The notes below the pieces were generated by a model, which worked only from the letters and a program-made list of their open reading frames with translations, did no database searches and was not told where the DNA came from. Shown piece by piece: positions 1 through 64,000 of a stretch of 64,000 nt of DNA; positions within the stretch are counted from its first letter, which is position 1; every line of letters starts with the position of its first letter. The DNA is from Xanthobacter aminoxidans (GTDB lineage: Bacteria; Pseudomonadota; Alphaproteobacteria; Rhizobiales; Xanthobacteraceae), in the NCBI RefSeq assembly GCF_023571765.1, contig NZ_JAMJXC010000005.1, positions 186,001 to 250,000 on the forward strand. The letters run 5' to 3'. Position numbers and translations under genes: made by a program.

Positions 1-175
1 CTGGGCCGAATATCTCTTCGCCCGCACCAGCCCGAAGGGCCTCCATGCCGAGCGCTGGCTGCACGCCCACGGCTGCGGCCGCTGGTTCAACGCGCTGCGC
101 AACACGGTGAGCGACGCCTTCATCACCACCTACGAGATGGGCCAGCCGCGCCCCGATATCGCGGGAGATCGCTGA
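1..175 (+). CDS. soxD: Sarcosine oxidase delta subunit, C-terminal part
   Basis: This is the last 57 codons of the small delta subunit of heterotetrameric sarcosine oxidase; the start lies before the window. The enzyme oxidatively demethylates sarcosine to glycine and passes the one-carbon unit to tetrahydrofolate. The visible part reads WAEYLFARTSPKG at its beginning, continues through a HAHGCGRWFN block with a Cys in the position expected of the SoxD zinc site, and ends RPDIAGDR. Its TGA overlaps the ATG of the next gene by one base (TGATG), which is typical of translational coupling in soxBDAG operons. soxB is expected just upstream. The assignment rests on family pattern and on the neighbours. 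Confidence 0.9.
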   Translation, partial: WAEYLFARTSPKGLHAERWLHAHGCGRWFNALRNTVSDAFITTYEMGQPRPDIAGDR

Positions 176-3100
176 TGGCCCAGGATTTCCGTCTTCCCGG
201 CCGGGGCCGCATCGACCGCAAGAAGCCCATTGCCTTCACCTTCAACGGCCGCACCGTCGGGGGCTATGAAGGGGATACGCTCGCCTCGGCGCTGCTCGCC
301 AGCGGCATCCGGCTGATGGGCCGCTCCTTCAAGTATCATCGCCCGCGCGGCGTGCTGACCCATGGCGCGGACGAGCCCAACGCCCTGTTCCAGGTGGATC
401 GCGGCACCGGCCGGGCCGATCCCAACAACCGCGCCACTGTGGTGGAGGCGGTCGCCGGCCTGACGGTCTCCTCGCAGAACCACTGGCCCTCGCTGGAGCA
501 TGACATCGGGCAGGTGAACGACCTCGTCGCCCCGGTGCTGACGGCGGGCTTCTACTACAAGACCTTCATGTGGCCGCGGTCCTTCTGGGACAAATTCTAC
601 GAGCCGGCCATCCGCGCCGCCGCCGGTCTCGGCGTCGCGCCGGACGCGCCGGATGCGGACCGCTACGTCCATCGCAACACCCATTGCGACGTGCTGGTCG
701 TCGGCGCGGGCCCGGCCGGCCTCGCGGCCGCGCTGGCGGCGTCGGAGGCGGGCAAGCGGGTGATCCTCGCCGACGAGCAGGCGGAGATGGGCGGCAGCCT
801 CCTCGCCGATCTCACTTCCACCATCGATGGCAAGCCCGCCTCGGCCTTCGTCGCCGAGGCGCTGAAGACGCTGGCCGGGCGGGCGAACGTGACGCTGCTC
901 AGCCGCACCACGGCGTTCGGCTATTACAACCACAACCACGTGGTCCTCACCGAGCGCGTCACCGATCACCTCGCCGCCCCTGACCCGAAGCTGCCGCGCG
1001 AGCGGCTGTGGCAGGTGCGGGCGAAGGAGGTGGTGCTCGCCACCGGCGCCCATGAACGTCCGCTCGGCTTCGCCGACAACGACCGGCCGGGCATCATGCT
1101 GGCCGATAGCGTGCGCACCTATGTGAACCGCTACGCCGTTGCACCGGGCCGGCGCATCGTCTTCGCCACCAACGGCGCCTCCGCCTATCGCGCGGCGGCG
1201 GATGCCAAGGCGGTGGGGCTGGACGTGACCCTCGTGGACCTGCGCCCCGAGGCCGAGATCGGCCCTGAGCGGGCGCTCCTCTCCGGGATCGAGCTTCTCG
1301 CCGGCCATACGGTCGTCGGCTCCACCGGCGGCAAGGCGGTGACGGGGCTGATTGTGGCGCCGCTGTCGGGCGGCAGCGTCGGCGCGCGGCGGACGCTGGC
1401 CTGCGATTGCGTCGGCATGTCCGGCGGCTGGACGCCGGCCGTGCATCTCTTCTCCCAGTCGCGCGGCAAGCTCACCTTCCGCACTGAGATCGACGCCTTC
1501 GTGCCGGGCACGTCGGTGCAGGCGGAGCGCTCGGCCGGCGCATGCAAGGGCACCTATGACCTCGCGAGCATCCTCGCCGAAGGCTGGGCGGCGGGCGCGG
1601 ATGCGGCCGGCGCGCCGTCAACCCGCGCCTTCGCTGCAACGCCGGCCACGCCCACCGGCTTCAAGGCGGCGCGGGTGCTGCCCACCGATGCCGACCCGAA
1701 GAACGTGCGCGCCTTCCTCGACTTCCAGAACGACGTGACCGCCAAGGACATCGGCCTTGCGGTGCGCGAGGGGTTCGAGAGCGTCGAGCATGTGAAGCGC
1801 TACACCACCAACAGCATGGCCACCGACCAGGGCAAGACCTCCAACATGGCCGCCCTCGGCCTCGTCTCGGAGATCCTGGCCAAGGACATTCCGCAGGTGG
1901 GCACCACCACCTTCCGGCCGCCCTACACGCCCGTCACATTCGGCGCCATCGTCGGCACGGCGCGGGGCGAGACCTTCGACCCCATCCGCACCGCGCCGGT
2001 GCATGAGTGGGCGGTGAAGCAGGGCGCGAAGTTCGAGAACGTCTCCCTGTGGCGCCGCGCCTGGTACTTCCCCAAGCCGGGGGAGGACATGCACGCGGCG
2101 GTGGCCCGCGAATGCCGGGCGGTGCGCGAGAGCGTCGGCCTGCTCGATGCCTCCACGCTGGGCAAGATCGAGGTGGTGGGGCCGGATGCGGCCGAGTTCA
2201 TGAACCGCATGTATCCCAACGGCTGGACCAAGCTGGAGCCGGGCAAGTGCCGCTACGGCCTGATGCTGAAGGAAGACGGCTTCATCTTCGATGACGGCAT
2301 CGTCGCCCGCATGGCGCCGGACCGCTTCCATGTCACCACTTCCACCGGCGGTGCGCCGCGGGTGATGGCACACATGGAGGACTATCTCCAGACGGAGTGG
2401 CCGGACCTCGATGTGTTCCTCACCTCCATCACCGAGGAATGGGGCGTCATCGCCGTGCAGGGGCCGCGGGCGCGCGAGGTGATCGCGCCGTTCGTGACGG
2501 GCATCGACCTCTCGCCCCAGGCCTTCCCCCAGATGACGGTCCGCGAGGGGGAGATCCTCGGCGTGCCGACGCGGCTCATGCGCGTGTCCTTCACCGGCGA
2601 GCTGGGCTTCGAGATCAACGTGCCGGCGGATTTCACGCAAGCGGTGTGGGAGGCGCTGTTCGGCTACGGCCAGCGCTTCGGCATCACGCCCTACGGCACC
2701 GAGGCCATGCATGTGCTGCGCGCGGAGCGGGGCTTCATCATCGTCGGGCAGGAGACGGATGGCACGGTGACGCCGGATGATGTCGGCCTCTCCGGCATGG
2801 TCTCCAAGGCGAAGAAGGATTTCGTCGGCAAGCGCTCGCTCGCCCGGCCGGACATGGCGCGGGCGGATCGCAAGCAACTGGTCGGCCTGCTCTCGGCGGA
2901 CGGGCGGACGGTGCTGGAGGAGGGCGCGCAGATCGTCGCCGATACCAGGCAGGCCCTGCCCATGACCATGCTGGGGCATGTCACCTCGTCCTATCTCAGC
3001 CCCACCCTCAATCATCCCATCGCGCTGGCGGTAGTCTCCGGCGGGCGGGCGCGGATGGGCGAGACGCTGTTTGTGACGACGCCGGCCGGTTTCACGGCGG

Positions 3101-3180
3101 TGAAGGTGGTGGCCCCGGTGTTCCTCGATCCCGAGGGCAAAAGGGTGGAAGGTCTTGTGGAAGGAGGCGTTCATGCCTGA
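175..3180 (+). CDS. soxA: Sarcosine oxidase alpha subunit
   Basis: The large subunit, 1001 residues, is the usual length for SoxA. An N-terminal 2Fe-2S-ferredoxin-like fold without cluster cysteines (GYEGDTLASALLASG, about residues 29-45) is followed by an NAD-binding Rossmann domain with DVLVVGAGPAGLAAAL near residue 174. A C-terminal GcvT-like tetrahydrofolate-binding domain occupies about residues 610-990 (VSLWRRAWYFPKPGED to the end). The family oxidises sarcosine to glycine, hydrogen peroxide and 5,10-methylene-THF in the cytoplasm. It starts at the ATG that shares a base with the soxD stop, and its TGA overlaps the soxG start (ATGCCTGA). No damage is visible. Sarcosine from choline, betaine or creatine breakdown is the probable substrate. 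Confidence 0.96.
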   Translation: MAQDFRLPGRGRIDRKKPIAFTFNGRTVGGYEGDTLASALLASGIRLMGRSFKYHRPRGVLTHGADEPNALFQVDRGTGRADPNNRATVVEAVAGLTVSSQNHWPSLEHDIGQVNDLVAPVLTAGFYYKTFMWPRSFWDKFYEPAIRAAAGLGVAPDAPDADRYVHRNTHCDVLVVGAGPAGLAAALAASEAGKRVILADEQAEMGGSLLADLTSTIDGKPASAFVAEALKTLAGRANVTLLSRTTAFGYYNHNHVVLTERVTDHLAAPDPKLPRERLWQVRAKEVVLATGAHERPLGFADNDRPGIMLADSVRTYVNRYAVAPGRRIVFATNGASAYRAAADAKAVGLDVTLVDLRPEAEIGPERALLSGIELLAGHTVVGSTGGKAVTGLIVAPLSGGSVGARRTLACDCVGMSGGWTPAVHLFSQSRGKLTFRTEIDAFVPGTSVQAERSAGACKGTYDLASILAEGWAAGADAAGAPSTRAFAATPATPTGFKAARVLPTDADPKNVRAFLDFQNDVTAKDIGLAVREGFESVEHVKRYTTNSMATDQGKTSNMAALGLVSEILAKDIPQVGTTTFRPPYTPVTFGAIVGTARGETFDPIRTAPVHEWAVKQGAKFENVSLWRRAWYFPKPGEDMHAAVARECRAVRESVGLLDASTLGKIEVVGPDAAEFMNRMYPNGWTKLEPGKCRYGLMLKEDGFIFDDGIVARMAPDRFHVTTSTGGAPRVMAHMEDYLQTEWPDLDVFLTSITEEWGVIAVQGPRAREVIAPFVTGIDLSPQAFPQMTVREGEILGVPTRLMRVSFTGELGFEINVPADFTQAVWEALFGYGQRFGITPYGTEAMHVLRAERGFIIVGQETDGTVTPDDVGLSGMVSKAKKDFVGKRSLARPDMARADRKQLVGLLSADGRTVLEEGAQIVADTRQALPMTMLGHVTSSYLSPTLNHPIALAVVSGGRARMGETLFVTTPAGFTAVKVVAPVFLDPEGKRVEGLVEGGVHA

Positions 3181-3772
3181 GCCGGTTGCCATCCACGCGC
3201 GGCGCGCGCCCATCCTCGCCCCTTCGGCGTCCGGCCTCGTGCGGGTGCTGCCGCCCGCCGACCGCTTCGTGCTGCAGATGAAGGCGCCGCGCGGCGCCGT
3301 GCTGCCGGCAAGCGCCGGGGGCTTCGATCTCTCCGGTCCGCTTAACACCGTGCGCGGCACGCCGGAGCGCTTCGCCGCCCGCCTCGGGCCGGGGGAATGG
3401 CTCCTCGTCTGTCCCGCAGGGGAGGGGGCTGCCGCCGGGCCGGCCATCGCCAGCGATCTCGCCGGCCGCTTCTTTTCGCTGGTGGCGGTGGGGCACCGCA
3501 ATGCGGCGTTCCTGTTGAGCGGTACCCATGCGGCGGACATTCTCAACGCCGGGATCGCCCTCGACCTCTCGGATGCCGCCTTCCCACCCGGCTCGGCCAC
3601 GCGCACGCTGCTCGGCAAGGCCGAGGTGGTGGTGGTGCGGGTGGGTGACGCGTTCCGGCTGGAGTGCTGGCGCTCGTTCGCGCCCTATGTGCACGCTTTC
3701 CTTCAGGAGGCGGCGCGGGAATTCGGCTGTGCTACTTCTTCAACTCGCGGATCTCGGCAGGGCGCTGGTTGA
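3173..3772 (+). CDS. soxG: Sarcosine oxidase gamma subunit
   Basis: A 199-residue subunit of heterotetrameric sarcosine oxidase and the last gene of the operon. I start it at ATG 3173, which overlaps the soxA stop and has a GAAGGAGG ribosome site 6-7 bases upstream, rather than at the in-frame TTG at 3155. The sequence shows the family pattern: a hydrophobic central stretch (FFSLVAVGHRNAAFLLSG), a segment around LTKAE-like GKAEVVVVRVGDAFRLECWRSF, and a terminal helix (APYVHAFLQEAAREFG). The last 40 bases overlap the convergent gene on the other strand, so its final residues may be a recent read-through extension. The assignment is firm because of gene order; SoxG is poorly conserved. Confidence 0.9.
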   Translation: MPEPVAIHARRAPILAPSASGLVRVLPPADRFVLQMKAPRGAVLPASAGGFDLSGPLNTVRGTPERFAARLGPGEWLLVCPAGEGAAAGPAIASDLAGRFFSLVAVGHRNAAFLLSGTHAADILNAGIALDLSDAAFPPGSATRTLLGKAEVVVVRVGDAFRLECWRSFAPYVHAFLQEAAREFGCATSSTRGSRQGAG

Positions 3773-4409
3773 TGGTGGTGCCGGTGGCGTCGGGGATGAA
3801 TTCCAGCGGCACCGCCAGCATCTTGCCGCAGGCCGCGACCGTCCAGGTCTCGCGCCATGGCCCGCTCTCTGGCGCCGACTTGTCGCCGGGGGTAAGGCCG
3901 AAGCCGTCGAACGCGGTGTCGGCCACCTCCATGTCCTTGCAGTCGGCCACCTTGGTGCCGGCGCCGATGAAGGCATAGGTGAGCGCATCACGCTGGAGCA
4001 CGATGTTGGCGCGGGTGTGCCCCGGCAGCGTCACGAGGAAGCGCACGCCCGAAGGCTCGGCCCGGAACAGGATGTTGATGGTGCGCTCCGTGCCGCAGCC
4101 CTTGATGGGATAATGTCCCCACCACGCGCCGGACTTGGGCAGGCCCTTTGCGTCGAAGGACACCTCCTGCTGCAGCGTCACCGAGACATCGCCATCCGAG
4201 AGGTTGGTGCAGGCGGGCAGGGAGACCGGGGGCACCTTCTTCCACGCGGCGGCCAGCGCGGCCCGGTAGGCGTCCGAATAGAGATAGCTCTGGAATTTCT
4301 TCGAATCGGTCGACCCCGGCGCTGTCGCCGCCATGGTGGCGCCCGCCGGGACGAGAAGTCCGAAGGCCAGGGTGACAAGGGTCGCCCCGACGGCGCGCAT
4401 GTCCGGCAT
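3732..4409 (-). CDS. Secreted protein of unknown function
   Basis: About 225 residues with a clear export signal: MRAVGATLVTLAFGLLVPAGATMA, followed by a predicted cleavage before ATAPGS. Mature Cys residues come in the sequences LPACTNL, IKGCGTER, VADCKDM and VAACGKM, an even number compatible with two disulfides in the periplasm. The start is uncertain: in-frame ATG codons at 4412, 4409 and 4400 are all possible, and I chose 4409 for its spacing from a G-rich stretch. The gene converges on soxG with about 40 bases of overlap. I do not recognise the family; it resembles the many small periplasmic proteins of Hyphomicrobiales with no assigned role. Confidence 0.75.
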   Translation of the reverse strand: MPDMRAVGATLVTLAFGLLVPAGATMAATAPGSTDSKKFQSYLYSDAYRAALAAAWKKVPPVSLPACTNLSDGDVSVTLQQEVSFDAKGLPKSGAWWGHYPIKGCGTERTINILFRAEPSGVRFLVTLPGHTRANIVLQRDALTYAFIGAGTKVADCKDMEVADTAFDGFGLTPGDKSAPESGPWRETWTVAACGKMLAVPLEFIPDATGTTINQRPAEIRELKK

Positions 4410-4481
4410 CATCCTGCCCCCGAAAGATAGTGCGACCAACCGCGTCAGGCATACCACCCGCAGTTGCTGCCCGCCATCCGC

Positions 4482-6194
4482 CTACTGGTCCACCTCGCAG
4501 CGCAGTTCCTGCCGGCCATCCGGCAGCGTGCGGCGGTGGGTGCGGTCGGCGAGTCGCTGGATGAGGTGGAAGGTGATGCCGTTGAGCATGGCGTCCTCGT
4601 CCACGCCGGCATCGAAGCTCGGCACCGGCCCCGGCTGGAGTGCGCCGCCGGTCCAGGCGAAGGCCACGTCCAGCACGAACTCGTCGAATCGTGTCGTCAC
4701 CTCCACCGGCCCCTCCACGAGGGAGGGAGCGGCGGTGGCGAATTCCTCGGCGATCTGGGCGATGCGCCCCACCTCCTCGGTGCGGGCGCCATCGGCGGCG
4801 GCGCTATCCATGAGGAACTGGCGCAGCACCGCATGGCCCGCCGCCGGCGTCCAGACGAGGTGGCGGCTCTTCACCGCCCCGATGCGGAACAAGGCATTGA
4901 GGCCGAGCGCGGTGAACAGGCCCAGCACCAGCGACGAGGTGAGCAATTCCTGCGCCGAGGCGGAGAGCGCCCGGGCGTAGAAATCCGGAATCTCGTCGAA
5001 GGAGATGCCGACGAGAAAGCCGAGGCCCACCACGATGGTGCGCCGCGCATCCAGCATCCTTTGGCCGAGGATGGAAATGCCCGACAGCACGATGAAGGCG
5101 GAGGCGAACAGCAAGGCGGCCCCGAGCACCGGCCGGGGAATGGCCATCACCACCACGGACGAGCCGGGAATGAAGGCGAGGGCGATCCAGCCGAGGCCGA
5201 CGCCCAGCCCCACCCGCCGGGCCTTCACCTCGGTGGCGACCGACAGGCCGACGCTGGCGGAATAGGTGTTGAGGCCCATGGTGCCGATGAGGCCCGCGAA
5301 CAGCGTGCCGAGGCCGTCGGCCATCACGCCGGCCTCGATGTTGGCATAGTCCGGCCGGCGCCAGTTCGGATCATTGGCGCGCTGGCTCGCCACCATGTCG
5401 CCGAAGCTGCGCAGGATGCAGGCGAGGGCGCCCGCGAGGAAGCCGGGCAGCAGCCCGACGCTGAAGCTCGGTACCGCCAGCGGCCAGCGGATCGGCTCCA
5501 GCAGGGGCGCGACCGCCACGGGCGGCCGCGGCGCGCCGAGGCCGAAACCAAGGCCCACATGCACCAGCGTGCCGGCGGCCAGCCCCGCCAGCACCGCCAT
5601 GGCGCGCAGCGGCGGGCTGCCCCAGGCGGCGAGGGCGACCATCACCGCGAGGCCGGCCAATGCGCCGCCGGTACCGGTGAGGGTCACCTGCGCCATCGAC
5701 GGGCTGTAGCCCACCATCAGCTTGATGGCGACGACGCCGAGGATGATGCCGATGAGCATCACCACCAGCCCGACGATCTCGATGGGCAGGAAGGGGCGGA
5801 CCCGATGCATCACGCGGCTGAACAGCACCTGCGCGAGGCCGGCCGCGATGGTCATGCCTGCCACCGCGCCCAGCCCGCCGGCGCGGGCGGCATAGAGGGC
5901 GGCGGGCAGATAGGCGGCGGTGAAGACCGCGGGCAGGAGATAGCCGCAGCCGATGCGGGGCAGGAAAAGGACAGGCCGGCCCCAGCACTGGAAGAGGGTC
6001 GCGACGCCCATGGCCAGCATGGCGAGGTCGATATAGCGCCGCTGCATCTCGGCATCGACGCCGGCCGCCTGCGCCACCAGCAGCGGAAACACCAGCGTCA
6101 CCGCCATCAGGCCCATGTGCTGCGCCACCGAGCCGACGAGCACGGCGAACGGCGGATGGGACTCGTGATCGTATCGCAGCCTGCCCGTTCCCAC
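4482..6194 (-). CDS. NCS2-family nucleobase permease with extra C-terminal domain
   Basis: A 570-residue protein. Residues 1 to about 440 form the 12-14 hydrophobic segments of the nucleobase:cation symporter-2 family (uracil, xanthine and uric acid permeases), including the GTMGLNTYSASVG signature that carries the NCS2 Asn. The remaining 130 residues are soluble and look like a degenerate GHKL or anti-sigma type ATPase fold: a helix TEEVGRIAQIAEEFATAA, strands VEVTTRFDEFVLDVAF, then GITFHLIQRLADRTHRR. The usual Asn/Asp ATP residues are not evident. I prefer the GTG at 6194, which has a GGAGG ribosome site, over the ATG at 6275, because the region between reads as low-complexity Arg/Gly sequence. 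Substrate specificity cannot be told from the sequence. Confidence 0.85.
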   Translation of the reverse strand: MGTGRLRYDHESHPPFAVLVGSVAQHMGLMAVTLVFPLLVAQAAGVDAEMQRRYIDLAMLAMGVATLFQCWGRPVLFLPRIGCGYLLPAVFTAAYLPAALYAARAGGLGAVAGMTIAAGLAQVLFSRVMHRVRPFLPIEIVGLVVMLIGIILGVVAIKLMVGYSPSMAQVTLTGTGGALAGLAVMVALAAWGSPPLRAMAVLAGLAAGTLVHVGLGFGLGAPRPPVAVAPLLEPIRWPLAVPSFSVGLLPGFLAGALACILRSFGDMVASQRANDPNWRRPDYANIEAGVMADGLGTLFAGLIGTMGLNTYSASVGLSVATEVKARRVGLGVGLGWIALAFIPGSSVVVMAIPRPVLGAALLFASAFIVLSGISILGQRMLDARRTIVVGLGFLVGISFDEIPDFYARALSASAQELLTSSLVLGLFTALGLNALFRIGAVKSRHLVWTPAAGHAVLRQFLMDSAAADGARTEEVGRIAQIAEEFATAAPSLVEGPVEVTTRFDEFVLDVAFAWTGGALQPGPVPSFDAGVDEDAMLNGITFHLIQRLADRTHRRTLPDGRQELRCEVDQ

Positions 6195-6370
6195 GCGCCC
6201 CTCCCGAACCCGGCCGCTTGGCGGCTCTTTGTCTGCCCTGCCGAGACCCCGCTCAGGGCGGCCCGCGCGACTCATCTTGCATGGCGCGTGACGGCATGAG
6301 GCGATCCGGCGGAAACCGGCCGGGTGAACCTAAAGGGTTTGGGAAAAAGGGGAAAGCGCTCCAGAGGCTT

Positions 6371-6393
6371 GTCCCGCGTGCTGCACGCGGGAC
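6371..6393. other. Perfect inverted repeat (hairpin)
   Basis: Ten-base arms GTCCCGCGTG and CACGCGGGAC flank a three-base loop. It lies just downstream of the stop of the minus-strand gene ending at 6420, where a terminator could be, but no T-run follows on either strand. It may be an RNA 3' stabilising hairpin. Confidence 0.5.
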
Positions 6394-6419
6394 CGTTGCC
6401 GGCAGAGCGTGCGGCGCGC

Positions 6420-6734
6420 CTACAGCGCCACGTAGATGAACTTGTCGGCCTTCAGGGTGGGGTAGTTGGCGCGGAGCGCGGTGGCGATCTTGCCGATCAG
6501 GTCCTTGTCGCCCGCAGCCGAGGGGCCGACGAAATCGGTGCCGGCCATCCAGGTCTCGAAGAAGCCGTGCAGGCCCTCGTCGTAATCCGCGCCGGTGGGA
6601 TTGGCGGATTTGTCGGCGAGGGAGGCGATGCCGTCCTTGCTCACTTCCAGACGCCAGTCGCGATCATCCACCACGGAGCCGATGAGGGCCGCAAGCTCCG
6701 CGTTCGTCCAGTCTGTGTTGAGGTCGAGGGCCAT
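6420..6734 (-). CDS. Small protein of unknown function
   Basis: A 104-residue soluble, acidic protein beginning MALDLNTDWTNAELAALIG and ending KADKFIYVAL. I start at ATG 6734 because GGTAGGA lies eight bases before it; an upstream in-frame start at 6776 would add an unconvincing basic leader. There is no signal peptide, membrane segment or motif I can name. Alternating Asp/Asn and Ala/Leu helices suggest a small helical fold. It is in the same direction as the DUF2735 gene about 100 bases upstream, so the two may share a transcript. A hairpin follows the stop. Confidence 0.7.
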   Translation of the reverse strand: MALDLNTDWTNAELAALIGSVVDDRDWRLEVSKDGIASLADKSANPTGADYDEGLHGFFETWMAGTDFVGPSAAGDKDLIGKIATALRANYPTLKADKFIYVAL

Positions 6735-6842
6735 TGTCGCAAGTCCTACCCGATGAGGTCTCGGGGAGGACGTCACGCAAGAAGCGGTCCATCGCTGACG
6801 CGGGATGGCCGGCGCGCAGGGCGCCGACCCAAGCCCGATGGT

Positions 6843-7040
6843 TCAGCGGCGGTTGGGGAGATCGGCGGCCTTCACCGCCTCTTCGTGATACCAGCTGCTT
6901 CCGATCACGGCCTGCGCGGCTCCCACGGCAGCGATCTCGGCAGCCCATTTCGCCTCTTTGGAGGGCATGCCGTTCTTCGCGTCATTCTTCACCGGGAAGA
7001 CATAGATTTTCGCGGTCTCGCGCTCGTGGTTCGCAGTCAT
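6843..7040 (-). CDS. DUF2735-like small protein
   Basis: A 65-residue protein. It opens MTANHERETAKIYVFPVK and ends with a GSSWYHEEAV block. Both blocks match what I know of DUF2735, a Hyphomicrobiales family of small proteins beginning M-T-x-N-x-x-R-E-S-A-K-I-Y-x-F-P and carrying a terminal SSWYH motif. DUF2735 genes commonly lie beside glnII in rhizobia, as here, where the two are divergent across a 538-base gap. I start at ATG 7040 with CAGGAGACCGGAGTG in front of it, not at the upstream ATG 7082. The function is unknown; the company of glnII suggests a role linked to nitrogen status, which is inference. Confidence 0.82.
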   Translation of the reverse strand: MTANHERETAKIYVFPVKNDAKNGMPSKEAKWAAEIAAVGAAQAVIGSSWYHEEAVKAADLPNRR

Positions 7041-7439
7041 CACTCCGGTCTCCTGTCCGATGAGCCTCCTGGGCGCCATCACTTGGGATCTTCATAACAT
7101 GATTTGCACCCTGCATATACATCAAGGCCGGTATATTTTAGTTTAGTGCCTATTTTTTAGGCGGATATAAATTGACGTCACTTATCTCTTTTATTTGCGC
7201 GTTTGCTGCATGGCCCGCGCGCGTCTTTCGCAGTGCAGCGGAATGCCTTGTTCCAAGCGTGGGAGCCGCGCTTTTGTTCCCGGGCGATGGCGAATGTTCC
7301 TGGCGCCGCGCTGCGCACGGGGTGGCTGCACAGCGGGTGTGCGGGGCGCCTAAGGGTTCGGCCTAATCCTGATGCAGTAATGGGCAGCTGACGTTGCGGC
7401 GGCGGTTAAAAAGCCGTTGTCCGGCTATGGGGTCGCTGC
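7041..7439. other. Intergenic region upstream of glnII, with AT-rich stretch
   Basis: No gene is supported in this divergent spacer. Bases 7083-7200 are markedly AT-rich for this genome and hold two small palindromes: GCCTA-TTTTT-TAGGC at 7148-7162 and TGACGTCA at 7173-7180. They probably mark the promoter zone of the DUF2735 gene. A candidate NtrC site at 7327-7343 is listed separately. Confidence 0.5.
7327..7343 (+). promoter_or_regulatory. Candidate NtrC binding site for glnII
   Basis: TGCACAGCGGGTGTGCG has the GCAC-N7-GTGC core and 17-base length of NtrC boxes such as TGCACC-N5-GGTGCA. Its centre is about 131 bases upstream of the predicted glnII transcript start, a normal enhancer distance for a sigma-54 promoter. 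Confidence 0.55.
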
Positions 7440-7455
7440 TGGCACGCGGATTGCT
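7440..7455 (+). promoter_or_regulatory. Sigma-54 promoter of glnII
   Basis: TGGCACGCGGATTGCT matches the -24/-12 consensus TGGCAC-N5-TTGC[A/T] exactly. The GG and GC doublets are correctly spaced, placing the transcript start near 7466 and leaving a 5' leader of about 113 bases before the glnII ATG. NtrC-RpoN control fits a nitrogen-regulated glutamine synthetase II. Confidence 0.85.
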
Positions 7456-7578
7456 AGATATGCGCCGGCCCCCGCGGCCGGTGGACCCTTCACGGCCGGA
7501 CGCTGCAAAGAGTTCCTGAATCAAAGAGTTCGAGAAGTAAAGTCCCGAATTTCACGTCATCGGCTCAGAGAGACTGCA

Positions 7579-8613
7579 ATGCCAAAGTTTAAGCTCGAGT
7601 ATATCTGGCTCGACGGCTACACCCCGGTTCCCAATCTCCGGGGCAAGACCCAGATCAAGGAATATGACGTGTTCCCGAGCCTCGAGGAGCTGCCGCTGTG
7701 GGGCTTCGACGGTTCTTCGACCCAGCAGGCCGAGGGCCGCAGCTCGGACTGCGTGCTGAAGCCGGTCGCCGTCTATCCCGACCCGGCCCGCACCAACGGC
7801 GCCCTGGTGATGTGCGAAGTGATGATGCCGGACGGCGTCACCCCGCACCCGACCAACAAGCGCGCCACCATCCTCGATGATGCCGGCGCCTGGTTCGGCT
7901 TCGAGCAGGAGTACTTCTTCTACAAGAACGGCCGCCCGCTCGGCTTCCCCGAGGCCGGCTATCCCGCACCGCAGGGCCCCTATTACACGGGCGTCGGCTT
8001 CAAGAACGTGGGCGACGTCGCCCGCCAGATCGTCGAGGAGCACCTCGACCTCTGCCTCGCCGCCGGCATCAACCACGAGGGCATCAACGCGGAAGTCGCG
8101 AAGGGCCAGTGGGAATTCCAGATCTTCGGCAAGGGCTCCAAGAAGGCCGCCGACGAAGTGTGGATGGCCCGCTACCTGCTCCTGCGTCTCACCGAGAAGT
8201 ACGGCGTGGACATCGAGTTCCACTGCAAGCCGCTCGGCGACACCGACTGGAACGGCTCGGGCATGCATGCCAACTTCTCCACCTCCTACATGCGTGAAGT
8301 GGGTGGCAAGGCGTATTTCGAGAAGCTGATGGCGGCGTTCGAGGCCAACCTCGACGACCACATCGCCGTCTATGGCCCGGACAACCACATGCGCCTCACC
8401 GGCAAGCATGAGACCGCGCCGTGGAACAAGTTCTCCTACGGCGTTGCGGACCGTGGCGCGTCCATCCGCGTCCCGCACTCGTTCGTGAAGAACGACTACA
8501 AGGGCTATCTTGAGGATCGCCGCCCCAACTCCATGGGCGACCCCTACCAGATCGCCTCGCAGATCCTGAAGACCATCTCTTCGGTTTCCACCGACGTCTC
8601 GGCTGCGGCCTGA
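7579..8613 (+). CDS. glnII: Glutamine synthetase, type II
   Basis: A 344-residue GSII, the eukaryote-like form of glutamine synthetase, which makes glutamine from glutamate and ammonia with ATP. Hallmarks include MPKFKLEYIWLDGYTP, the LPLWGFDGSSTQQAEG block, the metal and glutamate-binding WFGFEQEYFF, GINAEVAKGQWEFQIFG, the catalytic HCKPLGDTDWNGSGMHANFSTSYMR-type region around residue 215 and the C-terminal GASIRVPHSF. I start at ATG 7579 after GAGAGA; 54 in-frame codons upstream are untranslated leader. GSII is octameric and not controlled by adenylylation; regulation here is expected through the sigma-54 promoter. It stands alone with its own terminator. A separate GSI (glnA) is expected elsewhere. 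Confidence 0.97.
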   Translation: MPKFKLEYIWLDGYTPVPNLRGKTQIKEYDVFPSLEELPLWGFDGSSTQQAEGRSSDCVLKPVAVYPDPARTNGALVMCEVMMPDGVTPHPTNKRATILDDAGAWFGFEQEYFFYKNGRPLGFPEAGYPAPQGPYYTGVGFKNVGDVARQIVEEHLDLCLAAGINHEGINAEVAKGQWEFQIFGKGSKKAADEVWMARYLLLRLTEKYGVDIEFHCKPLGDTDWNGSGMHANFSTSYMREVGGKAYFEKLMAAFEANLDDHIAVYGPDNHMRLTGKHETAPWNKFSYGVADRGASIRVPHSFVKNDYKGYLEDRRPNSMGDPYQIASQILKTISSVSTDVSAAA

Positions 8614-8619
8614 CGCCTT

Positions 8620-8655
8620 CGCCACGGCGCCCTCCGCGCGCCGTGGCGTTTTTTT
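8620..8655 (+). terminator. Intrinsic terminator of glnII
   Basis: A ten-base stem CGCCACGGCG / CGCCGTGGCG closes a nine-base loop and is followed directly by seven T. It begins six bases after the glnII stop, a textbook Rho-independent terminator. Confidence 0.93.
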
Positions 8656-8905
8656 GAGGCCGTGACGACCTGTTCGTTCCGCCGACTGCCGCGCGCGCTT
8701 CTTCTCGCGCTCTCCCTCCGGCCTTTGCCGTCGAGCCCGCGCCATTCGCGCCTGATTTTCCGTCCTATCTTCGGCAAGCCCGTCCCTTGGGGATGAGAAC
8801 TGCGCCGTGCCGATCGCCCTCCGCGGCGAAGCTGGTATAAGCGGGGGACATCCCTTGCGGCGCCGCGCCGTGGCGCCGCCGACCTCCTCGCGCCCGGAGC
8901 CGCCG

Positions 8906-9679
8906 ATGCCCGCCGACTGGAACGCCAGCCAATATCTGAAGTTCGAGGACCAGCGCACCCGCCCGGCGCGCGATCTCCTCGCGGCGGTGCCGCTTCAGAG
9001 CGCGGCGTTCGTAGTGGATCTTGGCTGCGGCCCCGGCAATTCCACCGAAATCCTGGCGCAGCGCTTTCCCGGCGCGGAGTTGCTCGGGCTCGACACCTCG
9101 CCGGCCATGCTGGAGGCGGCCCGCGCCCGCCTGCCCGGCGTCACCTTCGCGCTCGGTGACGCCTCAACCTTCACGTTGCCGAAGCCGGCGGACCTCATCT
9201 ACGCCAACGCCGTGCTGCAATGGGTGCCGGACCACGCCACCCTCCTGCCGCGCCTCATGTCGCTGCTGGCGCCCGGCGGGGTGCTGGCGGTGCAGATGCC
9301 GGACAATCTGGAAGAGCCGTCCCACGTCGCCATGCGCGAGACGGCCATGGCCGGCCCGTGGGCGGATAAGCTCCACGCCGCCACCCGCGCCCGCACCGTG
9401 CTGCCGGAGCCCGGCGCCTATTACGACATGCTGAAGCCCCACGCGGGGGCGGTGGACGTGTGGCACACCATCTACAACCACCCGCTCGACGGCATCCCGG
9501 CCATTGTGGAATGGGTGAAGGGCACGGGCCTTCGGCCCTTCATCGATCCGCTGGAGGGGGACGAGCGCACGCAGTTTCTGGAGGAATACGCCGCCCGCCT
9601 CGCCGATTCCTACCTGCCGCGGGTGGATGGCAAGGTGCTCCTCGCCTTCCCCCGCTTCTTCATCGTGGCGGTGAAATAA
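8906..9679 (+). CDS. tam: Trans-aconitate 2-methyltransferase
   Basis: A 257-residue SAM-dependent methyltransferase. It methylates trans-aconitate, a spontaneous by-product of the TCA cycle that inhibits aconitase. It matches Tam along its length: start [23 protein letters not shown]-binding motif [13 protein letters not shown] (about residue 36), [53 protein letters not shown] and final [14 protein letters not shown] start at ATG 8906, which has a CGGAG ribosome site and gives the expected family N-terminus; an upstream start at 8807 would add 33 atypical residues. It is monocistronic and converges on the NIPSNAP gene. Confidence 0.93.
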
Positions 9680-9833
9680 AGGCCTGCGGCGCCCCGGCGC
9701 CCGCCGGGATCGGGGGAGACCTGAGGTTGGCGGAGTCTCGACACCGAACCGCGACGGGAGGTGAGGCTCCGATACCCGGCCGCGATCTTCCCCCGGCCGC
9801 TCCGAAGCCGAGGTGCCTTGGAAGGTGCCGTGC

Positions 9834-10175
9834 CTAGCCTTGCACGCCGAGCGGCGCGGAGAAGCCGACGGCATTGAGCAGGATGTCTTCGATCCCCTGC
9901 ACGGGCTCTCCGCTCGTCTCGCGGGTCACCCGCTTGATCTCATTCCACTCCTCATCCGCCATGAAACGCCGCCACGCCTCCTCCTTCGCGGGAAGGTCTG
10001 GCCAGGAGAGGATATAGACGAATCTGAGATTGTCCGGCTCGTCCGACAGCCACATGGCGACAATCTTGAACCCATATCTTTCGCGCATGATCCGCGCGGC
10101 GTGATCGCGGAAGCGGGCCAGAAAGACATCCTTGAGATCGGGGTTTATGCGATAGAGACGAAGCTGATTGATCAC
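9834..10175 (-). CDS. NIPSNAP-family protein
   Basis: A 113-residue protein with the ferredoxin-like alpha/beta pattern of NIPSNAP proteins: MINQLRLYRINPDLKDVFLARFRDHAARIMRERYG, then FKIVAMWLSDEPDNLRFVYILSWPDLPAKEEAWRRFMADEEW. The conserved W-x-x-x-x-x-x-R-W-like block (KEEAWRRFMADEEWNEIK) is present. The start is GTG 10175. Such proteins belong to the dimeric alpha-beta barrel group; their biochemical role is unknown. It follows the metNIQ operon in the same direction but is separated from metQ by 137 bases, so co-transcription is uncertain. Confidence 0.8.
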   Translation of the reverse strand: MINQLRLYRINPDLKDVFLARFRDHAARIMRERYGFKIVAMWLSDEPDNLRFVYILSWPDLPAKEEAWRRFMADEEWNEIKRVTRETSGEPVQGIEDILLNAVGFSAPLGVQG

Positions 10176-10312
10176 GGGCGCTGCTTTCCGACGGGTATGT
10201 CATCTTTGGCGATCGCGTCTGCGCGGCGGTTCCCGGGAGGCTTTCAACACCGTCTGGAATCGCCGTGGACTCTGGACCGCATGCGGCAGCATAGCCGCGC
10301 CCGCGAAGCGCT

Positions 10313-11092
10313 TCACCAGCTCGGCAGAACGGCGCCCTTGAAGGTTTCGAGGATGAAGGTGCGTGTCTCCGGCGACTGGTAGATCTCGACGAAGGTTTTC
10401 ACCCACGGCTTGTCCTTGTCCTGCGCGCGCACGGCGATGACGTTGACATAGGGCCCCTTGGGGTCCTCGCGCAGGATGGGGTCCTTCACCGGATCGAGCC
10501 CGGCCTCCTTGGCGTAGTTGGTGTTGATGCCCGCAGCCGCGAGGTCGGGGAGGGAGCGCGGCAGTTGCGCCGCGTCGATCTCCACGAACTTCAGCTTCTT
10601 GGGGTTCTCCACCACGTCGATCGCCGAAGCCTTCACGCCCACGCCGGGCTTCAGCTTGATGAGGCCCTTGTCGGCGAGCAGCAGCAGCACGCGGCCGCCA
10701 TTGGTGGGATCGTTCGGGATGCCGATGGACGATCCGGCCGGGATGTCCTCGAACTTCTTGTATTTGGTGGAATAGATGCCGATCGGGAAGTTCACCGTGC
10801 TGCCCACGGAAACGATCTTGTAGCCGCGATCGGCGATCTGGTTGTCGAGATAGGGCTGGTGCTGGAAGGAGTTGGCCTCGATGTCGCCGGACGACAAGGC
10901 GGCGTTGGGCACCACATAGTCGGAGAACTCGATCACCTTGATGTCGAGCCCCTTCTTGGCCGCCTCTTCCTTCACCTTCTCCAGGATCTGGGCGTGGGGG
11001 CCGGGGGTGACGCCGACCTTGATGGTCTCGGCGGAAGCAGAGAACGCGACGAGGGAAATGCCGGCGGCGAGCGCCAGAGCGAGGGCCTTCAT
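10313..11092 (-). CDS. metQ: Methionine ABC transporter substrate-binding protein
   Basis: A 259-residue periplasmic binding protein of the NlpA/MetQ family, third gene of metNIQ. The mature part begins ETIKVGVTPGPHAQILEKV and includes DIKVIEFSDYVVPNAALSSGDIEANSFQH, the region that binds D- or L-methionine in MetQ. The signal peptide MKALALALAAGISLVAFSASA ends in a normal signal peptidase I site. There is no lipobox Cys, so unlike Escherichia coli MetQ it should be free in the periplasm. I start at ATG 11092 because GGAGG lies just upstream, inside what would otherwise be codons 1-3 of a longer version. Gene order N-I-Q supports methionine rather than another ligand. Confidence 0.9.
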   Translation of the reverse strand: MKALALALAAGISLVAFSASAETIKVGVTPGPHAQILEKVKEEAAKKGLDIKVIEFSDYVVPNAALSSGDIEANSFQHQPYLDNQIADRGYKIVSVGSTVNFPIGIYSTKYKKFEDIPAGSSIGIPNDPTNGGRVLLLLADKGLIKLKPGVGVKASAIDVVENPKKLKFVEIDAAQLPRSLPDLAAAGINTNYAKEAGLDPVKDPILREDPKGPYVNVIAVRAQDKDKPWVKTFVEIYQSPETRTFILETFKGAVLPSW

Positions 11093-11136
11093 GGAAACCT
11101 CCATCTGAATTTGTAAGGGTCTGTGTGCGCCGGGGC

Positions 11137-11823
11137 TCAGCCGCGGCTGCGCTTGTCGAGGCGGCGGGCGAGGCGGTCGCCGAGGGTCTGCACCGCCTGC
11201 ACGAGAAGGATGAGCACGAGCACCACCGCCGCCATCACCTCAGGCATGAAGCGCTGGTAGCCGAAGCGGATGCCGAGGTCGCCGAGCCCGCCGCCGCCCA
11301 CCGCGCCCACCATGGCCGAATAGCCGAGCAGCGACACCGCCGCGAGGGTGAGGGCCAGCGTGATGGCGGGCAGCGCCTCAGGCAGCAGCACCTTGGCGAC
11401 GATCTGGATGGGGCTTGCGCCCATGGCCCGCGCCGCCTCCACCAGCCCCTGGTCGACCTCGCGGATGGCGGCCTCGATGAGCCGCGCGATGAAGGGAGCT
11501 GCCGCCACCGTCAGAGGCACGATGGCCGCGCTGGTGCCGATGGAGGTGCCCGCCACAAGGCGGGTGAAGGGGATGATGGCGACCACGAGGATGATGAAGG
11601 GCGTGGAGCGCGCCGCATTCACCACGAGGCCGAGGGACTGGTTGAGCCACGGCGCCGCGAACAGCTCGCCCGCCCGGCTGGTGGCGAGGAACACGCCGAG
11701 CGGCAGGCCGATGAGCGTGCCGAGAGCGCCGGAGACGGCCACCATGTAGAGCGTCTGCTGGGTGGCGTCGATGATGAGGTCGACGATGGTGGGCGGCAGC
11801 AGGCCGAAGGTGATGTCAAACAT
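11137..11823 (-). CDS. metI: Methionine ABC transporter permease
   Basis: A 228-residue inner-membrane permease with five hydrophobic segments and the EAA loop [26 protein letters not shown], which contacts the MetN ATPase. Family features include [22 protein letters not shown] and [29 protein letters not shown], both characteristic of MetI. The start ATG overlaps the end of metN by eight bases, showing tight coupling. Together with MetN and MetQ it forms the MetNI-type importer of methionine. Confidence 0.94.
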
Positions 11824-12946
11824 AGCCGAGGACCTCCGCCGTCAGATTGAGCCGTTCCACGGCATTGATGACGGCGCTGAGCGTGGGCGCGTCGCCCGGC
11901 ACCGAGACCACGATGACGCCGAAGGGCGTGCCGGCGATTTCGTCCACCTGGGCCTGGATGATGTTCACGTCCACCGAGAGCAGGCGCGACACGCGCGACA
12001 GTACCGGGTCCTGCGCGTGCTGGCCGGTGAAGACGATGCGCAGCACCGCCTGGTCGCGGCCGTCACGCGGCTCGGCGGAAAGCTGCTCGGCGACGCGGCG
12101 CGGCAGGCTCTTCGCGGTCAGGGCGGCGAGGAAGGAGCGGGTGGTGGGGTGGCGCGGCCGGGCGAACACCTCATAGGTGGCGCCGTCCTCCACGATGCGG
12201 CCGCCGTCGATCACCGCCACCTTGTCGGCCACCGCCTTGATGACCGCCATCTCGTGAGTGATGAGCAGCACGGTGAGGTTCAGTTCCGCATTCACGCGGC
12301 GCAGCAAAGCGAGGATCTGCTCGGTGGTCTCGGGGTCGAGGGCCGAGGTGGCCTCGTCGGAGAGCAGCACGCGGGGGCGGGTGGCGAGCGCGCGGGCGAT
12401 GCCGACGCGCTGCTTCTGGCCGCCGGAGAGCTCGGCCGGGTAGCGGTCGCGCTTGTCGGACAGGCCGACGAGATCGAGCAGCGGCTCGACCCGCGCCTTG
12501 ATTTCGGCGCGCGGCACGCCGGCGATCTCCAGCGGCAGGGCCACATTGTCGAAGGCGGTGCGGCGCGCCAGCAGGTTGAAGTGCTGGAAGATCATGCCGA
12601 TGGAGCGCCGCTCCTTGCGCAGCGCGGCCTCGTCGAGGGCGCCGATGTCCACGTCATCCACCAGCACGCGCCCGCCGGAGGGCTTTTCCAGCCCGTTGAC
12701 GAGGCGGATGAGGGTGGACTTGCCCGCCCCCGACCGGCCGATGACGCCGAGGATGGCGCCCTCCGGCACGTCCAGCGTGATGTCGGAGAGGGCATGCACC
12801 GCCGCGTGGCCGCTCCGGGCGGGAAAGGTCTTCGCCACCCGCTCGAAGCGGATGATGGAGCGCGCGGGCGCGGGGATGGCGGCGGGGGCGGCAGACGGGT
12901 CTGGAAGGGTAGGCACGGCGGCCGCCAAAGTCAGGGGGGCGTTCAT
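11816..12946 (-). CDS. metN: Methionine ABC transporter ATP-binding protein
   Basis: A 376-residue ATPase. Walker A is GRSGAGKST at residues 70-78, the signature LSGGQKQR and Walker [13 protein letters not shown] follow, and ITHEM is the switch. After the ATPase comes the NIL/ACT-like C2 domain (about residues 295-376, [21 protein letters not shown]), which in MetN binds methionine and shuts the transporter when internal methionine is high. The N-terminus carries a 30-residue Ala/Pro extension not usual in the family. I start at ATG 12946, preceded by GCCGGAG at proper distance, not at the ATG five codons earlier, which lacks a ribosome site. Confidence 0.94.
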
Positions 12947-13125
12947 GAAAGGCTCCGGCATTGCCGGCTGTTCGTCAATCCGGTCTTTCGTCCGGCGCGG
13001 AGACGCCGCGGGAGGGAGCGGAGGACGGGGGAACAGGCGGCTCGGGAAGGGATGGGTGTCGGCGCAACCGGGACAGGGCCACGCTCTGCGCGGCATTCGG
13101 CGGTTTCACGCCGCTCCAGCGGCTG

Positions 13126-13173
13126 TCAGCGACACATCATCATAGGAAGGCCCATCCGTTCCGGGGCGAACAT
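13126..13173 (-). CDS. Putative leader peptide of metNIQ ending MMMCR
   Basis: A 15-codon open frame in the metN leader reads MFAPERMGLPMMMCR and stops. Its first ATG coincides with the predicted transcript start, so it could be leaderless; internal ATG codons at 13155 and 13143 offer shorter versions, the shortest being MMMCR. Three consecutive Met codons then Cys ahead of a methionine transporter is what a ribosome-mediated attenuator would look like. About 180 bases separate its stop from the metN start, with possible hairpins such as GCCGC-TGGA-GCGGC directly after it. This is inference; chance cannot be excluded for so short a frame. Confidence 0.4.
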   Translation of the reverse strand: MFAPERMGLPMMMCR

Positions 13174-13179
13174 GGCGGC

Positions 13180-13208
13180 AATATTGTTCGTTTTATCGAA
13201 CGCGTCAA
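13180..13208 (-). promoter_or_regulatory. Sigma-70 promoter of metNIQ with embedded palindrome
   Basis: Reading the minus strand, TTGACG (13203-13208) is 17 bases from AATATT (13180-13185), a good housekeeping promoter with a start near 13173. The spacer contains a perfect inverted repeat GTTCG-ATAAAA-CGAAC (13186-13201), placed where a bound repressor would block polymerase. The leader to metN is about 226 bases. Confidence 0.7.
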
Positions 13209-13238
13209 GTCTGAATTAAGTTGATTATATTTGTCTGG

Positions 13239-13802
13239 TTAGAGTCCGTCCAGCAGCCGCTGGCCCAGCCGCTCCAGCGCCCGGCCGAACACGGCGGGAT
13301 CATCCAGCGCCCGGGCCAGCACCAGCGCGCCCTGGATGGCGAGCACCGCTTCCTCCGCCCGGTCGTCCGCTTGAGCGGAGGGGAAGCCCGCGCGGGTGAG
13401 GGCGGCGGCCAGCGCATCCCGCCAGCGGGCGAAGTAGGAGGCGACCGCTGCGCCGAACCGGTCCCGCACCTCGCCCAAAGCGAACACGCCCACAAGGCAG
13501 ACGCGCCGGCCCGAGCGGAAATAGGCATCGGTGCGGGCCAGCATGTCCCGCACGGCGGCGGCGGGGTCGCCGTCTGCCCGCAGGGGCGCGTAGACATTGA
13601 CCTCGAACCAGCCGTCGATCTCGGCGAGCACGGCAGCCGCCATCTCCTCCTTCCCGCCGGGGAAGAAGTGATAGAGGCTTCCCTTGCCGAGCCCGGTGCG
13701 GGCGGTGATGTGGGCGAGGCTCGCCCCCTCGTATCCGTGCTCGCGGAACACCTCGCCCAGGAGGGGCAGGATGTCCGCGCGCTCGGCCACCGTTCGTGCC
13801 AT
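13239..13802 (-). CDS. TetR-family transcriptional regulator
   Basis: A 187-residue repressor. The N-terminal helix-turn-helix reads ILPLLGEVFREHGYEGASLAHITARTGLGKGSLYHFFPGGKEE; the ligand domain (PAAAVRDMLARTDAYFRSGRRVCLVGVFALG) has the look of the TetR_C subfamily, including a Cys at RVCLV. The start ATG shares a base with the stop of the upstream DUF1348 gene (TGATG), so the two are translated together. I infer that it represses its own operon through the palindromes at 14277-14311. The inducer is unknown. Confidence 0.9.
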   Translation of the reverse strand: MARTVAERADILPLLGEVFREHGYEGASLAHITARTGLGKGSLYHFFPGGKEEMAAAVLAEIDGWFEVNVYAPLRADGDPAAAVRDMLARTDAYFRSGRRVCLVGVFALGEVRDRFGAAVASYFARWRDALAAALTRAGFPSAQADDRAEEAVLAIQGALVLARALDDPAVFGRALERLGQRLLDGL

Positions 13803-14266
13803 CACATCCCCAGTTCGGTGAGGCCCGGATGGTCCGCCGGACGCGGGCCGAGGGGCCAGAGGAAGCGGCGGTCGCTCTCGGCGATCGCCACGTCGTTGAT
13901 GGAAGCCTCGCGCCGGCGCATCAGGCCCTCGGCGTCGAACTCCCACTGCTCGTTGCCATAAGAGCGGTACCACGCGCCATCGGCATCGTGCCACTCATAC
14001 TGGAAGCGCACCGCGATGCGGTTGTCGTTCAGCCCCCACAGCTCCTTGATGAGGCGATAGTCCAGCTCCCGCCGCCACTTGGCGGTGAGGAAGGTGACGA
14101 TCTCCGGCCGGCCGGTGAGAAAGTCGGAGCGGTTCCGCCAGCGGCTGTCCGGCGTGTAGGCGAGGGAGACGCGCTCGGGGGCGCGGGTGTTCCAGGCATC
14201 CTCCGCCATGCGCACCTTCTGCGTGGCGGTCTCGACGGTGAAGGGTGGCAGCGGCGGGCGGGCCAT
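13802..14266 (-). CDS. DUF1348, SnoaL/NTF2-like protein
   Basis: A 154-residue protein matching DUF1348 along its length: [69 protein letters not shown]-type core, and [18 protein letters not shown]. The fold is that of small NTF2-like enzymes or binding proteins; no activity is established for the family as far as I know. I start at ATG 14266, preceded by ACAGGAGACACCC. It is the first gene of a two-gene operon with a TetR regulator, suggesting that it handles the compound the regulator senses. Confidence 0.88.
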
Positions 14267-14276
14267 GGGTGTCTCC

Positions 14277-14311
14277 TGTACTAATTGGTCAATAATGTAC
14301 CAATTGGTACA
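14277..14311 (-). promoter_or_regulatory. Paired operator for the DUF1348-tetR operon
   Basis: TGTACCAATTGGTACA at 14296-14311 is a perfect 16-base palindrome. A second imperfect copy, TGTACTAATTGGTCA, lies at 14277-14291, 19 bases away, just before the ribosome site of the first gene. Tandem palindromes in the leader of a tetR-containing operon are most simply autoregulatory operators. Confidence 0.7.
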
Positions 14312-14385
14312 GATAGCGACGCGAGTCAAGCGGCCCTCCCGTCCGGGTGGAGGGGAGGGCCGCTCGCGGTGGGTGGATGGCTCGG

Positions 14386-17300
14386 CTACTCGCCTGCCGG
14401 ATGGTGCAGGGCCGGAGGCAGATCGTGGCCATCCGGCTCGTCCTTGGCGCCGATGAAGCGACCGAAGATGCGGCCGAGGATGTGGCTCAAATCGTCCATC
14501 ACCGTGAACACCGCCGGCACGAACACCAGCGACAGTACGGTGGAGGTGATGAGGCCGCCGATGACCGCGATGGCCATGGGCGCGCGGAAGGCGCCGCCTT
14601 CGCCCAGCGCCATGGCCGAGGGCACCATGCCCGCCACCATGGCGATGGTGGTCATGACGATGGGCTGCGCCCGCTTGCGGCCGGCCTCGATGAGGGCGGT
14701 GAAGCGGTCGACGCCCTGGTGCATGGACTCGATGGCGAAATCCACCAGCAGGATGGCGTTCTTCGTCACGATGCCCATCAGCATGAGGAAGCCGATGACC
14801 ACCGGCATGGATACCGAATTGCCGGTGATGAGCAGTGCGATGAAGGCGCCGCCCACGCTCAGCGGCAGGGAGACCAGGATGGTGATGGGCTGGAGGATGT
14901 CGTGGAACAGCAGCACCAGCACCGCCAGAACCAGCATCAGGCCCGCCGCCATGGCCATGGCGAAGCCGGAGAACACCTCCGCCATGATCTCGGCGTCGCC
15001 GGCCTCCTTCAGCGTCACGCCGGCAGGCAGGTTCTGCGAAGCGGGCAGGGCCTTCACCTTGGCGAGGGCGTCGCCCAAAGGCGTGTCGCCCACGAGGTCC
15101 GCCTCCACCGCCACGCGCCGCGCGCGGTCGTAGCGGTCCAGCGCCGTCGGGCCCTTGCCGAACTGGACATCCGCCACGGCGGAGAGCGGCACCGCGCCGC
15201 CGGAGGCGGTGGGCACCTTCAGTGCGTCGAAGGTGGAGAGCCGGGTCCGCGCGTTCTCGGCGAGCTGCACGCGGATGTCGATCTGCCGGTCCTTGGCGGA
15301 GAACTTGGCGAGGTTGGCGGAGATGTCGCCGATGGTGGCGATGCGCACCGTCTCGGCGATGGTGTCCACCGAGACGCCCAGCTCCGCCGCCTCGTCCAGC
15401 TTGGGCACGATGCGGATCTCCGGCCGGTCCAGGGCGGCGGAGGAGACAACGTTGGCAAGTTCCGGCACGTCGGCGCGCACCGCCTTCTCCACCGCCACGG
15501 CGGCATCCGCGACGGACGCGCCATCGCTGCCGGAGAGGATCACCTGGAAGCCGCGCTGGGTGTTCTGCCCGTTCTGGCTCCAGGAGACGCGCAGGTCCGG
15601 CATGGCGGCCAGCGTCTTCGAGAACTGGGTCTCGAAGGTCTTCTGGTCGATCTTGCGCTCGCTGCGCGGCTTCAGGTTGATGACGACCTGCGCCTTGCGC
15701 ACCTCGCCGGAGGTGAGGGCGAGGCCGCCGGAGCCGCCGGAGCCGGCGGTGGCGTAGACGCTCCTCACCTCGGGCAGGCTGAGGGCCGCGCGGGCGATCT
15801 CGTCCGACACCTTCTGCGTCTCCGCCAGCGTGCTGCCGGGCGGCAGCTCCACCGAGAGAAGGGCGCGGGAGATGTCGTTGGTGGGCAGGAAGCCGGAGGG
15901 CAGCAGCGTGGACAGCCAGATGGAGCCGGCGAAGATGGCGATGCCCATGCCGATGGTGGCGAAGCGGTGCTTCACCGACCAGGAGAGCAGGCGCACGTAG
16001 CCGCGCATCACGAGGCTGTCCCGGCCCTCGCGGTGGCCGGTGTCCTTCAGGAAATAGGCCGCCACCAGGGGCGTGATGAGCCGCGCCACCGCCAGCGAGA
16101 ACAGCACGGCGATGGCCACCGTGAGGCCGAACTGCTTGAAGTACTGGCCCGCGATGCCGCCCATGAAGGACACGGGCGCGAACACGGCGGCGATGGTGAG
16201 GGTGGTCGCCACCACCGCGAGGCCGATCTCGTCCGCCGCCTCAATGGCCGCGCGATAGGGAGATTTCCCCATGCGCATGTGGCGGACGATGTTCTCGATC
16301 TCCACGATGGCGTCGTCCACCAGGATGCCGGTGACGAGCGTGATGGCGAGCAGGCTCACCGCGTTCAGCGAGAAGCCCAGCATGTCCATGACCCAGAAGG
16401 TGGGCAGGATGGAGAGCGGGATCGCAAGCGCGGTGATCAGCGTCGCGCGGATGTCGCGCAGGAACAGGAACACCACGATGACCGCGAGGATGGCACCCTC
16501 GATCAGCGTGTGCATGGCGCTCTGGTAGTCCGACTTGGTGAAGCGGACCGTGGTGTCGATCTCGGTGATGGTGACGTCGGGATGGGCGGCGCGCAGCTTG
16601 GCGAGTTCCTCGGTCACGCGGTCATAGACCGTCACGTCCGAGAAGCCCTTGGCGCGGTAGACGCCGAAGGCCACCACGCTCTTGCCGTCGAGCCGGGCGA
16701 ACACGCGCTGCTCCGCCGCGCCGTCCACCACGCTGCCCAGCTCCCCCAGCCGCACGGAGCGGCCGTTGGAGAGCACGATGCGGGTGTCGGCCAGCGCTTC
16801 CACCGAGGACGCGCCGGCGAGCGTGCGGATGGGCTGCTCCTGCGTGCCCACTTCGCCCCGGCCGCCGGAGACGTCGAGATTGGTGGCGCGCAATTGCCGG
16901 CTCACCTCGGCGGCGGTGATGCCGAGCGACATCAGCCGGTCGGGATTGAGGGAGATGCGGATCTCGCGGTCCACGCCGCCCTGCCGCTTCACCTGCGCCA
17001 CGCCGCGCACGCCCTGCAAAGCGCGGGCGAGGGTGTCGTCGATGAACCAGCTCACCTGCTCCGTCGTCATGTTGGGCGCGGAGACCGCGTAGGTGACGAT
17101 GGGCAGGCCTTCGATGTCGATGCGCTGGATCTGCGGCTCGTCGATGGAGCGAGGCAGGTCCATGCGGATCTTGGTGATGGCGTCGCGCGTGTCGTTCACG
17201 GCGCGGTCCACCAGCGTCTCCAGGTGGAATTCCACCAGCGTGACGCTCGCCCCCTCGCTGATGGAGGAGGTGATGTGCTTGACGCCGGAGATGCCGGCGA

Positions 17301-17517
17301 TGGCGTTCTCCACCTTCTTCGTCACCTGCGTCTCCAGCTCGCTCGGCGCGGCGCCGGACTGGGTGACGGTGACCATGACGATGGGCAGGTCGATGTTCGG
17401 CATCTGCGTCACCGGGAGTTCCCGGAAATGCACGATGCCGAGCGCCGTCAGGATGAAAAAGAAGACGAGCGCGGGGACGGGCTTGCGGATCGCCCAGGCG
17501 GAAACGTTGAGGGCCAT
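14386..17517 (-). CDS. RND efflux transporter, inner-membrane pump
   Basis: A 1043-residue AcrB/MexB-superfamily pump (HAE1 group), a normal length. It shows the two-fold repeat of 12 membrane segments and two large periplasmic loops. The proton relay Asp pair is D401-D402 in [14 protein letters not shown], the second-half match being [18 protein letters not shown]. The start ATG overlaps the stop of the membrane fusion protein by one base. With that protein and an outer-membrane channel encoded elsewhere it would expel hydrophobic compounds. No TolC-like gene is in the operon. The substrate is unknown. Confidence 0.95.
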
Positions 17518-18761
17518 CAGCGCGCCTCGCCCAGGGAGACGGGCGCCGTCACCGGCGTCACCCGGTCGCCGTCGCGCAGGAAGCTGCCGGCCCGCGCCAC
17601 CACGTCGGCGTCGGCGGAGAGCCCCTCGGTGACGAGGATGCGGCCCTCCTTCTTCAGGCCGGGCGTGATGCGCTGGATGCCGACGATGCCGTCGGTGACG
17701 GTGAGCACATAGGCGCCCTCCGCGTCGAACATGACGGCGGACTGGGGCAGGCTGAGGCCCTTCACCTCGCCGAGCGCGATCACCGCGCGGCCGTAGGCGC
17801 CGGACTTCAGGCGCGGGTCGTCGGGCAGCGCGATCTTCACCTTGCCGAGGCGCGAGGCGCGGTCCACCTCGGCGGAGACGAGGCGGACCTTGCCGCCGAT
17901 GGGCTCGTCGAAGCCGGCCGGCACCACCTGCACGGAAAGCCCGTCCTTCATGCGCGGCATGGCGCCTTCCGGCACGTCGGCGTCGAGGTCCATGGCGCCG
18001 TCCTCGGCGATGCGGAACAGCGGCGCGGCGCGGGTGGAGAGGGCGATGGCGCCGAGCTTGGCCTCGCGCGACAGCACGAGGCCGGCGGCGGGGGCGCGCA
18101 CATCGGTGCGCTTCAGCTTCACCTCGATCTCGTCGCGCTGCGCCTTCACGAACACCGCTTCCGCCTGGGCGGCGATCAGCGTCTCGCGGGCGGCGGCGAC
18201 CTGGGCGGTGGCGACCTTGGCCGCGCGCTCGCGCTGCTCCAGCTGCTCCTGCGAGGAGGTGCCGGTCTTGCTGAGCTGGCGGGTGCGCTCCACGGCGGAG
18301 GTGGCTTCGGTTTCCTGCGCGATGGCCTGATCGAGCGCCGCCTGCTGCTGGGCGATGGCGGCGCGGGCCTTGGCGGCGGAGGCGGTATTCTGGGCGAGCT
18401 GGGTCTCCAGCACGTCGCGCGAGAGGCGGGCCAGCACCTGGCCCTTCTGGACCCGGTCGCCGGCCTCCACCAGGATCTCCATGAGGCGATAGCCCTCGAT
18501 CTCCGGCCCCACCTCGATCTCTTCGCGCGGCTTGATGGAGCCGGTGACGAGCAGCGTGTCGGTCAGGGTATCGGGCCGGGGCTTCACCACCGTCACCGAA
18601 AGCGCCGACGCGCGGGCCGCGTCGGCCGCCTTCGCGGGCTCGGCCGCAGTCGCAGGGGGCGCGGCAAGGGCGCCGGCGGCGAGAACGGCGAAGGCCGAGA
18701 CGGCAAGGCGGGAGGCCGCGGAGCGGGCGGGACGGAGCGCCGGACGGACGGACGCGGACAT
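17517..18761 (-). CDS. RND efflux membrane fusion protein
   Basis: About 414 residues of the HlyD/AcrA periplasmic adaptor family. After an N-terminal signal (RLAVSAFAVLAAGALAAPPATA) come a split lipoyl domain (VTGSIKPREEIEVGPEIEGY ... KRTDVRAPAAGLVLSREAKLG), a long coiled-coil hairpin in Ala/Gln-rich sequence (about 120-220), a beta barrel and a membrane-proximal domain. I start at ATG 18761, which places the signal peptide at the N-terminus. A start at 18866 is also possible and would overlap the tetR stop as ATGA; it adds 35 residues ahead of the signal. No lipobox is apparent. Confidence 0.88.
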   Translation of the reverse strand: MSASVRPALRPARSAASRLAVSAFAVLAAGALAAPPATAAEPAKAADAARASALSVTVVKPRPDTLTDTLLVTGSIKPREEIEVGPEIEGYRLMEILVEAGDRVQKGQVLARLSRDVLETQLAQNTASAAKARAAIAQQQAALDQAIAQETEATSAVERTRQLSKTGTSSQEQLEQRERAAKVATAQVAAARETLIAAQAEAVFVKAQRDEIEVKLKRTDVRAPAAGLVLSREAKLGAIALSTRAAPLFRIAEDGAMDLDADVPEGAMPRMKDGLSVQVVPAGFDEPIGGKVRLVSAEVDRASRLGKVKIALPDDPRLKSGAYGRAVIALGEVKGLSLPQSAVMFDAEGAYVLTVTDGIVGIQRITPGLKKEGRILVTEGLSADADVVARAGSFLRDGDRVTPVTAPVSLGEAR

Positions 18762-18862
18762 GGCGGAAAGAACCTCGTTCCGGATGGGCGCGGGAACGTG
18801 CGGTTCAACCGCGGCATTCCCGTGACGTAAGGGGGCGAAGATGCAGTTCTCGATGGTGCGTG

Positions 18863-19513
18863 TCATTCCGGCACCGCTTTCGGTTGGGCCGGGGCCAGCA
18901 TCCGGCGCACCATCGCCTCGATGGCGGGCATCCGCTCCTCCAGTTTCCATTCGGGATGGAGCTGGTGATGCAGCAGCACGCCGTCGCCGATGAGCTGGAT
19001 CACGATGGCGACGCTCTCGATGTCGAGCGCGGGGTCGATCTCGCCCTGCTTCACGGCGGCCGCAAGCGCATCGGCCAGGAGGGTGCTGGTTTCGGCCTCG
19101 CAGGCGTCGATGGTCTTGCGCAGGTCGGCATTGCGGATCGCCTCGGCCATGATCTCCGGGCCGAGCCGGGCCGAGGCCATGTGATCCTCGGTCAGCAGCA
19201 GGGCGAGGCAGGACGACAGGGCGCCCAGCACGGACGGCGCCCTGGTGATCATGTCGAACATGCCGAGCCGTTCGGCTCGCTCGCTCTCGACGATGGCGGC
19301 GATGAGGGATTCCTTGGAGGGGAAATAACGGTAGAGCGCCCCCGGGCTCATGTCCGCCTCGGCGCAGATCTTCTGCATGGAGGCGCCATGGAAGCCGTCG
19401 CGGCCAAAGCAGGCCTTGGCGGCATCAAGGATGCGCTTGCGCTGCTCCTGCCGGTGGTCGGGGCGCGGGGCGGCGGCTTCGCGCAGCGCGGTCTCTGGGA
19501 TGGGGCGTGACAT
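18863..19513 (-). CDS. TetR-family regulator of the RND pump
   Basis: A 216-residue regulator with the N-terminal helix-turn-helix KRILDAAKACFGRDGFHGASMQKICAEADMSPGALYRYFPSKE, followed by an all-helical ligand domain. It is the first gene of the tetR-adaptor-pump operon on the minus strand. I start at ATG 19513; the longer in-frame version (19675) would begin across the operator region and reads as low-complexity sequence. It presumably represses the operon and is released by pump substrates, by analogy with AcrR and TtgR. Two matching operator-like sequences lie upstream. Confidence 0.92.
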   Translation of the reverse strand: MSRPIPETALREAAAPRPDHRQEQRKRILDAAKACFGRDGFHGASMQKICAEADMSPGALYRYFPSKESLIAAIVESERAERLGMFDMITRAPSVLGALSSCLALLLTEDHMASARLGPEIMAEAIRNADLRKTIDACEAETSTLLADALAAAVKQGEIDPALDIESVAIVIQLIGDGVLLHHQLHPEWKLEERMPAIEAMVRRMLAPAQPKAVPE

Positions 19514-19545
19514 CAGCGCGGATCGGCACCTTGGGACATGAGCGA

Positions 19546-19608
19546 GAGCGAATGTTCGTTCGCAATACTGCGGGCACGATTGCGGCGCAAGAGTGAACGT
19601 TCGTTCTC
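19546..19608 (-). promoter_or_regulatory. RND operon promoter flanked by two operator copies
   Basis: Two related 18-base sites, GAGCGAATGTTCGTTCGC (19546-19563) and GAGTGAACGTTCGTTCTC (19591-19608), are 45 bases apart and share a GAAYGTTCGTTC core. Between them on the minus strand TTGCGC and TATTGC are spaced by 17 bases, a weak sigma-70 match. A TetR bound at both sites would bracket the promoter. Confidence 0.6.
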
Positions 19609-19709
19609 GGTCCGGGCGAGGACCGCTCCCGCGCGCACGGCGGCGGGCGCTTGCGGCCGGGCGCGGGGCCGCCAATGCTCAGGCTTCCTTAGCGGAGCCC
19701 TGATTCCCG

Positions 19710-20192
19710 ATGCCGCTTCCGACGCCCTTTCCCGCCAGCAGACGCGAAGCGTGGCGATGCGCCGCGCTGCTGCTCGCCGGCCTCCTCCTGTCCACCGGCC
19801 TCCCGCCTGCCCCCGCCCGCGCGGAGGAAGCCGCCCCCGCGACGCTCAAGCCGGGCATCAGCGTGGTGATGATCGAAACCAAGCTGCTGTTCGGCCTCGC
19901 CAGCGCCGACGGCAGCGGGGTGAGCGAGCAGGAATGGGAGAGCTTCCTCACCACCGAGGTGACGCCCCGCTTCCCGGATGGACTTACCGTGATCGCGGCC
20001 TATGGGCAGGTGAAGGGCGAGGCCCACGGCACGGCGCAGGTGGTGCGCGAGGGCATGCGCCTCGTGCTCATCTATCACCCCGATACGCCGGAGGCGGCCG
20101 CCAAGCTCGCCGAAATCCGCAAGCTCTATTCCGAACGCTTCCACCAGTGGGGCGTGCTGCAGGTGACGAACGCGGTGCGCGTCACGCTGTGA
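19710..20192 (+). CDS. DUF3574 secreted protein
   Basis: A 160-residue exported protein. The signal REAWRCAALLLAGLLLSTGLPPAPARA is followed by a DUF3574 core: ETKLLFGLASADGSGVSEQEWESFL, EVTPRFPDGLTVIAAYGQ, and a tail KLYSERFHQWGVLQVTNAVRVTL. The pattern TKLxFGL and VTPRFPDGLTV defines the family, which is periplasmic and of unknown function. It starts at ATG 19710 with GGAG ten bases upstream. It is divergent from the tetR-RND operon, so its promoter may lie within that operator region. Confidence 0.85.
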   Translation: MPLPTPFPASRREAWRCAALLLAGLLLSTGLPPAPARAEEAAPATLKPGISVVMIETKLLFGLASADGSGVSEQEWESFLTTEVTPRFPDGLTVIAAYGQVKGEAHGTAQVVREGMRLVLIYHPDTPEAAAKLAEIRKLYSERFHQWGVLQVTNAVRVTL

Positions 20193-20243
20193 AGTGGTGG
20201 GGTTGTCGACGATCAGTCCCCAAGCGCTCGTCAGCGCTCACCA

Positions 20244-20354
20244 CCGTCATGGCCGGGCTTGTCCCGGCCATCCACGTGGAGCGGCCGGGAACGGCTTTTC
20301 GAGGACTATTCTGTCGGCCCGATGTGGATACCCGGGACAAGCCCGGGCATGACG
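20244..20354. repeat. Palindromic intergenic repeat, family A, copy 1
   Basis: Two inverted half-elements flank a variable centre. The left half contains GGCCGGGCTTGTCCCGGCC and the right half, read in reverse, GCCCGGGCTTGTCCCGGGT. Each half folds on its own and the two also pair with each other. It lies between the DUF3574 and EI24 genes, occupying much of a 284-base gap in which no gene is supported. Confidence 0.85.
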
Positions 20355-20476
20355 AGCGCGCTGTCTGGGGCGACCCTGCTTTTGGAACGCGTTTCAGACG
20401 ATACGCACTTGAGCCCCAGCGCCGCAGACCCTACCTCTCGCCTGCGCCAGAAGGTCCGCGCTTACCGGGAACGATC

Positions 20477-21187
20477 ATGCTCGCCGCCGCCATCCTCGCC
20501 TTGCGACAGACCTTCTCGCCGCTGCTGCGCGGCGTACTGCTGAAATCCATGGGGCTGGCGCTGGCGCTGCTCATCGCCCTCGCCGTGGGACTGGAGGCCG
20601 CGCTGACCCATTTCGTCGAAATCTCGTCCTATCCGTGGATCGAGACCACACTGGCGGTGATCGCGGGGCTGGGGCTGGTGTTCGGCATCGTCTATCTGAT
20701 GCCGGCGGTATCATCGCTGGTGGCGGGCCTCTTCCTCGACGAGGTGGCCGAGCGGGTGGAGACCACGACCTATCCCAACGATCCGCCCGGCCAGCCGCAG
20801 CCCTTCCTGCGCGCGCTGTTCTATTCGGTGCGCTTCTTCGGGCTGGTGCTGCTGGTGAACCTCGCGGCGCTGCTCCTGCTGCTGGTGCCGGGGGTGAACG
20901 TCATCATCTTCTACGTGGCCAACGCCTATCTCATCAGCCGGGAATATTTCGAGCTGGCCGCCATGCGCTATCGTACGCCGGAAGAGGCACGGGCGCTCAG
21001 GCGGGCGAACGGGGTGACGGTGTTCGTCGCCGGCCTGCTCATCGCGCCGATCCTGTTCGTGCCGATCCTCAACCTGATCCTGCCGGTGTTCGGCACCGCC
21101 TTCATGGTGCACCTCCACCGCCGCCTCGCCCCGCTGCCGGCGCGGGCGGGGGATGGTGCGCTGGTGATCGAGGGGCGGCCGGTCTAG
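20477..21187 (+). CDS. EI24-domain membrane protein (CysZ-like)
   Basis: A 236-residue inner-membrane protein with about four to five hydrophobic stretches: SMGLALALLIALAVGLEAAL, WIETTLAVIAGLGLVFGIVYLM, LVNLAALLLLLVPGVNVIIF, and a C-terminal hairpin FVAGLLIAPILFVPILNLILPVFG. The LVAGLFLDEVAERVE motif and the YLISREYFELAAMR block match the EI24/CysZ family. CysZ imports sulfate in Escherichia coli, but Hyphomicrobiales members lie in varied contexts and no sulfur genes are beside this one. It starts at ATG 20477. Its role is not assigned beyond the family. Confidence 0.85.
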   Translation: MLAAAILALRQTFSPLLRGVLLKSMGLALALLIALAVGLEAALTHFVEISSYPWIETTLAVIAGLGLVFGIVYLMPAVSSLVAGLFLDEVAERVETTTYPNDPPGQPQPFLRALFYSVRFFGLVLLVNLAALLLLLVPGVNVIIFYVANAYLISREYFELAAMRYRTPEEARALRRANGVTVFVAGLLIAPILFVPILNLILPVFGTAFMVHLHRRLAPLPARAGDGALVIEGRPV

Positions 21188-21197
21188 CGGCTCTGTA

Positions 21198-21360
21198 CCC
21201 CGGCCGAGCGGAGCGTGAGCGGAGGGAGAGCCGGGGTCCAGCGCGAAGGTACGCCGAAGGCGGCTCAAGCGGGGATGCGGCAGGCATTGCCGGCTTCGCC
21301 GCCTTTTCCCCTGGGTCCCGGATCGGCGCTCCACCTTCGGTGTCGCTGGTCCGGGACGCG
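21198..21360. repeat. Intergenic repeat, family B, copy 1
   Basis: About 163 bases related to the sequence at 41989-42161. Shared blocks include TCGCCGAAGGCGGCTC-like and TTGCCGGCTTCGCCG segments and, most strikingly, a near-identical 3' part starting CCCGGATCGGCGCTCCACCT and ending GTCGCTGGTCCGGG, whose ends are complementary. It lies between two convergent genes. Confidence 0.75.
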
Positions 21361-21366
21361 ATAGGC

Positions 21367-22713
21367 CTAGAGACCCGCCACCTTCAGCGCCTCCGCCTGC
21401 CGGGCGGCGACGCCCTCGGCGGAGAAATCGGCGATGGCATCCTCGAACAGGCGGTGGAAGTTGAGTTCCGCCTTCAGATGCAGGAAGACTCCGCCGAGGC
21501 CGATGGCGGCGCGGTCCATGAACACGAACTCCCGCGGCACCGTCACAGGCCCGAGCTGCTTCAGCGCGGTGTGGACGGTGAACGCCTCCTTGCGGCCATA
21601 GGCGGCGGGCGACACGCCATCCGCAATGGTGCGCACCCGGTCGTCCATGAGGGGGCCGTAGATGAAGCGCGCCCAGATGTTCAGGACATCGATCAATTCG
21701 CGCTTCAGCCCCTTGAAGCCCCACGTCTCGTAGGCGTGCACCACCCGCGCGTCGTCGCCCGCCATCAGCCCGCGATAGAGGTCCACCACGCCCGCCACGA
21801 AGGCCGGCGGGAAAATGCGGATGCAGCCGTAATCGAGCAGGTTGATGCCGGCCGGCCGCCCTTCTACCGAGAAGACGGTGTAGTTGCCCAGGTGGGGATC
21901 GCCATGGATCACGCCGAAGCGCGAGAAGGGCTGCCACCAGGCGGCGAACATGGCTTCGGCCAGCGCGTTGCGCTCGGCCAGCGGATGGTCGGTGAAGCCG
22001 AGGATCTTTTCCCCGTCCAGCCAGTCCATGGTGAGGAGCCGGCCGGTGGAGAGATCGGCATGGGTGCCGGGCACGCGGACCTTGGGCTCGTCCTTCAGGA
22101 TGTGGGCATAGAGCGCGGCGTGCTTGGCCTCGCGGCGATAGTCCAGCTCCTCGCGCACCCGCTCGCCGATCTCGCGGGCGATCTCGCGGGTGTCGATGGC
22201 GCCGTCCATGCGGCGATGGATGGAAAAGAGCACATCGAGCTGGGAGAGGTCCGCCTCCACGGCGGCCTGCATGTCCGGATACTGGAGCTTGCAGGCGACG
22301 CGCGCGCCCTCCAGCGTCACCGCCTTGTGCACCTGCCCGAGGGAGGCGGCGGCGGAGGGGGCGTGCTCGAAGCTGGCGAATTTCTGCTCCCAGTCGCGGC
22401 CCAGCTCCGCCATCATGCGCCGGCGCACGAAGGCCCAGCCCATGGGCGGGGCATCGCTCTGCAGCTTCTGAAGTTCGGCGGCATATTCGGGGGGCAGCAC
22501 GTCCGGAATGGTGGCCATGAGCTGGGCCACCTTCATCAGCGGCCCTTTCAGCCCGCCGAGGGCGGAGGCGAGGGCGGCTGCGTTGTTGCCGTCGCGATCG
22601 AGCCCCATGAGGCGGGCGCCTGCGATGCGCGCGGCGACCCCGCCCACATTGGCGCCCACCCGGGCATAGCGCGCGGCCCGCGCGGAGAAGCGGTTTCTTT
22701 CCTCGTCCACCAT
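21367..22713 (-). CDS. ABC1/UbiB-family atypical kinase
   Basis: A 448-residue member of the ABC1/AarF/UbiB group, protein-kinase-like ATPases needed for ubiquinone metabolism. Conserved blocks include the Ala/Lys-rich LGGLKGPLMKVAQLMATIPDVLP near residue 55, SLGQVHKAVTLEGARVACKLQYP (the Ala-rich loop and kinase Lys), EELDYRREAKH, the catalytic-loop HGDPHLGNY and metal-binding LLDYGCIR. In the usual UbiB the last block is DFG; here it is DYG. It is the third gene of a probable minus-strand group with the serine hydrolase and DUF6790 protein. The real ubiB of this organism may be elsewhere, with this a paralogue. Confidence 0.88.
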   Translation of the reverse strand: MVDEERNRFSARAARYARVGANVGGVAARIAGARLMGLDRDGNNAAALASALGGLKGPLMKVAQLMATIPDVLPPEYAAELQKLQSDAPPMGWAFVRRRMMAELGRDWEQKFASFEHAPSAAASLGQVHKAVTLEGARVACKLQYPDMQAAVEADLSQLDVLFSIHRRMDGAIDTREIAREIGERVREELDYRREAKHAALYAHILKDEPKVRVPGTHADLSTGRLLTMDWLDGEKILGFTDHPLAERNALAEAMFAAWWQPFSRFGVIHGDPHLGNYTVFSVEGRPAGINLLDYGCIRIFPPAFVAGVVDLYRGLMAGDDARVVHAYETWGFKGLKRELIDVLNIWARFIYGPLMDDRVRTIADGVSPAAYGRKEAFTVHTALKQLGPVTVPREFVFMDRAAIGLGGVFLHLKAELNFHRLFEDAIADFSAEGVAARQAEALKVAGL

Positions 22714-22744
22714 GCCCGTCCAGGCGCTCCAGCTCTATCCCGTC

Positions 22745-23242
22745 CTACGGGCGCGCGGCCCGGTCGGATCGGTAGGTCAGGGCGAGGAGGATGATGAGCA
22801 AAAGCGGCGTGAGGAGGTCCGTGTAGAGAATGGGGCCGGCATTGCCTGCGGCCAAATTGCCGGTCTTGCCGATCTGGATGATGTGGTTGATGCCCGCCCC
22901 GCCGAGAAAGCCGGCCATCATCACCGCCACGGCGGCGCGGAAGCCCCAGTCGCGCCAGAAGGCAGCGATGATTCCCGCGAGCCCCATGCCGAGATTGGCG
23001 AGGCCCACCTCGGTCTGGAACGGGCTGGTCGCCCAGCCGATGGCGGCGGCGGACTGCGCCGGGAACACGATATGCCCGAGCGCCCCCCACAACCCCATGA
23101 GGCCCACGGGGAAGAGATTGATGTATCGCAGGAGCGCCCGCGCGAGATCGATCAGCCGGCGCGGCGCCGGCTGGCGGGCGAAGGAGAGCGCCGACAGGAG
23201 GAGGACCGCCGTATAGGCGATGAGCGGAACCCAGAAGACCAT
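22745..23242 (-). CDS. DUF6790-like membrane protein
   Basis: A 165-residue integral membrane protein with four or five hydrophobic segments. The pattern LFPVGLMGLWGALGHIVFP, IGWATSPFQTEVGLANLGMGLAGI and GINHIIQIGKTGN matches the family I know as DUF6790. The conserved His in GHIVF and NHIIQ may lie within the membrane. It starts at ATG 23242 with GAAGGGAG upstream. It lies 22 bases after the serine hydrolase stop and 31 bases before the UbiB start, so the three are likely one operon. Function unknown. Confidence 0.78.
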   Translation of the reverse strand: MVFWVPLIAYTAVLLLSALSFARQPAPRRLIDLARALLRYINLFPVGLMGLWGALGHIVFPAQSAAAIGWATSPFQTEVGLANLGMGLAGIIAAFWRDWGFRAAVAVMMAGFLGGAGINHIIQIGKTGNLAAGNAGPILYTDLLTPLLLIILLALTYRSDRAARP

Positions 23243-23264
23243 GGCGCTCTCCCTTCAGGCGCTC

Positions 23265-24845
23265 TCACTTGCGGGCAAAGGTGCCGAGCCCGTTGTCGTT
23301 GAAGATCTCCACGCTCATCCGCCCGTCGGCGAATTTCACCTGTGAGATGGTGCCCGGCGGGAACGTCTCCTCGCCCACCGGGCGGAAGGTGAAGGTGTCG
23401 CCGCTCCAGTGGGCGAGGGGGTAGCGGCGGGGCAGGGGGCCGATGATGAGCACGAGGCCGCCCGCCTCCTCCGCCACCGTGGCGTCGCCGAAATAGGCGT
23501 TGGCATAGGTGCCGGTATAGTTCGCCAGCGGCTTGGCCGGCTCCGGCTTCTGCGGCGGAGCCTTGCCCACGAGGTCGCCGGCCGGCTTGTACATGGGCGA
23601 AATGAGCGGCTGATAGGCGGCGTACCAGTCCCGCGTCAGCCCGCCGAACTGCACGAAGTCCATGAAGCTCATGGCCAGCGCCTCGGGGGCGCCGGTGGGC
23701 TGGGCATTGGTGAGCACCACGATACCGAGCTTCTCCGAGGGCAGCAGCACGAAGTTCGTCGCCGCGCCGAGGATGAAGGCGCCGGAATGGTCCAGCGTCA
23801 CCCGCCCGGCCGGGGAGACGCCGACGCCGAAGCCGTAGCCATAGGTGCCGGGGCGGGCATCCACCGCATAAGCGGGGGAGGAGATGGTCTCGCCCCGCAT
23901 GGCCGGCAGCAGCGCGGCGGCGGGGACGATCTCCTTGCCCTCGACCGTGCCGTTGCCGAGCACGAAGGCGAGCCACTTCCCCATGTCCCGCGCGGACGAG
24001 GACACCCCGCCCGCCGGCGCCTGGGCATCGGGATCGCGCTGGTATTTCGGCACGAAGCTGCCGTCCGCCTTCCCGTCCGCCCGCACATGGGGGATGGCGC
24101 GGTTGGGGCGGGCCATGAAATCGGCGAAGCGCGAGGAGGTCGCCGCCATGCCGAGGGGCTTGTAGAGCACCGCCTGCGAGAGGTCCGCCCACTCCTTGCC
24201 GGCGGCGGTGGCGACGCCCTCGGCGGCGGCGGTGAGGCCGAAATTGGTATAGAAATAGCTCGCGCGGAACGGCGCCAGCGGCAGCAGCCTCAACCGCTCC
24301 AGCACCTGCCGGCGGTCGAAGCCGATGCTCTCCAACTCGTCGCCCGCATGGTCCGGCAGGCCGGAGCGGTGGCTGTAGAGATCGGCGAGGGTGACGTGAT
24401 CGCTCACCCACGGGTCGCTCAGCACGAACCACGGCAGCAGGGTGCGCACCGGCGTGTCCCACTTCACCCGGCCTTTCCCCACCTCATGCGCCACCACGCC
24501 CGCGCCCACCGCCTTGGACAAAGAGGCGAGCTGGAACACGGTGTCCGCATCGATGGGCGCCGCCTCGCCCGCCTTGCGCACGCCATAGCCCTTGAGGGCC
24601 AGCACCTTGCCGTCCTGCACCACCACCACGGCGAGGCCGGGCACGCCGGAACGCGCCATCATCTCCTGCGCCAGAGAATCGATCTCCTTCACCGCCCGCG
24701 CGATCTGGCCGGGCGGGATGGAGACGCCCGAGGTCTGCGGCGGCGGCTTCGAGCCGTCGATGGGGTCGTGGGCGAGGGCGGGGAGGGGCGCGGTCGCGAG
24801 GAAAGCGGCGAGGGCGAGGAGGGTGAGGCGATGCGGGGTCATCAT
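23265..24845 (-). CDS. Serine hydrolase, beta-lactamase class C fold
   Basis: A 526-residue exported enzyme of the beta-lactamase/penicillin-binding AmpC-like group. The signal LTLLALAAFLATAPLPALA precedes the domain. The catalytic SxxK is S108-L-S-K111 (QLASLSKAVG), the second element is Y199-T-N201 (FYTNFG), and an HSG (LDHSGAF) stands where KTG would be, as in esterase-like members. A C-terminal domain of about 100 residues (LANYTGTYANAYFGDATVAEEAGG) is the DUF3471-type lipocalin-like domain often attached to these enzymes. I start at ATG 24845, after GGAGG. It probably hydrolyses a peptide or ester in the periplasm; resistance activity cannot be assumed. Confidence 0.88.
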   Translation of the reverse strand: MMTPHRLTLLALAAFLATAPLPALAHDPIDGSKPPPQTSGVSIPPGQIARAVKEIDSLAQEMMARSGVPGLAVVVVQDGKVLALKGYGVRKAGEAAPIDADTVFQLASLSKAVGAGVVAHEVGKGRVKWDTPVRTLLPWFVLSDPWVSDHVTLADLYSHRSGLPDHAGDELESIGFDRRQVLERLRLLPLAPFRASYFYTNFGLTAAAEGVATAAGKEWADLSQAVLYKPLGMAATSSRFADFMARPNRAIPHVRADGKADGSFVPKYQRDPDAQAPAGGVSSSARDMGKWLAFVLGNGTVEGKEIVPAAALLPAMRGETISSPAYAVDARPGTYGYGFGVGVSPAGRVTLDHSGAFILGAATNFVLLPSEKLGIVVLTNAQPTGAPEALAMSFMDFVQFGGLTRDWYAAYQPLISPMYKPAGDLVGKAPPQKPEPAKPLANYTGTYANAYFGDATVAEEAGGLVLIIGPLPRRYPLAHWSGDTFTFRPVGEETFPPGTISQVKFADGRMSVEIFNDNGLGTFARK

Positions 24846-24899
24846 GGGGCGGCCTCCGGTGGCGGGCATCGTTTATCTGGAGCTATTAAATGCAGAGAT

Positions 24900-25832
24900 C
24901 TATGGCTTCCCTGGACGTGGGTTAAACGCCTGCCTGCGCGCCGCCTCAATCTGTCTTCGGGCTTCCCGAGCTTTTATTTTGCGCTTTGGTTTGAGTTCGA
25001 CTTGCCCTTTCTGCTTTTCCACTTTGCTCTCGCCTAAATCCGTTTTCTGTTTTTGATCGATCTGGCTTGGTAGTCGCTCTAGGGTAAATTTTATTTCTGA
25101 AAGCGCTCCGAGTGTTCGCTCAAGGGCTTGGTCCGACGAAGCGTTGCTTTCCCGTTGAAGCTTGAGCTGCTCTTGAGAGATCGTGAGTGCCTCCTTCTGC
25201 AGCACGGCGCCGTAGATCGCGGCTGCCGCTGATATATACATCAGGGCACTCGCTCCAATGGATAAGGCAGACTTCGCAATTTGCCCAAGCGTGGGGCTGA
25301 TTTGTGTATAGCAATCGACTGCTTCTGCAGCATCTATTTTTTCATTTACGACCGAAGACGCAAGATCGACGAGAGATGCCAACATTGCATGAGTGAAATC
25401 TGGCGCATCAATTACGTGTAAGACGTCTGTTGTCAATTCGAACAGGCCGTCACTCACCTTGGCGTGTTCAAATCCGCAGTTTCTGCACGTCTCTTCATTA
25501 TCTTTAGATAGAAATCTCGGGTTTCTTATCTCGTAAGAGCGCGATGGAAATACGCATTTGCAACGGGGGCAAAAGGCGGGAAGCGGTGGTCCGAGCCGCC
25601 TCCATCCTTTAGTGGAACTGGGAGGCTTCTCAGGTTGGTTCTTGATTCTTGTCTCGGCAATACGACTGGGGCCAGCATCTGGAAACAGCCAAGGCTGCGC
25701 GACGCGATCGAAATGAACCCGCTCTGCATCCACAGAAGCTCCAACGTCTCCCTCGACTCCAACGTCGAAGCCAGAAATGGAGACGTTTCGCAGTGTCGCC
25801 CTGACTCCAGGTCCAAGCTTGATGGCAGGCAC
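24900..25832 (-). CDS. Unknown zinc-ribbon membrane protein, AT-richer than its surroundings
   Basis: A 310-residue protein of no family I recognise. The first 45 residues (ATLRNVSISGFDVGVEGDVG) look like one or two beta-helix rungs. A zinc-ribbon-like set of cysteines follows, C88-x2-C91-x-C93 and C116-x2-C119. Then comes a helical region, one transmembrane segment (about 188-211, ALSIGASALMYISAAAAIYG), a coiled coil of about 50 residues and a very basic Lys/Arg tail. The start is GTG 25832 after a run of six G. A perfect TTGACA lies at 25892-25897 on the minus strand, but no good -10 follows. Base composition and codon use differ from both neighbours, suggesting horizontal acquisition. Confidence 0.7.
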   Translation of the reverse strand: MPAIKLGPGVRATLRNVSISGFDVGVEGDVGASVDAERVHFDRVAQPWLFPDAGPSRIAETRIKNQPEKPPSSTKGWRRLGPPLPAFCPRCKCVFPSRSYEIRNPRFLSKDNEETCRNCGFEHAKVSDGLFELTTDVLHVIDAPDFTHAMLASLVDLASSVVNEKIDAAEAVDCYTQISPTLGQIAKSALSIGASALMYISAAAAIYGAVLQKEALTISQEQLKLQRESNASSDQALERTLGALSEIKFTLERLPSQIDQKQKTDLGESKVEKQKGQVELKPKRKIKAREARRQIEAARRQAFNPRPGKP

Positions 25833-26038
25833 GTCGCCCCCCGACTGACTGATGCAATTTTCAGTTTAGATGGTTCAGTTTGCACTGAGCATGTCAACGG
25901 CCGATAGCTCGGCTTCGGGGCCTCTCGCTGGTGCTCGACTACGCGCCGGGCGTCGGCTTCTGCCTCAGGATCACAGCCGGGCCGTTCGGGCTTGCGGCGG
26001 GGAATGACAACGGGTGACGCGGCCATGACGCTTGGGGG
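25833..26038. other. Intergenic region, AT-richer part
   Basis: No supported gene. Bases 25850-25900 are AT-rich and hold the candidate -35 element of the preceding minus-strand gene and a small dyad CAGT-TTGC-ACTG. The remainder up to the histidine kinase is filled mainly by a family A repeat. Confidence 0.4.
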
Positions 26039-26153
26039 CCGTCATCCCCCGGCTTGTCCGGGGGATCCACTCCTGCGTTCGTCGGCCTGCCCCAAATCCG
26101 GGCACCCCTCTGGCCCCGAAGTGGATCGCCCGCACGAGGCGGGCGATGACGGC
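26039..26153. repeat. Palindromic intergenic repeat, family A, copy 2
   Basis: The left half holds CCCCCGGCTTGTCCGGGGG; the right half read in reverse is GCCCGCCTCGTGCGGGC. The stems differ from the other copies but stay self-complementary, so the hairpin and not the sequence is kept. It lies between the unknown gene and the 3' end of the histidine kinase gene. Confidence 0.85.
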
Positions 26154-26223
26154 TGAGGGTAGGTGGGACGGTGGCCGATGGGAGGGGCTTGTCAGAGGGA
26201 GGGACGTGGACGCCCCCGCTCCC

Positions 26224-28536
<2,313 letters not shown>

Positions 28537-28940
28537 CGCCGGTCTCCTCCGGGTCTCCGGGGGCACCGGACGGCCTAAGTCCCACGCCCCCACGTCCTCG
28601 ATCTGGAGGGACGTGCCGCATCTCTCCGAATCAAGGCCATTGGAATCGAATCGGGGGGCTGTTGTCTAGAGTCCGCGTGAGTCAAGAGGCACAAAACTAC
28701 GGCCACGCCTCGGTTTGTGAAGGGGCAAAGCCTTGCGGCGGTAGGCCGGGAGGGTGATTGGGGCGTTGCCCGTGGCAGGGCTGTCGGCTGGGGAGGAATG
28801 GTGCCTGCGGACGCCGGGGCTGGGGACAGCCCTGATTGCCCGCTCGCGCGGCGGATGCTAGAGCCGCAGGCTCGGCAAGGGTGGAAATCCTTGAGGCCCG
28901 ATCCCCCATCCGTCCTGAGCGCGCTGAACGAGGCCCACCG
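28537..28940. other. Divergent spacer between histidine kinase and aroKB
   Basis: About 400 bases with no supported gene. It should contain both promoters, but I see no clear sigma-70 pair and no CtrA-type TTAA-N7-TTAA site. An in-frame stretch from 28836 into aroKB is open but has no ribosome site and reads as basic low-complexity sequence. Confidence 0.4.
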
Positions 28941-30731
28941 GTGCAGACGCAGAAGTTCCCCGAGCCCCGCACCGGCGAGACCGAGACGACGGGGCCGATC
29001 TCCTCCCCCGAGATGCTGAAGCGGCTGGGGCGACGCTCCATCGTGCTGGTGGGGATGCCGGGCGCGGGCAAGTCCTCCGTGGGGCGGCGCCTTGCGAAAC
29101 GGCTGGGGCTCACCTTCGTCGATGCCGACGAGGAGATCGAGCGCGCCGCCTGCATGAGCATTCCGGAAATCTTCGCCCGCCACGGCGAGGCCGAGTTCCG
29201 CGAGGGCGAGAAGCGCGTGGTCGCGCGCCTGCTGCAATCCGGCCCCTGCGTGCTCGCCACCGGCGGCGGTGCCTTCATGAATGCGGACACCCGCGCGGCG
29301 GTGGGACGTCATGGCGTCTCCGTCTGGCTGCGCGCCGATCTCAACACCCTTTTGCGGCGCGTGAAGAAGCGCACCGACCGTCCCCTCCTCGCCCAGGGCG
29401 ACCCGGCGCAGAAGCTCGCCGCGCTGCACGCCCAGCGGGCCGACACCTATGCCCTCGCCGACGTGACCGTGGACAGCCGCGACGTGGTCCACGAGCTGGT
29501 GGTGGAAGAGGTGATCGGCGCCGTCCACGCCCATCTCGTCGCGCATCCCGAAAGCATTGCCATGGCGCCCCTCTCCTCCGCCACCGCCATCTCCGCCGAG
29601 GCGGAAGGCCTCCCCATGGGCGAGATCACCCGCAGCACCGTGCGCGTGGACGTGGCCGGCAAGCCCTATGACATCTATATCGGCCCCGGCCTCCTGGCCG
29701 AGGCCGGCACCCATGTGACGGCCCTGCGCAAGGGCGCGCGCGTCGCCATCGTCACCGACGAGAACGTGGTGGCCGCCGGCCATCTCGCCACCGTTGCCGC
29801 CTCGCTGGATGCCGCCGGCATCCCCCACACCGCCATCGTCGTGCCGCCCGGCGAGAAGACCAAGGGCTGGCCGGGGCTGGAGCAGGTGGTGGAAGGGCTG
29901 ATCGCCGCCCGCATCGAGCGCCGCGACCTCGTGCTGGCGCTGGGCGGCGGCGTGGTGGGCGACCTCGCGGGCTTCGCCGCCTCGGTGCTGCGCCGGGGCG
30001 TGGACGTGGTGCAGGCGCCGACGACGCTGCTCTCCCAGGTCGATTCCTCCGTGGGCGGCAAGACCGGCATCAACTCGCCCCAGGGCAAGAACCTCATCGG
30101 TGCCTTCCACCAGCCGGTTCTGGTGCTGGCCGATACTGCCGCGCTGAACACCTTGCCCGTGCGCGAGGTGAAGGCCGGCTATGCCGAGGTGGTGAAATAC
30201 GGCCTGCTCGGCGATTACGCGCTGTTCGAGACCCTGGAGCGGGACTGGCCGGGCGTGATCGGCGGCGGGCAGGAGCGCATCACGGCGGTGGCCGCGAGCT
30301 GCATGGCCAAGGCCGCCATCGTCGCCCGGGACGAGAAGGAGACCGGCGACCGGGCGCTCCTCAATCTCGGCCATACCTTCGGCCACGCTCTGGAGGCCGG
30401 CGCCGGCTATTCCCAGCGCCTCCTCCACGGCGAGGGCGTCGCCATCGGCATGGCGCTGGCCCTTGCGTTTTCCGCGAAGCTCGGCCTGTGCTCCGGGCAG
30501 GACGTGACGCGGGTGGTGCGGCATCTGGAGGCCGTGGGCCTGCCGACGAAGATTTCCGACGTGCCCGGCGAACTGCCCGACACGGACGGGTTGATGACAC
30601 TCATCGCCCAGGACAAGAAGGTGAGCCGTGGCGCGCTGACCTTCATCCTCGTGCGCGGCATCGGCGAAGCCTTCATCGCCAAGGACGTGAACCCCGAAGA
30701 GGTCCGCGCTTTTCTCGCCGAGATGCGGTGA
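28941..30731 (+). CDS. aroKB: Fused shikimate kinase / 3-dehydroquinate synthase
   Basis: One continuous 596-residue frame carries two enzymes of the shikimate pathway. Residues about 30-190 are shikimate kinase: Walker A GMPGAGKSSVGRRLAKRL, FVDADEEIE, and ATGGGAFMN. After a linker of about 45 residues, residues about 235-596 are 3-dehydroquinate synthase: VTDENVV, LALGGGVVGDLAGFAASVLRRG, APTTLLSQVDSSVGGKTGIN, KAGYAEVVKYGLLGD and the metal-binding LNLGHTFGHALEA. There is no stop or frameshift between them. The order, kinase first, follows the adjacent aroK-aroB order of related bacteria. I chose GTG 28941, preceded by AACGAGG at correct spacing; ATG 29013 is possible but has no ribosome site. 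Confidence 0.93.
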   Translation: MQTQKFPEPRTGETETTGPISSPEMLKRLGRRSIVLVGMPGAGKSSVGRRLAKRLGLTFVDADEEIERAACMSIPEIFARHGEAEFREGEKRVVARLLQSGPCVLATGGGAFMNADTRAAVGRHGVSVWLRADLNTLLRRVKKRTDRPLLAQGDPAQKLAALHAQRADTYALADVTVDSRDVVHELVVEEVIGAVHAHLVAHPESIAMAPLSSATAISAEAEGLPMGEITRSTVRVDVAGKPYDIYIGPGLLAEAGTHVTALRKGARVAIVTDENVVAAGHLATVAASLDAAGIPHTAIVVPPGEKTKGWPGLEQVVEGLIAARIERRDLVLALGGGVVGDLAGFAASVLRRGVDVVQAPTTLLSQVDSSVGGKTGINSPQGKNLIGAFHQPVLVLADTAALNTLPVREVKAGYAEVVKYGLLGDYALFETLERDWPGVIGGGQERITAVAASCMAKAAIVARDEKETGDRALLNLGHTFGHALEAGAGYSQRLLHGEGVAIGMALALAFSAKLGLCSGQDVTRVVRHLEAVGLPTKISDVPGELPDTDGLMTLIAQDKKVSRGALTFILVRGIGEAFIAKDVNPEEVRAFLAEMR

Positions 30732-30772
30732 GGGGCGTCTTTCCTGTGAACTGCGGCTCCTCCAGCATGGGT

Positions 30773-30883
30773 GTCATGCCCGGGCTTGTCCCGGGCATCC
30801 ACGTCGGGCCGCAGGCACGATGCCCGAAGAGATGTCCCCGGCCAGCCCACGTGGATGGCCGGGACAAGCCCGGCCATGACGGC
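30773..30883. repeat. Palindromic intergenic repeat, family A, copy 3
   Basis: The left half contains GCCCGGGCTTGTCCCGGGC and the right half, in reverse, GGCCGGGCTTGTCCCGGCC, flanking a centre of about 45 variable bases. It fills the gap between convergent aroKB and the FAD reductase gene. Confidence 0.87.
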
Positions 30884-30915
30884 GGTACGGGCCCGAACAC
30901 CGGCCCATAGCTCCC

Positions 30916-32139
30916 TCACTTCGTCGCCGGCGGCGCCTGAATCACCGGTGCGGCGGCGGCGAACATGGCCTCCTTCGTCGCGGGCAGCGGCGGGTAGATG
31001 CGGCTGCAATTGATGGTCTGCTTCACCGTCTTGGCGGCGGCACCCGACGCGACCAGCGTGCCGCGATCCCAGCCGGAGGTGTAGACCGCGCCCTCGGGGC
31101 CGAGGTCCATCACCGTCACATAGTCCGGCGCGGAGAAGGCGACGCGGTCTTGCGGCCGGCCGGCGAGGTCGCACACCGCATTGTGGCCGGCGAGGCGGCC
31201 CATGGGGCGGGCGTGCTGGCAGGACATGACGGTGACGTGGCCGAGAGCGTCCGCCGCCGCCACCGCGCAATCCCCCGCCGCATAGACATCTGTGACGCCC
31301 TCCACCTTCAGAAAGGCGTCCACCGCCACCCGCCCCAGCCGGTCGAGCGGCACGCCGAGCTGTCCGGCAAGCGGGCTCGCATGGGCACCGGTGGTGAAGA
31401 CGACCGCGCGGGCGGGGATGGAAGTGCCGTCCGCGAGCCGCACACCGTCGGCCTCCACGGCCGCGATGCCCGCATGGTCGCGCGCCTCCACGCCGGACGC
31501 CGCGAGGGCGGTGCGGACCGTGGCCGCGCCCGCACCCATGGCGGCGCCGATTTCGTGGCGATCCACGAGAACGACGCGCACCGGGGCGCCTTCGCCCAGA
31601 AGGGCACGCAGCCGGCCCGGCAGCTCGCAGGCGATCTCCACCCCCGCCAGTCCGCCGCCGATGACCACGGCGGTTCCTGTCGCCGCATCGCGCGGGCCGG
31701 CGGCGAGGCTGGCAAGGTGCGCCGCGAGCCGCTCGGCACCGGCGTAGCTGTCCACGTCGAAGGTGGGCTGCGCGCGGGGGATGTCCGGCACGCGCAGCGC
31801 GCTGCCGGCGGCGAGGATCAGCCGGTCATAGGCGAGCGGCCCGGCCGCGGTGGCGAAGCTCCGCGCGGCGGGATCGATGGCCGTCACGGCCGCCGCGATG
31901 CGCGTCGCGCCGATGGGGGCGAGCAGATCGTCCAGCGGCAGGCGGATGGCGGCGAGGTTGTCCTCGTAGCAGCGCACGCGGATGGTGTGGAACGCCTCCG
32001 GCGCCACGAGGGCGATCTCCAGCGCGCCGGGATCGATGCCGAACAGCTCCCGCGCCCGCGCCGCCGCGGCGGCCGCCCACAGGCCGGCGAAGCCGCCTCC
32101 GATCACGACGATGCGCTGTGTCCCCGCGTTCTGTGTCAT
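30916..32139 (-). CDS. FAD-dependent pyridine nucleotide oxidoreductase, NDH-2-like
   Basis: A 407-residue flavoprotein with two Rossmann motifs, VVIGGGFAGLWAAAAAARA at the N-terminus for FAD and VVIGGGLAGVEIACELP (about 170-186) for NAD(P)H. The DVYAAGDCAVAA block near residue 295 contacts the flavin. The layout is that of type II NADH dehydrogenases and ferredoxin or rubredoxin reductases. There is no obvious membrane-anchoring C-terminal helix. It is the last gene of a probable thioredoxin-Rieske-reductase group, which suggests it could reduce the Rieske ferredoxin; this is inference. It starts at ATG 32139 after GGGAGG. Confidence 0.85.
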   Translation of the reverse strand: MTQNAGTQRIVVIGGGFAGLWAAAAAARARELFGIDPGALEIALVAPEAFHTIRVRCYEDNLAAIRLPLDDLLAPIGATRIAAAVTAIDPAARSFATAAGPLAYDRLILAAGSALRVPDIPRAQPTFDVDSYAGAERLAAHLASLAAGPRDAATGTAVVIGGGLAGVEIACELPGRLRALLGEGAPVRVVLVDRHEIGAAMGAGAATVRTALAASGVEARDHAGIAAVEADGVRLADGTSIPARAVVFTTGAHASPLAGQLGVPLDRLGRVAVDAFLKVEGVTDVYAAGDCAVAAADALGHVTVMSCQHARPMGRLAGHNAVCDLAGRPQDRVAFSAPDYVTVMDLGPEGAVYTSGWDRGTLVASGAAAKTVKQTINCSRIYPPLPATKEAMFAAAAPVIQAPPATK

Positions 32140-32195
32140 TGCCGGAGCCTCCCGGCCCCAGCATAGGACAGGCGCGAAGAGCCGGCGACCGGCGA

Positions 32196-32534
32196 TCAGG
32201 CCGGCGTCCGGGCGGGCTTCACCGGGCCGACATCCACCTGGATCTCGTCGCCCTCGATCTTGATCTCATAGGGATGGAGCGCATTGCGCACGAGGTGGGT
32301 GGAGCATTTGCCGGTGGCGCAGTCGAAGCCCCACATGTGGTGCGTGCACATGAGGGTCTTGCCGTCGAAGGTGGCTTCCGTCAGCGGCATGTCGGCATGG
32401 GGGCAGCGGCCGCGATAGGCCTTGATCTCCCCGCCCGCCGGCCACACCAGCAGCACGCTCTTCTTGCCGACCTGGAAAAGGCCCATCGCGCCCTCGACGA
32501 GGGCATCCTTGTTGCAGATGACAGTGAAGGCCAT
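32196..32534 (-). CDS. Rieske [2Fe-2S] ferredoxin, TmoC-like
   Basis: A 112-residue soluble protein with a Rieske centre: CPH (RCPHADMPL) and, 17 residues on, CTHH. The block HHMWGFDCATGKC and the ending HPYEIKIEGDEIQVDVG resemble the Rieske ferredoxins of toluene and alkene monooxygenases (TmoC type), in which H-x-W-x-F is typical. No di-iron hydroxylase or aromatic dioxygenase gene lies in the window, so this is an orphan electron carrier whose partner is the neighbouring flavoprotein or lies elsewhere. It starts at ATG 32534 with AGGA upstream. Confidence 0.87.
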   Translation of the reverse strand: MAFTVICNKDALVEGAMGLFQVGKKSVLLVWPAGGEIKAYRGRCPHADMPLTEATFDGKTLMCTHHMWGFDCATGKCSTHLVRNALHPYEIKIEGDEIQVDVGPVKPARTPA

Positions 32535-32628
32535 GGCGCGTGCGTCCTGTCCGGTGAAGCTTCGGCAGAGCGCATCGCAAGATCAGGGCCAGCCCGGACC
32601 CCTTCCAATTGTCGGAAATCCGACGTTC

Positions 32629-33102
32629 CTATTTCGCCTCCCCGGCGCGGGAGAGGGCGTCATAGAGCCAGCGCCTGAGGTCGCCCGCGAACAGGGCGCC
32701 CGCCACCCGCGCCACCTCATTGCGGTTGGCGATGAAGCTCAGGGTGGGGATGGAGCTGATGCGGAAATAGTCGGCCAGCTCGCGCTCCTTGTCCGTGTCC
32801 ACCTTGGCGAAGCGCACATGGGGCTCGAACTCCGCCGCCAGCGCCTCGAACACCGGCGCCATGGTCTTGCAGGGGCCGCACCAGTCCGCCCAGAAGTCGA
32901 TGACGAGGGGCAGGTCGCTTTCGGATGTGTGGGCGGTGAAGCTCTCGGCGGTGAGCGTCATGGGCTTGCCGGTGAAGAGCGGCCCGCCGCAGGCCGGGCA
33001 CGAAAGCGCGCGGGCGTCCGTACCGGCCGGCACGGGCGCCACCGTGTGGCAGGCGGGGCAGGCGATGGTCCGCAGGCGGGTGGCGGTGTCGGCTTCGGTC
33101 AT
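32629..33102 (-). CDS. trxC: Thioredoxin 2 with N-terminal zinc ribbon
   Basis: A 157-residue thioredoxin of the TrxC type. The N-terminal zinc finger uses C15-x2-C18 (CPAC) and C35-x2-C38 (CPAC); the thioredoxin fold has the active site W74-C-G-P-C78 in FWADWCGPCKTMAP and the cis-Pro in SSIPTLSF. The family reduces disulfides in the cytoplasm and responds to oxidative stress. I start at ATG 33102, which has CCGAGGAG in front; an upstream in-frame stretch adds no domain. It is the first gene of a possible three-gene redox unit. Confidence 0.93.
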   Translation of the reverse strand: MTEADTATRLRTIACPACHTVAPVPAGTDARALSCPACGGPLFTGKPMTLTAESFTAHTSESDLPLVIDFWADWCGPCKTMAPVFEALAAEFEPHVRFAKVDTDKERELADYFRISSIPTLSFIANRNEVARVAGALFAGDLRRWLYDALSRAGEAK

Positions 33103-33286
33103 CACGGCTCCTCGGGGCGCGGGCGTGTGGGAATGGCCGAGCAAGAACGGGGCCGGGGGAGGGGTGCGTCCCGCCGCCCATGCGCTATGGTGGCGCCGGC
33201 CGCGCCGGGCGGCTGAGATCGAGACCGCGTTTCCTGTCCGCGAACCGGTACCCACTTCGCGGGGAAACGCTTTAGGGAATTGAGAC

Positions 33287-33586
33287 ATGAGCGCAGCACC
33301 CCTCACCGTCATCGCCATCATCACCGCGAAGGAGGGGCAGGAGAGCGCCCTGCGCGCGCTTCAGGAGAAGCTGGTGGTGGAGACGCACAAGGAAGATGGC
33401 TGCCTGCGCTACGAGCTGAACCAGTCGCTGGACGACGGGCGCATCCTGATCTTCGTCGAGACCTGGGAGACGGAGGCCAAGTGGCGCGCCCATATCGACG
33501 GCGCGGCGCTGGCCAATTTCGCCGCGGCCGGCGGAGGGGACCTGATCGCCGACAAGGTGATCCACCGAATGGCGAAGGTTGCCTGA
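33287..33586 (+). CDS. Putative quinol monooxygenase (ABM family)
   Basis: A 99-residue dimeric alpha-beta-barrel protein of the antibiotic biosynthesis monooxygenase family, like YgiN. The sequence follows the family: LTVIAIITAKEGQESALRALQEKL, THKEDGCLRYELNQSLDDGRILIFVETW and AHIDGAALANF. YgiN-type members oxidise quinols without cofactors, but many have no tested activity. It starts at ATG 33287. It is divergent from trxC, with about 180 bases between them that should hold both promoters. Confidence 0.87.
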   Translation: MSAAPLTVIAIITAKEGQESALRALQEKLVVETHKEDGCLRYELNQSLDDGRILIFVETWETEAKWRAHIDGAALANFAAAGGGDLIADKVIHRMAKVA

Positions 33587-33663
33587 AAAGGTGGCCTGAC
33601 GAATAAGCGCCTGCCGGCTGAAATCTCTGGACTTCCAAGGATTTGCGGCCGGTACCCCGCTGC

Positions 33664-34569
33664 TCATGGGTGGATGACGAGGCCCCACCACATCCACGCC
33701 GTGAGCATGGACAACGGCACGCCGATGCCGATGACCAGCGCCACGAGGTCCGGCTCCAGATCGTGATCCAGCGCGATGATGCTGGCGCCCAGCATGGGCG
33801 GCATGGCCATTTCCAGCATCGCCACCTGCGCGATCGGATCGCCGGTCCGTCCGAGCGCCGCATACATCAGGAAGATGGCCAGCGGCGCCAGCAGCAGCCG
33901 ATAGCCGAGCCCCACCGCCAGCGCTCCGACCCGGCCGGAAAAGCGGTCCAGTCGAAGGGCAAAGCCCACGGCCGCGAGGGCGATGGGGGTGAGCGTCTGG
34001 GCCAGCGCCTCGACCAGATGGTCGAGCCACTCCGGGCGCGGCAGATCGTTGGTGGCGAAGGCAATGAGGATGGCCCAGAAGGGCGGGAAGGTGGCGATCC
34101 GCTTCGCCACCGCCCGCCAGTCGAAATGCCCCGCGCTCGCCACGGCGGCGATGGCGAGGCCCAGCGTGGACAAGGCGAGGTAGGAGCCGAACAGGTCGAT
34201 GACGATGCCGAGCCCCAGCCACTGGCTGCCGGCGAAGGCCGCGATCATGGGCAGTCCGACGAAGGAGGTGTTGCCCCAGCCGCCCACCAGCAGCAATGCG
34301 CCCGCCCGCCGGTGCGACCAGCCGAGGGCGCGGCACAGGGGCACGATGACGAGGATGGCGAGGAGGGCGCCCATCCACGGCGTGGCCGCGGCCAGCCACC
34401 AGCTGTCATCCATCTTCAGGTGATGGACGCTCCGCAGGGCGGTGGCCGGCAGCGCGACATTGATCACCCAGCCACCGAAGGCCTTGGTGGCGGTGTCAGG
34501 CAGCCGGCCGGACCAGCGCAGCAGGACGCCGATCAGGAGGCAGGTGACGATCAAGGAAATCTCGTGCAT
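33664..34569 (-). CDS. AEC-family (auxin efflux carrier-like) permease
   Basis: A 301-residue membrane protein with about ten hydrophobic segments in two five-segment halves, the plan of the auxin efflux carrier family. Family features are GGWVINVALPATALRSV, LVGGWGNTSFVGLPMIAAFAG with the half-helix Asn/Pro, and the C-terminal AMLEMAMPPMLGASIIA. Characterised bacterial relatives move malate, malonate or similar carboxylates. It starts at ATG 34569 and ends 112 bases after the amidase on the same strand, so the two are likely co-transcribed; it may export or import the acid made by that enzyme. Confidence 0.87.
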   Translation of the reverse strand: MHEISLIVTCLLIGVLLRWSGRLPDTATKAFGGWVINVALPATALRSVHHLKMDDSWWLAAATPWMGALLAILVIVPLCRALGWSHRRAGALLLVGGWGNTSFVGLPMIAAFAGSQWLGLGIVIDLFGSYLALSTLGLAIAAVASAGHFDWRAVAKRIATFPPFWAILIAFATNDLPRPEWLDHLVEALAQTLTPIALAAVGFALRLDRFSGRVGALAVGLGYRLLLAPLAIFLMYAALGRTGDPIAQVAMLEMAMPPMLGASIIALDHDLEPDLVALVIGIGVPLSMLTAWMWWGLVIHP

Positions 34570-34681
34570 CCCGATGCCCCTCCCCCCGGCACCGCCAATC
34601 CCGGGGACAATGGCTTGGGCTTCACCGCAAGGGAATAGGCGGGGCAGTGCTATCCGCAGACGGACGCTCTGCCCGAGCCCA

Positions 34682-35860
34682 TCATCGAGCGCGAGCGACG
34701 GCGACGGCCAAGGCGAGCAGCATCTCGTCCTTGCCGCGCGGCGCCATGGCGGAGAGCCCGAGCGGGCAGCCCTCGAGCGTTGAGAGCGGCAGGGAGATCT
34801 GCGGCGTTCCGGCATGGCCGGAGAGGCACAGAAGCTCGATGGCGCGGGCGCGGAACGCCTCCAGATCGGCCAAGGGCGTGCCGCGCAGGGGCGCGATGCC
34901 GGGCGCCGTGGGCAGAAGGAGGATGCCGTCCTCTCCCAGCAGCGCATCGATCCGGGCGCGCACCTGCGCCCGCAAGGCGCGCGCCTCGGCCACTTCTGCG
35001 GGATCGAGGGTGGCGGCGGCGGCGAAGCGCTCCTTCACGCCGGGGCCGAAGTCCGGCTGCGCGGCGCGCACCCAGTCGGCATGCGCCGCCCATGCATCGG
35101 CCGATTGCAGGATGCGGAAGACATTGCGCCAGTGGGGCAGGGCGCCGTGGGCCACGTCCACGGCCTCCGCCGGACCATAAAGCGCGGTCATGCGTGCGAG
35201 GGCCGGCGCCAGCGCCGCCGTCACCTTCGGCCCGGCTGCCTCGAACAGGTCGCGGGCCAGCAGCAGCCGCGGCGCGGGGGGCACCACGGGATCGCCCAGC
35301 AGCACGGCGCCCACCTTCTCGAAGGTCTGCGCATCGCGCGCGAACCAGCCCACCGTGTCGTAGGAGGGTGCCAGCGGCACGGCGCCGGCGATGGGGATGC
35401 GCCCGTGGGTCGGCCGCAGGCCGAACAGGCCGCAATAGCTCGCGGGCAGCCGCACCGAGCCGCCGGTGTCCGAGCCGATGGCGAAATCCACCAGCCCGCC
35501 CGCCGTCGCCGCCGCGGAGCCGGAGGAGGAGCCGCCGGGAATGCGCTCCGGCGCGGCGGGGTTGATGGGCGTGCCGTAATGGTGGTTCTCGCCGTTGAGG
35601 CTCCAGGCCATCTCGTCCGTATGGGTCTTGCCCACGAGGCGCGCGCCGGCACCGAGCAGCATGTCCACGACAGGCGCATTCTCGGCCGGCACCCCATGGC
35701 TCGCCAGCCACGCCGGGCTTCCGGCCGCGGTGGGCACGCCGGCCACGTGGAACAGGTCCTTCAGCGCGAAGGTGAGGCCTTCGAGCGGCCCCGTGCTTGT
35801 GGGGGCAAGCTCGAAATGGCCATGGGAGACGAAGGCGTCGAGCGTGTCATTCACCGGCAT
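34682..35860 (-). CDS. Amidase, signature family, AMI1-like
   Basis: A 392-residue amidase with an intact Ser-cisSer-Lys triad: K34 (FALKDLF), S111 (PGGSSSGSAAA) and S135 (DTGGSVRLPASYCG). The stretches ENHHYGTPINPAAPERIPGG, LVDFAIGSDTGGSVRLPAS and SYDTVGWFARDAQTFEKVG strongly recall plant AMI1, which hydrolyses indole-3-acetamide to indole-3-acetate; this comparison is from memory. The enzyme would convert R-CONH2 to R-COOH plus ammonia in the cytoplasm. It is divergent from a LysR gene 183 bases away, and its operon partner is an AEC-type permease. A related malonamidase-type activity is the main alternative. Confidence 0.87.
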   Translation of the reverse strand: MPVNDTLDAFVSHGHFELAPTSTGPLEGLTFALKDLFHVAGVPTAAGSPAWLASHGVPAENAPVVDMLLGAGARLVGKTHTDEMAWSLNGENHHYGTPINPAAPERIPGGSSSGSAAATAGGLVDFAIGSDTGGSVRLPASYCGLFGLRPTHGRIPIAGAVPLAPSYDTVGWFARDAQTFEKVGAVLLGDPVVPPAPRLLLARDLFEAAGPKVTAALAPALARMTALYGPAEAVDVAHGALPHWRNVFRILQSADAWAAHADWVRAAQPDFGPGVKERFAAAATLDPAEVAEARALRAQVRARIDALLGEDGILLLPTAPGIAPLRGTPLADLEAFRARAIELLCLSGHAGTPQISLPLSTLEGCPLGLSAMAPRGKDEMLLALAVAVARAR

Positions 35861-36042
35861 GAGCGATCCGTGGGGCGGCGGGTGGCGAGAGGGCAGGGTG
35901 AGGCGACAAGGCTTATCCGATCCGCGCGCTCGTGTCTCCGCGTGCTCCAGTGTCTTCGCGTGCCGTGTCCTGCAACCGGGGCGGGGTTGGGCGGGGCGCC
36001 TGCTGCTGCTATCACCGGGCGGGCGCCCGAGGATCTTCAGCC

Positions 36043-36936
36043 ATGTTCAACTGGAACGACCTGATCTTCTTCCTCGAACTGGCGCGGCAGGGCCGGCTGA
36101 TGCCGGCGGCGCGGCGGCTGAAGGTGGACCACACGACGGTCTCCCGCCGCATCAGCGAGCTGGAAAAGGATCTCTCCCTCAAGCTGTTCGACCGCAAGCC
36201 CGACGGCTTCGTGCTGACCGAGCCGGGCCATCGCCTGTTCGCGGTGGCCGAGCGCATCGAGCAGGAGGCGGTGGGCGTCGAGGAGACGCTGCAGGCGGCT
36301 CCCAGCGCGCCGCGCGGGCATGTGCGCGTCGCCTCCATGGAGGGCATCGGCGCCTTCTACCTCGCCGAGCGCTTCGCCGAACTGGCGGAGAAGGAGCCGG
36401 GGCTGGTGGTGGAGCTGGTCACCGAGCGCCACCTCATCAATCTCACCAAGCGCGAGGCGGATATCTCCATCTCCTTCGTGCCGCCGCAGGGCCAGCGCCT
36501 CGCCGTGCGCCGCCTCGGAGCCTTCCGCCTCGCGCTCTATGCGGCGCCGGACTATGTGCGCCGCTTCGGCATGCCGAGGACGCGGGCGGAGCTGCCCGCC
36601 CACACCTTCGTGGACTATGTGGAGGATCTCGTCGCCATCCAGCCGGTGCATTGGCTGCTGGATGTGCTGGAGCCGCTGAAGGTGTCGTTCCGCTCCACCT
36701 CCATGCACGCCCAGCAGAATGCGGTGGCGCGCGGCGCCGGCATCGGCCTCCTGCCGCTGTTCTCGGCCAAGAGCAATCCGCGCCTCATCCCCATCCTCAC
36801 CGACGAGGTGGTGGTGATGCGCGACATCTATGTGAGCGTCCACGAGGATCTGGAATTCATGGGCCGCTTCCGCGCCGTGCTCCAGCACCTCGCCGAGGTG
36901 GTGCAGCGGGACGCGGCCTATCTGACGGAGTTTTGA
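36043..36936 (+). CDS. LysR-family transcriptional regulator
   Basis: A 297-residue LysR regulator. The DNA-binding domain is MFNWNDLIFFLELARQGRLMPAARRLKVDHTTVSRRISELEKDL, followed by a substrate-binding domain containing READISISFVPPQGQRL and GAGIGLLPLF. It starts at ATG 36043 after GAGGATC. It is divergent from the amidase-AEC pair, the classic position for a LysR activator, and its end faces the aldoxime dehydratase gene. I infer control of the amidase unit and possibly of the nitrilase operon; the ligand is unknown. Confidence 0.93.
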   Translation: MFNWNDLIFFLELARQGRLMPAARRLKVDHTTVSRRISELEKDLSLKLFDRKPDGFVLTEPGHRLFAVAERIEQEAVGVEETLQAAPSAPRGHVRVASMEGIGAFYLAERFAELAEKEPGLVVELVTERHLINLTKREADISISFVPPQGQRLAVRRLGAFRLALYAAPDYVRRFGMPRTRAELPAHTFVDYVEDLVAIQPVHWLLDVLEPLKVSFRSTSMHAQQNAVARGAGIGLLPLFSAKSNPRLIPILTDEVVVMRDIYVSVHEDLEFMGRFRAVLQHLAEVVQRDAAYLTEF

Positions 36937-36967
36937 GCCGATCGGCGGCCGCCGGGCGCCCGAACAG

Positions 36968-37080
36968 CCGTCATCCCCCGGCTTGTCCGGGGGATCCACG
37001 GAACGGCCGGGCCGGCGCTTCGCAGTTTGCGGTGGACATGCGGCCCGGTGGATGCCCCGGACAAGCCGGGGCATGACGGC
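36968..37080. repeat. Palindromic intergenic repeat, family A, copy 4
   Basis: The left half holds CCCCCGGCTTGTCCGGGGG and the right half, in reverse, GCCCCGGCTTGTCCGGGGC. It lies between the convergent LysR and aldoxime dehydratase genes, where it may also serve as a bidirectional transcript end. Confidence 0.87.
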
Positions 37081-37125
37081 TTCAGGCAGGGCGCGTCGGC
37101 TATGACGGCGCCCGCGTGAGCGCCC

Positions 37126-38175
37126 CTACACCCGCTCCCCCGGCAAGAACCCCAGCAGCCCCGTGCCCGGCGCGCAGTTCACATACTCGAACTGGTGCGT
37201 GTCGCCCTCTGGCAGAACGAACACCTCGTGCCAGGTGCGCAGCTGGTTGGCCTTGCCGTATTTGCGATAGCGGGCCATGGCGGCGGAGAAGATGGCTTCG
37301 TGGGTGGGGTGGTGCTCGGCCCAGTTCTCCAGATGGCCGAGGGAGAGGAAATAGCCCAGCGCGTGGGTCTCCAGCACCGGCACGCCGGCCGCGTCGCAGG
37401 TCTGCTGGAAGCGCAGGGAGGCGCAGCCGGATGCTTCGCCATTCTCTTTCAGGAAGTCCATGCCCTTGAGCAGCGGTTCGCGCAGCTCGCGCATGTAGTT
37501 CTCCGCCTGCTCGGGATCGCAGCGGCCCCAGAAGGCGGCGGAGCGGATGACCGCGAAATTGTGCGGAATGGCGAGCCGCCAGCGAGCGCCCTTCGTCTCA
37601 CGCTCCACCTGCACCAGCGCGGGGACAGGGCTTTCCAGCGTGTCGGCGGCGGCCAGCGGAATGCGGTCGCGCATGGCGCCGTAATAGCCGCACCACGGCG
37701 TGGGATAGAGCGCCACATCCGGCGCGGCTGAGAGGCCGCCGGCATAGTCCTGCCAGTAGATGCTCTCCTGCCGCTCCACCGGCACGGTCATGCTCTCGCG
37801 GAAATAGCCGGTGGGTTCGCTGAGGCGGGCGGCGTCCTCCCACCAGCCGGCGACGACCGGGTCGGCAAGAAAGCGGTCGCGCTTGGCCTCATCCAGCCAG
37901 TAGGCGGCAAGGATGTGGGTATAGAGCCCGTTCGGGTCCACGAAGGCGGCATGGTCGCTGACGGTCGGGCCGTCCTGCAGGGCCAGCGCCTTTTCGATCC
38001 AGCCGAAGAAGGGGGAGGCGTGGACCTCCTCCGCGCTCCGCCCCTGCACGCCGTGGAAGGCGACGCAGAGCGCGCGGCAGTTGTTGGCGAAGGCGGTGGA
38101 CCAGCGCTGCACGACGGGCTCGAAGCCCTTTGGTTTGCGCAGGGGATGGACGCGGTCATAGACGGGCATGGCCAT
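37126..38175 (-). CDS. oxd: Haem aldoxime dehydratase
   Basis: A 349-residue enzyme of the aldoxime dehydratase family, which removes water from R-CH=NOH to give the nitrile R-CN by binding the oxime nitrogen directly to ferrous haem. From memory of OxdRE (Arg178, Ser219, proximal His299, distal His320), the matching residues are R171 (GAMRDRIPL), S212 (VIRSAAFW), H271 (LETHALGYF) and H292 (HPTH); the two His keep the 21-residue spacing. PWCGYYGAMRDRIPLA, KGMDFLKENGEASGC and WHEVFVLPEGDTHQFEYVN are further family blocks. I start at ATG 38175 with AGAGG upstream. It is the last gene of the nitrilase-Liv operon, 91 bases after livF. Confidence 0.92.
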   Translation of the reverse strand: MAMPVYDRVHPLRKPKGFEPVVQRWSTAFANNCRALCVAFHGVQGRSAEEVHASPFFGWIEKALALQDGPTVSDHAAFVDPNGLYTHILAAYWLDEAKRDRFLADPVVAGWWEDAARLSEPTGYFRESMTVPVERQESIYWQDYAGGLSAAPDVALYPTPWCGYYGAMRDRIPLAAADTLESPVPALVQVERETKGARWRLAIPHNFAVIRSAAFWGRCDPEQAENYMRELREPLLKGMDFLKENGEASGCASLRFQQTCDAAGVPVLETHALGYFLSLGHLENWAEHHPTHEAIFSAAMARYRKYGKANQLRTWHEVFVLPEGDTHQFEYVNCAPGTGLLGFLPGERV

Positions 38176-38266
38176 GGGTCGTTTTCCTCTTTTGCCATCG
38201 GCCTCGGTCTTCGACCGATGCCAAGTCGGCCCGCTCATGCGCCGCGCGGGCTAATTGTGATCTGGT

Positions 38267-39013
38267 TCAATGAACGCCGAAATAGGCCTTGTGCAGCTCC
38301 CCATCGGCGGCGAGCGCCGCGCTGGTGCCTGATGCGACGACGCGGCCCTGGGCCAGCACATAGCCGTCATCTGCCACATCCAGCGTCTGCCGCACGTTCT
38401 GCTCCACAAGGAGGATGGTGTAGCCCTCCTCCTTGAGCTGCCGCACGATGCGGAACACCTCCGAGACGAACAGCGGCGACAGGCCGAGGGAGGGCTCGTC
38501 GAAGACGATCAGCTCGGGATCGGTCATCAGCCCGCGGGCGATGGAGAGCATGGAGCGCTCGCCGCCCGAGAGGGTGCCGGCGAGCTGGTTGCGCCGCTCC
38601 TTCAGCCGCGGGAAGGTCTCGAACATGCGCTCCATGCGCGCGGCGAGGCGGTGGCGGTCCTTCTCGAGCAGGCCGCCGACTTTCAGGTTTTCCAGCACGG
38701 TCATGCGCGGCAGCACGCGGTTGCCCTCTGGCACGGTGGCGATGCCCAGCGCGGCGATGCGGTGGGTGGCGAGGTTGGTGATGGTGTCGCCGCCGAACGC
38801 CACCGATCCGCGCCGCACCGGCGTCAGCCCGAGGATGGAGCGGATGAGGGTGGATTTGCCCGCCCCGTTGGCGCCGAGGATGCAGGTGATGCGGCCCGGC
38901 TTCGCCTCGATGGAGACGTCGTGCAGCACGTCCGCCCGATCATAGCCGGTGGTGACGCCGGAGACGGAGAGGCGGCGGGAGGCTTCGGGACGGGGAGCTT
39001 CGGTCCGGCTCAT
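38267..39013 (-). CDS. Branched-chain-type ABC transporter ATPase LivF
   Basis: A 248-residue ATPase of the LivF type. Walker A is GANGAGKST, the signature TLSGGERSMLSIARGL, Walker B LIVFDEPSLGLSP, followed by VEQNVRQ. The start overlaps the livG stop as ATGA. It is the fifth transporter gene of a unit beginning with the nitrilase. The HAAT family imports amino acids, amides and related molecules; the flanking enzymes suggest a nitrile, aldoxime or amide substrate. Confidence 0.93.
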   Translation of the reverse strand: MSRTEAPRPEASRRLSVSGVTTGYDRADVLHDVSIEAKPGRITCILGANGAGKSTLIRSILGLTPVRRGSVAFGGDTITNLATHRIAALGIATVPEGNRVLPRMTVLENLKVGGLLEKDRHRLAARMERMFETFPRLKERRNQLAGTLSGGERSMLSIARGLMTDPELIVFDEPSLGLSPLFVSEVFRIVRQLKEEGYTILLVEQNVRQTLDVADDGYVLAQGRVVASGTSAALAADGELHKAYFGVH

Positions 39014-39786
39014 TGCGCACCTCCGAGATAGGCGGTCTGCACCTCGCGGTCGGCGATGAGGGCATCGAACGGCCCCTCGAAGATCTTCCTGCCGAAGTTG
39101 AGCACGATGCAGCGGTCGGAGATGCGGCGGATGACGTCCATCTCATGCTCCACGAGGACGATGGCGAGGTCCGGCATCTCCTCCCGGAAGGCGAGGAGGT
39201 CGTCCATCAGCGCCCGCGTCTCCTCATGGGTCATGCCGGCGGAGGGCTCGTCCAGCAAGAGGAGGCGCGGGGAGCCGACGAGGGCGCGGCAGATCTCGAT
39301 GCGCCGCCGGTCGATCATGGTGAAGCTGCCGGCCGGCTTGAACAGATTGGCCGCGATCTGCGGGTTGAAGCGGCGGGTGAGGGCTGTCGCCCGTTCCACC
39401 AGCTCGGACAGCTGGCGGCGGAAGCGGCCGCGCAGCACGAGGGCGGAGAGTAGGCTGAGGTCGAGCCGCCCGAGCGCGCCCAGCGCGATGTTGTCGAACA
39501 CCGTCTGGTCCAGCATCAGGCGCGAGCGCTGGAAGGTGCGGGCGACGCCGGCCCGGCCGATCTCCTGCGCCGAGCGGGCGAACAGGTCCTGCTCGGCGAG
39601 CTGCACCGCCCCGGCGGAGGGCTTGTAGAGGCCGGTGAGCACGTTGAAGAAGGTGGTCTTGCCCGAGCCGTTCGGCCCGACGAGGCCGATGGTCTCGCCC
39701 TTGCCGACGCGGATGTCGAGGGCGTCCAGCGCCGTCAGGCCGCCGAAGCGCATGGTGAGGCCGGAGCAGGCGAGCAGCGGGCTCAT
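39010..39786 (-). CDS. Branched-chain-type ABC transporter ATPase LivG
   Basis: A 258-residue LivG-type ATPase with GPNGSGKTTFFNVLTGLYKP as Walker A region, ARTFQRSRL in the Q-loop zone, LLLLDEPSAGMTHEE as Walker B and the VEHEMDVI switch. The signature position reads TMIDRRRIEICRAL, where the typical form is LSYGQQRRLEIARAL, so the LSGGQ motif is degenerate here. The start overlaps livM and the end overlaps livF, both by four bases. Confidence 0.92.
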   Translation of the reverse strand: MSPLLACSGLTMRFGGLTALDALDIRVGKGETIGLVGPNGSGKTTFFNVLTGLYKPSAGAVQLAEQDLFARSAQEIGRAGVARTFQRSRLMLDQTVFDNIALGALGRLDLSLLSALVLRGRFRRQLSELVERATALTRRFNPQIAANLFKPAGSFTMIDRRRIEICRALVGSPRLLLLDEPSAGMTHEETRALMDDLLAFREEMPDLAIVLVEHEMDVIRRISDRCIVLNFGRKIFEGPFDALIADREVQTAYLGGAQ

Positions 39787-40982
39787 TTCGCCCCTCCCTT
39801 CACGAGCGCGGAGAAATCGCGCGCCGCGCGCGGCATGAGGCCGGACGGGCGGAAGCGCAGGATGGCGATAACCAGCAGGGCGAAGATGACGAGGCGGAAT
39901 TCCTGGATCGCCTGCAGTTTCTCCGGAATGACGAGGATGACCACCGCCGCCACCACAGCGCCCCACAGATTGCCGAGCCCGCCCAGCACGAGGATGGACA
40001 GCATGATGAGGCTGTCGCCGAAATTGGCGCTGTTGGGATTCACGAAGCCGTTCATCATCCCGTAGAGGGCGCCGGCGACACCGATCATGGCGTTGCCGAG
40101 CAGGAAGGCGGTGGCCTTCCAGCGGGCGATGGAAAGGCCGAACACGCTGGCCGCCACCTCGTCCGAGCGCACCGCATCGAGCGCCACGCCCACGAACGAG
40201 GTCTCCAGCCGCCGCACCAGGAAGAAGGCGAGGCCGAACAGGGCGCAGGAGGCGAGCGCATAGGGCAGATAGAAGGAGACGTCGTAGGGCCCGATCTCGG
40301 TCATCCGGCTGAAGTCGAGGCCGAACAAAGAGAAGGATTTCACCTTCATGCCCTGCGGGCCGCCCAGCACGTCGTTCACCTCTAGGAAGGCGCGCAGCAA
40401 GAGGCCGAAGGCGATGGTGACGAGGGCGGCATAGTGGCCGCGCGTGCGCAGCACCGGCAGCAGCAGGACGAGCCCCAGCACCGCCGCCGCGAGGCCGGCG
40501 ATGAGCAGGACGAGAAGGTGCGGGATGCCCGTATTCCCCAAGAGAGCTGCCACATAGGCGCCCACCGCGAAGAAGGCGGCGCCGGCGAAATTGGGCACGC
40601 CCGCAAAGGCCATCTGCAAGGTGAGGCCCGCGGCGGCAGTGGCGAAGAGGGCGACCGTTGCCATCATCAGCAGCGTGTAATGCTCCTCGCGCAGCGCGGC
40701 GGCGATGGCGAGGATGCTCACGGCGGCGGTGAGGTTCACCGTGCCGGGATGGGCGCGGCAGAGGCCGACGATGCGTCGGCCCACGGGCACTTTCTCGGCC
40801 AGCGCGAACACCGCGACGAAGGCGGCGAGCAGCGCGATCACCTGGCCCTGCTGTTCGGCATGGAGCAGGAAGCCGCCGCCGGCGAACAGGAGGGCCACGG
40901 TGGCAGCCACGGCAAGGCGCGCGAGGCCGCCGCTGCGGGCCGTCTGCGCGGGAACGGAGGGGGCAAGGTCCGCCATGCTCAT
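39783..40982 (-). CDS. Branched-chain-type ABC transporter permease LivM
   Basis: A 399-residue permease, longer than LivH as usual, with about eleven hydrophobic segments. Family blocks include GLTLQMAFAGVPNFAGAAFFAVGAY (in which NFAGAAFF replaces the more usual LSLGHAAF) and LDAVRSDEVAASVFGLSIARWKATAFLLGNAMIGVAGALYG. An ATG at 40976 is an alternative start. It follows livH with only one base between its ATG and the livH stop. Confidence 0.9.
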   Translation of the reverse strand: MSMADLAPSVPAQTARSGGLARLAVAATVALLFAGGGFLLHAEQQGQVIALLAAFVAVFALAEKVPVGRRIVGLCRAHPGTVNLTAAVSILAIAAALREEHYTLLMMATVALFATAAAGLTLQMAFAGVPNFAGAAFFAVGAYVAALLGNTGIPHLLVLLIAGLAAAVLGLVLLLPVLRTRGHYAALVTIAFGLLLRAFLEVNDVLGGPQGMKVKSFSLFGLDFSRMTEIGPYDVSFYLPYALASCALFGLAFFLVRRLETSFVGVALDAVRSDEVAASVFGLSIARWKATAFLLGNAMIGVAGALYGMMNGFVNPNSANFGDSLIMLSILVLGGLGNLWGAVVAAVVILVIPEKLQAIQEFRLVIFALLVIAILRFRPSGLMPRAARDFSALVKGGAK

Positions 40983-40983
40983 C

Positions 40984-41904
40984 TCACACCCGCTCGCTGG
41001 ATTTCTCGGCGATGAGGCCGGTGGGGAACAGGCCGATGAGGGCGATGATGACGGCGAAGGCCACCACGTCCTTGTAGGCGCTGGTGAAGGGCAGCACGAC
41101 GGTGACGAGGGTCTGCACGCCCGCGAACAGGAAGCCGCCGATGATCGGCCCGATGAGGCTGCCAAGGCCGCCCACCACCGCGCAGGCAAAGCCGATGATG
41201 CCCAGCATGACGCCCATGTTGAAGTTGATCTCCCGGTAGTAGAGCCCGAGCATCAGCCCCGCGAGGCCAGCGAGCATCGATCCCAGAGCGAAGGTGCCGA
41301 GCACGGTGCGGTTGAAGCTGACGCCCGCGAGCTGCGCCACCTCCTCGTCCTGCGCCACCGCGCGGATGGAAAGGCCAAGGCGGGTGCGGGTGATGACGAG
41401 ATGGGTCGCCAGCACCACCGCGAGGCCGGCGAGGAGGATGATGACGCTGTCGATGCCGACGCTGAACGATCCCGCCTTCAGCACCCCCTCCGGCAGCAGG
41501 GCCGGGAAGGGCTTGGGATTGCCGCCGTTGGGCACGCCGAGGCGGATGGCCTCGCGCAGCACGGTGCCGGCCATGAGGGTGGCGAGCAGCACGTTCACGC
41601 CCGGCGCGTTCTTCAGCGGCAGCACCAAAAGCCGGCCGATGATGACGCCGGAGAGCGCGCCCGCCCCGAGCGCCGCGATGAGCCCCACCGCCAGCGCCAG
41701 CGGGCCGGAGAGGGTGGCGAGCGCCGCCATTAGCCCCGCCGCCCCGAAGGCGGAGAAGGCGCCCACCGTCACCACGTCGCCGTGGGAGAACTTGATCACG
41801 TCCAGCACGCCGAAGAACAGCGAGAAGCCGACCGCGACGATGGCGTAGATGGTGCCGAGCATCAGCCCGTTGAACAGGTACTGGGCGAGAAGTCCGGGGT
41901 CCAT
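40984..41904 (-). CDS. Branched-chain-type ABC transporter permease LivH
   Basis: A 306-residue permease with eight or so membrane segments. LFNGLMLGTIYAIVAVGFSLFFGVLDVIKFSHGDVVTVGAF at the N-terminus and SIRAVAQDEEVAQLAGVSFNRTV plus GLGSLIGPIIGGFLFAGVQ are standard LivH features. It starts at ATG 41904. A 265-base gap separates it from livK; most of that gap is the family B repeat at 41989-42161. Confidence 0.93.
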   Translation of the reverse strand: MDPGLLAQYLFNGLMLGTIYAIVAVGFSLFFGVLDVIKFSHGDVVTVGAFSAFGAAGLMAALATLSGPLALAVGLIAALGAGALSGVIIGRLLVLPLKNAPGVNVLLATLMAGTVLREAIRLGVPNGGNPKPFPALLPEGVLKAGSFSVGIDSVIILLAGLAVVLATHLVITRTRLGLSIRAVAQDEEVAQLAGVSFNRTVLGTFALGSMLAGLAGLMLGLYYREINFNMGVMLGIIGFACAVVGGLGSLIGPIIGGFLFAGVQTLVTVVLPFTSAYKDVVAFAVIIALIGLFPTGLIAEKSSERV

Positions 41905-41988
41905 GGCGGGTCTCTCAAGGGGAGCACAGGCCGGCGCGCTGCAAGAAGGGCGCCGGGGGATTTTCTGATCGGGGCACCACCCTCGCGC

Positions 41989-42161
41989 CTCGGCCGACTG
42001 GAACGGAGCGCAGCGCCGTGGAAGGAGAGCCGTGGCCCAGCGCGTCACGTCGCCGAAGGCGGCTCCATTCCCCGCACCGCGGGGTGTTGCCGGCTTCGCC
42101 GACGTTTCCCCTGGACCCCGGATCGGCGCTCCACCTGCGGTGTCGCTGGTCCGGGGCACAG
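41989..42161. repeat. Intergenic repeat, family B, copy 2
   Basis: About 173 bases related to 21198-21360. Shared blocks include GGAGAGCCG, TCGCCGAAGGCGGCTC, TTGCCGGCTTCGCCG and a 3' part from CCCGGATCGGCGCTCCACCT to GTCGCTGGTCCGGG with complementary ends. It sits between livK and livH inside the nitrilase operon. Confidence 0.75.
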
Positions 42162-42169
42162 GGAGGGCG

Positions 42170-43363
42170 TCAGTTGCTCGCTGCCTTCCCCGGCAGCTTC
42201 TTGGTGCCCGTCGCATAGGCACTGTCGGGCCAGTAGACCCACTTGCCGTCCTGCGAGACATAGACGTTGGCGGAGACGATGTTCTGCCGGTGGTCGTCGA
42301 AATTGATCTCGCCCACCAGCGCCTTGTAGCCCTTGGTGGTGTTGAGGATGTCGCGCACCTTCTTGCGGTCCGGGCCGGCCTTCTCGATGGCGTCCATGAT
42401 GAGGTTGGCGGCGGAGAAGGCGAACGGGCCGTAGGCGTCCGGGTCCTCGCGATAGCCGGCCTTGGCATAGGCGTCCATGAAGGCCTTGCCGTCGGCATAC
42501 TTGGTCAGCGGCGCGCCGTTGTGGAACGAGACGGTGCCCTCGGCCGCCGGGCCGGCGCCCTCGATGAAGCCGGCGCTCATGATGCCGGAGACGCCGGCAA
42601 GCTGCGCCGGGATGCCGAGCCGGTCCATCTGCGAGCGCACGCGCACGCCGAGCGGGGTGAGCCCGCCGATGAACACCACGTCCGGCTTCAGCTCCTTCAC
42701 CTTGGTGAGTTCGGCGGTGAAGTCCTGCTGGTCCGGCGGCACCGGGAAGGTGGCGAGGATTTCGCCGCCCTGGGGCTTCAGATTCTCTGCGAAATACTTG
42801 TTCTGGCCCTTGCCGTAATCGGTGGTGTCGTGGATGACGACGAAGGTCTTGAAGCCCTGCTTGGTGAGGAACTCCGCGGCCATCTTTCCTTCATTGATCA
42901 TCGTGCCGTTGACGCGGTGGATTTCCTTGTAGTCGTTGCCGTAGGTGATCTCCGGCAGCACTGCGCCCCACACCACCACCGGCAGGCCGAAGCGGTTGTA
43001 GGTGTCCACCGTCGCGATGGCCACCGCCGAGCAGTAGTGGGTGATGCCGGCGATGATGGACTTGTCGGAGGCCGCCTTGGTGGCCACCTGAACGCCCACG
43101 TTCGGCTTGCATTCGTCGTCAAACGGCACGAGCTCGTAGGTGTATTTGGCGTCGGGCTTGGCGTTGTGCAGGTCCACGGCCAGCGACGCGGAATTGCGGC
43201 CGCCGAGGCCGGTGGCGGAATTGCCGCCGGTGAGCGGGCCGATGAAGGCGATCTTCACCGTGTCGCGGGCCAGCGCGGGCGCCGTCGCCAGCGACAGTGC
43301 GGCGAGCGCCGCGCCCGCGACATTGAGCAGTTTTCGGCGGGCAAGCATTTGATCCGTTGCCAT
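42170..43363 (-). CDS. ABC transporter substrate-binding protein, LivK-type
   Basis: A 397-residue periplasmic binding protein of the Leu/Ile/Val-binding (peripla_BP_6) type. The signal RRKLLNVAGAALAALSLATAPALA carries twin Arg but no full Tat motif. The mature part starts RDTVKIAFIGPLTGGNSATG, with the ligand zone around DDECKPNVGVQVATKAASD and ITHYCSAVAIATVDTYNRFGLP; the usual family residues SGT/TSA that bind the amino acid backbone are replaced here by THYCSA, hinting at an unusual ligand. It starts at ATG 43363 after GAGGATC. It is second in the operon, 77 bases after the nitrilase gene. Confidence 0.92.
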   Translation of the reverse strand: MATDQMLARRKLLNVAGAALAALSLATAPALARDTVKIAFIGPLTGGNSATGLGGRNSASLAVDLHNAKPDAKYTYELVPFDDECKPNVGVQVATKAASDKSIIAGITHYCSAVAIATVDTYNRFGLPVVVWGAVLPEITYGNDYKEIHRVNGTMINEGKMAAEFLTKQGFKTFVVIHDTTDYGKGQNKYFAENLKPQGGEILATFPVPPDQQDFTAELTKVKELKPDVVFIGGLTPLGVRVRSQMDRLGIPAQLAGVSGIMSAGFIEGAGPAAEGTVSFHNGAPLTKYADGKAFMDAYAKAGYREDPDAYGPFAFSAANLIMDAIEKAGPDRKKVRDILNTTKGYKALVGEINFDDHRQNIVSANVYVSQDGKWVYWPDSAYATGTKKLPGKAASN

Positions 43364-43439
43364 GTGATGATCCTCTGGAAGGGTTTGTTCTGGTGAGGCC
43401 GTACGGCGCCGGTCGTTGCCGGCCCCGGTCGAGGAAAAA

Positions 43440-44498
43440 TCAGGCCGCGCCATCGGCGAAGAGCATGTCCGCCGTGGGGTCGAGCGCCCCGTCCTCGGCG
43501 GCGCGGGCGATAGCCGCGCCTTCGGAGAAATAGGCCGGCTCGCGGGCGGAGCGGTCCACCTCCAGGTGGAACACGTCGAAGCGGTTGTAATAGCCCACCA
43601 CGTCATGGAACTGCTTGGGCTCCACGCAGCGGGCGGTATCGATCTCGGCGTAGAGGATGCCTTCGTGCTCGCCCAGCACCTCGCCCACCACCTGCGAGGT
43701 GGGATCGAGCACCATGGAGATGCCACGCGGGGAATTGTCCATCACGTCGAGGCTCGCCTTCCCCATGCTGCCCATGGCCTCGCGCATGGCGGCATCGACG
43801 AAGCCGGAGGCGACGATGTTGAACACCTTGGCCTCGAAGGCATGAGCGCCGGCGCGGATCTCTATGGCGCGCTTCAGGTCATAGGCGCCATCCTCCTCCG
43901 GGGGACGGGTCGGCCAGATCGGCGGATAGGAGGAGATGTGCACCTGCTCCCCCTGCGCCATCAGGGCATAGCGCGCGAGGGGATTGGTGTTCTCTCCGCA
44001 GATCAGCATGCCGACCCGGCCGATCTCGGTGGCGGTGACGCGCAGGCCGCGCGCGTCGCCGTTCGCCCACACCAGCTTCTCGTAGAAGGTGGGGACGAGC
44101 TTCCGGTGGTGGTTGAGGATCGCGCCGTCCGGCCCGATCAGCACGTTGGAATTCCAGATGCAGCCGACGCTCGCGTCGGTGCCCTCGGTGAAGCCGAGGG
44201 AGACGTGCACGCCATGCCGGCGCGCCGCCATGCGGATGGTGCGGATGGCGCCGTCCGAGAGCTTCTGCGCCTCAGCAACCAGCGCGCGGAAGAAGCCGTG
44301 ATTGTAGATAGGCGCCTGCAGCGCCGCCCACACCGGAAAGCCCGGCAGGAAGGATTCCGGGAACACCACCAGCGCGGCGCCGTTGGCGGCGGCCTCGGCG
44401 ATGAGGTCGCAGGCCTTCTCGGCGGTCTTGTCCGCATCGAGGAAGACGGACGAGGCGTGGCAGGCGGCGGCCTTGAAGCGGGGATATTGGACGGTCAT
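43440..44498 (-). CDS. Nitrilase
   Basis: A 352-residue nitrilase of the CN-hydrolase superfamily, branch 1, hydrolysing R-CN to R-COOH plus ammonia. The triad is E48 (VVFPESFLPGFP), K133 (NHHRKLVPTFYEKLVW) and C167 (MLICGENTNPLARYALMA); the extra Glu at E140 is also in place. The CGENTNPLARY block is that of true nitrilases and not amidases or carbamylases. I start at ATG 44498; its ribosome site is weak (GAAGAG). It is the first gene of a run of seven minus-strand genes ending with the aldoxime dehydratase, which produces nitriles. Substrate type, aromatic, arylacetic or aliphatic, cannot be read from the sequence. Confidence 0.93.
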   Translation of the reverse strand: MTVQYPRFKAAACHASSVFLDADKTAEKACDLIAEAAANGAALVVFPESFLPGFPVWAALQAPIYNHGFFRALVAEAQKLSDGAIRTIRMAARRHGVHVSLGFTEGTDASVGCIWNSNVLIGPDGAILNHHRKLVPTFYEKLVWANGDARGLRVTATEIGRVGMLICGENTNPLARYALMAQGEQVHISSYPPIWPTRPPEEDGAYDLKRAIEIRAGAHAFEAKVFNIVASGFVDAAMREAMGSMGKASLDVMDNSPRGISMVLDPTSQVVGEVLGEHEGILYAEIDTARCVEPKQFHDVVGYYNRFDVFHLEVDRSAREPAYFSEGAAIARAAEDGALDPTADMLFADGAA

Positions 44499-44902
44499 CG
44501 GGCTCTTCTGCCAGTGGGGCGGCGGTGGGTACGCCGGCTCATGATGGCGTGGTGTCCCGTGCGCGGAAGGGCGCAAATGTGCAGGGGCACTTGCGCATAT
44601 TCCTATGCGGCAGGTGTGGGCGCGGTTCCCGGACCGGTGCCGGGGGTGCTTTGCCTCGACAGGGCGCAATTGCCCGGCTGCGCGCCGCCTGCGGATGAGG
44701 CGCGGTGCGCAAAGGATGGCCTTCGGGCCGACCATCGCCCTCTTTGCGCACCGCGCCTTGCACGATTTCCGATGGCGCGGCGAGGTTCGGGGGCGGCCAA
44801 TATCCGCGTGGCGCGGCCAAGCGCCCCGCCTTCGCCCATTGCCTTGCGGGAAGCGGCGAAGAATGATCCTTGCGAAAAATGAGCGCGTCGCCGGTTCGGG
44901 CT
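44499..44902. other. Divergent spacer between nitrilase operon and ECF sigma gene
   Basis: About 400 bases without a supported gene. It should hold the nitrilase operon promoter; I see no convincing sigma-70 or sigma-54 match on that strand. The chief feature is the long perfect inverted repeat at 44698-44758. Confidence 0.45.
44698..44758. repeat. Seventeen-base perfect inverted repeat
   Basis: Arms AGGCGCGGTGCGCAAAG (44698-44714) and its exact complement (44742-44758) enclose 27 bases that contain a second nested dyad, GATGG to CCATC. The whole can fold into one long hairpin in RNA from either strand. No T-run follows, so it is not an ordinary terminator. Confidence 0.85.
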
Positions 44903-44928
44903 GTAACGTTCGGATGGGTGCATGCGAA
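44903..44928 (+). promoter_or_regulatory. Candidate ECF-type promoter of the sigma/NrsF pair
   Basis: GTAACG and CGAA are separated by 16 bases, very close to the GTAACC-N16-CGAA pattern I know for Caulobacter SigF, whose gene is also followed by nrsF. The start would fall about 14 bases before the sigma gene ATG. It suggests autoregulation. Confidence 0.65.
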
Positions 44929-44949
44929 CTGACCCTCGGGAACGTGTAG

Positions 44950-45495
44950 ATGGACGACCGCGAACTGCGGTGGGCGCAATTGATGCGGAGCGCGCTTGCC
45001 GGCGATGGCGCGGCCTATGAGCACTTGCTCCGTGAGCTGGCGCCCGCGCTGCGCATGGTGGTCCAGCGCCGCCTTGTCCGCCTTGGCGCGCCCACGGCGG
45101 AGACGGAGGACATTGTGCAAGAGACCCTGCTGGCGGTGCATCTGAAGCGGCACACCTGGCGCACCGAGGACCCCCTCGGGCCCTGGCTTTGGACCATCGC
45201 CCGCAACAAGATGGTGGACCATCTGCGCCGCCGGGGGCGGCGGGTGGAGGTGCCGGTGGAGGATTTCGCCGAATTCCTCCCGGCGCCGGAGGAGCGGCCC
45301 GACACCGGGGCCATGGAGGTGGAACAGCACCTGGCCCTGCTGCCGCAGAAGCAGCAGGCGGTGCTGCGCTCGGTGGCGGTGGAGGGCGCCTCCGTCGCCG
45401 AGACGGCGGAGCGGATGCGCATGACGCCCGGCGCGGTGCGCGTGGCGCTGCATCGCGCCTTTGCGAGCCTTTCGGCCCGCCTGAGGGAGGAGTGA
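44950..45495 (+). CDS. ECF RNA polymerase sigma factor, SigF-like
   Basis: A 181-residue ECF sigma factor. Region 2 is YEHLLRELAPALRMVVQRRLVRL ... DIVQETLLAVHLKRHTWRTEDPLGPWLWTIARNKMVDHLRRRGRR, and region 4 is HLALLPQKQQAVLRSVAVEGASVAETAERMRMTPGAVRVALHRAFASL. It starts at ATG 44950 and is followed nine bases later by an NrsF-type gene, the cognate membrane anti-sigma factor. The pair resembles Caulobacter SigF-NrsF, which responds to heavy metals and oxidants. Which genes it controls here is unknown; the copper group 4 kb away is a guess. Confidence 0.93.
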   Translation: MDDRELRWAQLMRSALAGDGAAYEHLLRELAPALRMVVQRRLVRLGAPTAETEDIVQETLLAVHLKRHTWRTEDPLGPWLWTIARNKMVDHLRRRGRRVEVPVEDFAEFLPAPEERPDTGAMEVEQHLALLPQKQQAVLRSVAVEGASVAETAERMRMTPGAVRVALHRAFASLSARLREE

Positions 45496-45504
45496 AGGAA
45501 CGAC

Positions 45505-46140
45505 GTGAAGACCGATGACCTCATACGCGCCCTCGCCGCCGACGCGCGGCCGGTGCGCAGCTTCAGGAGCACGCTGGCGCTGGCGCTTGTCGTCGGCGTC
45601 GTGGCGGCGGCGTGCGTCTTCGCCCTGCGTCTTTCGCCGCGGCCGCATCTTCTGACGCAACTGGTGGAATGGCGCCTCGCCTTCAAGTTCGCGGTGACGC
45701 TCACGCTCGCCGCATCGGCGGTGGTGCTGGCGCTGCGCCTGTCGCAACCCGGCGCGCCGGTGGGACGGGCAGCGCGGGCCCTGCTGGTGCCGGCCCTCCT
45801 GCTTGCGGCGGGTGTTGCGTCCGAGCTGGTGACGACGCCCGCGAGCCAGTGGCGGCACGAACTCGTCGGCCGTTACGCCATCTATTGCACGACGCTCATT
45901 CCGATGATCGCCGCCCCGGCATTGGGCGCGCTCCTGCTCGCCCTGCGGCGCGGCGCCCCCACCCACCCGACGCTGGCCGGCGCCGCCGCGGGCCTCGCTG
46001 CGGGCGGCATCGGCGCCGCGCTTTACGCCCTCCATTGCGTGGACGATTCCCCGCTGTTCGTCCTCGCCTGGTACAGCATCGCGGTGGCGGTGGTGACGGC
46101 GGTGGGCGCGCTCGTGGGTAGCCGATTGCTGCGCTGGTAG
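45505..46140 (+). CDS. nrsF: NrsF-family membrane anti-sigma factor (DUF1109)
   Basis: A 211-residue inner-membrane protein with six hydrophobic segments after a short cytoplasmic N-terminus MKTDDLIRALAADARPVR. The WRHELVGRYAIYCTTLIPMIAAPALGALLLALRRGAP and AALYALHCVDDSPLFVLAWYSIAVAVV blocks, each with a Cys, match NrsF/DUF1109; those two Cys are the redox or metal-sensing residues proposed for the family. It starts at GTG 45505, with AAGGA upstream, and is coupled to the sigma gene. It holds the sigma factor inactive at the membrane until a signal arrives. Confidence 0.93.
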   Translation: MKTDDLIRALAADARPVRSFRSTLALALVVGVVAAACVFALRLSPRPHLLTQLVEWRLAFKFAVTLTLAASAVVLALRLSQPGAPVGRAARALLVPALLLAAGVASELVTTPASQWRHELVGRYAIYCTTLIPMIAAPALGALLLALRRGAPTHPTLAGAAAGLAAGGIGAALYALHCVDDSPLFVLAWYSIAVAVVTAVGALVGSRLLRW

Positions 46141-46313
46141 GGCAGGGGCTCCGGTTCCCGCGCCGCCGTTGCCGCGGGTTGCGAGCGGGCGGCTCTTCGG
46201 CGGCCGGCGCCGCCGCCCGTCACTGTTGCCCTTTGGTCGCTTGCCGGCTCCGTCTTCCGCCTGCCGTTCCGTCACCGCCTAGACCGCGCCACGGCGCTTA
46301 GCTACCCCTAATT

Positions 46314-46337
46314 GCAACTCTGGTCAGGGAGAGTTGC
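46314..46337 (+). promoter_or_regulatory. Hairpin enclosing the ribosome site of the adhesin-like gene
   Basis: GCAACTC (46314-46320) and GAGTTGC (46331-46337) are exact complements. The ten-base loop and inner stem hold AGGGAGAG, the probable ribosome site of the gene starting at 46342. Folding would partly hide it. Confidence 0.5.
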
Positions 46338-46341
46338 GGTC

Positions 46342-47637
46342 ATGGCGGCGAAGGCGAAAACCGGCTTCAGCGGGCTCGATAGGAGCAAGACGCTGGCGGA
46401 GAACACGGTGAATGCGGGTCCGGTGGTGCTGGATTCGAATGTGACGTTTACGGCGTCATCGCCTGATATTTTCACCCAAGGATACTTTCTTGTCGATGTT
46501 GCCAATTTTGGTGGGAATGACCATTTCTACCTTAAAGAGGGTGGGGGGATAAAGGTCGTTTACGGACAAGACTTTGGATCTGTTTATTATAATGATGTGC
46601 TGGTCGGAACAGTCACGTCAGGCGGTCCGTACATATCGGTCACTCTTGAGCCGAACGTAACAGCAGAATCTATGACCGCTATGGCGAGGGCGGCGAGGGC
46701 GGTGTCATATTACTACGATGGCGACGCGCCCTCAGCGTTCGGTCGCGTCGTCACTTATAGAGTTTTAAACTCGTCCGGCGCGGATACCTCAGCCACCATG
46801 CTGCTCAAGCTGAAGCCTGAGAATGACCTGCCCGTGTTCTCCGGCCTCGACGCCCAGTCGGTCCATTCCGCCTCGCAGGCGACTGCCGGTGTGGTCATCG
46901 ACGCCGACGTCCATGTCGCCAACCCCGACCTCACCGGCTTCAAGGGCGGCAAGCTCGCAGTCCATCTCGCCGGCGCGACCGCGACCGATCAGCTTTATCT
47001 GTCGGATGGGCATTTCAGCATCACCTGCAAGAAGCTCTATCTCGATGGAAAGCAGGTCGGCACGGTCTCGGCCGATGGACACAACGGGCACGACCTCGCC
47101 TTCACCTTCTCCGCCGCCATTTCCGATGCGCAGGCGAGCCAACTCGCCGAGCAGGTCTCCTATCGCTCCACCGCCGCCTCCGCCCCGAGCGGCGCGCGGG
47201 ACGTGACCTTCACCGTCACCGACGCCGAGAAGAGTTCGACGAGCGCGCATGTCGCGCTGGGTTTCGAAGCGGACGCTCCGACCCTTCTCTCCGCCAATGC
47301 CATGGTCTCCGACCCCTTCGCGACCCTGAAGGCGGCCGCGTCGGGCGCGCCGGACGATCTCTCCGCCGTGTTCGCCACGCTGGAGGCGCGGGCGGCGGGG
47401 TTGCTGGAGGCGGCGTCGCACGCCCATGGGGCGCTCGCCATGGATCACCTGCCGGACCTCCATCTGCCGGCGGCGGTCGCCGACTATCTCGAGGCCATCG
47501 GTTCATCCATTCTCGACCATGCGCAGTCGGCGCATCCCGCGCTGGTGCACGAGCTGTCCGACCGGGCGGCGGCGCTGGCGGCGCATGTGCATGACGTGCT
47601 TCATCCCGTGCACGGGAGCGCGGACGCGCTGATCTGA
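46342..47637 (+). CDS. Adhesin-like repeat protein of unknown function
   Basis: A 431-residue protein with two diverged copies of an immunoglobulin-like repeat. The copies, about residues 20-155 and 165-305, both have a pattern like DxxVxFxxxNPDLxxxKGGxLxVxxAGxxxxDxLYLxxG, VYYNDVLVGTV or LYLDGKQVGTVSADG, and a final YRVLN or SGARDVTFTVTDAE. Such repeats are found in large alphaproteobacterial surface adhesins. The last 110 residues are helical and rich in His (HAHGALAMDHLPDLHLP, HVHDVLHPVHG). There is no signal peptide and no RTX Ca-binding repeats, so any secretion would be by type I or another route. Codons of the first repeat are noticeably AT-richer than the rest. It starts at ATG 46342. 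Confidence 0.75.
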   Translation: MAAKAKTGFSGLDRSKTLAENTVNAGPVVLDSNVTFTASSPDIFTQGYFLVDVANFGGNDHFYLKEGGGIKVVYGQDFGSVYYNDVLVGTVTSGGPYISVTLEPNVTAESMTAMARAARAVSYYYDGDAPSAFGRVVTYRVLNSSGADTSATMLLKLKPENDLPVFSGLDAQSVHSASQATAGVVIDADVHVANPDLTGFKGGKLAVHLAGATATDQLYLSDGHFSITCKKLYLDGKQVGTVSADGHNGHDLAFTFSAAISDAQASQLAEQVSYRSTAASAPSGARDVTFTVTDAEKSSTSAHVALGFEADAPTLLSANAMVSDPFATLKAAASGAPDDLSAVFATLEARAAGLLEAASHAHGALAMDHLPDLHLPAAVADYLEAIGSSILDHAQSAHPALVHELSDRAAALAAHVHDVLHPVHGSADALI

Positions 47638-47725
47638 TCCGCGGCCGGCAGCAGCCGATGCTCTTGCCAGAACGGCGCGGGCCGTGCCCATCTAGGGCGC
47701 GGCTGTTCCGGGCGGGAGGCAGGCG

Positions 47726-48688
47726 ATGTCGCAAGGCGAGGGCCGGGTCGGGGCGCGGGACAGAGGCGGCTTTGATCGCCGCAGCCTGCTGAAAGGCGCG
47801 GCGGCACTCGCCGCCGCCGGGGGTATCGCTTCGGGCGCACGGGCCGCGGCCGGCGGGCTCATTGATGCACACAGCCACAGCTGGGGCGGCGATCTCTCCC
47901 GCTATCCCATGGTCAACGGCCAGACGGCACGCGACCGCGATCCGCCGGACTACGACATCGACACCGTGCTGGCGCGGGAGGCGGCCATCGGGGTGTCGCG
48001 GGTCGTGCTGGTTCAGCACATCGGCTATTTCGGTTTCGACAGCTCCTATCTGACGGATGCCGCGCGGGCGCACCCCGGCACCTTCGCGGTGGTGGGCGCG
48101 GTGGACGATCGGCGGGCCGACGCGCCGGAGGCCATGCAGGCGGCCAAGACGGCGGGCGTGAAGGGGGTCCGCCTGAGGGGCGTCAATACCGCCTCCTGGC
48201 TCACCTCTTCGGTGATGGCCACCATCTGGGCGACGGCGGCGGAAGAAAACCTCGTGCTGTGCCCGCTCCTGCGCGACAGCCCGGATATGAGCGACGACGC
48301 GCTCGTGCATGTGGCCGAGATGTGCCGGCGCTACCCCGCGACGAATGTCTGCCTCGACCACATGGCCCATGTGAAGCCCGGCGACACCCGGCAGCTGGAC
48401 AGGCTTCTGGCGCTTTCCGCCTTTCCGGGCGTGACGGTGAAGGTCTCCGGCCTCAACAAGTATGACACGCCTCCCTACGACCGGGTGATCCCGCAATTCG
48501 TCGCCCTCCTCGCCGCCTTCGGCGCCGGCCGGCTGATGTGGGGCAGCGACATGCCGGTGCTGGAGCGCGAGCCGCCCAACACCCTCCAGGCGGCTTTCGA
48601 TTTCATCGCCCGCCGCGCGCCCCTCGACGATCAACAAAGGGACTTTCTGCTGCGGGGAACGGCCGAGCGGGTGTTCTTCGGCGGATAG
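47726..48688 (+). CDS. Tat-exported amidohydrolase
   Basis: A 320-residue TIM-barrel metal hydrolase of the amidohydrolase-2 family (PF04909). The Tat signal is visible: R18-R19-S-L-L-K followed by GAAALAAAGGIASGARA. Metal ligands are expected at H49 and H51 (IDAHSHSW), then His in VCLDHMAH and Asp in LMWGSDMPV. The family includes lactonases, decarboxylases and gluconate-type hydrolases. It starts at ATG 47726 after GGGAGGCAGG. Neighbours give no clue to substrate; export to the periplasm with metal loaded inside is consistent with Tat use. Confidence 0.9.
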   Translation: MSQGEGRVGARDRGGFDRRSLLKGAAALAAAGGIASGARAAAGGLIDAHSHSWGGDLSRYPMVNGQTARDRDPPDYDIDTVLAREAAIGVSRVVLVQHIGYFGFDSSYLTDAARAHPGTFAVVGAVDDRRADAPEAMQAAKTAGVKGVRLRGVNTASWLTSSVMATIWATAAEENLVLCPLLRDSPDMSDDALVHVAEMCRRYPATNVCLDHMAHVKPGDTRQLDRLLALSAFPGVTVKVSGLNKYDTPPYDRVIPQFVALLAAFGAGRLMWGSDMPVLEREPPNTLQAAFDFIARRAPLDDQQRDFLLRGTAERVFFGG

Positions 48689-48862
48689 GGGCTGCGCGCC
48701 CAGGTTGTGTGGGGAGGGGTGGCGTAGTTTTACCTAGCGTCATTTCCGGTTTTTCTCTGTAATTCGACGAATGCGGCAAGACGAACCGAGCCGTTGGTTG
48801 CGTCATCCTCATCTTCGCTGGTATTCTCGCAGCCTTCGGGACACGAACACACGCAGGGTGGG

Positions 48863-49357
48863 ATGCGGGGCGGGGCAGGCAGTGAGGCGCGTGACCGCGC
48901 GGCCGGATGGGCCGGACGCGCACACGCGGCTTTGCGCCTTCCGGTCGTCCTGCGCCTTCCCGTTGCGTTGCGTCTGCTTTTCGTCGTCCTGATCCTCGTC
49001 AACGGTGTCGCCACCTTCGTTCAGGCCGGCAATGCCGCGGGCCTCAGGTGGAATGCGGTCGAGGTCGACGGGCTCGTCGCCGCTGGCCTGCTGTGCGAGC
49101 ACGAGAGCGGGCAGGCGGGCTCTTCCGCCCCCGATCAATCCCCCGCCCATCCCTGCTGCGCGGATTGCATCGCCTGTCCCTGTGCCGACGGGATGCTGGC
49201 GCCGCCGCCGACGCCGGTCGCCCTCGGTGCCGTGGGCAGATTCCACATGGTGCGTGCCGATCTTCCGGCCGTCCAGCTCGCCACCCAATTTCCCTTCAAG
49301 CGCGGGCCGCCGCCGCGCGCACCTCCCCACCTCGTGACCGCCGTCAAGGCCGCCTGA
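48863..49357 (+). CDS. DUF2946-like small membrane protein of copper locus
   Basis: A 164-residue protein with one hydrophobic segment (LRLLFVVLILVNGVATFVQA) after an Arg-rich N-terminus, then a Cys- and His-rich stretch CEHESG ... AHPCCADCIACPCADGM, which looks like a metal-binding segment. The HPCCxDC form resembles DUF2946 proteins, often found with copper genes. I start at ATG 48863 with AGGG just upstream; the frame is open further upstream but only with a TTG. It heads a four-gene group with an exported protein, copC and copD. The family call is moderate. Confidence 0.6.
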   Translation: MRGGAGSEARDRAAGWAGRAHAALRLPVVLRLPVALRLLFVVLILVNGVATFVQAGNAAGLRWNAVEVDGLVAAGLLCEHESGQAGSSAPDQSPAHPCCADCIACPCADGMLAPPPTPVALGAVGRFHMVRADLPAVQLATQFPFKRGPPPRAPPHLVTAVKAA

Positions 49358-49402
49358 ACCGGCGCGCGAGCGCGCGCCTTCGGTTTCTCACGAGGATTTT
49401 TC

Positions 49403-50314
49403 ATGACCCGGCTTCACAGTGCCGTCAGCCTTTGCGCGCTGACCGGCCTTCTTCTCGCTGCGCATCCGCCCTCCGCGCACGCCCATGGAATCGCGGGCGA
49501 CCGCGTGTTCCCGGCGACCCTCACCTTCGACGATCCGGCCGTGGCCGATGAGCTCGCTCTGCCTACCGTGCAATATCTGAAGGATAGCGACGGCGTCGGC
49601 GGCACCGGCTATTCGTTCGAATATGCCAAGACCATCACCCCGTGGCTCGGCATCTCGGTCGAAAGCGGCTGGCTGCAGAATACCCCCGGCCATTCGGGCT
49701 TCGACAATATCGAGACGACGCTGAAATGGATGCTCCTCAACAATGCGGAGCATGAATTCATCTTCTCGGTGGGCCTCAGCATCGAATGGGGTGGCACCGG
49801 CAATTCCAAGGTGGTGGACAGCTACACCACGGTGTCGCCCAACCTCTATTTCGGCAAGGGCTTCGGCGATCTGCCGGACAGCCTCGCCTTGCTCCGCCCC
49901 TTCGCCATCACCGGCCAGCTGGGCTATGGCCTGCCCACCCAGCTCACCGATCCGCTGACCTTCGAATCCAACCCGCGTGTGCTCACCTGGGGCCTGTCGC
50001 TGCAATACAGTCTGCCCTACCTCAACCAGAATGTGCGCGAGATGACCGGGCAGCCGGATTTCATCAAGCAGCTCACCCCCATCATCGAAGCGAGCTTCCA
50101 GTCGCCGGTCTCCAACATCGGCGACGGTGCGCGCATCACCACGGGCACCATCAATCCCGGTGTCATCTGGTCCAATGGCGCGGTGCAGGTGGGCCTTGAG
50201 GCGCTCATTCCCATCAATGCCCAGAGCGGCAGCCATGTGGGCGTGATCGGCCAGCTGCATTTCTTCCTGGACGACATCTTCCCGAACGGCATCGGAAAGC
50301 CTCTCTTTCCCTGA
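49403..50314 (+). CDS. Exported outer-membrane-like protein of copper locus
   Basis: A 303-residue exported protein. The signal LCALTGLLLAAHPPSAHA leads to a mature start HGIAGDRVFPATLTFDDPAVADELALPT that contains an N-terminal His. The rest alternates aromatic and polar residues in short strands (ITPWLGISVESGWLQ, TVSPNLYFGKGFGDLP, LGYGLPTQ, GLSLQYSLPYLNQ, AVQVGLEALIPI), as in small outer-membrane beta barrels, and ends with Phe-containing LFP. I know similar proteins beside copC/copD but no name. It starts at ATG 49403 after GAGGA and is coupled to copC, 41 bases downstream. Confidence 0.72.
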   Translation: MTRLHSAVSLCALTGLLLAAHPPSAHAHGIAGDRVFPATLTFDDPAVADELALPTVQYLKDSDGVGGTGYSFEYAKTITPWLGISVESGWLQNTPGHSGFDNIETTLKWMLLNNAEHEFIFSVGLSIEWGGTGNSKVVDSYTTVSPNLYFGKGFGDLPDSLALLRPFAITGQLGYGLPTQLTDPLTFESNPRVLTWGLSLQYSLPYLNQNVREMTGQPDFIKQLTPIIEASFQSPVSNIGDGARITTGTINPGVIWSNGAVQVGLEALIPINAQSGSHVGVIGQLHFFLDDIFPNGIGKPLFP

Positions 50315-50355
50315 ACGTCCGTTCCTTCCCTGATCCCCTTTTCGAGAGATCCATC

Positions 50356-50721
50356 ATGAAGCGCATCGCAACCCTCGTCGCCGCGGCCGCCCTCGGCCTC
50401 CTGTCCGCCTCCGCCGCCTTCGCCCATGCCCATCTGGAAAAGGCGGTGCCGGGCGTCGGCGCCACCGTTTCCGCCGGCCCCAGCGAGGTCCGCCTCGTCT
50501 TCAGCGAGGCGGTGGAGCCCCGCTTTTCCTCCATCGTCGTCACCCGCGCGGACGGCTCGGCCGTGGCCTCCGGCGCGGCGGCCGATGCCTCCGATCCCAA
50601 GGCGCTGGTGCTGAAGCTGGGGGCGGCGCTGCCGGCCGGCAGCTACAAGGTGCAGTGGAAGATCGTCTCCGTTGACACCCACAAGACCGAGGGCAGCTTC
50701 GGCTTCCAGGTCGGCAAATAG
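50356..50721 (+). CDS. copC: Periplasmic copper-binding protein CopC
   Basis: A 121-residue protein. The signal MKRIATLVAAAALGLLSASAAFA leaves a mature N-terminus HAHLEKAVPG, whose first His is the usual Cu(II) ligand, with D107 and H109 in SVDTHKTEG completing the site. There is no Met-rich Cu(I) site, so it should bind Cu(II) only. It delivers copper to CopD or buffers it in the periplasm. It is coupled to copD, the TAG stop and GTG start sharing a base. Confidence 0.93.
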   Translation: MKRIATLVAAAALGLLSASAAFAHAHLEKAVPGVGATVSAGPSEVRLVFSEAVEPRFSSIVVTRADGSAVASGAAADASDPKALVLKLGAALPAGSYKVQWKIVSVDTHKTEGSFGFQVGK

Positions 50722-51629
50722 TGGACGTGTTTCCCCTCATCCTCGCCGCACGCTTCGTGCATTTCGCGGCGGGGCTGGTGCTGCTCGGTGCGCCGCTGTT
50801 CGTGTTCACCGCCGTTCCGGCGTGGGCCGGGGCAGCGGGCGCCTCGGCCGTGCGGGCGGCGGAGCGGATGGCTTTGCTCGCGCTGCCGGTCGCGCTCGTC
50901 TCCGCCCTCGTGTGGGCGGGGGCGTCGCTGGTGGACATCACCGGCACGCCAGCGAGCCTAGCCGACCCGAGCCTCGTCTCCGGCTTCCTGCTGGAAACCG
51001 GGTTCGGCCGGGCCATGGCGTTCCGGCTTGTCGTGCTCGTGTTGGCCGCGCTCGCGGCGCTTGCCCTGCGCGGACGGCGGCGGCTGGCGGCGATCGTGGC
51101 GGCGGGGGGGGTGCTGATGGCGAGCGAAAGCCTGCTCGGCCATCCCGGTGCCGCCGAAGGGGCGCGGGCGGTGATGCTGGTGGCGGTGCATGCCGTCCAT
51201 GGCACGGGTGCGGCGGTGTGGATCGGCGGGCTGCTGCCGCTCATCGTGCTGCTGGACGGCTGGGCGAAAGCGCCTGATGAAGCCGGAAAGGCGCCGGGCG
51301 CCGTGCTGCGGCGGTTCTCCTGCGTCGGCATCGGGGCGGTGCTGATGGTGGGCTTTGGCGGTAGCCTTGCCGCGATCCTGCACATCGAGACGCCAGCCGC
51401 GCTGCCGGGGACGATCTACGGGCGCATCGTTTTGCTGAAGGCGACGATGTTCGCCGGCCTCGTCTGCCTCGCCTTGCGCAACCGGCATATCGCCCTGCGC
51501 CTCGCCCGCTCGGACGCACGGGGCGCGGACCTTGCGCGCATCGCGATGAACAGCCGGCTGGAGGTGGCGCTGGCCCTTGTCGCCGTCTTCCTCGCGGCGC
51601 TGCTGGGCATGAGCGATCCGCAGCTTTAG
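50721..51629 (+). CDS. copD: Copper transport membrane protein CopD
   Basis: A 302-residue membrane protein with about eight hydrophobic segments. Family features are ARFVHFAAGLVLLGAPLFVF near the N-terminus and LVAVHAVHGTGAAVWIGGLLPLIVLL, whose His residues are thought to pass copper. The C-terminal TIYGRIVLLKATMFAGLVCLALRNRH block is the CopD domain. It starts at GTG 50721. CopC and CopD together are usually seen as copper uptake to the cytoplasm. The convergent kdpE ends ten bases away. Confidence 0.92.
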   Translation: MDVFPLILAARFVHFAAGLVLLGAPLFVFTAVPAWAGAAGASAVRAAERMALLALPVALVSALVWAGASLVDITGTPASLADPSLVSGFLLETGFGRAMAFRLVVLVLAALAALALRGRRRLAAIVAAGGVLMASESLLGHPGAAEGARAVMLVAVHAVHGTGAAVWIGGLLPLIVLLDGWAKAPDEAGKAPGAVLRRFSCVGIGAVLMVGFGGSLAAILHIETPAALPGTIYGRIVLLKATMFAGLVCLALRNRHIALRLARSDARGADLARIAMNSRLEVALALVAVFLAALLGMSDPQL

Positions 51630-51639
51630 CCGGGTCGGC

Positions 51640-52329
51640 TCACTCCGGCTCCGCGAGGCGATAGCCGACGCCGGTCTCGGTGCGGATGTAGCGGGGCTTT
51701 TCGGGGTTATCCTCCAGCTTCTGCCGGAGCTGGCGGACATAGACGCGCAGATATTGCAGATCGTGCATCTCGCCCCACACCTGCGAGAGCAGATAATGGT
51801 GGGTCAGAACCTTGCCCGCATGTTGCACCAGCACCCGCAGGATGGCGTATTCCTTGGGTGAGAGCTTCACCTCCCGGTCCTTCACCTTCACGATCCGCCG
51901 CACCAGATCCACCGAGAGGTCGCCCACCACGAACAGGGGCTTCTCGCCCTGCTGCTGGAGGCGGTGGCGCAGAGCGACGCGGATGCGGGCGACCAGCTCG
52001 TTCATGCCGAAGGGCTTGGTGACGTAATCATCCGCCCCCGCCTCCAGCGCCTCCACGATGCCGGGTTCGTCGGTGCGGCTGGAGAGGATGATGATGGGGC
52101 AGGTCAGCCCCTCCTCGCGCCAGCGGCGCAGCAGGTCGCGGCCGGGAATGTCGGGCAGGCCGAGGTCGAGGATGACGAGATCGGGCGCGCCCGCGGCCAT
52201 GAGCGCCAGTGCCTCGGCGCCGGTGGCGGCGCTCTCCACCCCGTAGCCCTGCGTCGGCAGGCCGGTGGCGAGCAGGCGGCGGATGGCGGGTTCGTCGTCC
52301 ACCACGAGGAGCTTCACGGCCGCGCTCAC
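51640..52329 (-). CDS. kdpE: KdpE response regulator
   Basis: A 229-residue OmpR-type regulator. The receiver has D11-D12 and phosphoacceptor D55 (VILDLGLPD); the winged-helix domain ends VRQLRQKLEDNPEKPRYIRTETGVGYRLAEPE, typical of KdpE. The GTG start overlaps the kdpD stop by four bases (GTGA). It would be phosphorylated by KdpD and activate the kdp operon under potassium limitation. Confidence 0.95.
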   Translation of the reverse strand: MSAAVKLLVVDDEPAIRRLLATGLPTQGYGVESAATGAEALALMAAGAPDLVILDLGLPDIPGRDLLRRWREEGLTCPIIILSSRTDEPGIVEALEAGADDYVTKPFGMNELVARIRVALRHRLQQQGEKPLFVVGDLSVDLVRRIVKVKDREVKLSPKEYAILRVLVQHAGKVLTHHYLLSQVWGEMHDLQYLRVYVRQLRQKLEDNPEKPRYIRTETGVGYRLAEPE

Positions 52330-55031
52330 GGGGCCGCCTCCAGCATGGGGGCGAGCGCCCGCGCCGGCAGGTCGATGGTGAAGACGGCGCCGGAACGGTC
52401 GGCCCGGTTGGCCACGGCGATGGTGCCGCCCAGGGCTTCGATGAAGCCCCGGCAGATGGCGAGGCCGAGCCCGGTGCCCGCGCGCACCTGATCCTGCTTG
52501 CGGGCGCGGAAGAACTTGTCGAACACCTTGTCAACATCCTCGTCCGGGATGCCCGGCCCCTCGTCCAGCACCTGCAACGTCACATGTCCATTCTCGGCCC
52601 AGCCGTGCAGGGAGACGAGGGAGCCGGCGGGCGCGTATTTCGCGGCATTGTCGAGGAGGTTGAACAGCGCCTGCTCGAACAGCACCGGATCGACGTTCAG
52701 CATGGGCAGGTCCGGCGCAAGGTCGATCTCCACCCGGTGGTCCTTGAGGATGGAGGCCGCCCGCCGCATGGCGCTGCCGACGATCTCGGCGAGGTCATTG
52801 GGCGAGGCATTGGGCACGATGGCCCCGGATTCGAGCCGCGTCATGTCGAGCAGATTGGCGATGAAGCGGTTGAGCCGCAACGCCTCCTCCTCGATGGTCG
52901 CCAGCATCTCGCCGCGCTGCTCCTCGGTGAGGGCGGCGGCGAAGCTCCTCAAGGTGCCCGCCGCGCCGAGAATGGAGGCGAGCGGGGTCTTTAGGTCGTG
53001 GGAGATGGAGGTGAGCAGGGCCGAGCGCAGCCGGTCGGTCTCGGCATCGAGCCGCGCCTTCTCCACGTCGGAGACGAGGTTCGCCCGCTCCACGGCCAGC
53101 GCCGCCTGATCGGCGAGGGCGTCGAGCAGGCGGCGTTCCTCGGGTGAGAGGGGCGGGCCTTCCTTGTCCTTGTCGATGCCCACCACGCCCACCGCCCCGC
53201 GCCCCGTGTGCATGGGCAGGAACAGGCGGCGCGCGCCGGGCAGCGTGTCCGCGCCGCGGCCGGCGGGGCGGTTGTTCTCATAGGTCCAGTTGGCGGCGGC
53301 AAGATCCGCCGCGTCGATGGCGTCTTCCGGGGGGTAGCCGGCCTTCACGGTGAGCGCGCCATCCTCCGGCAGCAGCATCACCACACGCACCTTCAGCATG
53401 GAGGCGATCTGGAAGGCGGTGGCCCAGAGAAGATCGTCGAGGCTCACCGCGCTCGCGAGCTTCTTGGAGAAGAGATAGAGGTCCTCCGTCGTCTTCGCCC
53501 GCGCCCGCGCGGCGAGCGCCTGCCCGCGCACCCGCGCCGTGAGATTGCTGGCGATGGCCGCCACCACCAGGAAGAAGAACAGCGCGATCACGTTTTCCGG
53601 ATCGGCGATGGTGAAGGTGTAGAGCGGCGGGATGAAGAAGAAATTGAACGCCAGCATGGCGGCGACCGAGGTCGCCAGCGCCGGCCACAGGCCGGAGCGC
53701 ACGGCACTCACCAGCACGGCGGTGAGGAAGACGAGGGCGACGTTCTGCAACCCCAGCAGCCGTTGCAGGGCGACGCCGACGAGGGTCGCGGCGGCGACGA
53801 GGACCGCGCCCTCCGCATAGGCCCGCACCTCCCGGCGCACCGGCAGCGGGGCGACCGCGCGCGCCTCCTCCGATGCCGGCGGCCCGGCATCGCCGGCGAT
53901 CACATGGACGGAGATGTTGCCGGAGCGGCGCACGAGGTCGTGCACCACCGAGCCGTGCAGAATCTCGAACCAGCGCGAGCGGTCCGACTTGCCGATGACG
54001 ATCTGGGTGACGTTGGCGGAGCGGGCATAGCCGAGCACGTCGTCGGCGATGTGCGCGCCGCCGGGCACGGTGACGGCCTCCGCCCCCAGCCGCTCGGCGA
54101 GGCGCAGCACCTCGGCGATGCGGTCGCGCTCGGTGTCGCCGAGCTGGAAGCTGCGCTGGGTCTCCACATAGAGCGCCACCCACGGCGCGCGCAGCCGGTC
54201 GGCGAGGCGCTTGGCGTAGCGCACGAGGGCCGCGCAGCGCTTGTCCTCGCTGATGCAGACCAGCACCCGCTCGCCCGCCGCCCACGGGCCGGAGATGGCA
54301 TGGGCGCGCATGTGGCTGAGCAATTGCTCGTCCACCCTTTGGGCGGTGCGGCGCAGGGCCAGCTCGCGCAAAGCGGTGAGGTTGCCGGGGGAGAAGTAGT
54401 TGTCCACCGCGCGCCGGGCGGTGTCGGGCACGTAGACCTTGCCGTCGTGCAGGCGCTGGATGAGATCGGAGGGGGTGATGTCGATCACCTCGATCTCGTC
54501 GGCGCGGTCGATGATGGCGTCGGGCACCGTCTCGCGCACGCGGATGCGGGTGATCTGCGCCACCACGTCGTTCAGGCTCTCCACATGCTGGATGTTCAGC
54601 GTGGAATAGACATTGATGCCGGCGGCGAGCAGTTCCTCCACGTCCATGTAGCGCTTGGCGTGGCGGCTGTCGGGGGCGTTGGTGTGGGCCAGCTCGTCCA
54701 CCAGCACCAGGTCGGGCTTGCGGGCGAGGATGGCGTCGAGGTCCATCTCCTCCAGCTGCCGGCCCTTGTAGGAGACCCTGCGGCGGGGGACGATCTCGAA
54801 GCCCTCCACCAGCGCCTGCGTCTCGCGCCGGCCGTGGGTTTCCACCACGCCGATCACCACGTCGGCGCCTTCCTTCAGGCGGGTGCGGCCGGAGGCGAGC
54901 ATCTCGTAGGTCTTCCCGACGCCGGGGGCGGCGCCGAGGAAGATCTTCAACTGGCCACGGCTCTCCCGCTGCGCCTCCTTCAGGAGGGCGTCCGGCGAGG
55001 GGCGGTGGTCGCTCTCGCGCTCTTCGGGCAT
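52326..55031 (-). CDS. kdpD: KdpD sensor histidine kinase
   Basis: A 901-residue sensor. The N-terminal KdpD domain has a Walker A GAAPGVGKTYEMLASG and DLVLVDELAHTNAP; a Usp-like domain follows (ERVLVCISEDKRCAALVRYAKRLADRL), then four membrane segments (DUF4118), a GAF-type domain, HisKA with H678 (SISHDLKTPLASILG) and HATPase (LFNLLDNAAKYAP, GPGIPDEDVD, GTGLGLAICRGFIEALGG). It is complete. It senses low potassium and osmotic state and phosphorylates KdpE. The gene starts 38 bases after kdpC. Confidence 0.97.
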   Translation of the reverse strand: MPEERESDHRPSPDALLKEAQRESRGQLKIFLGAAPGVGKTYEMLASGRTRLKEGADVVIGVVETHGRRETQALVEGFEIVPRRRVSYKGRQLEEMDLDAILARKPDLVLVDELAHTNAPDSRHAKRYMDVEELLAAGINVYSTLNIQHVESLNDVVAQITRIRVRETVPDAIIDRADEIEVIDITPSDLIQRLHDGKVYVPDTARRAVDNYFSPGNLTALRELALRRTAQRVDEQLLSHMRAHAISGPWAAGERVLVCISEDKRCAALVRYAKRLADRLRAPWVALYVETQRSFQLGDTERDRIAEVLRLAERLGAEAVTVPGGAHIADDVLGYARSANVTQIVIGKSDRSRWFEILHGSVVHDLVRRSGNISVHVIAGDAGPPASEEARAVAPLPVRREVRAYAEGAVLVAAATLVGVALQRLLGLQNVALVFLTAVLVSAVRSGLWPALATSVAAMLAFNFFFIPPLYTFTIADPENVIALFFFLVVAAIASNLTARVRGQALAARARAKTTEDLYLFSKKLASAVSLDDLLWATAFQIASMLKVRVVMLLPEDGALTVKAGYPPEDAIDAADLAAANWTYENNRPAGRGADTLPGARRLFLPMHTGRGAVGVVGIDKDKEGPPLSPEERRLLDALADQAALAVERANLVSDVEKARLDAETDRLRSALLTSISHDLKTPLASILGAAGTLRSFAAALTEEQRGEMLATIEEEALRLNRFIANLLDMTRLESGAIVPNASPNDLAEIVGSAMRRAASILKDHRVEIDLAPDLPMLNVDPVLFEQALFNLLDNAAKYAPAGSLVSLHGWAENGHVTLQVLDEGPGIPDEDVDKVFDKFFRARKQDQVRAGTGLGLAICRGFIEALGGTIAVANRADRSGAVFTIDLPARALAPMLEAAP

Positions 55032-55069
55032 TGCCGTCTCCCGGCCGGGCCGCTCAGGTCCCGCCTGTT

Positions 55070-55678
55070 CTATTTTGCGCCGGCGAAGCGGTCCAGCGCG
55101 AGATTGAGGGCAAGCACATTCACCTTGGGCTCGCCGAGGAGGCCGAAGGTGCGCTCGCTCGTCTCGTGCGCCACCAGCCGGCGCAGCACGTCCTCATTGA
55201 GGCCGCGCGCCTTGGCGATGCGCGGCACCTGGAACAAGGCGGCCTCCGGCGAGATGTCCGGGTCGAGCCCCGAGGCGGAGGTGGTGACGAGATCCACAGG
55301 CACGGCCGCGCCGGGATTCTCGGCCTTCAGCGCCGCCATGTCGCCCTTCACCCGCTCCATGAGGGCGGGGTTGGTGGGGCCGAGGTTCGATCCCATGGAA
55401 TTGGCCGCATTGTAGGGCTGCGGCACGGTCTTCGAGGCATCCGCCGGATCGGCGCCGGTGGTGGCGGAGGGGCGGCCGTGGAAGTAGCGGTCGGACGTGA
55501 AATTCTGCCCGATGAGGGCGGAGCCGACCACGGTGCCGTTCTTCTCGATGAGGCTGCCATTGGCCTGCGACGGGAAGACGAGCTGCGCGGCGCCGGTCAT
55601 GGCGAAGGGGTAGGCGAGGCCGGTGATCCCCGTCAGCAGGACGATGAGGACGAAGGCGGGGCGAAGAGTGTTGAGCAT
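55070..55678 (-). CDS. kdpC: Potassium-transporting ATPase subunit C
   Basis: A 202-residue subunit with one N-terminal transmembrane segment ([23 protein letters not shown]) and the periplasmic domain containing [19 protein letters not shown] and [14 protein letters not shown], then [22 protein letters not shown], all KdpC hallmarks. It supports ATP and potassium binding by the KdpFABC complex. It is separated from kdpB by 188 bases that contain a family A repeat. Confidence 0.96.
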
Positions 55679-55717
55679 GATCTATCTCCCTGGAGCCGTG
55701 GCGCCTGCCTTCACCTG

Positions 55718-55830
55718 CGTCATGCCCGGGCTTGTCCCGGGCATCCACGTCGTGCCGCTGGTGCGCTGCTCGATTTGCGGGCGCCCGGCCGCCGGACGTG
55801 GATGGCCGGGACAAGCCCGGCCATGACGGC
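55718..55830. repeat. Palindromic intergenic repeat, family A, copy 5
   Basis: The left half has GCCCGGGCTTGTCCCGGGC and the right half, in reverse, GGCCGGGCTTGTCCCGGCC, with about 45 variable bases in between. It sits within the kdp operon between kdpB and kdpC, where as RNA it could stabilise or end the upstream message. Confidence 0.87.
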
Positions 55831-55866
55831 GTAAGGGAGAAGGGAGGCGTGCTCCTTTTCAGACGT

Positions 55867-57930
<2,064 letters not shown>

Positions 57931-57947
57931 TTATGGCTCCCGATAGA

Positions 57948-58079
57948 TCAGGGTGTGCCGACAACGAGCACCACCATCTGGATGGCGGCGACGAGGACGA
58001 AGGCGGCGAGGGTCACGAGGAGAATGAGTTCGGAGGTGCGCAGGGCCGGAGCCCGCGCGTGCAGGGTGCGGCGTGCCAT
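57948..58079 (-). CDS. Small membrane protein between kdpA and kdpB
   Basis: A 43-residue protein, MARRTLHARAPALRTSEL followed by a single hydrophobic helix (ILLVTLAAFVLVAAIQMVVLVV) and a short tail. Its ATG begins one base after the kdpA stop (TGAGATG), and it ends 17 bases before kdpB, so it must be translated with them. It has a basic N-terminus and one membrane span, like KdpF in form but not in sequence. No described Kdp subunit matches. Composition and coupling support a real gene. Confidence 0.7.
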   Translation of the reverse strand: MARRTLHARAPALRTSELILLVTLAAFVLVAAIQMVVLVVGTP

Positions 58080-58080
58080 C

Positions 58081-59790
58081 TCAGCCCCCGAAGGTCTGGC
58101 CGGCCACGGCCGCGAGGTGCTCCACGATCGGCCCGAGCGCGAGCGCCGGGAAGAAGGTGAGGCCGCCGACGATGAGGATGACGCCCACCAGCAGGCCGAC
58201 GAACAGCCCGCCATGGGTGGGGAAGGTGCCCGCCGAGGCCGGCACTGTCTTCTTCGCCGCCAGCGATCCCGCCAGCGCCATGGCCGGCACGATCATCATG
58301 AAGCGGCCGATGAACATGGAGACGGCCAGCGTCACGTTGTAGAAGGGCGTGTTGGCGGAAAGCCCCGCGAAGGCCGAGCCGTTGTTCGCCGTCGCCGAGG
58401 TGAAGGCGTAGAGGATCTCGGAGAAGCCGTGCGGGCCGGGATTGCTGATGGCCGCCACCGTTCCCGGCAGCACCGTCGCGACCGCGGTCCAGCCGAGCAT
58501 CATCAAAGGCAGGACGAGGATGGCGAGCATGGCCATCTTCACTTCCTTGGCCTCGATCTTCTTGCCGGCATATTCGGGCGTGCGGCCCACCATGAGGCCG
58601 GCCACGAACATGGCCACCACCACGAACAGCAGCATGCCGTACATGCCCGCGCCCACGCCGCCGACGATGATCTCGCCCAGCTCCATGTTGATGAGCGGGA
58701 TCATGCCGCCCAGCGCCGTGAAGCTGTCATGCATGGCATTCACCGCGCCGCAGGAGGCGGCGGTGGTGATGACGGCGAACAGGGCGGACGCGACGATGCC
58801 GAAGCGCACCTCCTTGCCTTCCATGTTGCCGCCGGTGAGGCCCAGCGCATTCAGCCCCGGCGTGCCTGACGCTTCCGCCCAGTAGGTGACGGCGACGCCC
58901 GCGACGAAGATGACGCCCATGGCGGCGAGGATCGCCCAGCCCTTGCGCTCGTCGCCCACCATGCGGCCGAACACGTTGGTGAGGCCGGCACCCAGCGCGA
59001 AGATGGAGATCATCTGCACGAAGTTGGAGAGCGCGGTGGGGTTCTCGAACGGGTGGGCGGCATTGGCGTTGAAGAAGCCGCCGCCATTGGTGCCGAGCAT
59101 CTTGATGGCCACCTGCGAGGCCACGGGGCCGACCGCGATGGTCTGCTTCGCGCCTTCGAGCGTCGTCGCATCCACATAGGGGCCGAACGTCTGCGGGATG
59201 CCCTGCCACACCAGGAACAGGGTGTAGGGGATGCAGAGCGGCAGCAGCACGTAGAGGGTGCAGCGGGTGACATCCACCCAGAAATTGCCCACCGTCTGCG
59301 CCGAGGCGCGGGAGAAGCCGCGGATCAGCGCCACCGCCAGCGCGATGCCGGTGGCGGCGGAAAGGAAGTTCTGGTGGGTCAGCCCCAGCATCTGGGCGAG
59401 ATAGCTCAGCGTGCTCTCGCCGCCGTAGTTCTGCCAGTTGGTGTTGGTGAGGAAGCTGATGGCCGTGTTCAGCGACAGGTCCGGCGGCACCGCCGCCATC
59501 TCCTGCGGGTTCAGCGGCAGCAGGTCCTGGAGGCGCAGGATGGCATAGAGGATCAGGAAGCCGCCGACATGGAACACCAGCATGGCGAGGGTGTAGCCGA
59601 GCCACGTCTGCTCGCGCTTCGGGTCCACGCCGGCGAGGCCGTAGAGGGCGCCTTCCACCGGGCGCAGGACAGGGGAGAGGAAGGTGCGCTCGCCCGCGAA
59701 CACGCGGGTCATGTAGCCGCCGAGCAGCGGCGTCAGCGCAAGGATGATCGCGCAGAACAGGGCGATCTGGATCCAGCCGTTGGGAGTCAT
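58081..59790 (-). CDS. kdpA: Potassium-transporting ATPase subunit A
   Basis: A 569-residue channel-like subunit with ten or so membrane segments. Selectivity-filter-like blocks are [56 protein letters not shown] and [14 protein letters not shown], as in KdpA. It belongs to the superfamily of potassium transporters with four filter repeats. Its ATG lies eleven bases after kdpF. Confidence 0.97.
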
Positions 59791-59801
59791 CGGGGGCCTC
59801 C

Positions 59802-59891
59802 TCAGAACCGCTCGGGCTTCAGGAGCGCGAGTGTGAGGTAGAAGAGGAGGCCCACGGTGATGAGGCCTCCCAGTGCGAAATCGAGGGTCAT
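59802..59891 (-). CDS. kdpF: Potassium-transporting ATPase subunit F
   Basis: A 29-residue peptide, [21 protein letters not shown] followed by ALLKPERF: one hydrophobic helix and the diagnostic L-x-x-P-E-x-F C-terminus of KdpF, which stabilises the KdpABC complex. It is directly upstream of kdpA. It has GGAAACTCCA before its ATG, a fair ribosome site. Confidence 0.93.
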
Positions 59892-59940
59892 TGGAGTTTC
59901 CTTCGATACGGCCGCGTTCGCGGCCTGTATTCGGCCGCCT

Positions 59941-60024
59941 CTAGAGCCGCTCGCAGGCGTAGCCGTAGCCGATGGCCAGGGCGAAAAGCCCTGCCGCCAG
60001 GGCGAGCATCAGAATGTCGAGCAT
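59941..60024 (-). CDS. Small membrane peptide at the head of the kdp operon
   Basis: A 27-residue peptide, MLDILMLALAAGLFALAIGY then GYACERL, with one hydrophobic helix and a C-terminus C-E-R-L. I recall similar peptides upstream of kdpF in other alphaproteobacteria, without a name. It lies 49 bases before kdpF, in the same direction. The ribosome site is poor. It could be a structural subunit, a regulatory upstream frame or chance; the shared pattern ending in ERL makes a real gene more likely. Confidence 0.6.
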   Translation of the reverse strand: MLDILMLALAAGLFALAIGYGYACERL

Positions 60025-60147
60025 GGTGACGTTGGTCTCGCAGAAGTGTCGGGCCGCGAAGACGCGGGAAGACCTGCGTCGCGGTCGGCCGCAGCGCCGG
60101 GAACCTTTTGCCCGGCCGCTGCTCAGCGATGGGAAGGTGTCACCTTG

Positions 60148-60200
60148 CGCATAAAGATTCGAGACGGGCCGCAATGGGCCGAAATAAAAATCGCATAAAG
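60148..60200 (-). promoter_or_regulatory. Direct repeats in the kdp promoter region
   Basis: On the minus strand CTTTATGCG occurs twice, at 60192-60200 and 60148-60156, 44 bases apart, in an AT-rich stretch upstream of the kdp genes. Repeats on the same face of the helix and T-rich sequence beside the first copy make them candidate KdpE sites. I see no sure -35/-10 pair. Confidence 0.45.
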
Positions 60201-60231
60201 AAAAGAGCGGTGGCGGAGGCCTGCGCAAAAG

Positions 60232-60259
60232 CAAAAAGGGCGCCCGTGGGGGCGCCCTT
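60232..60259 (-). terminator. Intrinsic terminator of the second liv operon
   Basis: On the minus strand a nine-base stem AGGGCGCCC / GGGCGCCCT with a four-base loop is followed by a T-run. It lies 24 bases after the livF stop and insulates kdp from the upstream transporter genes. Confidence 0.92.
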
Positions 60260-60282
60260 CGCATGGGTTCAGTCGGTTGCCC

Positions 60283-61005
60283 CTAGTGAGCGTGACCGAG
60301 ATAGGCGGCGCGCACGGCGGCGTCGTTGCGCAGGGCTTCGGCCGGGCCTTTCGCGGCGACGCGGCCGTTTTCCAGCACATAGCCGAAGTCGGCCACCTCC
60401 AGCGCGGCGGCGGCGAACTGCTCCACCAGCAGCATGGTGATCTTCTGCTCCTTGAGCCGCGCGATGGTGGCGAACACCTCCGCCACGAGGCGCGGGGCGA
60501 GGCCCATGGAGGGCTCGTCCAGCAACAGCACGCGCGGGTTCAGCATCAGCGCGCGGGCCATGGCCAGCATCTGCTGCTCGCCGCCGGAGAGGGTGCCGGC
60601 AAGCTGCGCGCGGCGCTCGGCGAGGCGCGGGAAGAGGGTGAACATGCGGTCGAGGTCGCCCTCCACGTCGCCGCGCTCCCGCGCCCCGGTGAGGCGGGGG
60701 AAGGCGCCGAGCAGCAGGTTGTCCTTCACGCTCTGGGTGGGGAATACGCGCCGCCCCTCGGGCGAGTGGGCGAGGCCCTTCTTGGTGATCTTGAAGGAGG
60801 GCTGGCCGGTCAGGTCCTCCCCGCCGAGGCGCACCGTGCCCGATTCCGGCACGATCATGCCGGAGATGGCGCGCAACGTGGTGGTCTTGCCGGCGCCGTT
60901 GGAGCCGATGAGGGTGACGAGCCGGCCTTCCTCCACATGGAGGGAGAGGCCGTGCAGCACCTTCACCTTGCCGTAGCCGGCGACGAGATCGTTCACTTCG
61001 AGCAT
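60283..61005 (-). CDS. livF: Branched-chain amino acid ABC transporter ATPase LivF
   Basis: A 240-residue LivF ATPase: Walker A IGSNGAGKTTTLRAISGM, signature TLSGGEQQMLAMARALML, Walker B VLLLDEPSMGLAP and VEQFAAAALEVADFGYVLENG. It follows the fused permease-ATPase gene by ten bases and ends at an intrinsic terminator. It is the usual partner of LivG in an HAAT importer. Confidence 0.94.
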   Translation of the reverse strand: MLEVNDLVAGYGKVKVLHGLSLHVEEGRLVTLIGSNGAGKTTTLRAISGMIVPESGTVRLGGEDLTGQPSFKITKKGLAHSPEGRRVFPTQSVKDNLLLGAFPRLTGARERGDVEGDLDRMFTLFPRLAERRAQLAGTLSGGEQQMLAMARALMLNPRVLLLDEPSMGLAPRLVAEVFATIARLKEQKITMLLVEQFAAAALEVADFGYVLENGRVAAKGPAEALRNDAAVRAAYLGHAH

Positions 61006-61015
61006 GGCGATCTCC

Positions 61016-63007
61016 TCATTCCGCCGCAGCGGCGACGCCGCCGAGATAGGCCTCGATGACGCGCTCGTTGGCCTGCACCTCGGCCGGCTTGCCCTCGGCG
61101 ATCTTCTGGCCGAAATCGAGCACCGTCACCGTGTCGCACAGGCCCATGACCACATCCATGTGATGCTCGATGAGCACGATGGTGAGCCCCGCGTGGCGGA
61201 CCTTCCGGATGATCTCCACCAGGTGCTTGATGTCAGGCGCGGTGAGGCCGGCGGCGGGCTCGTCGAGCAGCAGCAGGGCCGGGTCGAGGGCCAGCGCGCG
61301 GGCGATTTCCAGCAGGCGCTGCTTGCCGTAGGGCAGGTTGCGCGCCTCCTCGTTGGCGAGGTCCGCGAGGCCGACGAAGTGGAGCAGGCTCATGGCCCGC
61401 TCGCGCGCCGCCTTTTCCTCCCGCCTGATGCGCGGCAGGCCCAGCGCCACCTCGGCGAAGGTCGCCTGATAGGTGTGGTGGAGGCCCACCAGCACGTTCT
61501 CGATGAGCGTCAGCTCGGCGAAGAGCTGCACGTTCTGGAAGGTGCGGGCGATGCCCTCGCTGGCGATGTCGGCGGAGGTCTTGCCGGTCACCGCCTGCCC
61601 CTTGAACCGGACGGCGCCGGCGGTGGGCACATAGATGCCGGTGAGCACGTTCATCATGGTGCTCTTGCCGGAGCCGTTCGGCCCGATGAGGCCGTGGATG
61701 GTGCCGGGCTTTACCTCGATGGACACCTGATCCAGCGCCCTGAGGCCGCCGAACTGCATCACCACATTGTCCACGTGGAGCAGCACGCCCTCATGGCCCT
61801 CATGCGAGGCGGTGACGGCCTTGCCGTGGGTATCGGCATGGATCACCGCGTGGGTCTGCACGAGGCTCGGCCAGAGCTGGGCGGCGGCGCGCTTCAGGAA
61901 GCCGACGATGCCATCCGGCAGGTAATAGACCACGAACAGGATCATCACGCCGAAGACGGCGAGCTTGTAGTCCGTGATCTTCTGCAGCAGCAGCGAGAAG
62001 ACGAAGAAGGCGAGGCACAGCACCACGGGGATGGCGTTGCGCACCCGGTTCTCCGGGTCCTTCACGAAGGCCCGCGCGCCGGCGATGACGGCGATGAGCG
62101 CGATGGTGCCGGCGATGTAGCGGAACAGCTCGATGTCGGAGAGCAGGTTCGGCAGGAACACGATGATGACGGCGCCGAGGATGGGCCCCAGCCGCGACTT
62201 GCGCCCGCCCACCGTGACCGCCAGCAGGAACTGCACGGACAGCTCGAAGCCGAAATTGTTCGGCGCGATATATTGCTCGGAATAGGCGAACAGCGCGCCC
62301 GCGAGGCCCGCGAGGCCGGCGGAGACCACGAAGGCCAGCACCTTGTGCTTGTACACCGACACGCCCATGCAATCGGACGCGATGGGGCTGTCGCGCAGCG
62401 CCTCGAACGCCCGGCCGAGATGGGAGGCGAGGATGCGGTTGATGATGATGAGCGTCAGCACCAGCGCGATGGCGGCGATGTAGTAATATTCCACTTCCTT
62501 CATGCGCTTCAGCGACATGTCGAACAGCGGAATGCTGTCGCCCAGCCAGCGCAGGTCGAGGAAGAGGGGCGTGGTCAGCTTGATGCCGAGCGGGCCGTTG
62601 GTGAGGTCCGTCATCTCGTTGATGAGGATCTGCACGATCGTGCCGAACGCCAGCGTCACCATGGCAAGATAAGGGCCGGTGACGCGCAGCGCCGGCAGCG
62701 CCAGCACCACGCCGAACACGGAGGCAACGATGATCGCCAGCGGCAGCGCCGGCCAGAAGCCGATGCCGAAATGCATGGCGAGGCAGCCGGCCGTGTAGGC
62801 GCCGATGCCGAATAGCGCGGCATGGCCGATGGACACCTCGCCCGTATAGCCGAACACCACATCGAGCCCGAGCAGCAGGATCGAGAAGATGGCGATGGTG
62901 ACGAGCAGGTGGAGATAATAGGGGCTCGTCACCACGAAGGGCAGAACGACGAGCACCGCGAGGCCGAGGAGCGACCCCGTGGAGGAGAGGAGGCGGCGCG
63001 CGAGCAT
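61016..63007 (-). CDS. Fused LivM permease and LivG ATPase
   Basis: A 663-residue fusion. Residues 1 to about 385 form a LivM permease with about ten membrane segments (DVVFGYTGEVSIGHAALFGIGAYTAG, LRDSPIASDCMGVSVYKHKVLAFVVSAGLAGLAGALFA); after a His-rich linker (THAVIHADTHGKAVTASHEGHEG) residues about 410-660 form a LivG ATPase (GPNGSGKSTMMNVLTGIYVP, ARTFQNVQLF, LPYGKQRLLEIARALALDP, LLLLDEPAAGLT, EHHMDVV). There is no internal stop. It starts at ATG 63007, five bases after livH. Confidence 0.94.
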   Translation of the reverse strand: MLARRLLSSTGSLLGLAVLVVLPFVVTSPYYLHLLVTIAIFSILLLGLDVVFGYTGEVSIGHAALFGIGAYTAGCLAMHFGIGFWPALPLAIIVASVFGVVLALPALRVTGPYLAMVTLAFGTIVQILINEMTDLTNGPLGIKLTTPLFLDLRWLGDSIPLFDMSLKRMKEVEYYYIAAIALVLTLIIINRILASHLGRAFEALRDSPIASDCMGVSVYKHKVLAFVVSAGLAGLAGALFAYSEQYIAPNNFGFELSVQFLLAVTVGGRKSRLGPILGAVIIVFLPNLLSDIELFRYIAGTIALIAVIAGARAFVKDPENRVRNAIPVVLCLAFFVFSLLLQKITDYKLAVFGVMILFVVYYLPDGIVGFLKRAAAQLWPSLVQTHAVIHADTHGKAVTASHEGHEGVLLHVDNVVMQFGGLRALDQVSIEVKPGTIHGLIGPNGSGKSTMMNVLTGIYVPTAGAVRFKGQAVTGKTSADIASEGIARTFQNVQLFAELTLIENVLVGLHHTYQATFAEVALGLPRIRREEKAARERAMSLLHFVGLADLANEEARNLPYGKQRLLEIARALALDPALLLLDEPAAGLTAPDIKHLVEIIRKVRHAGLTIVLIEHHMDVVMGLCDTVTVLDFGQKIAEGKPAEVQANERVIEAYLGGVAAAAE

Positions 63008-63012
63008 GGGGC

Positions 63013-63912
63013 TCAGACCTTCTTGATGGTGGCGCGGCCGAACAGGCCCGAGGGCTTCAGCGAGAGCACCAGCAGCAGCAGGACGAGGCCGGGCACGTCC
63101 TTGTATCCGGTGGAGATGTAGTAGCCGGTCAGCGTCTCGGTGATGCCGAGGATGAGGCCGCCGACGATGACGCCCATGCCGCTGGACAGGCCGCCGATGA
63201 TGGCCACCGCGAACGCCTTCAGCCCCAGCACCGCGCCCATGGTGGCGCCGGTGAGGGTGACGGGGGCGATGAGCACGCCGGCGAAGGCCGCGGTCATGGA
63301 GGAGAGGGCATAGGAGAAGGTGATGACGCGCCGCGTGTCGATGCCCATCAGGCCCGCCGCGTCGCGGTCATTGGCGGTGGCCACCACGGCCTTGCCGAAG
63401 ATGGACCGCCGGTTGAAGATTTCCACCGCCAGCATGATGGCGAGCGCGCCGATGACGATGGCGATCTCCATGGGCTGGATGCGCACCGGCCCGATGGTGA
63501 GCGCCGCCTCGGGCAGCGGGGAGGGGAAGCGCAAGGCGTCGCGGCCCCAGATGTTCTCGGCGAGGTTGCGGAAGATGATGCCGAGGGCGATGGTCGCCAT
63601 GATCCAGCCGGCTTCGGACTTCGCCTTCACCGCCTGCCGCACGCCGAGCCATTCCACCACCGCGCCCTGCGCGAGGCCGAAGGCGAAGACGATGGGCAGC
63701 ATGAGCAGATAGGCCCACAGGGTGCCGAGCGCCTGCCCGATGAGGAAATTGATGGTGGTGAGGCCCACCAGCGCCCCCAGCATCAGGGCCTCGCCCTGGC
63801 CGAAGTTCAGGGTTTTCGAGGTGGCGAAGGTGAGCTGGTAGCTGAAGGCGATGACGCCGTAGATCATGCCTACGGCGATGCCGCTCACGATGAGCTGCGA
63901 CAGGACGTTCAT
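63013..63912 (-). CDS. livH: Branched-chain amino acid ABC transporter permease LivH
   Basis: A 299-residue permease with about eight membrane segments: LIVSGIAVGMIYGVIAFSYQLTFATSKTLNFGQGEALMLGAL at the start, ATANDRDAAGLMGIDTRRVI as the EAA-like loop and AVAIIGGLSSGMGVIVGGLILGITETL. It is first of the three transporter genes seen here; the binding protein gene is probably upstream, beyond the window. The 88 bases after its start hold no recognisable feature. Confidence 0.94.
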   Translation of the reverse strand: MNVLSQLIVSGIAVGMIYGVIAFSYQLTFATSKTLNFGQGEALMLGALVGLTTINFLIGQALGTLWAYLLMLPIVFAFGLAQGAVVEWLGVRQAVKAKSEAGWIMATIALGIIFRNLAENIWGRDALRFPSPLPEAALTIGPVRIQPMEIAIVIGALAIMLAVEIFNRRSIFGKAVVATANDRDAAGLMGIDTRRVITFSYALSSMTAAFAGVLIAPVTLTGATMGAVLGLKAFAVAIIGGLSSGMGVIVGGLILGITETLTGYYISTGYKDVPGLVLLLLVLSLKPSGLFGRATIKKV

Positions 63913-64000
63913 GACGGTCTCCGGAAGGGGGCGCGGCCCCCGCGTCGGGGCAGGGTTCCGGGCGAACCGGCCGCCGCGCTCTATTGGCGCGGCGATCCGA

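Follow-up and report, generated by a model that had tools for sequence, protein, structure and literature searches.

The DNA window analysed here, 64,000 nucleotides of Xanthobacter aminoxidans (contig NZ_JAMJXC010000005.1, positions 186,001–250,000), encodes an aldoxime dehydratase (Oxd) and a nitrilase together with a complete Liv-type ABC importer and a LysR-type regulator, in an eight-gene set that is conserved across genera. The set consists of seven minus-strand genes and a LysR gene on the plus strand (Table 1), and is, in our judgement, probably a LysR-controlled import-and-hydrolysis unit. LivK and the associated Liv-type (HAAT family) ABC importer would take up a small nitrogen-containing organic compound, Oxd, a heme enzyme, would dehydrate an aldoxime to the nitrile, and the nitrilase would convert the nitrile to the acid and ammonia. 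The LysR-type protein would control the unit, probably via a CGCA-N8-TGCG dyad located upstream of whichever importer or enzyme gene comes first. Soil and plant-associated bacteria share this conserved eight-gene set, which appears to import a nitrogen-bearing compound and process it via a nitrile to an acid and ammonia.

Table 1. Features of the eight-gene set in the window (scores in bits, each followed by the family cut-off).
Feature	Position	Strand	Evidence and remarks
Nitrilase (NIT-A clade), 352 aa	43440..44498	-	PF00795 134.9 vs 23.2; E48, K133, E140, C167
LivK-like periplasmic binding protein, 397 aa	42170..43363	-	PF13458 162.7 vs 31.7; predicted fold
LivH-like permease, 306 aa	40984..41904	-	PF02653 156.5 vs 26.8
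LivM-like permease, 399 aa	39783..40982	-	PF02653 109.1 vs 26.8
LivG-like ATPase, 258 aa	39010..39786	-	PF00005 85.9 vs 25
LivF-like ATPase, 248 aa	38267..39013	-	PF00005 101 vs 25
Predicted Oxd, 349 aa from ATG 38175	37126..38175 (longest frame from 38238)	-	PF13816 241.9 vs 25 (curated cut-off; scored on the 370-aa frame); R171, S212, H292, H316
LysR-type regulator, convergent to the operon	36043..36936	+	PF00126 and PF03466 (scored on 36034–36936)
Dyad CGCA-N8-TGCG, candidate regulator site	44594..44609	.	~95 nt upstream of the nitrilase gene

The minus-strand genes run in the order nitrilase, livK, livH, livM, livG, livF and oxd, and both this order and its span agree with the first-pass annotation of the window. 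The gaps between successive genes from nitrilase to oxd are 76, 265, 1, -4, -4 and 91 nt (the last is 28 nt if oxd starts at 38238), and the tight packing described from livH to livF is borne out by the third to fifth of these values. The genes are probably transcribed as one message. A terminator scan of positions 36900–45000 returned six candidates versus 3.1 in shuffled sequences, of which only one, within livM, is on the operon strand; a scan of the same interval for sigma-70-type promoters returned none. The RNA fold of the livK–livH gap is ordinary (z of -0.82), and an Rfam scan of 33000–46500 gave no matches above gathering scores.

The oxd product is a predicted aldoxime dehydratase by its Pfam match and its active-site counterparts. 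Its residues are numbered from the ATG at 38175, which is preceded by an AAGAGGA stretch. When the protein is aligned with the solved chains of OxdA and OxdB, R171, S212, H292 and H316 emerge as the counterparts of OxdA R178, S219, H299 and H320; we take H299 to be the heme-ligand histidine and H320 the catalytic histidine, roles that would fall to H292 and H316, respectively. Of the active-site residues listed originally (R171, S212, H271 and H292), H271 has to be replaced by H316 as the catalytic histidine and the other three are present. H271 itself does not lie at an active-site position: this site is occupied by tyrosine in 18, phenylalanine in 12 and other residues in three of 33 Oxds outside the clade of the window, with no histidine among them. 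The protein scores 207.2 against the NCBIfam aliphatic OxdA equivalog NF050090 (cut-off 600) and is therefore not called as an OxdA equivalog. In the nitrilase, the triad E48-K133-C167 is intact, as first noted, and the fourth catalytic residue, E140, is also present and completes the Glu-Lys-Glu-Cys set; all four residues are invariant in the 48 aligned nitrilases. Since its score with the Nit6803 equivalog TIGR04048 (196.3) is below the cut-off of 502.6, the nitrilase is not called as a Nit6803 equivalog.

A single neighbourhood of this kind is weak evidence, because the genome encodes 58 Liv-type binding proteins and up to ~16% of it lies within 9 kb of one. A Liv operon could thus stand near an Oxd–nitrilase pair by chance. 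We mapped 17 genomes or plasmids that carry this Liv type (A-type) together with Oxd, with hosts that include Xanthobacter, Aquabacter, Bradyrhizobium, Azorhizobium, Methylorubrum and Methylobacterium. The eight-gene set is found in at least six gene orders among them, with the nitrilase inside the stretch read in 16 of the 17 A-type loci (~6 kb off in L052 and none in L058). Among 150 relatives, LivK proteins of at least 73% identity adjoin Oxd in 8/8 cases, and their sisters at 57–62% in 0/9. The neighbourhood comparison, named beforehand as a refutation test, found the arrangement kept across genera, and the importer belongs to the unit, as had been proposed. Chance proximity is exceedingly improbable given orthologous linkage through the rearranged gene orders, a shared dyad and reciprocal occurrence, and its variant of one recent transfer is opposed by Oxd identities of 51–96% across loci. 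The arrangement is conserved and not due to chance; conservation across genera, rather than the one neighbourhood, carries the case. No family outside the core is common to three or more loci from different genera. Within the loci mapped, the downstream amidase gene is retained in G001 and G003 only (one genus) and the downstream AEC ('auxin efflux carrier') gene in G001 only, and both were rejected as members of the unit. Genes that would degrade the acid do not recur alongside the core, and nitrogen supply is the likely purpose.

The LysR gene belongs to the conserved set as its eighth member and accompanies the cluster at an identity of at least 44% in 14 of the 17 A-type loci; importer, Oxd, nitrilase and LysR genes are conserved together through rearrangement. 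Dyads with half-sites of 4–5 bases and spacers of 3–9 were listed for 68 upstream regions. TGCT-N5-AGCA ranked first by loci (12 loci, 14 regions), and was set aside as a regulator site since it lies mostly upstream of genes within runs. CGCA-N8-TGCG ranked second (11 loci, 12 regions) and was chosen after the ranked list had been seen; it occurs exactly in 11/17 first-gene upstream regions versus 13/453 control upstream regions, where the loci counted are related to one another and where, for L034 and L073, the 'first gene' is the gene with the dyad upstream, their second run being set aside. The dyad precedes nitrilase, livK or oxd, whichever heads the run, and is probably bound by the LysR protein.

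The importer contains a full set of Liv/HAAT subunits by Pfam (a binding protein, two BPD_transp_2 permeases and two ABC ATPases) and shares this subunit set, its Pfam families and the predicted LivK fold with known importers such as LivKHMGF and UrtABCDE. The AlphaFold model of LivK (pLDDT 84.9) has 3td9 as its top Foldseek match (E of 3.0e-27), consistent with a Liv-type binding-protein fold. The five subunits differ from those systems in that they reach no Liv or Urt cut-off among the NCBIfam matches listed (the best 25 for the ATPases). The THYCSA segment of LivK (residues 108–113) had been read as fitting an unusual ligand. It aligns with GHLCSS of the E. coli leucine-binding protein, which means that the serine of the binding site is retained (S112, the counterpart of S79). 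Sister LivKs encoded away from Oxd have the same motif or one close to it, which rules it out as a ligand signature. In the same alignment, Thr102 and Glu226 are replaced by V135 and S259. With S79, T102 and E226 presumed to be the leucine-contacting residues, LivK fails as a leucine-type binding protein at two of the three positions. Both changes recur in like form in the sister LivKs away from Oxd, some of which adjoin sarcosine oxidase genes.

These sisters are the basis for an alternative in which the importer takes some other nitrogen compound, such as a methylated amine or amino acid, and has no more than nitrogen-scavenging control in common with the enzymes: at 57–60% identity, and with like pocket substitutions, they adjoin sarcosine oxidase, serine dehydratase or SHMT genes in five loci. 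We consider this improbable, as the A-type LivKs form a clade of their own (100/98, 12 rows) that among the 150 relatives never occurs without Oxd, sarcosine-type genes do not recur in A-type loci, and unrelated importers replace the A-type importer in related Oxd loci.

This replacement is seen in one Oxd clade, in which an importer is found in 29 of 30 loci while its class changes between three Liv lineages, a NitT/TauT-type ABC importer and a sodium symporter. A sodium:solute symporter gene overlaps the nitrilase gene in L096, and in L080 a sugar-type ABC importer lies upstream of a gene whose product has two nitrilase domains; the importer counts take both loci as importer-bearing, whereas the change counts on the Oxd tree took both as 'none'. 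The Burkholderiales MAG L053 contains oxd and nitrilase genes with no importer in ~9 kb. The Oxds of the NitT/TauT-type loci have asparagine in place of the catalytic histidine. Wider samples contributed eight more Oxd loci, most of them of other Oxd types, and only one of these has a contiguous importer. The nitrile-hydratase cluster of A. tumefaciens AF1/95 has a Liv operon between its oxd and amidase genes; the corresponding position lacks it in A. vitis F2/5, a Rhizobium, a Rahnella and a Pantoea. The gene of A. vitis F2/5 labelled 'transporter' is unrelated to the AEC gene. Repeated importer exchange suggests selection on uptake and not on catalysis alone. Tentatively, and with a probability that we put on the low side, the whole Oxd clade may be transport-coupled and act on polar, membrane-impermeant aldoximes, the importer being kept while its class changes.

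The argument that the importer tracks Oxd and hence that its ligand is an aldoxime is weakened by loci that contain a nitrilase of the same clade and lack Oxd. Importer genes adjoin in seven of 14 such loci: five have a complete Liv operon, belonging to a different lineage, beside the nitrilase or at most two genes off, and two more (L157 and L158) have NitT/TauT-type importer genes on the same strand. Because of these ABC importer genes, a nitrile is retained as a candidate ligand; the importer would then take a nitrile, or nitriles would be the main food, and Oxd would be an accessory entry for the matching aldoxime. We regard this as unlikely. The Liv operons of the Oxd-less loci include no LivK-A match, LivK-A always adjoined Oxd in the 150 relatives, and the Bradyrhizobium plasmids L058 and L059 carry importer and oxd genes with no nitrilase in the stretch read. 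On the favoured reading, the cargo would be the aldoxime of Oxd itself, rather than a nitrile or another compound.

Several host genera of the unit are plant associates, which would suit an auxin-making module that converts imported indole-3-acetaldoxime to indole-3-acetic acid. Oxd and nitrilase are also the enzymes of the indole-3-acetonitrile route in the consulted part of a 2022 review (PMC8955678). This function is nonetheless very unlikely, since no indole-specific gene recurs in the loci (checked by eye) and the AEC-family and amidase genes downstream are not kept together with the unit. The conserved gene set contains no pointer to indole compounds.

Aldoxime dehydratases have been studied largely as biocatalysts. 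Their part in plant–bacteria interactions is described as underexplored in the section consulted of the same review (PMC8955678). Because the conserved importer has a binding protein of its own, the natural substrate can be approached directly by screening that protein for ligands, and the regulator and dyad could be used as a sensor. To our knowledge, no aldoxime-binding protein has been known earlier, and LivK would be the first if its ligand is an aldoxime. A transport-coupled Oxd clade, if true, would point to polar aldoximes in soil or near roots as a pool that has gone unrecognised.

Known aldoxime–nitrile pathway clusters (Bacillus OxB-1, Bradyrhizobium LTSPM299, P. chlororaphis B23 and R. 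erythropolis N-771) have oxd beside nitrilase or nitrile hydratase genes and a regulator, according to the excerpted review (PMC8955678). The window resembles them in that oxd is clustered with a nitrilase gene. The legend to the cluster figure of that review, according to which some flanking genes are not drawn, names no importer (PMC8955678), whereas the conserved set of the window includes five ABC-importer genes and an orthologous LysR gene. The Oxd of the window also belongs to a different clade from the Oxds of plain oxd–nitrilase pairs of genus g25. The Oxd–amidase–nitrile hydratase clusters of Rahnella, Pantoea and Rhizobium likewise contain a gene annotated as a transporter, but this encodes one Phenol_MetA_deg polypeptide (PF13557; Pfam on the A. 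tumefaciens copy) and not an ABC importer as in the window. We take the PF13557 protein to be an outer-membrane protein. The cyn cluster (cynABD-cynS, cyanate), an import-plus-enzyme nitrogen unit, is listed in the portion consulted of another paper (PMC8567248); it is alike in encoding an ABC importer with an ammonia-freeing enzyme and differs in substrate, enzymes and transporter family. Our literature search found no description of such a dedicated importer in an aldoxime–nitrile unit, in line with the first-pass annotation, to which we now add the LysR gene, the dyad common to the upstream regions and the changes of importer class in related loci. What is new is the importer, built into the unit and exchanged repeatedly; the enzymes belong to known kinds.

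The seven genes for nitrilase, LivK, LivH, LivM, LivG, LivF and aldoxime dehydratase (Oxd) lie in line on the minus strand of the window (37126-44498), and gene mapping confirmed this observation of the first-pass annotation. In the direction of transcription they are separated by 76, 265, 1, -4, -4 and 91 nt, the last gap being 28 nt if Oxd begins at 38238; the predicted start at 38175 is preferred because an AAGAGGA stretch precedes it and its methionine is kept in all eight aligned rows. All seven proteins exceed the cut-offs of their Pfam families. The genome itself (5.82 Mb) contains one Oxd, and the closest named relative among the matches listed is Xanthobacter sp. YC-JY1 (Xanthobacteraceae), with an Oxd that is 96% identical. 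Features of the window and of loci cut from other genomes or plasmids (L-handles) are collected in the table; the amidase/AEC pair is retained, among the mapped genomes, only in those of the same genus, and a Pfam search with the 441-residue frame at E 0.001 gave no match.

Coordinates of features in the window and in other loci
Feature	Sequence	Position	Remark
LysR regulator gene	window	36043-36936 (+)	convergent to the operon
Dyad CGCA-N8-TGCG	window	44594-44609	candidate regulator site
Dispersed repeat in livK-livH gap	window	42119-42153	matches 21319-21353
Second copy of this repeat	window	21206-21355	about 154 nt, 80% identity
Long imperfect palindrome	window	36966-37081	directly downstream of oxd; related copy at 26038-26155
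Perfect 17-nt inverted repeat, 27-nt loop	window	44698-44758	between nitrilase and ECF sigma factor genes
Amidase (NF006169, over cut-off) and AEC-family carrier	window	33664-35860	amidase divergent from LysR gene
441-aa open frame	window	46312-47637	same stretch as ECF sigma factor gene
Chemoreceptor gene	L058, Bradyrhizobium plasmid	14258-15940	near importer and Oxd genes
Chemoreceptor gene	L062, Aminobacter plasmid	13469-15616	near importer and Oxd genes
Nitrilase, NitT/TauT-type ABC importer, Oxd, TauE-like gene in line	L040, window's genus	8191-14673	
Same gene line	L041, window's genus	4295-10674	
Cluster adjoining nitrogenase-type gene (PF00148)	L073, genome G184	15250-18991	small neighbours resemble other nif genes by eye
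Sugar-type ABC importer, two-nitrilase-domain protein, Oxd-like protein	L080	2036-9912	one strand; Oxd-like protein lacks two active-site residues
Liv operon between oxd and amidase	L098	8950-18981	Oxd-nitrile hydratase cluster
Short fragments like L098 LivK	L082	13148-13334	between amidase and nitrile hydratase genes
Oxd in two reading frames	L096, Halomonas plasmid	9001-10016	chromosomal relative L136 fully open

The nitrilase contains the catalytic residues E48, K133, E140 and C167. Alignment of Oxd with OxdA, the reference enzyme of known structure (3w08), identifies R171, S212, H292 and H316 as the counterparts of R178, S219, H299 and H320, which we take to be active-site residues. R171, S212 and H292 had already been proposed as such, and H271, proposed with them, is not among the four counterparts. 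R171 is invariant among 63 aligned Oxds, and S212 is present in 60, H292 in 62 and H316 in 59, with gaps of L096 at both histidines that stem from the sequence piece used and are not real departures. The real ones are in L040 and L041 (H316 to N, that is, Asn at the catalytic His position), L080 (S212 to E, H316 to V), L097 (S212 to T) and L103 (S212 to G).

The family PF13816 has 22 matches in 18 of 150 relatives, and about 9 kb on either side, contigs permitting, was read for 20 of them (the window's own and a stub in genome G060 were left out). Window-type LivKHMGF with Oxd and nitrilase was found in genomes G001, G003, G019, G063, G088, G078 and G083. An Oxd-alignment scan of 84,980 species genomes yielded 12 loci, four of which (L045-L048) were taken as the same genomes as G001, G088, G063 and G019; all 12 contain the window-type nitrilase, 11 all five Liv genes and 11 a LysR ortholog at at least 67% identity. 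Nine Bradyrhizobium plasmid records matched at 66-73%, and the three examined all carry LivKHMGF-oxd, one with the nitrilase. If no genome is counted twice and L059, which resembles L058, is set aside, there are 17 loci with Oxd and a Liv importer of the window type (A-type loci: the window, L034-L039, L042, L049-L052 and L054-L058). Within the stretches read, nitrilase is present in 16 and LysR at at least 44% identity in 14; LysR at that identity is missing from L035, L057 and L058, the last with a different LysR adjoining oxd. The genes are arranged in at least six ways. Either the nitrilase leads the run, or livK leads it and nitrilase and LysR close it; in L034 the LysR gene separates livK from a divergent nitrilase; LysR-nitrilase (L054) or nitrilase-LysR (L055) diverges from livK; and L056 has LysR-nitrilase-livKHMGF with oxd on the opposite strand. 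Two non-core families are common to two loci of different genera (one to L037 and L049, the other, an aldehyde dehydrogenase, to L058 and L073) and none to more, although the gene caller is poor on loci such as L035, L058 and L060. The neighbourhood is conserved across genera, a point that the first-pass annotation had proposed to check. The chemoreceptors near the L058 and L062 clusters perhaps direct chemotaxis toward the same compound.

In 11 of 17 loci (window, L034, L036, L037, L038, L052, L055-L058 and L073), the leading importer or enzyme gene has the exact dyad CGCA-N8-TGCG in the 320 nt upstream of it; the 17 loci are the A-type list with L073 replacing L039, whose contig ends nearby. 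Of 453 control upstream regions, 13 have the exact dyad. In L034, L056 and L073 it occupies the gap after lysR, the gene there in L073 being oxd. Five loci (L035, L042, L049-L051) have it with one mismatch, which says little because 26% of control regions do so too, and L054 has neither form upstream. The exact dyad is absent from the seven other regions among the 24 tested, and L034, L058 and L073 each have one intragenic copy around the cluster. We infer that the LysR protein binds this dyad.

A search for LivK in 150 relatives served as the reciprocal test. All eight matches at 73% identity or more lie beside Oxd and none of the nine at 57-62% does, three further matches at 36-37% lying outside these counts. 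Eight of the nine genomes with the 57-62% matches are without any Oxd match, and in G078 Oxd sits with the other LivK. An order-wide search (397 genomes) added six sisters at 58-64%, one of which, in L073, is accompanied by oxd, nitrilase and LysR (45%). Because the L073 LivK groups with the non-Oxd sister L063 (100/99 in the LivK tree), this locus may represent a separate joining of a Liv importer with Oxd.

The Oxd tree (63 rows) contains a clade of 30 rows (support 99/98), in 29 of which an importer accompanies oxd or its nitrilase. The importer is of the window Liv type in 17 rows, its sister in L073, a second Liv lineage in seven (L023, L025, L026, L028, L029, L032 and L033), a third in Ochrobactrum L060, NitT/TauT-type in L040 and L041 (PF09084 and PF00528 on the L040 copy) and a sodium:solute symporter (PF00474) in L096; L053 is the exception, with no importer over about 9 kb. 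Two binding proteins occur in six of the seven second-lineage loci, and the L028 and L032 importers are seen only in part because contig ends cut the loci. Second- and third-lineage LivKs fall outside the window's LivK group, so Liv operons joined Oxd more than once. The nitrilase tree (48 rows) splits likewise, its three clades having 20 rows (A-type, L073, NitT/TauT and L053 loci), 8 rows (second-lineage, symporter and L060 loci) and 20 rows (the rest), the deep placements in the trees being unsure owing to long branches, among them L062, L079, L080, L097 and L103.

Outside the 30-row clade, 3 of 33 Oxd rows have a contiguous importer (Liv in L062 and L098, sugar-type ABC in L080). Nine more (L030, L061, L079, L082, L097, L099, L101, L104 and L105) have genes or gene fragments of ABC type no more than 9 kb away, which either do not form a contiguous run with oxd on the same strand or were left ambiguous. 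Four clusters related to L098 are without a Liv operon at that place, although in one of them, that of A. vitis F2/5, Liv-type genes occur on the opposite strand some kb upstream. The LivK-like fragments of L082 are perhaps a remnant importer. In none of the ten Oxd loci of genus g25 (oxd with nitrilase) did a Liv gene match at E 1e-5 over about 9 kb. In wider samples, Oxd matched in 13 genomes among 398 from the phylum and in 4 among 385 from the class; eight new loci, which are not in the Oxd tree, were read, with symporter-nitrilase-oxd in L136, a Liv operon 2.6 kb off on the opposite strand in L142 and no importer query matching next to oxd in the other six.

The fold of LivK (predicted model, pLDDT 84.9) is compatible with many ligands, as its 50 best solved matches include Liv-type leucine-, GABA/alanine-, urea- and aromatic-acid-binding proteins. 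Compared with the leucine-binding protein, S79 is kept (S112), whereas T102 and E226 are replaced by V135 and S259, and the pocket appears poor for an ordinary amino acid. The sisters likewise have V or I and S at the latter positions, and five of them (L070, L071 and L075-L077) adjoin sarcosine oxidase, serine dehydratase or SHMT genes (Pfam on representatives). The main result against a ligand restricted to aldoximes comes from the nitrilase, which has 21 matches in 17 genomes among 111 relatives, seven of them at Oxd loci and 14 with no Oxd within the stretch read. For five of these 14 (L147-L150 and L152), a complete operon of another Liv lineage lies next to the nitrilase or no more than two genes away, and two (L157 and L158) have NitT/TauT-type genes on the nitrilase strand; all seven nitrilases belong to the window's nitrilase clade.

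No description of an importer in an Oxd cluster came up in literature searches that combined Oxd, aldoximes or nitrilases with transport, gene clusters or hosts, an absence that is unproven as subscription papers were mostly outside coverage. The terms 'transporter', 'uptake' and 'permease' are absent from the accessible parts of PMC8955678 and PMC11568032, and those of PMC12462448, PMC6941271, PMC8567248 and PMC3137637 describe no such importer. The earlier interpretation of an Oxd-nitrilase operon with a dedicated importer stands in part: capture of aldoximes or nitriles is a proposed role, and the eight-gene unit (the seven genes with LysR) and its predicted importer have good support from the comparative evidence.
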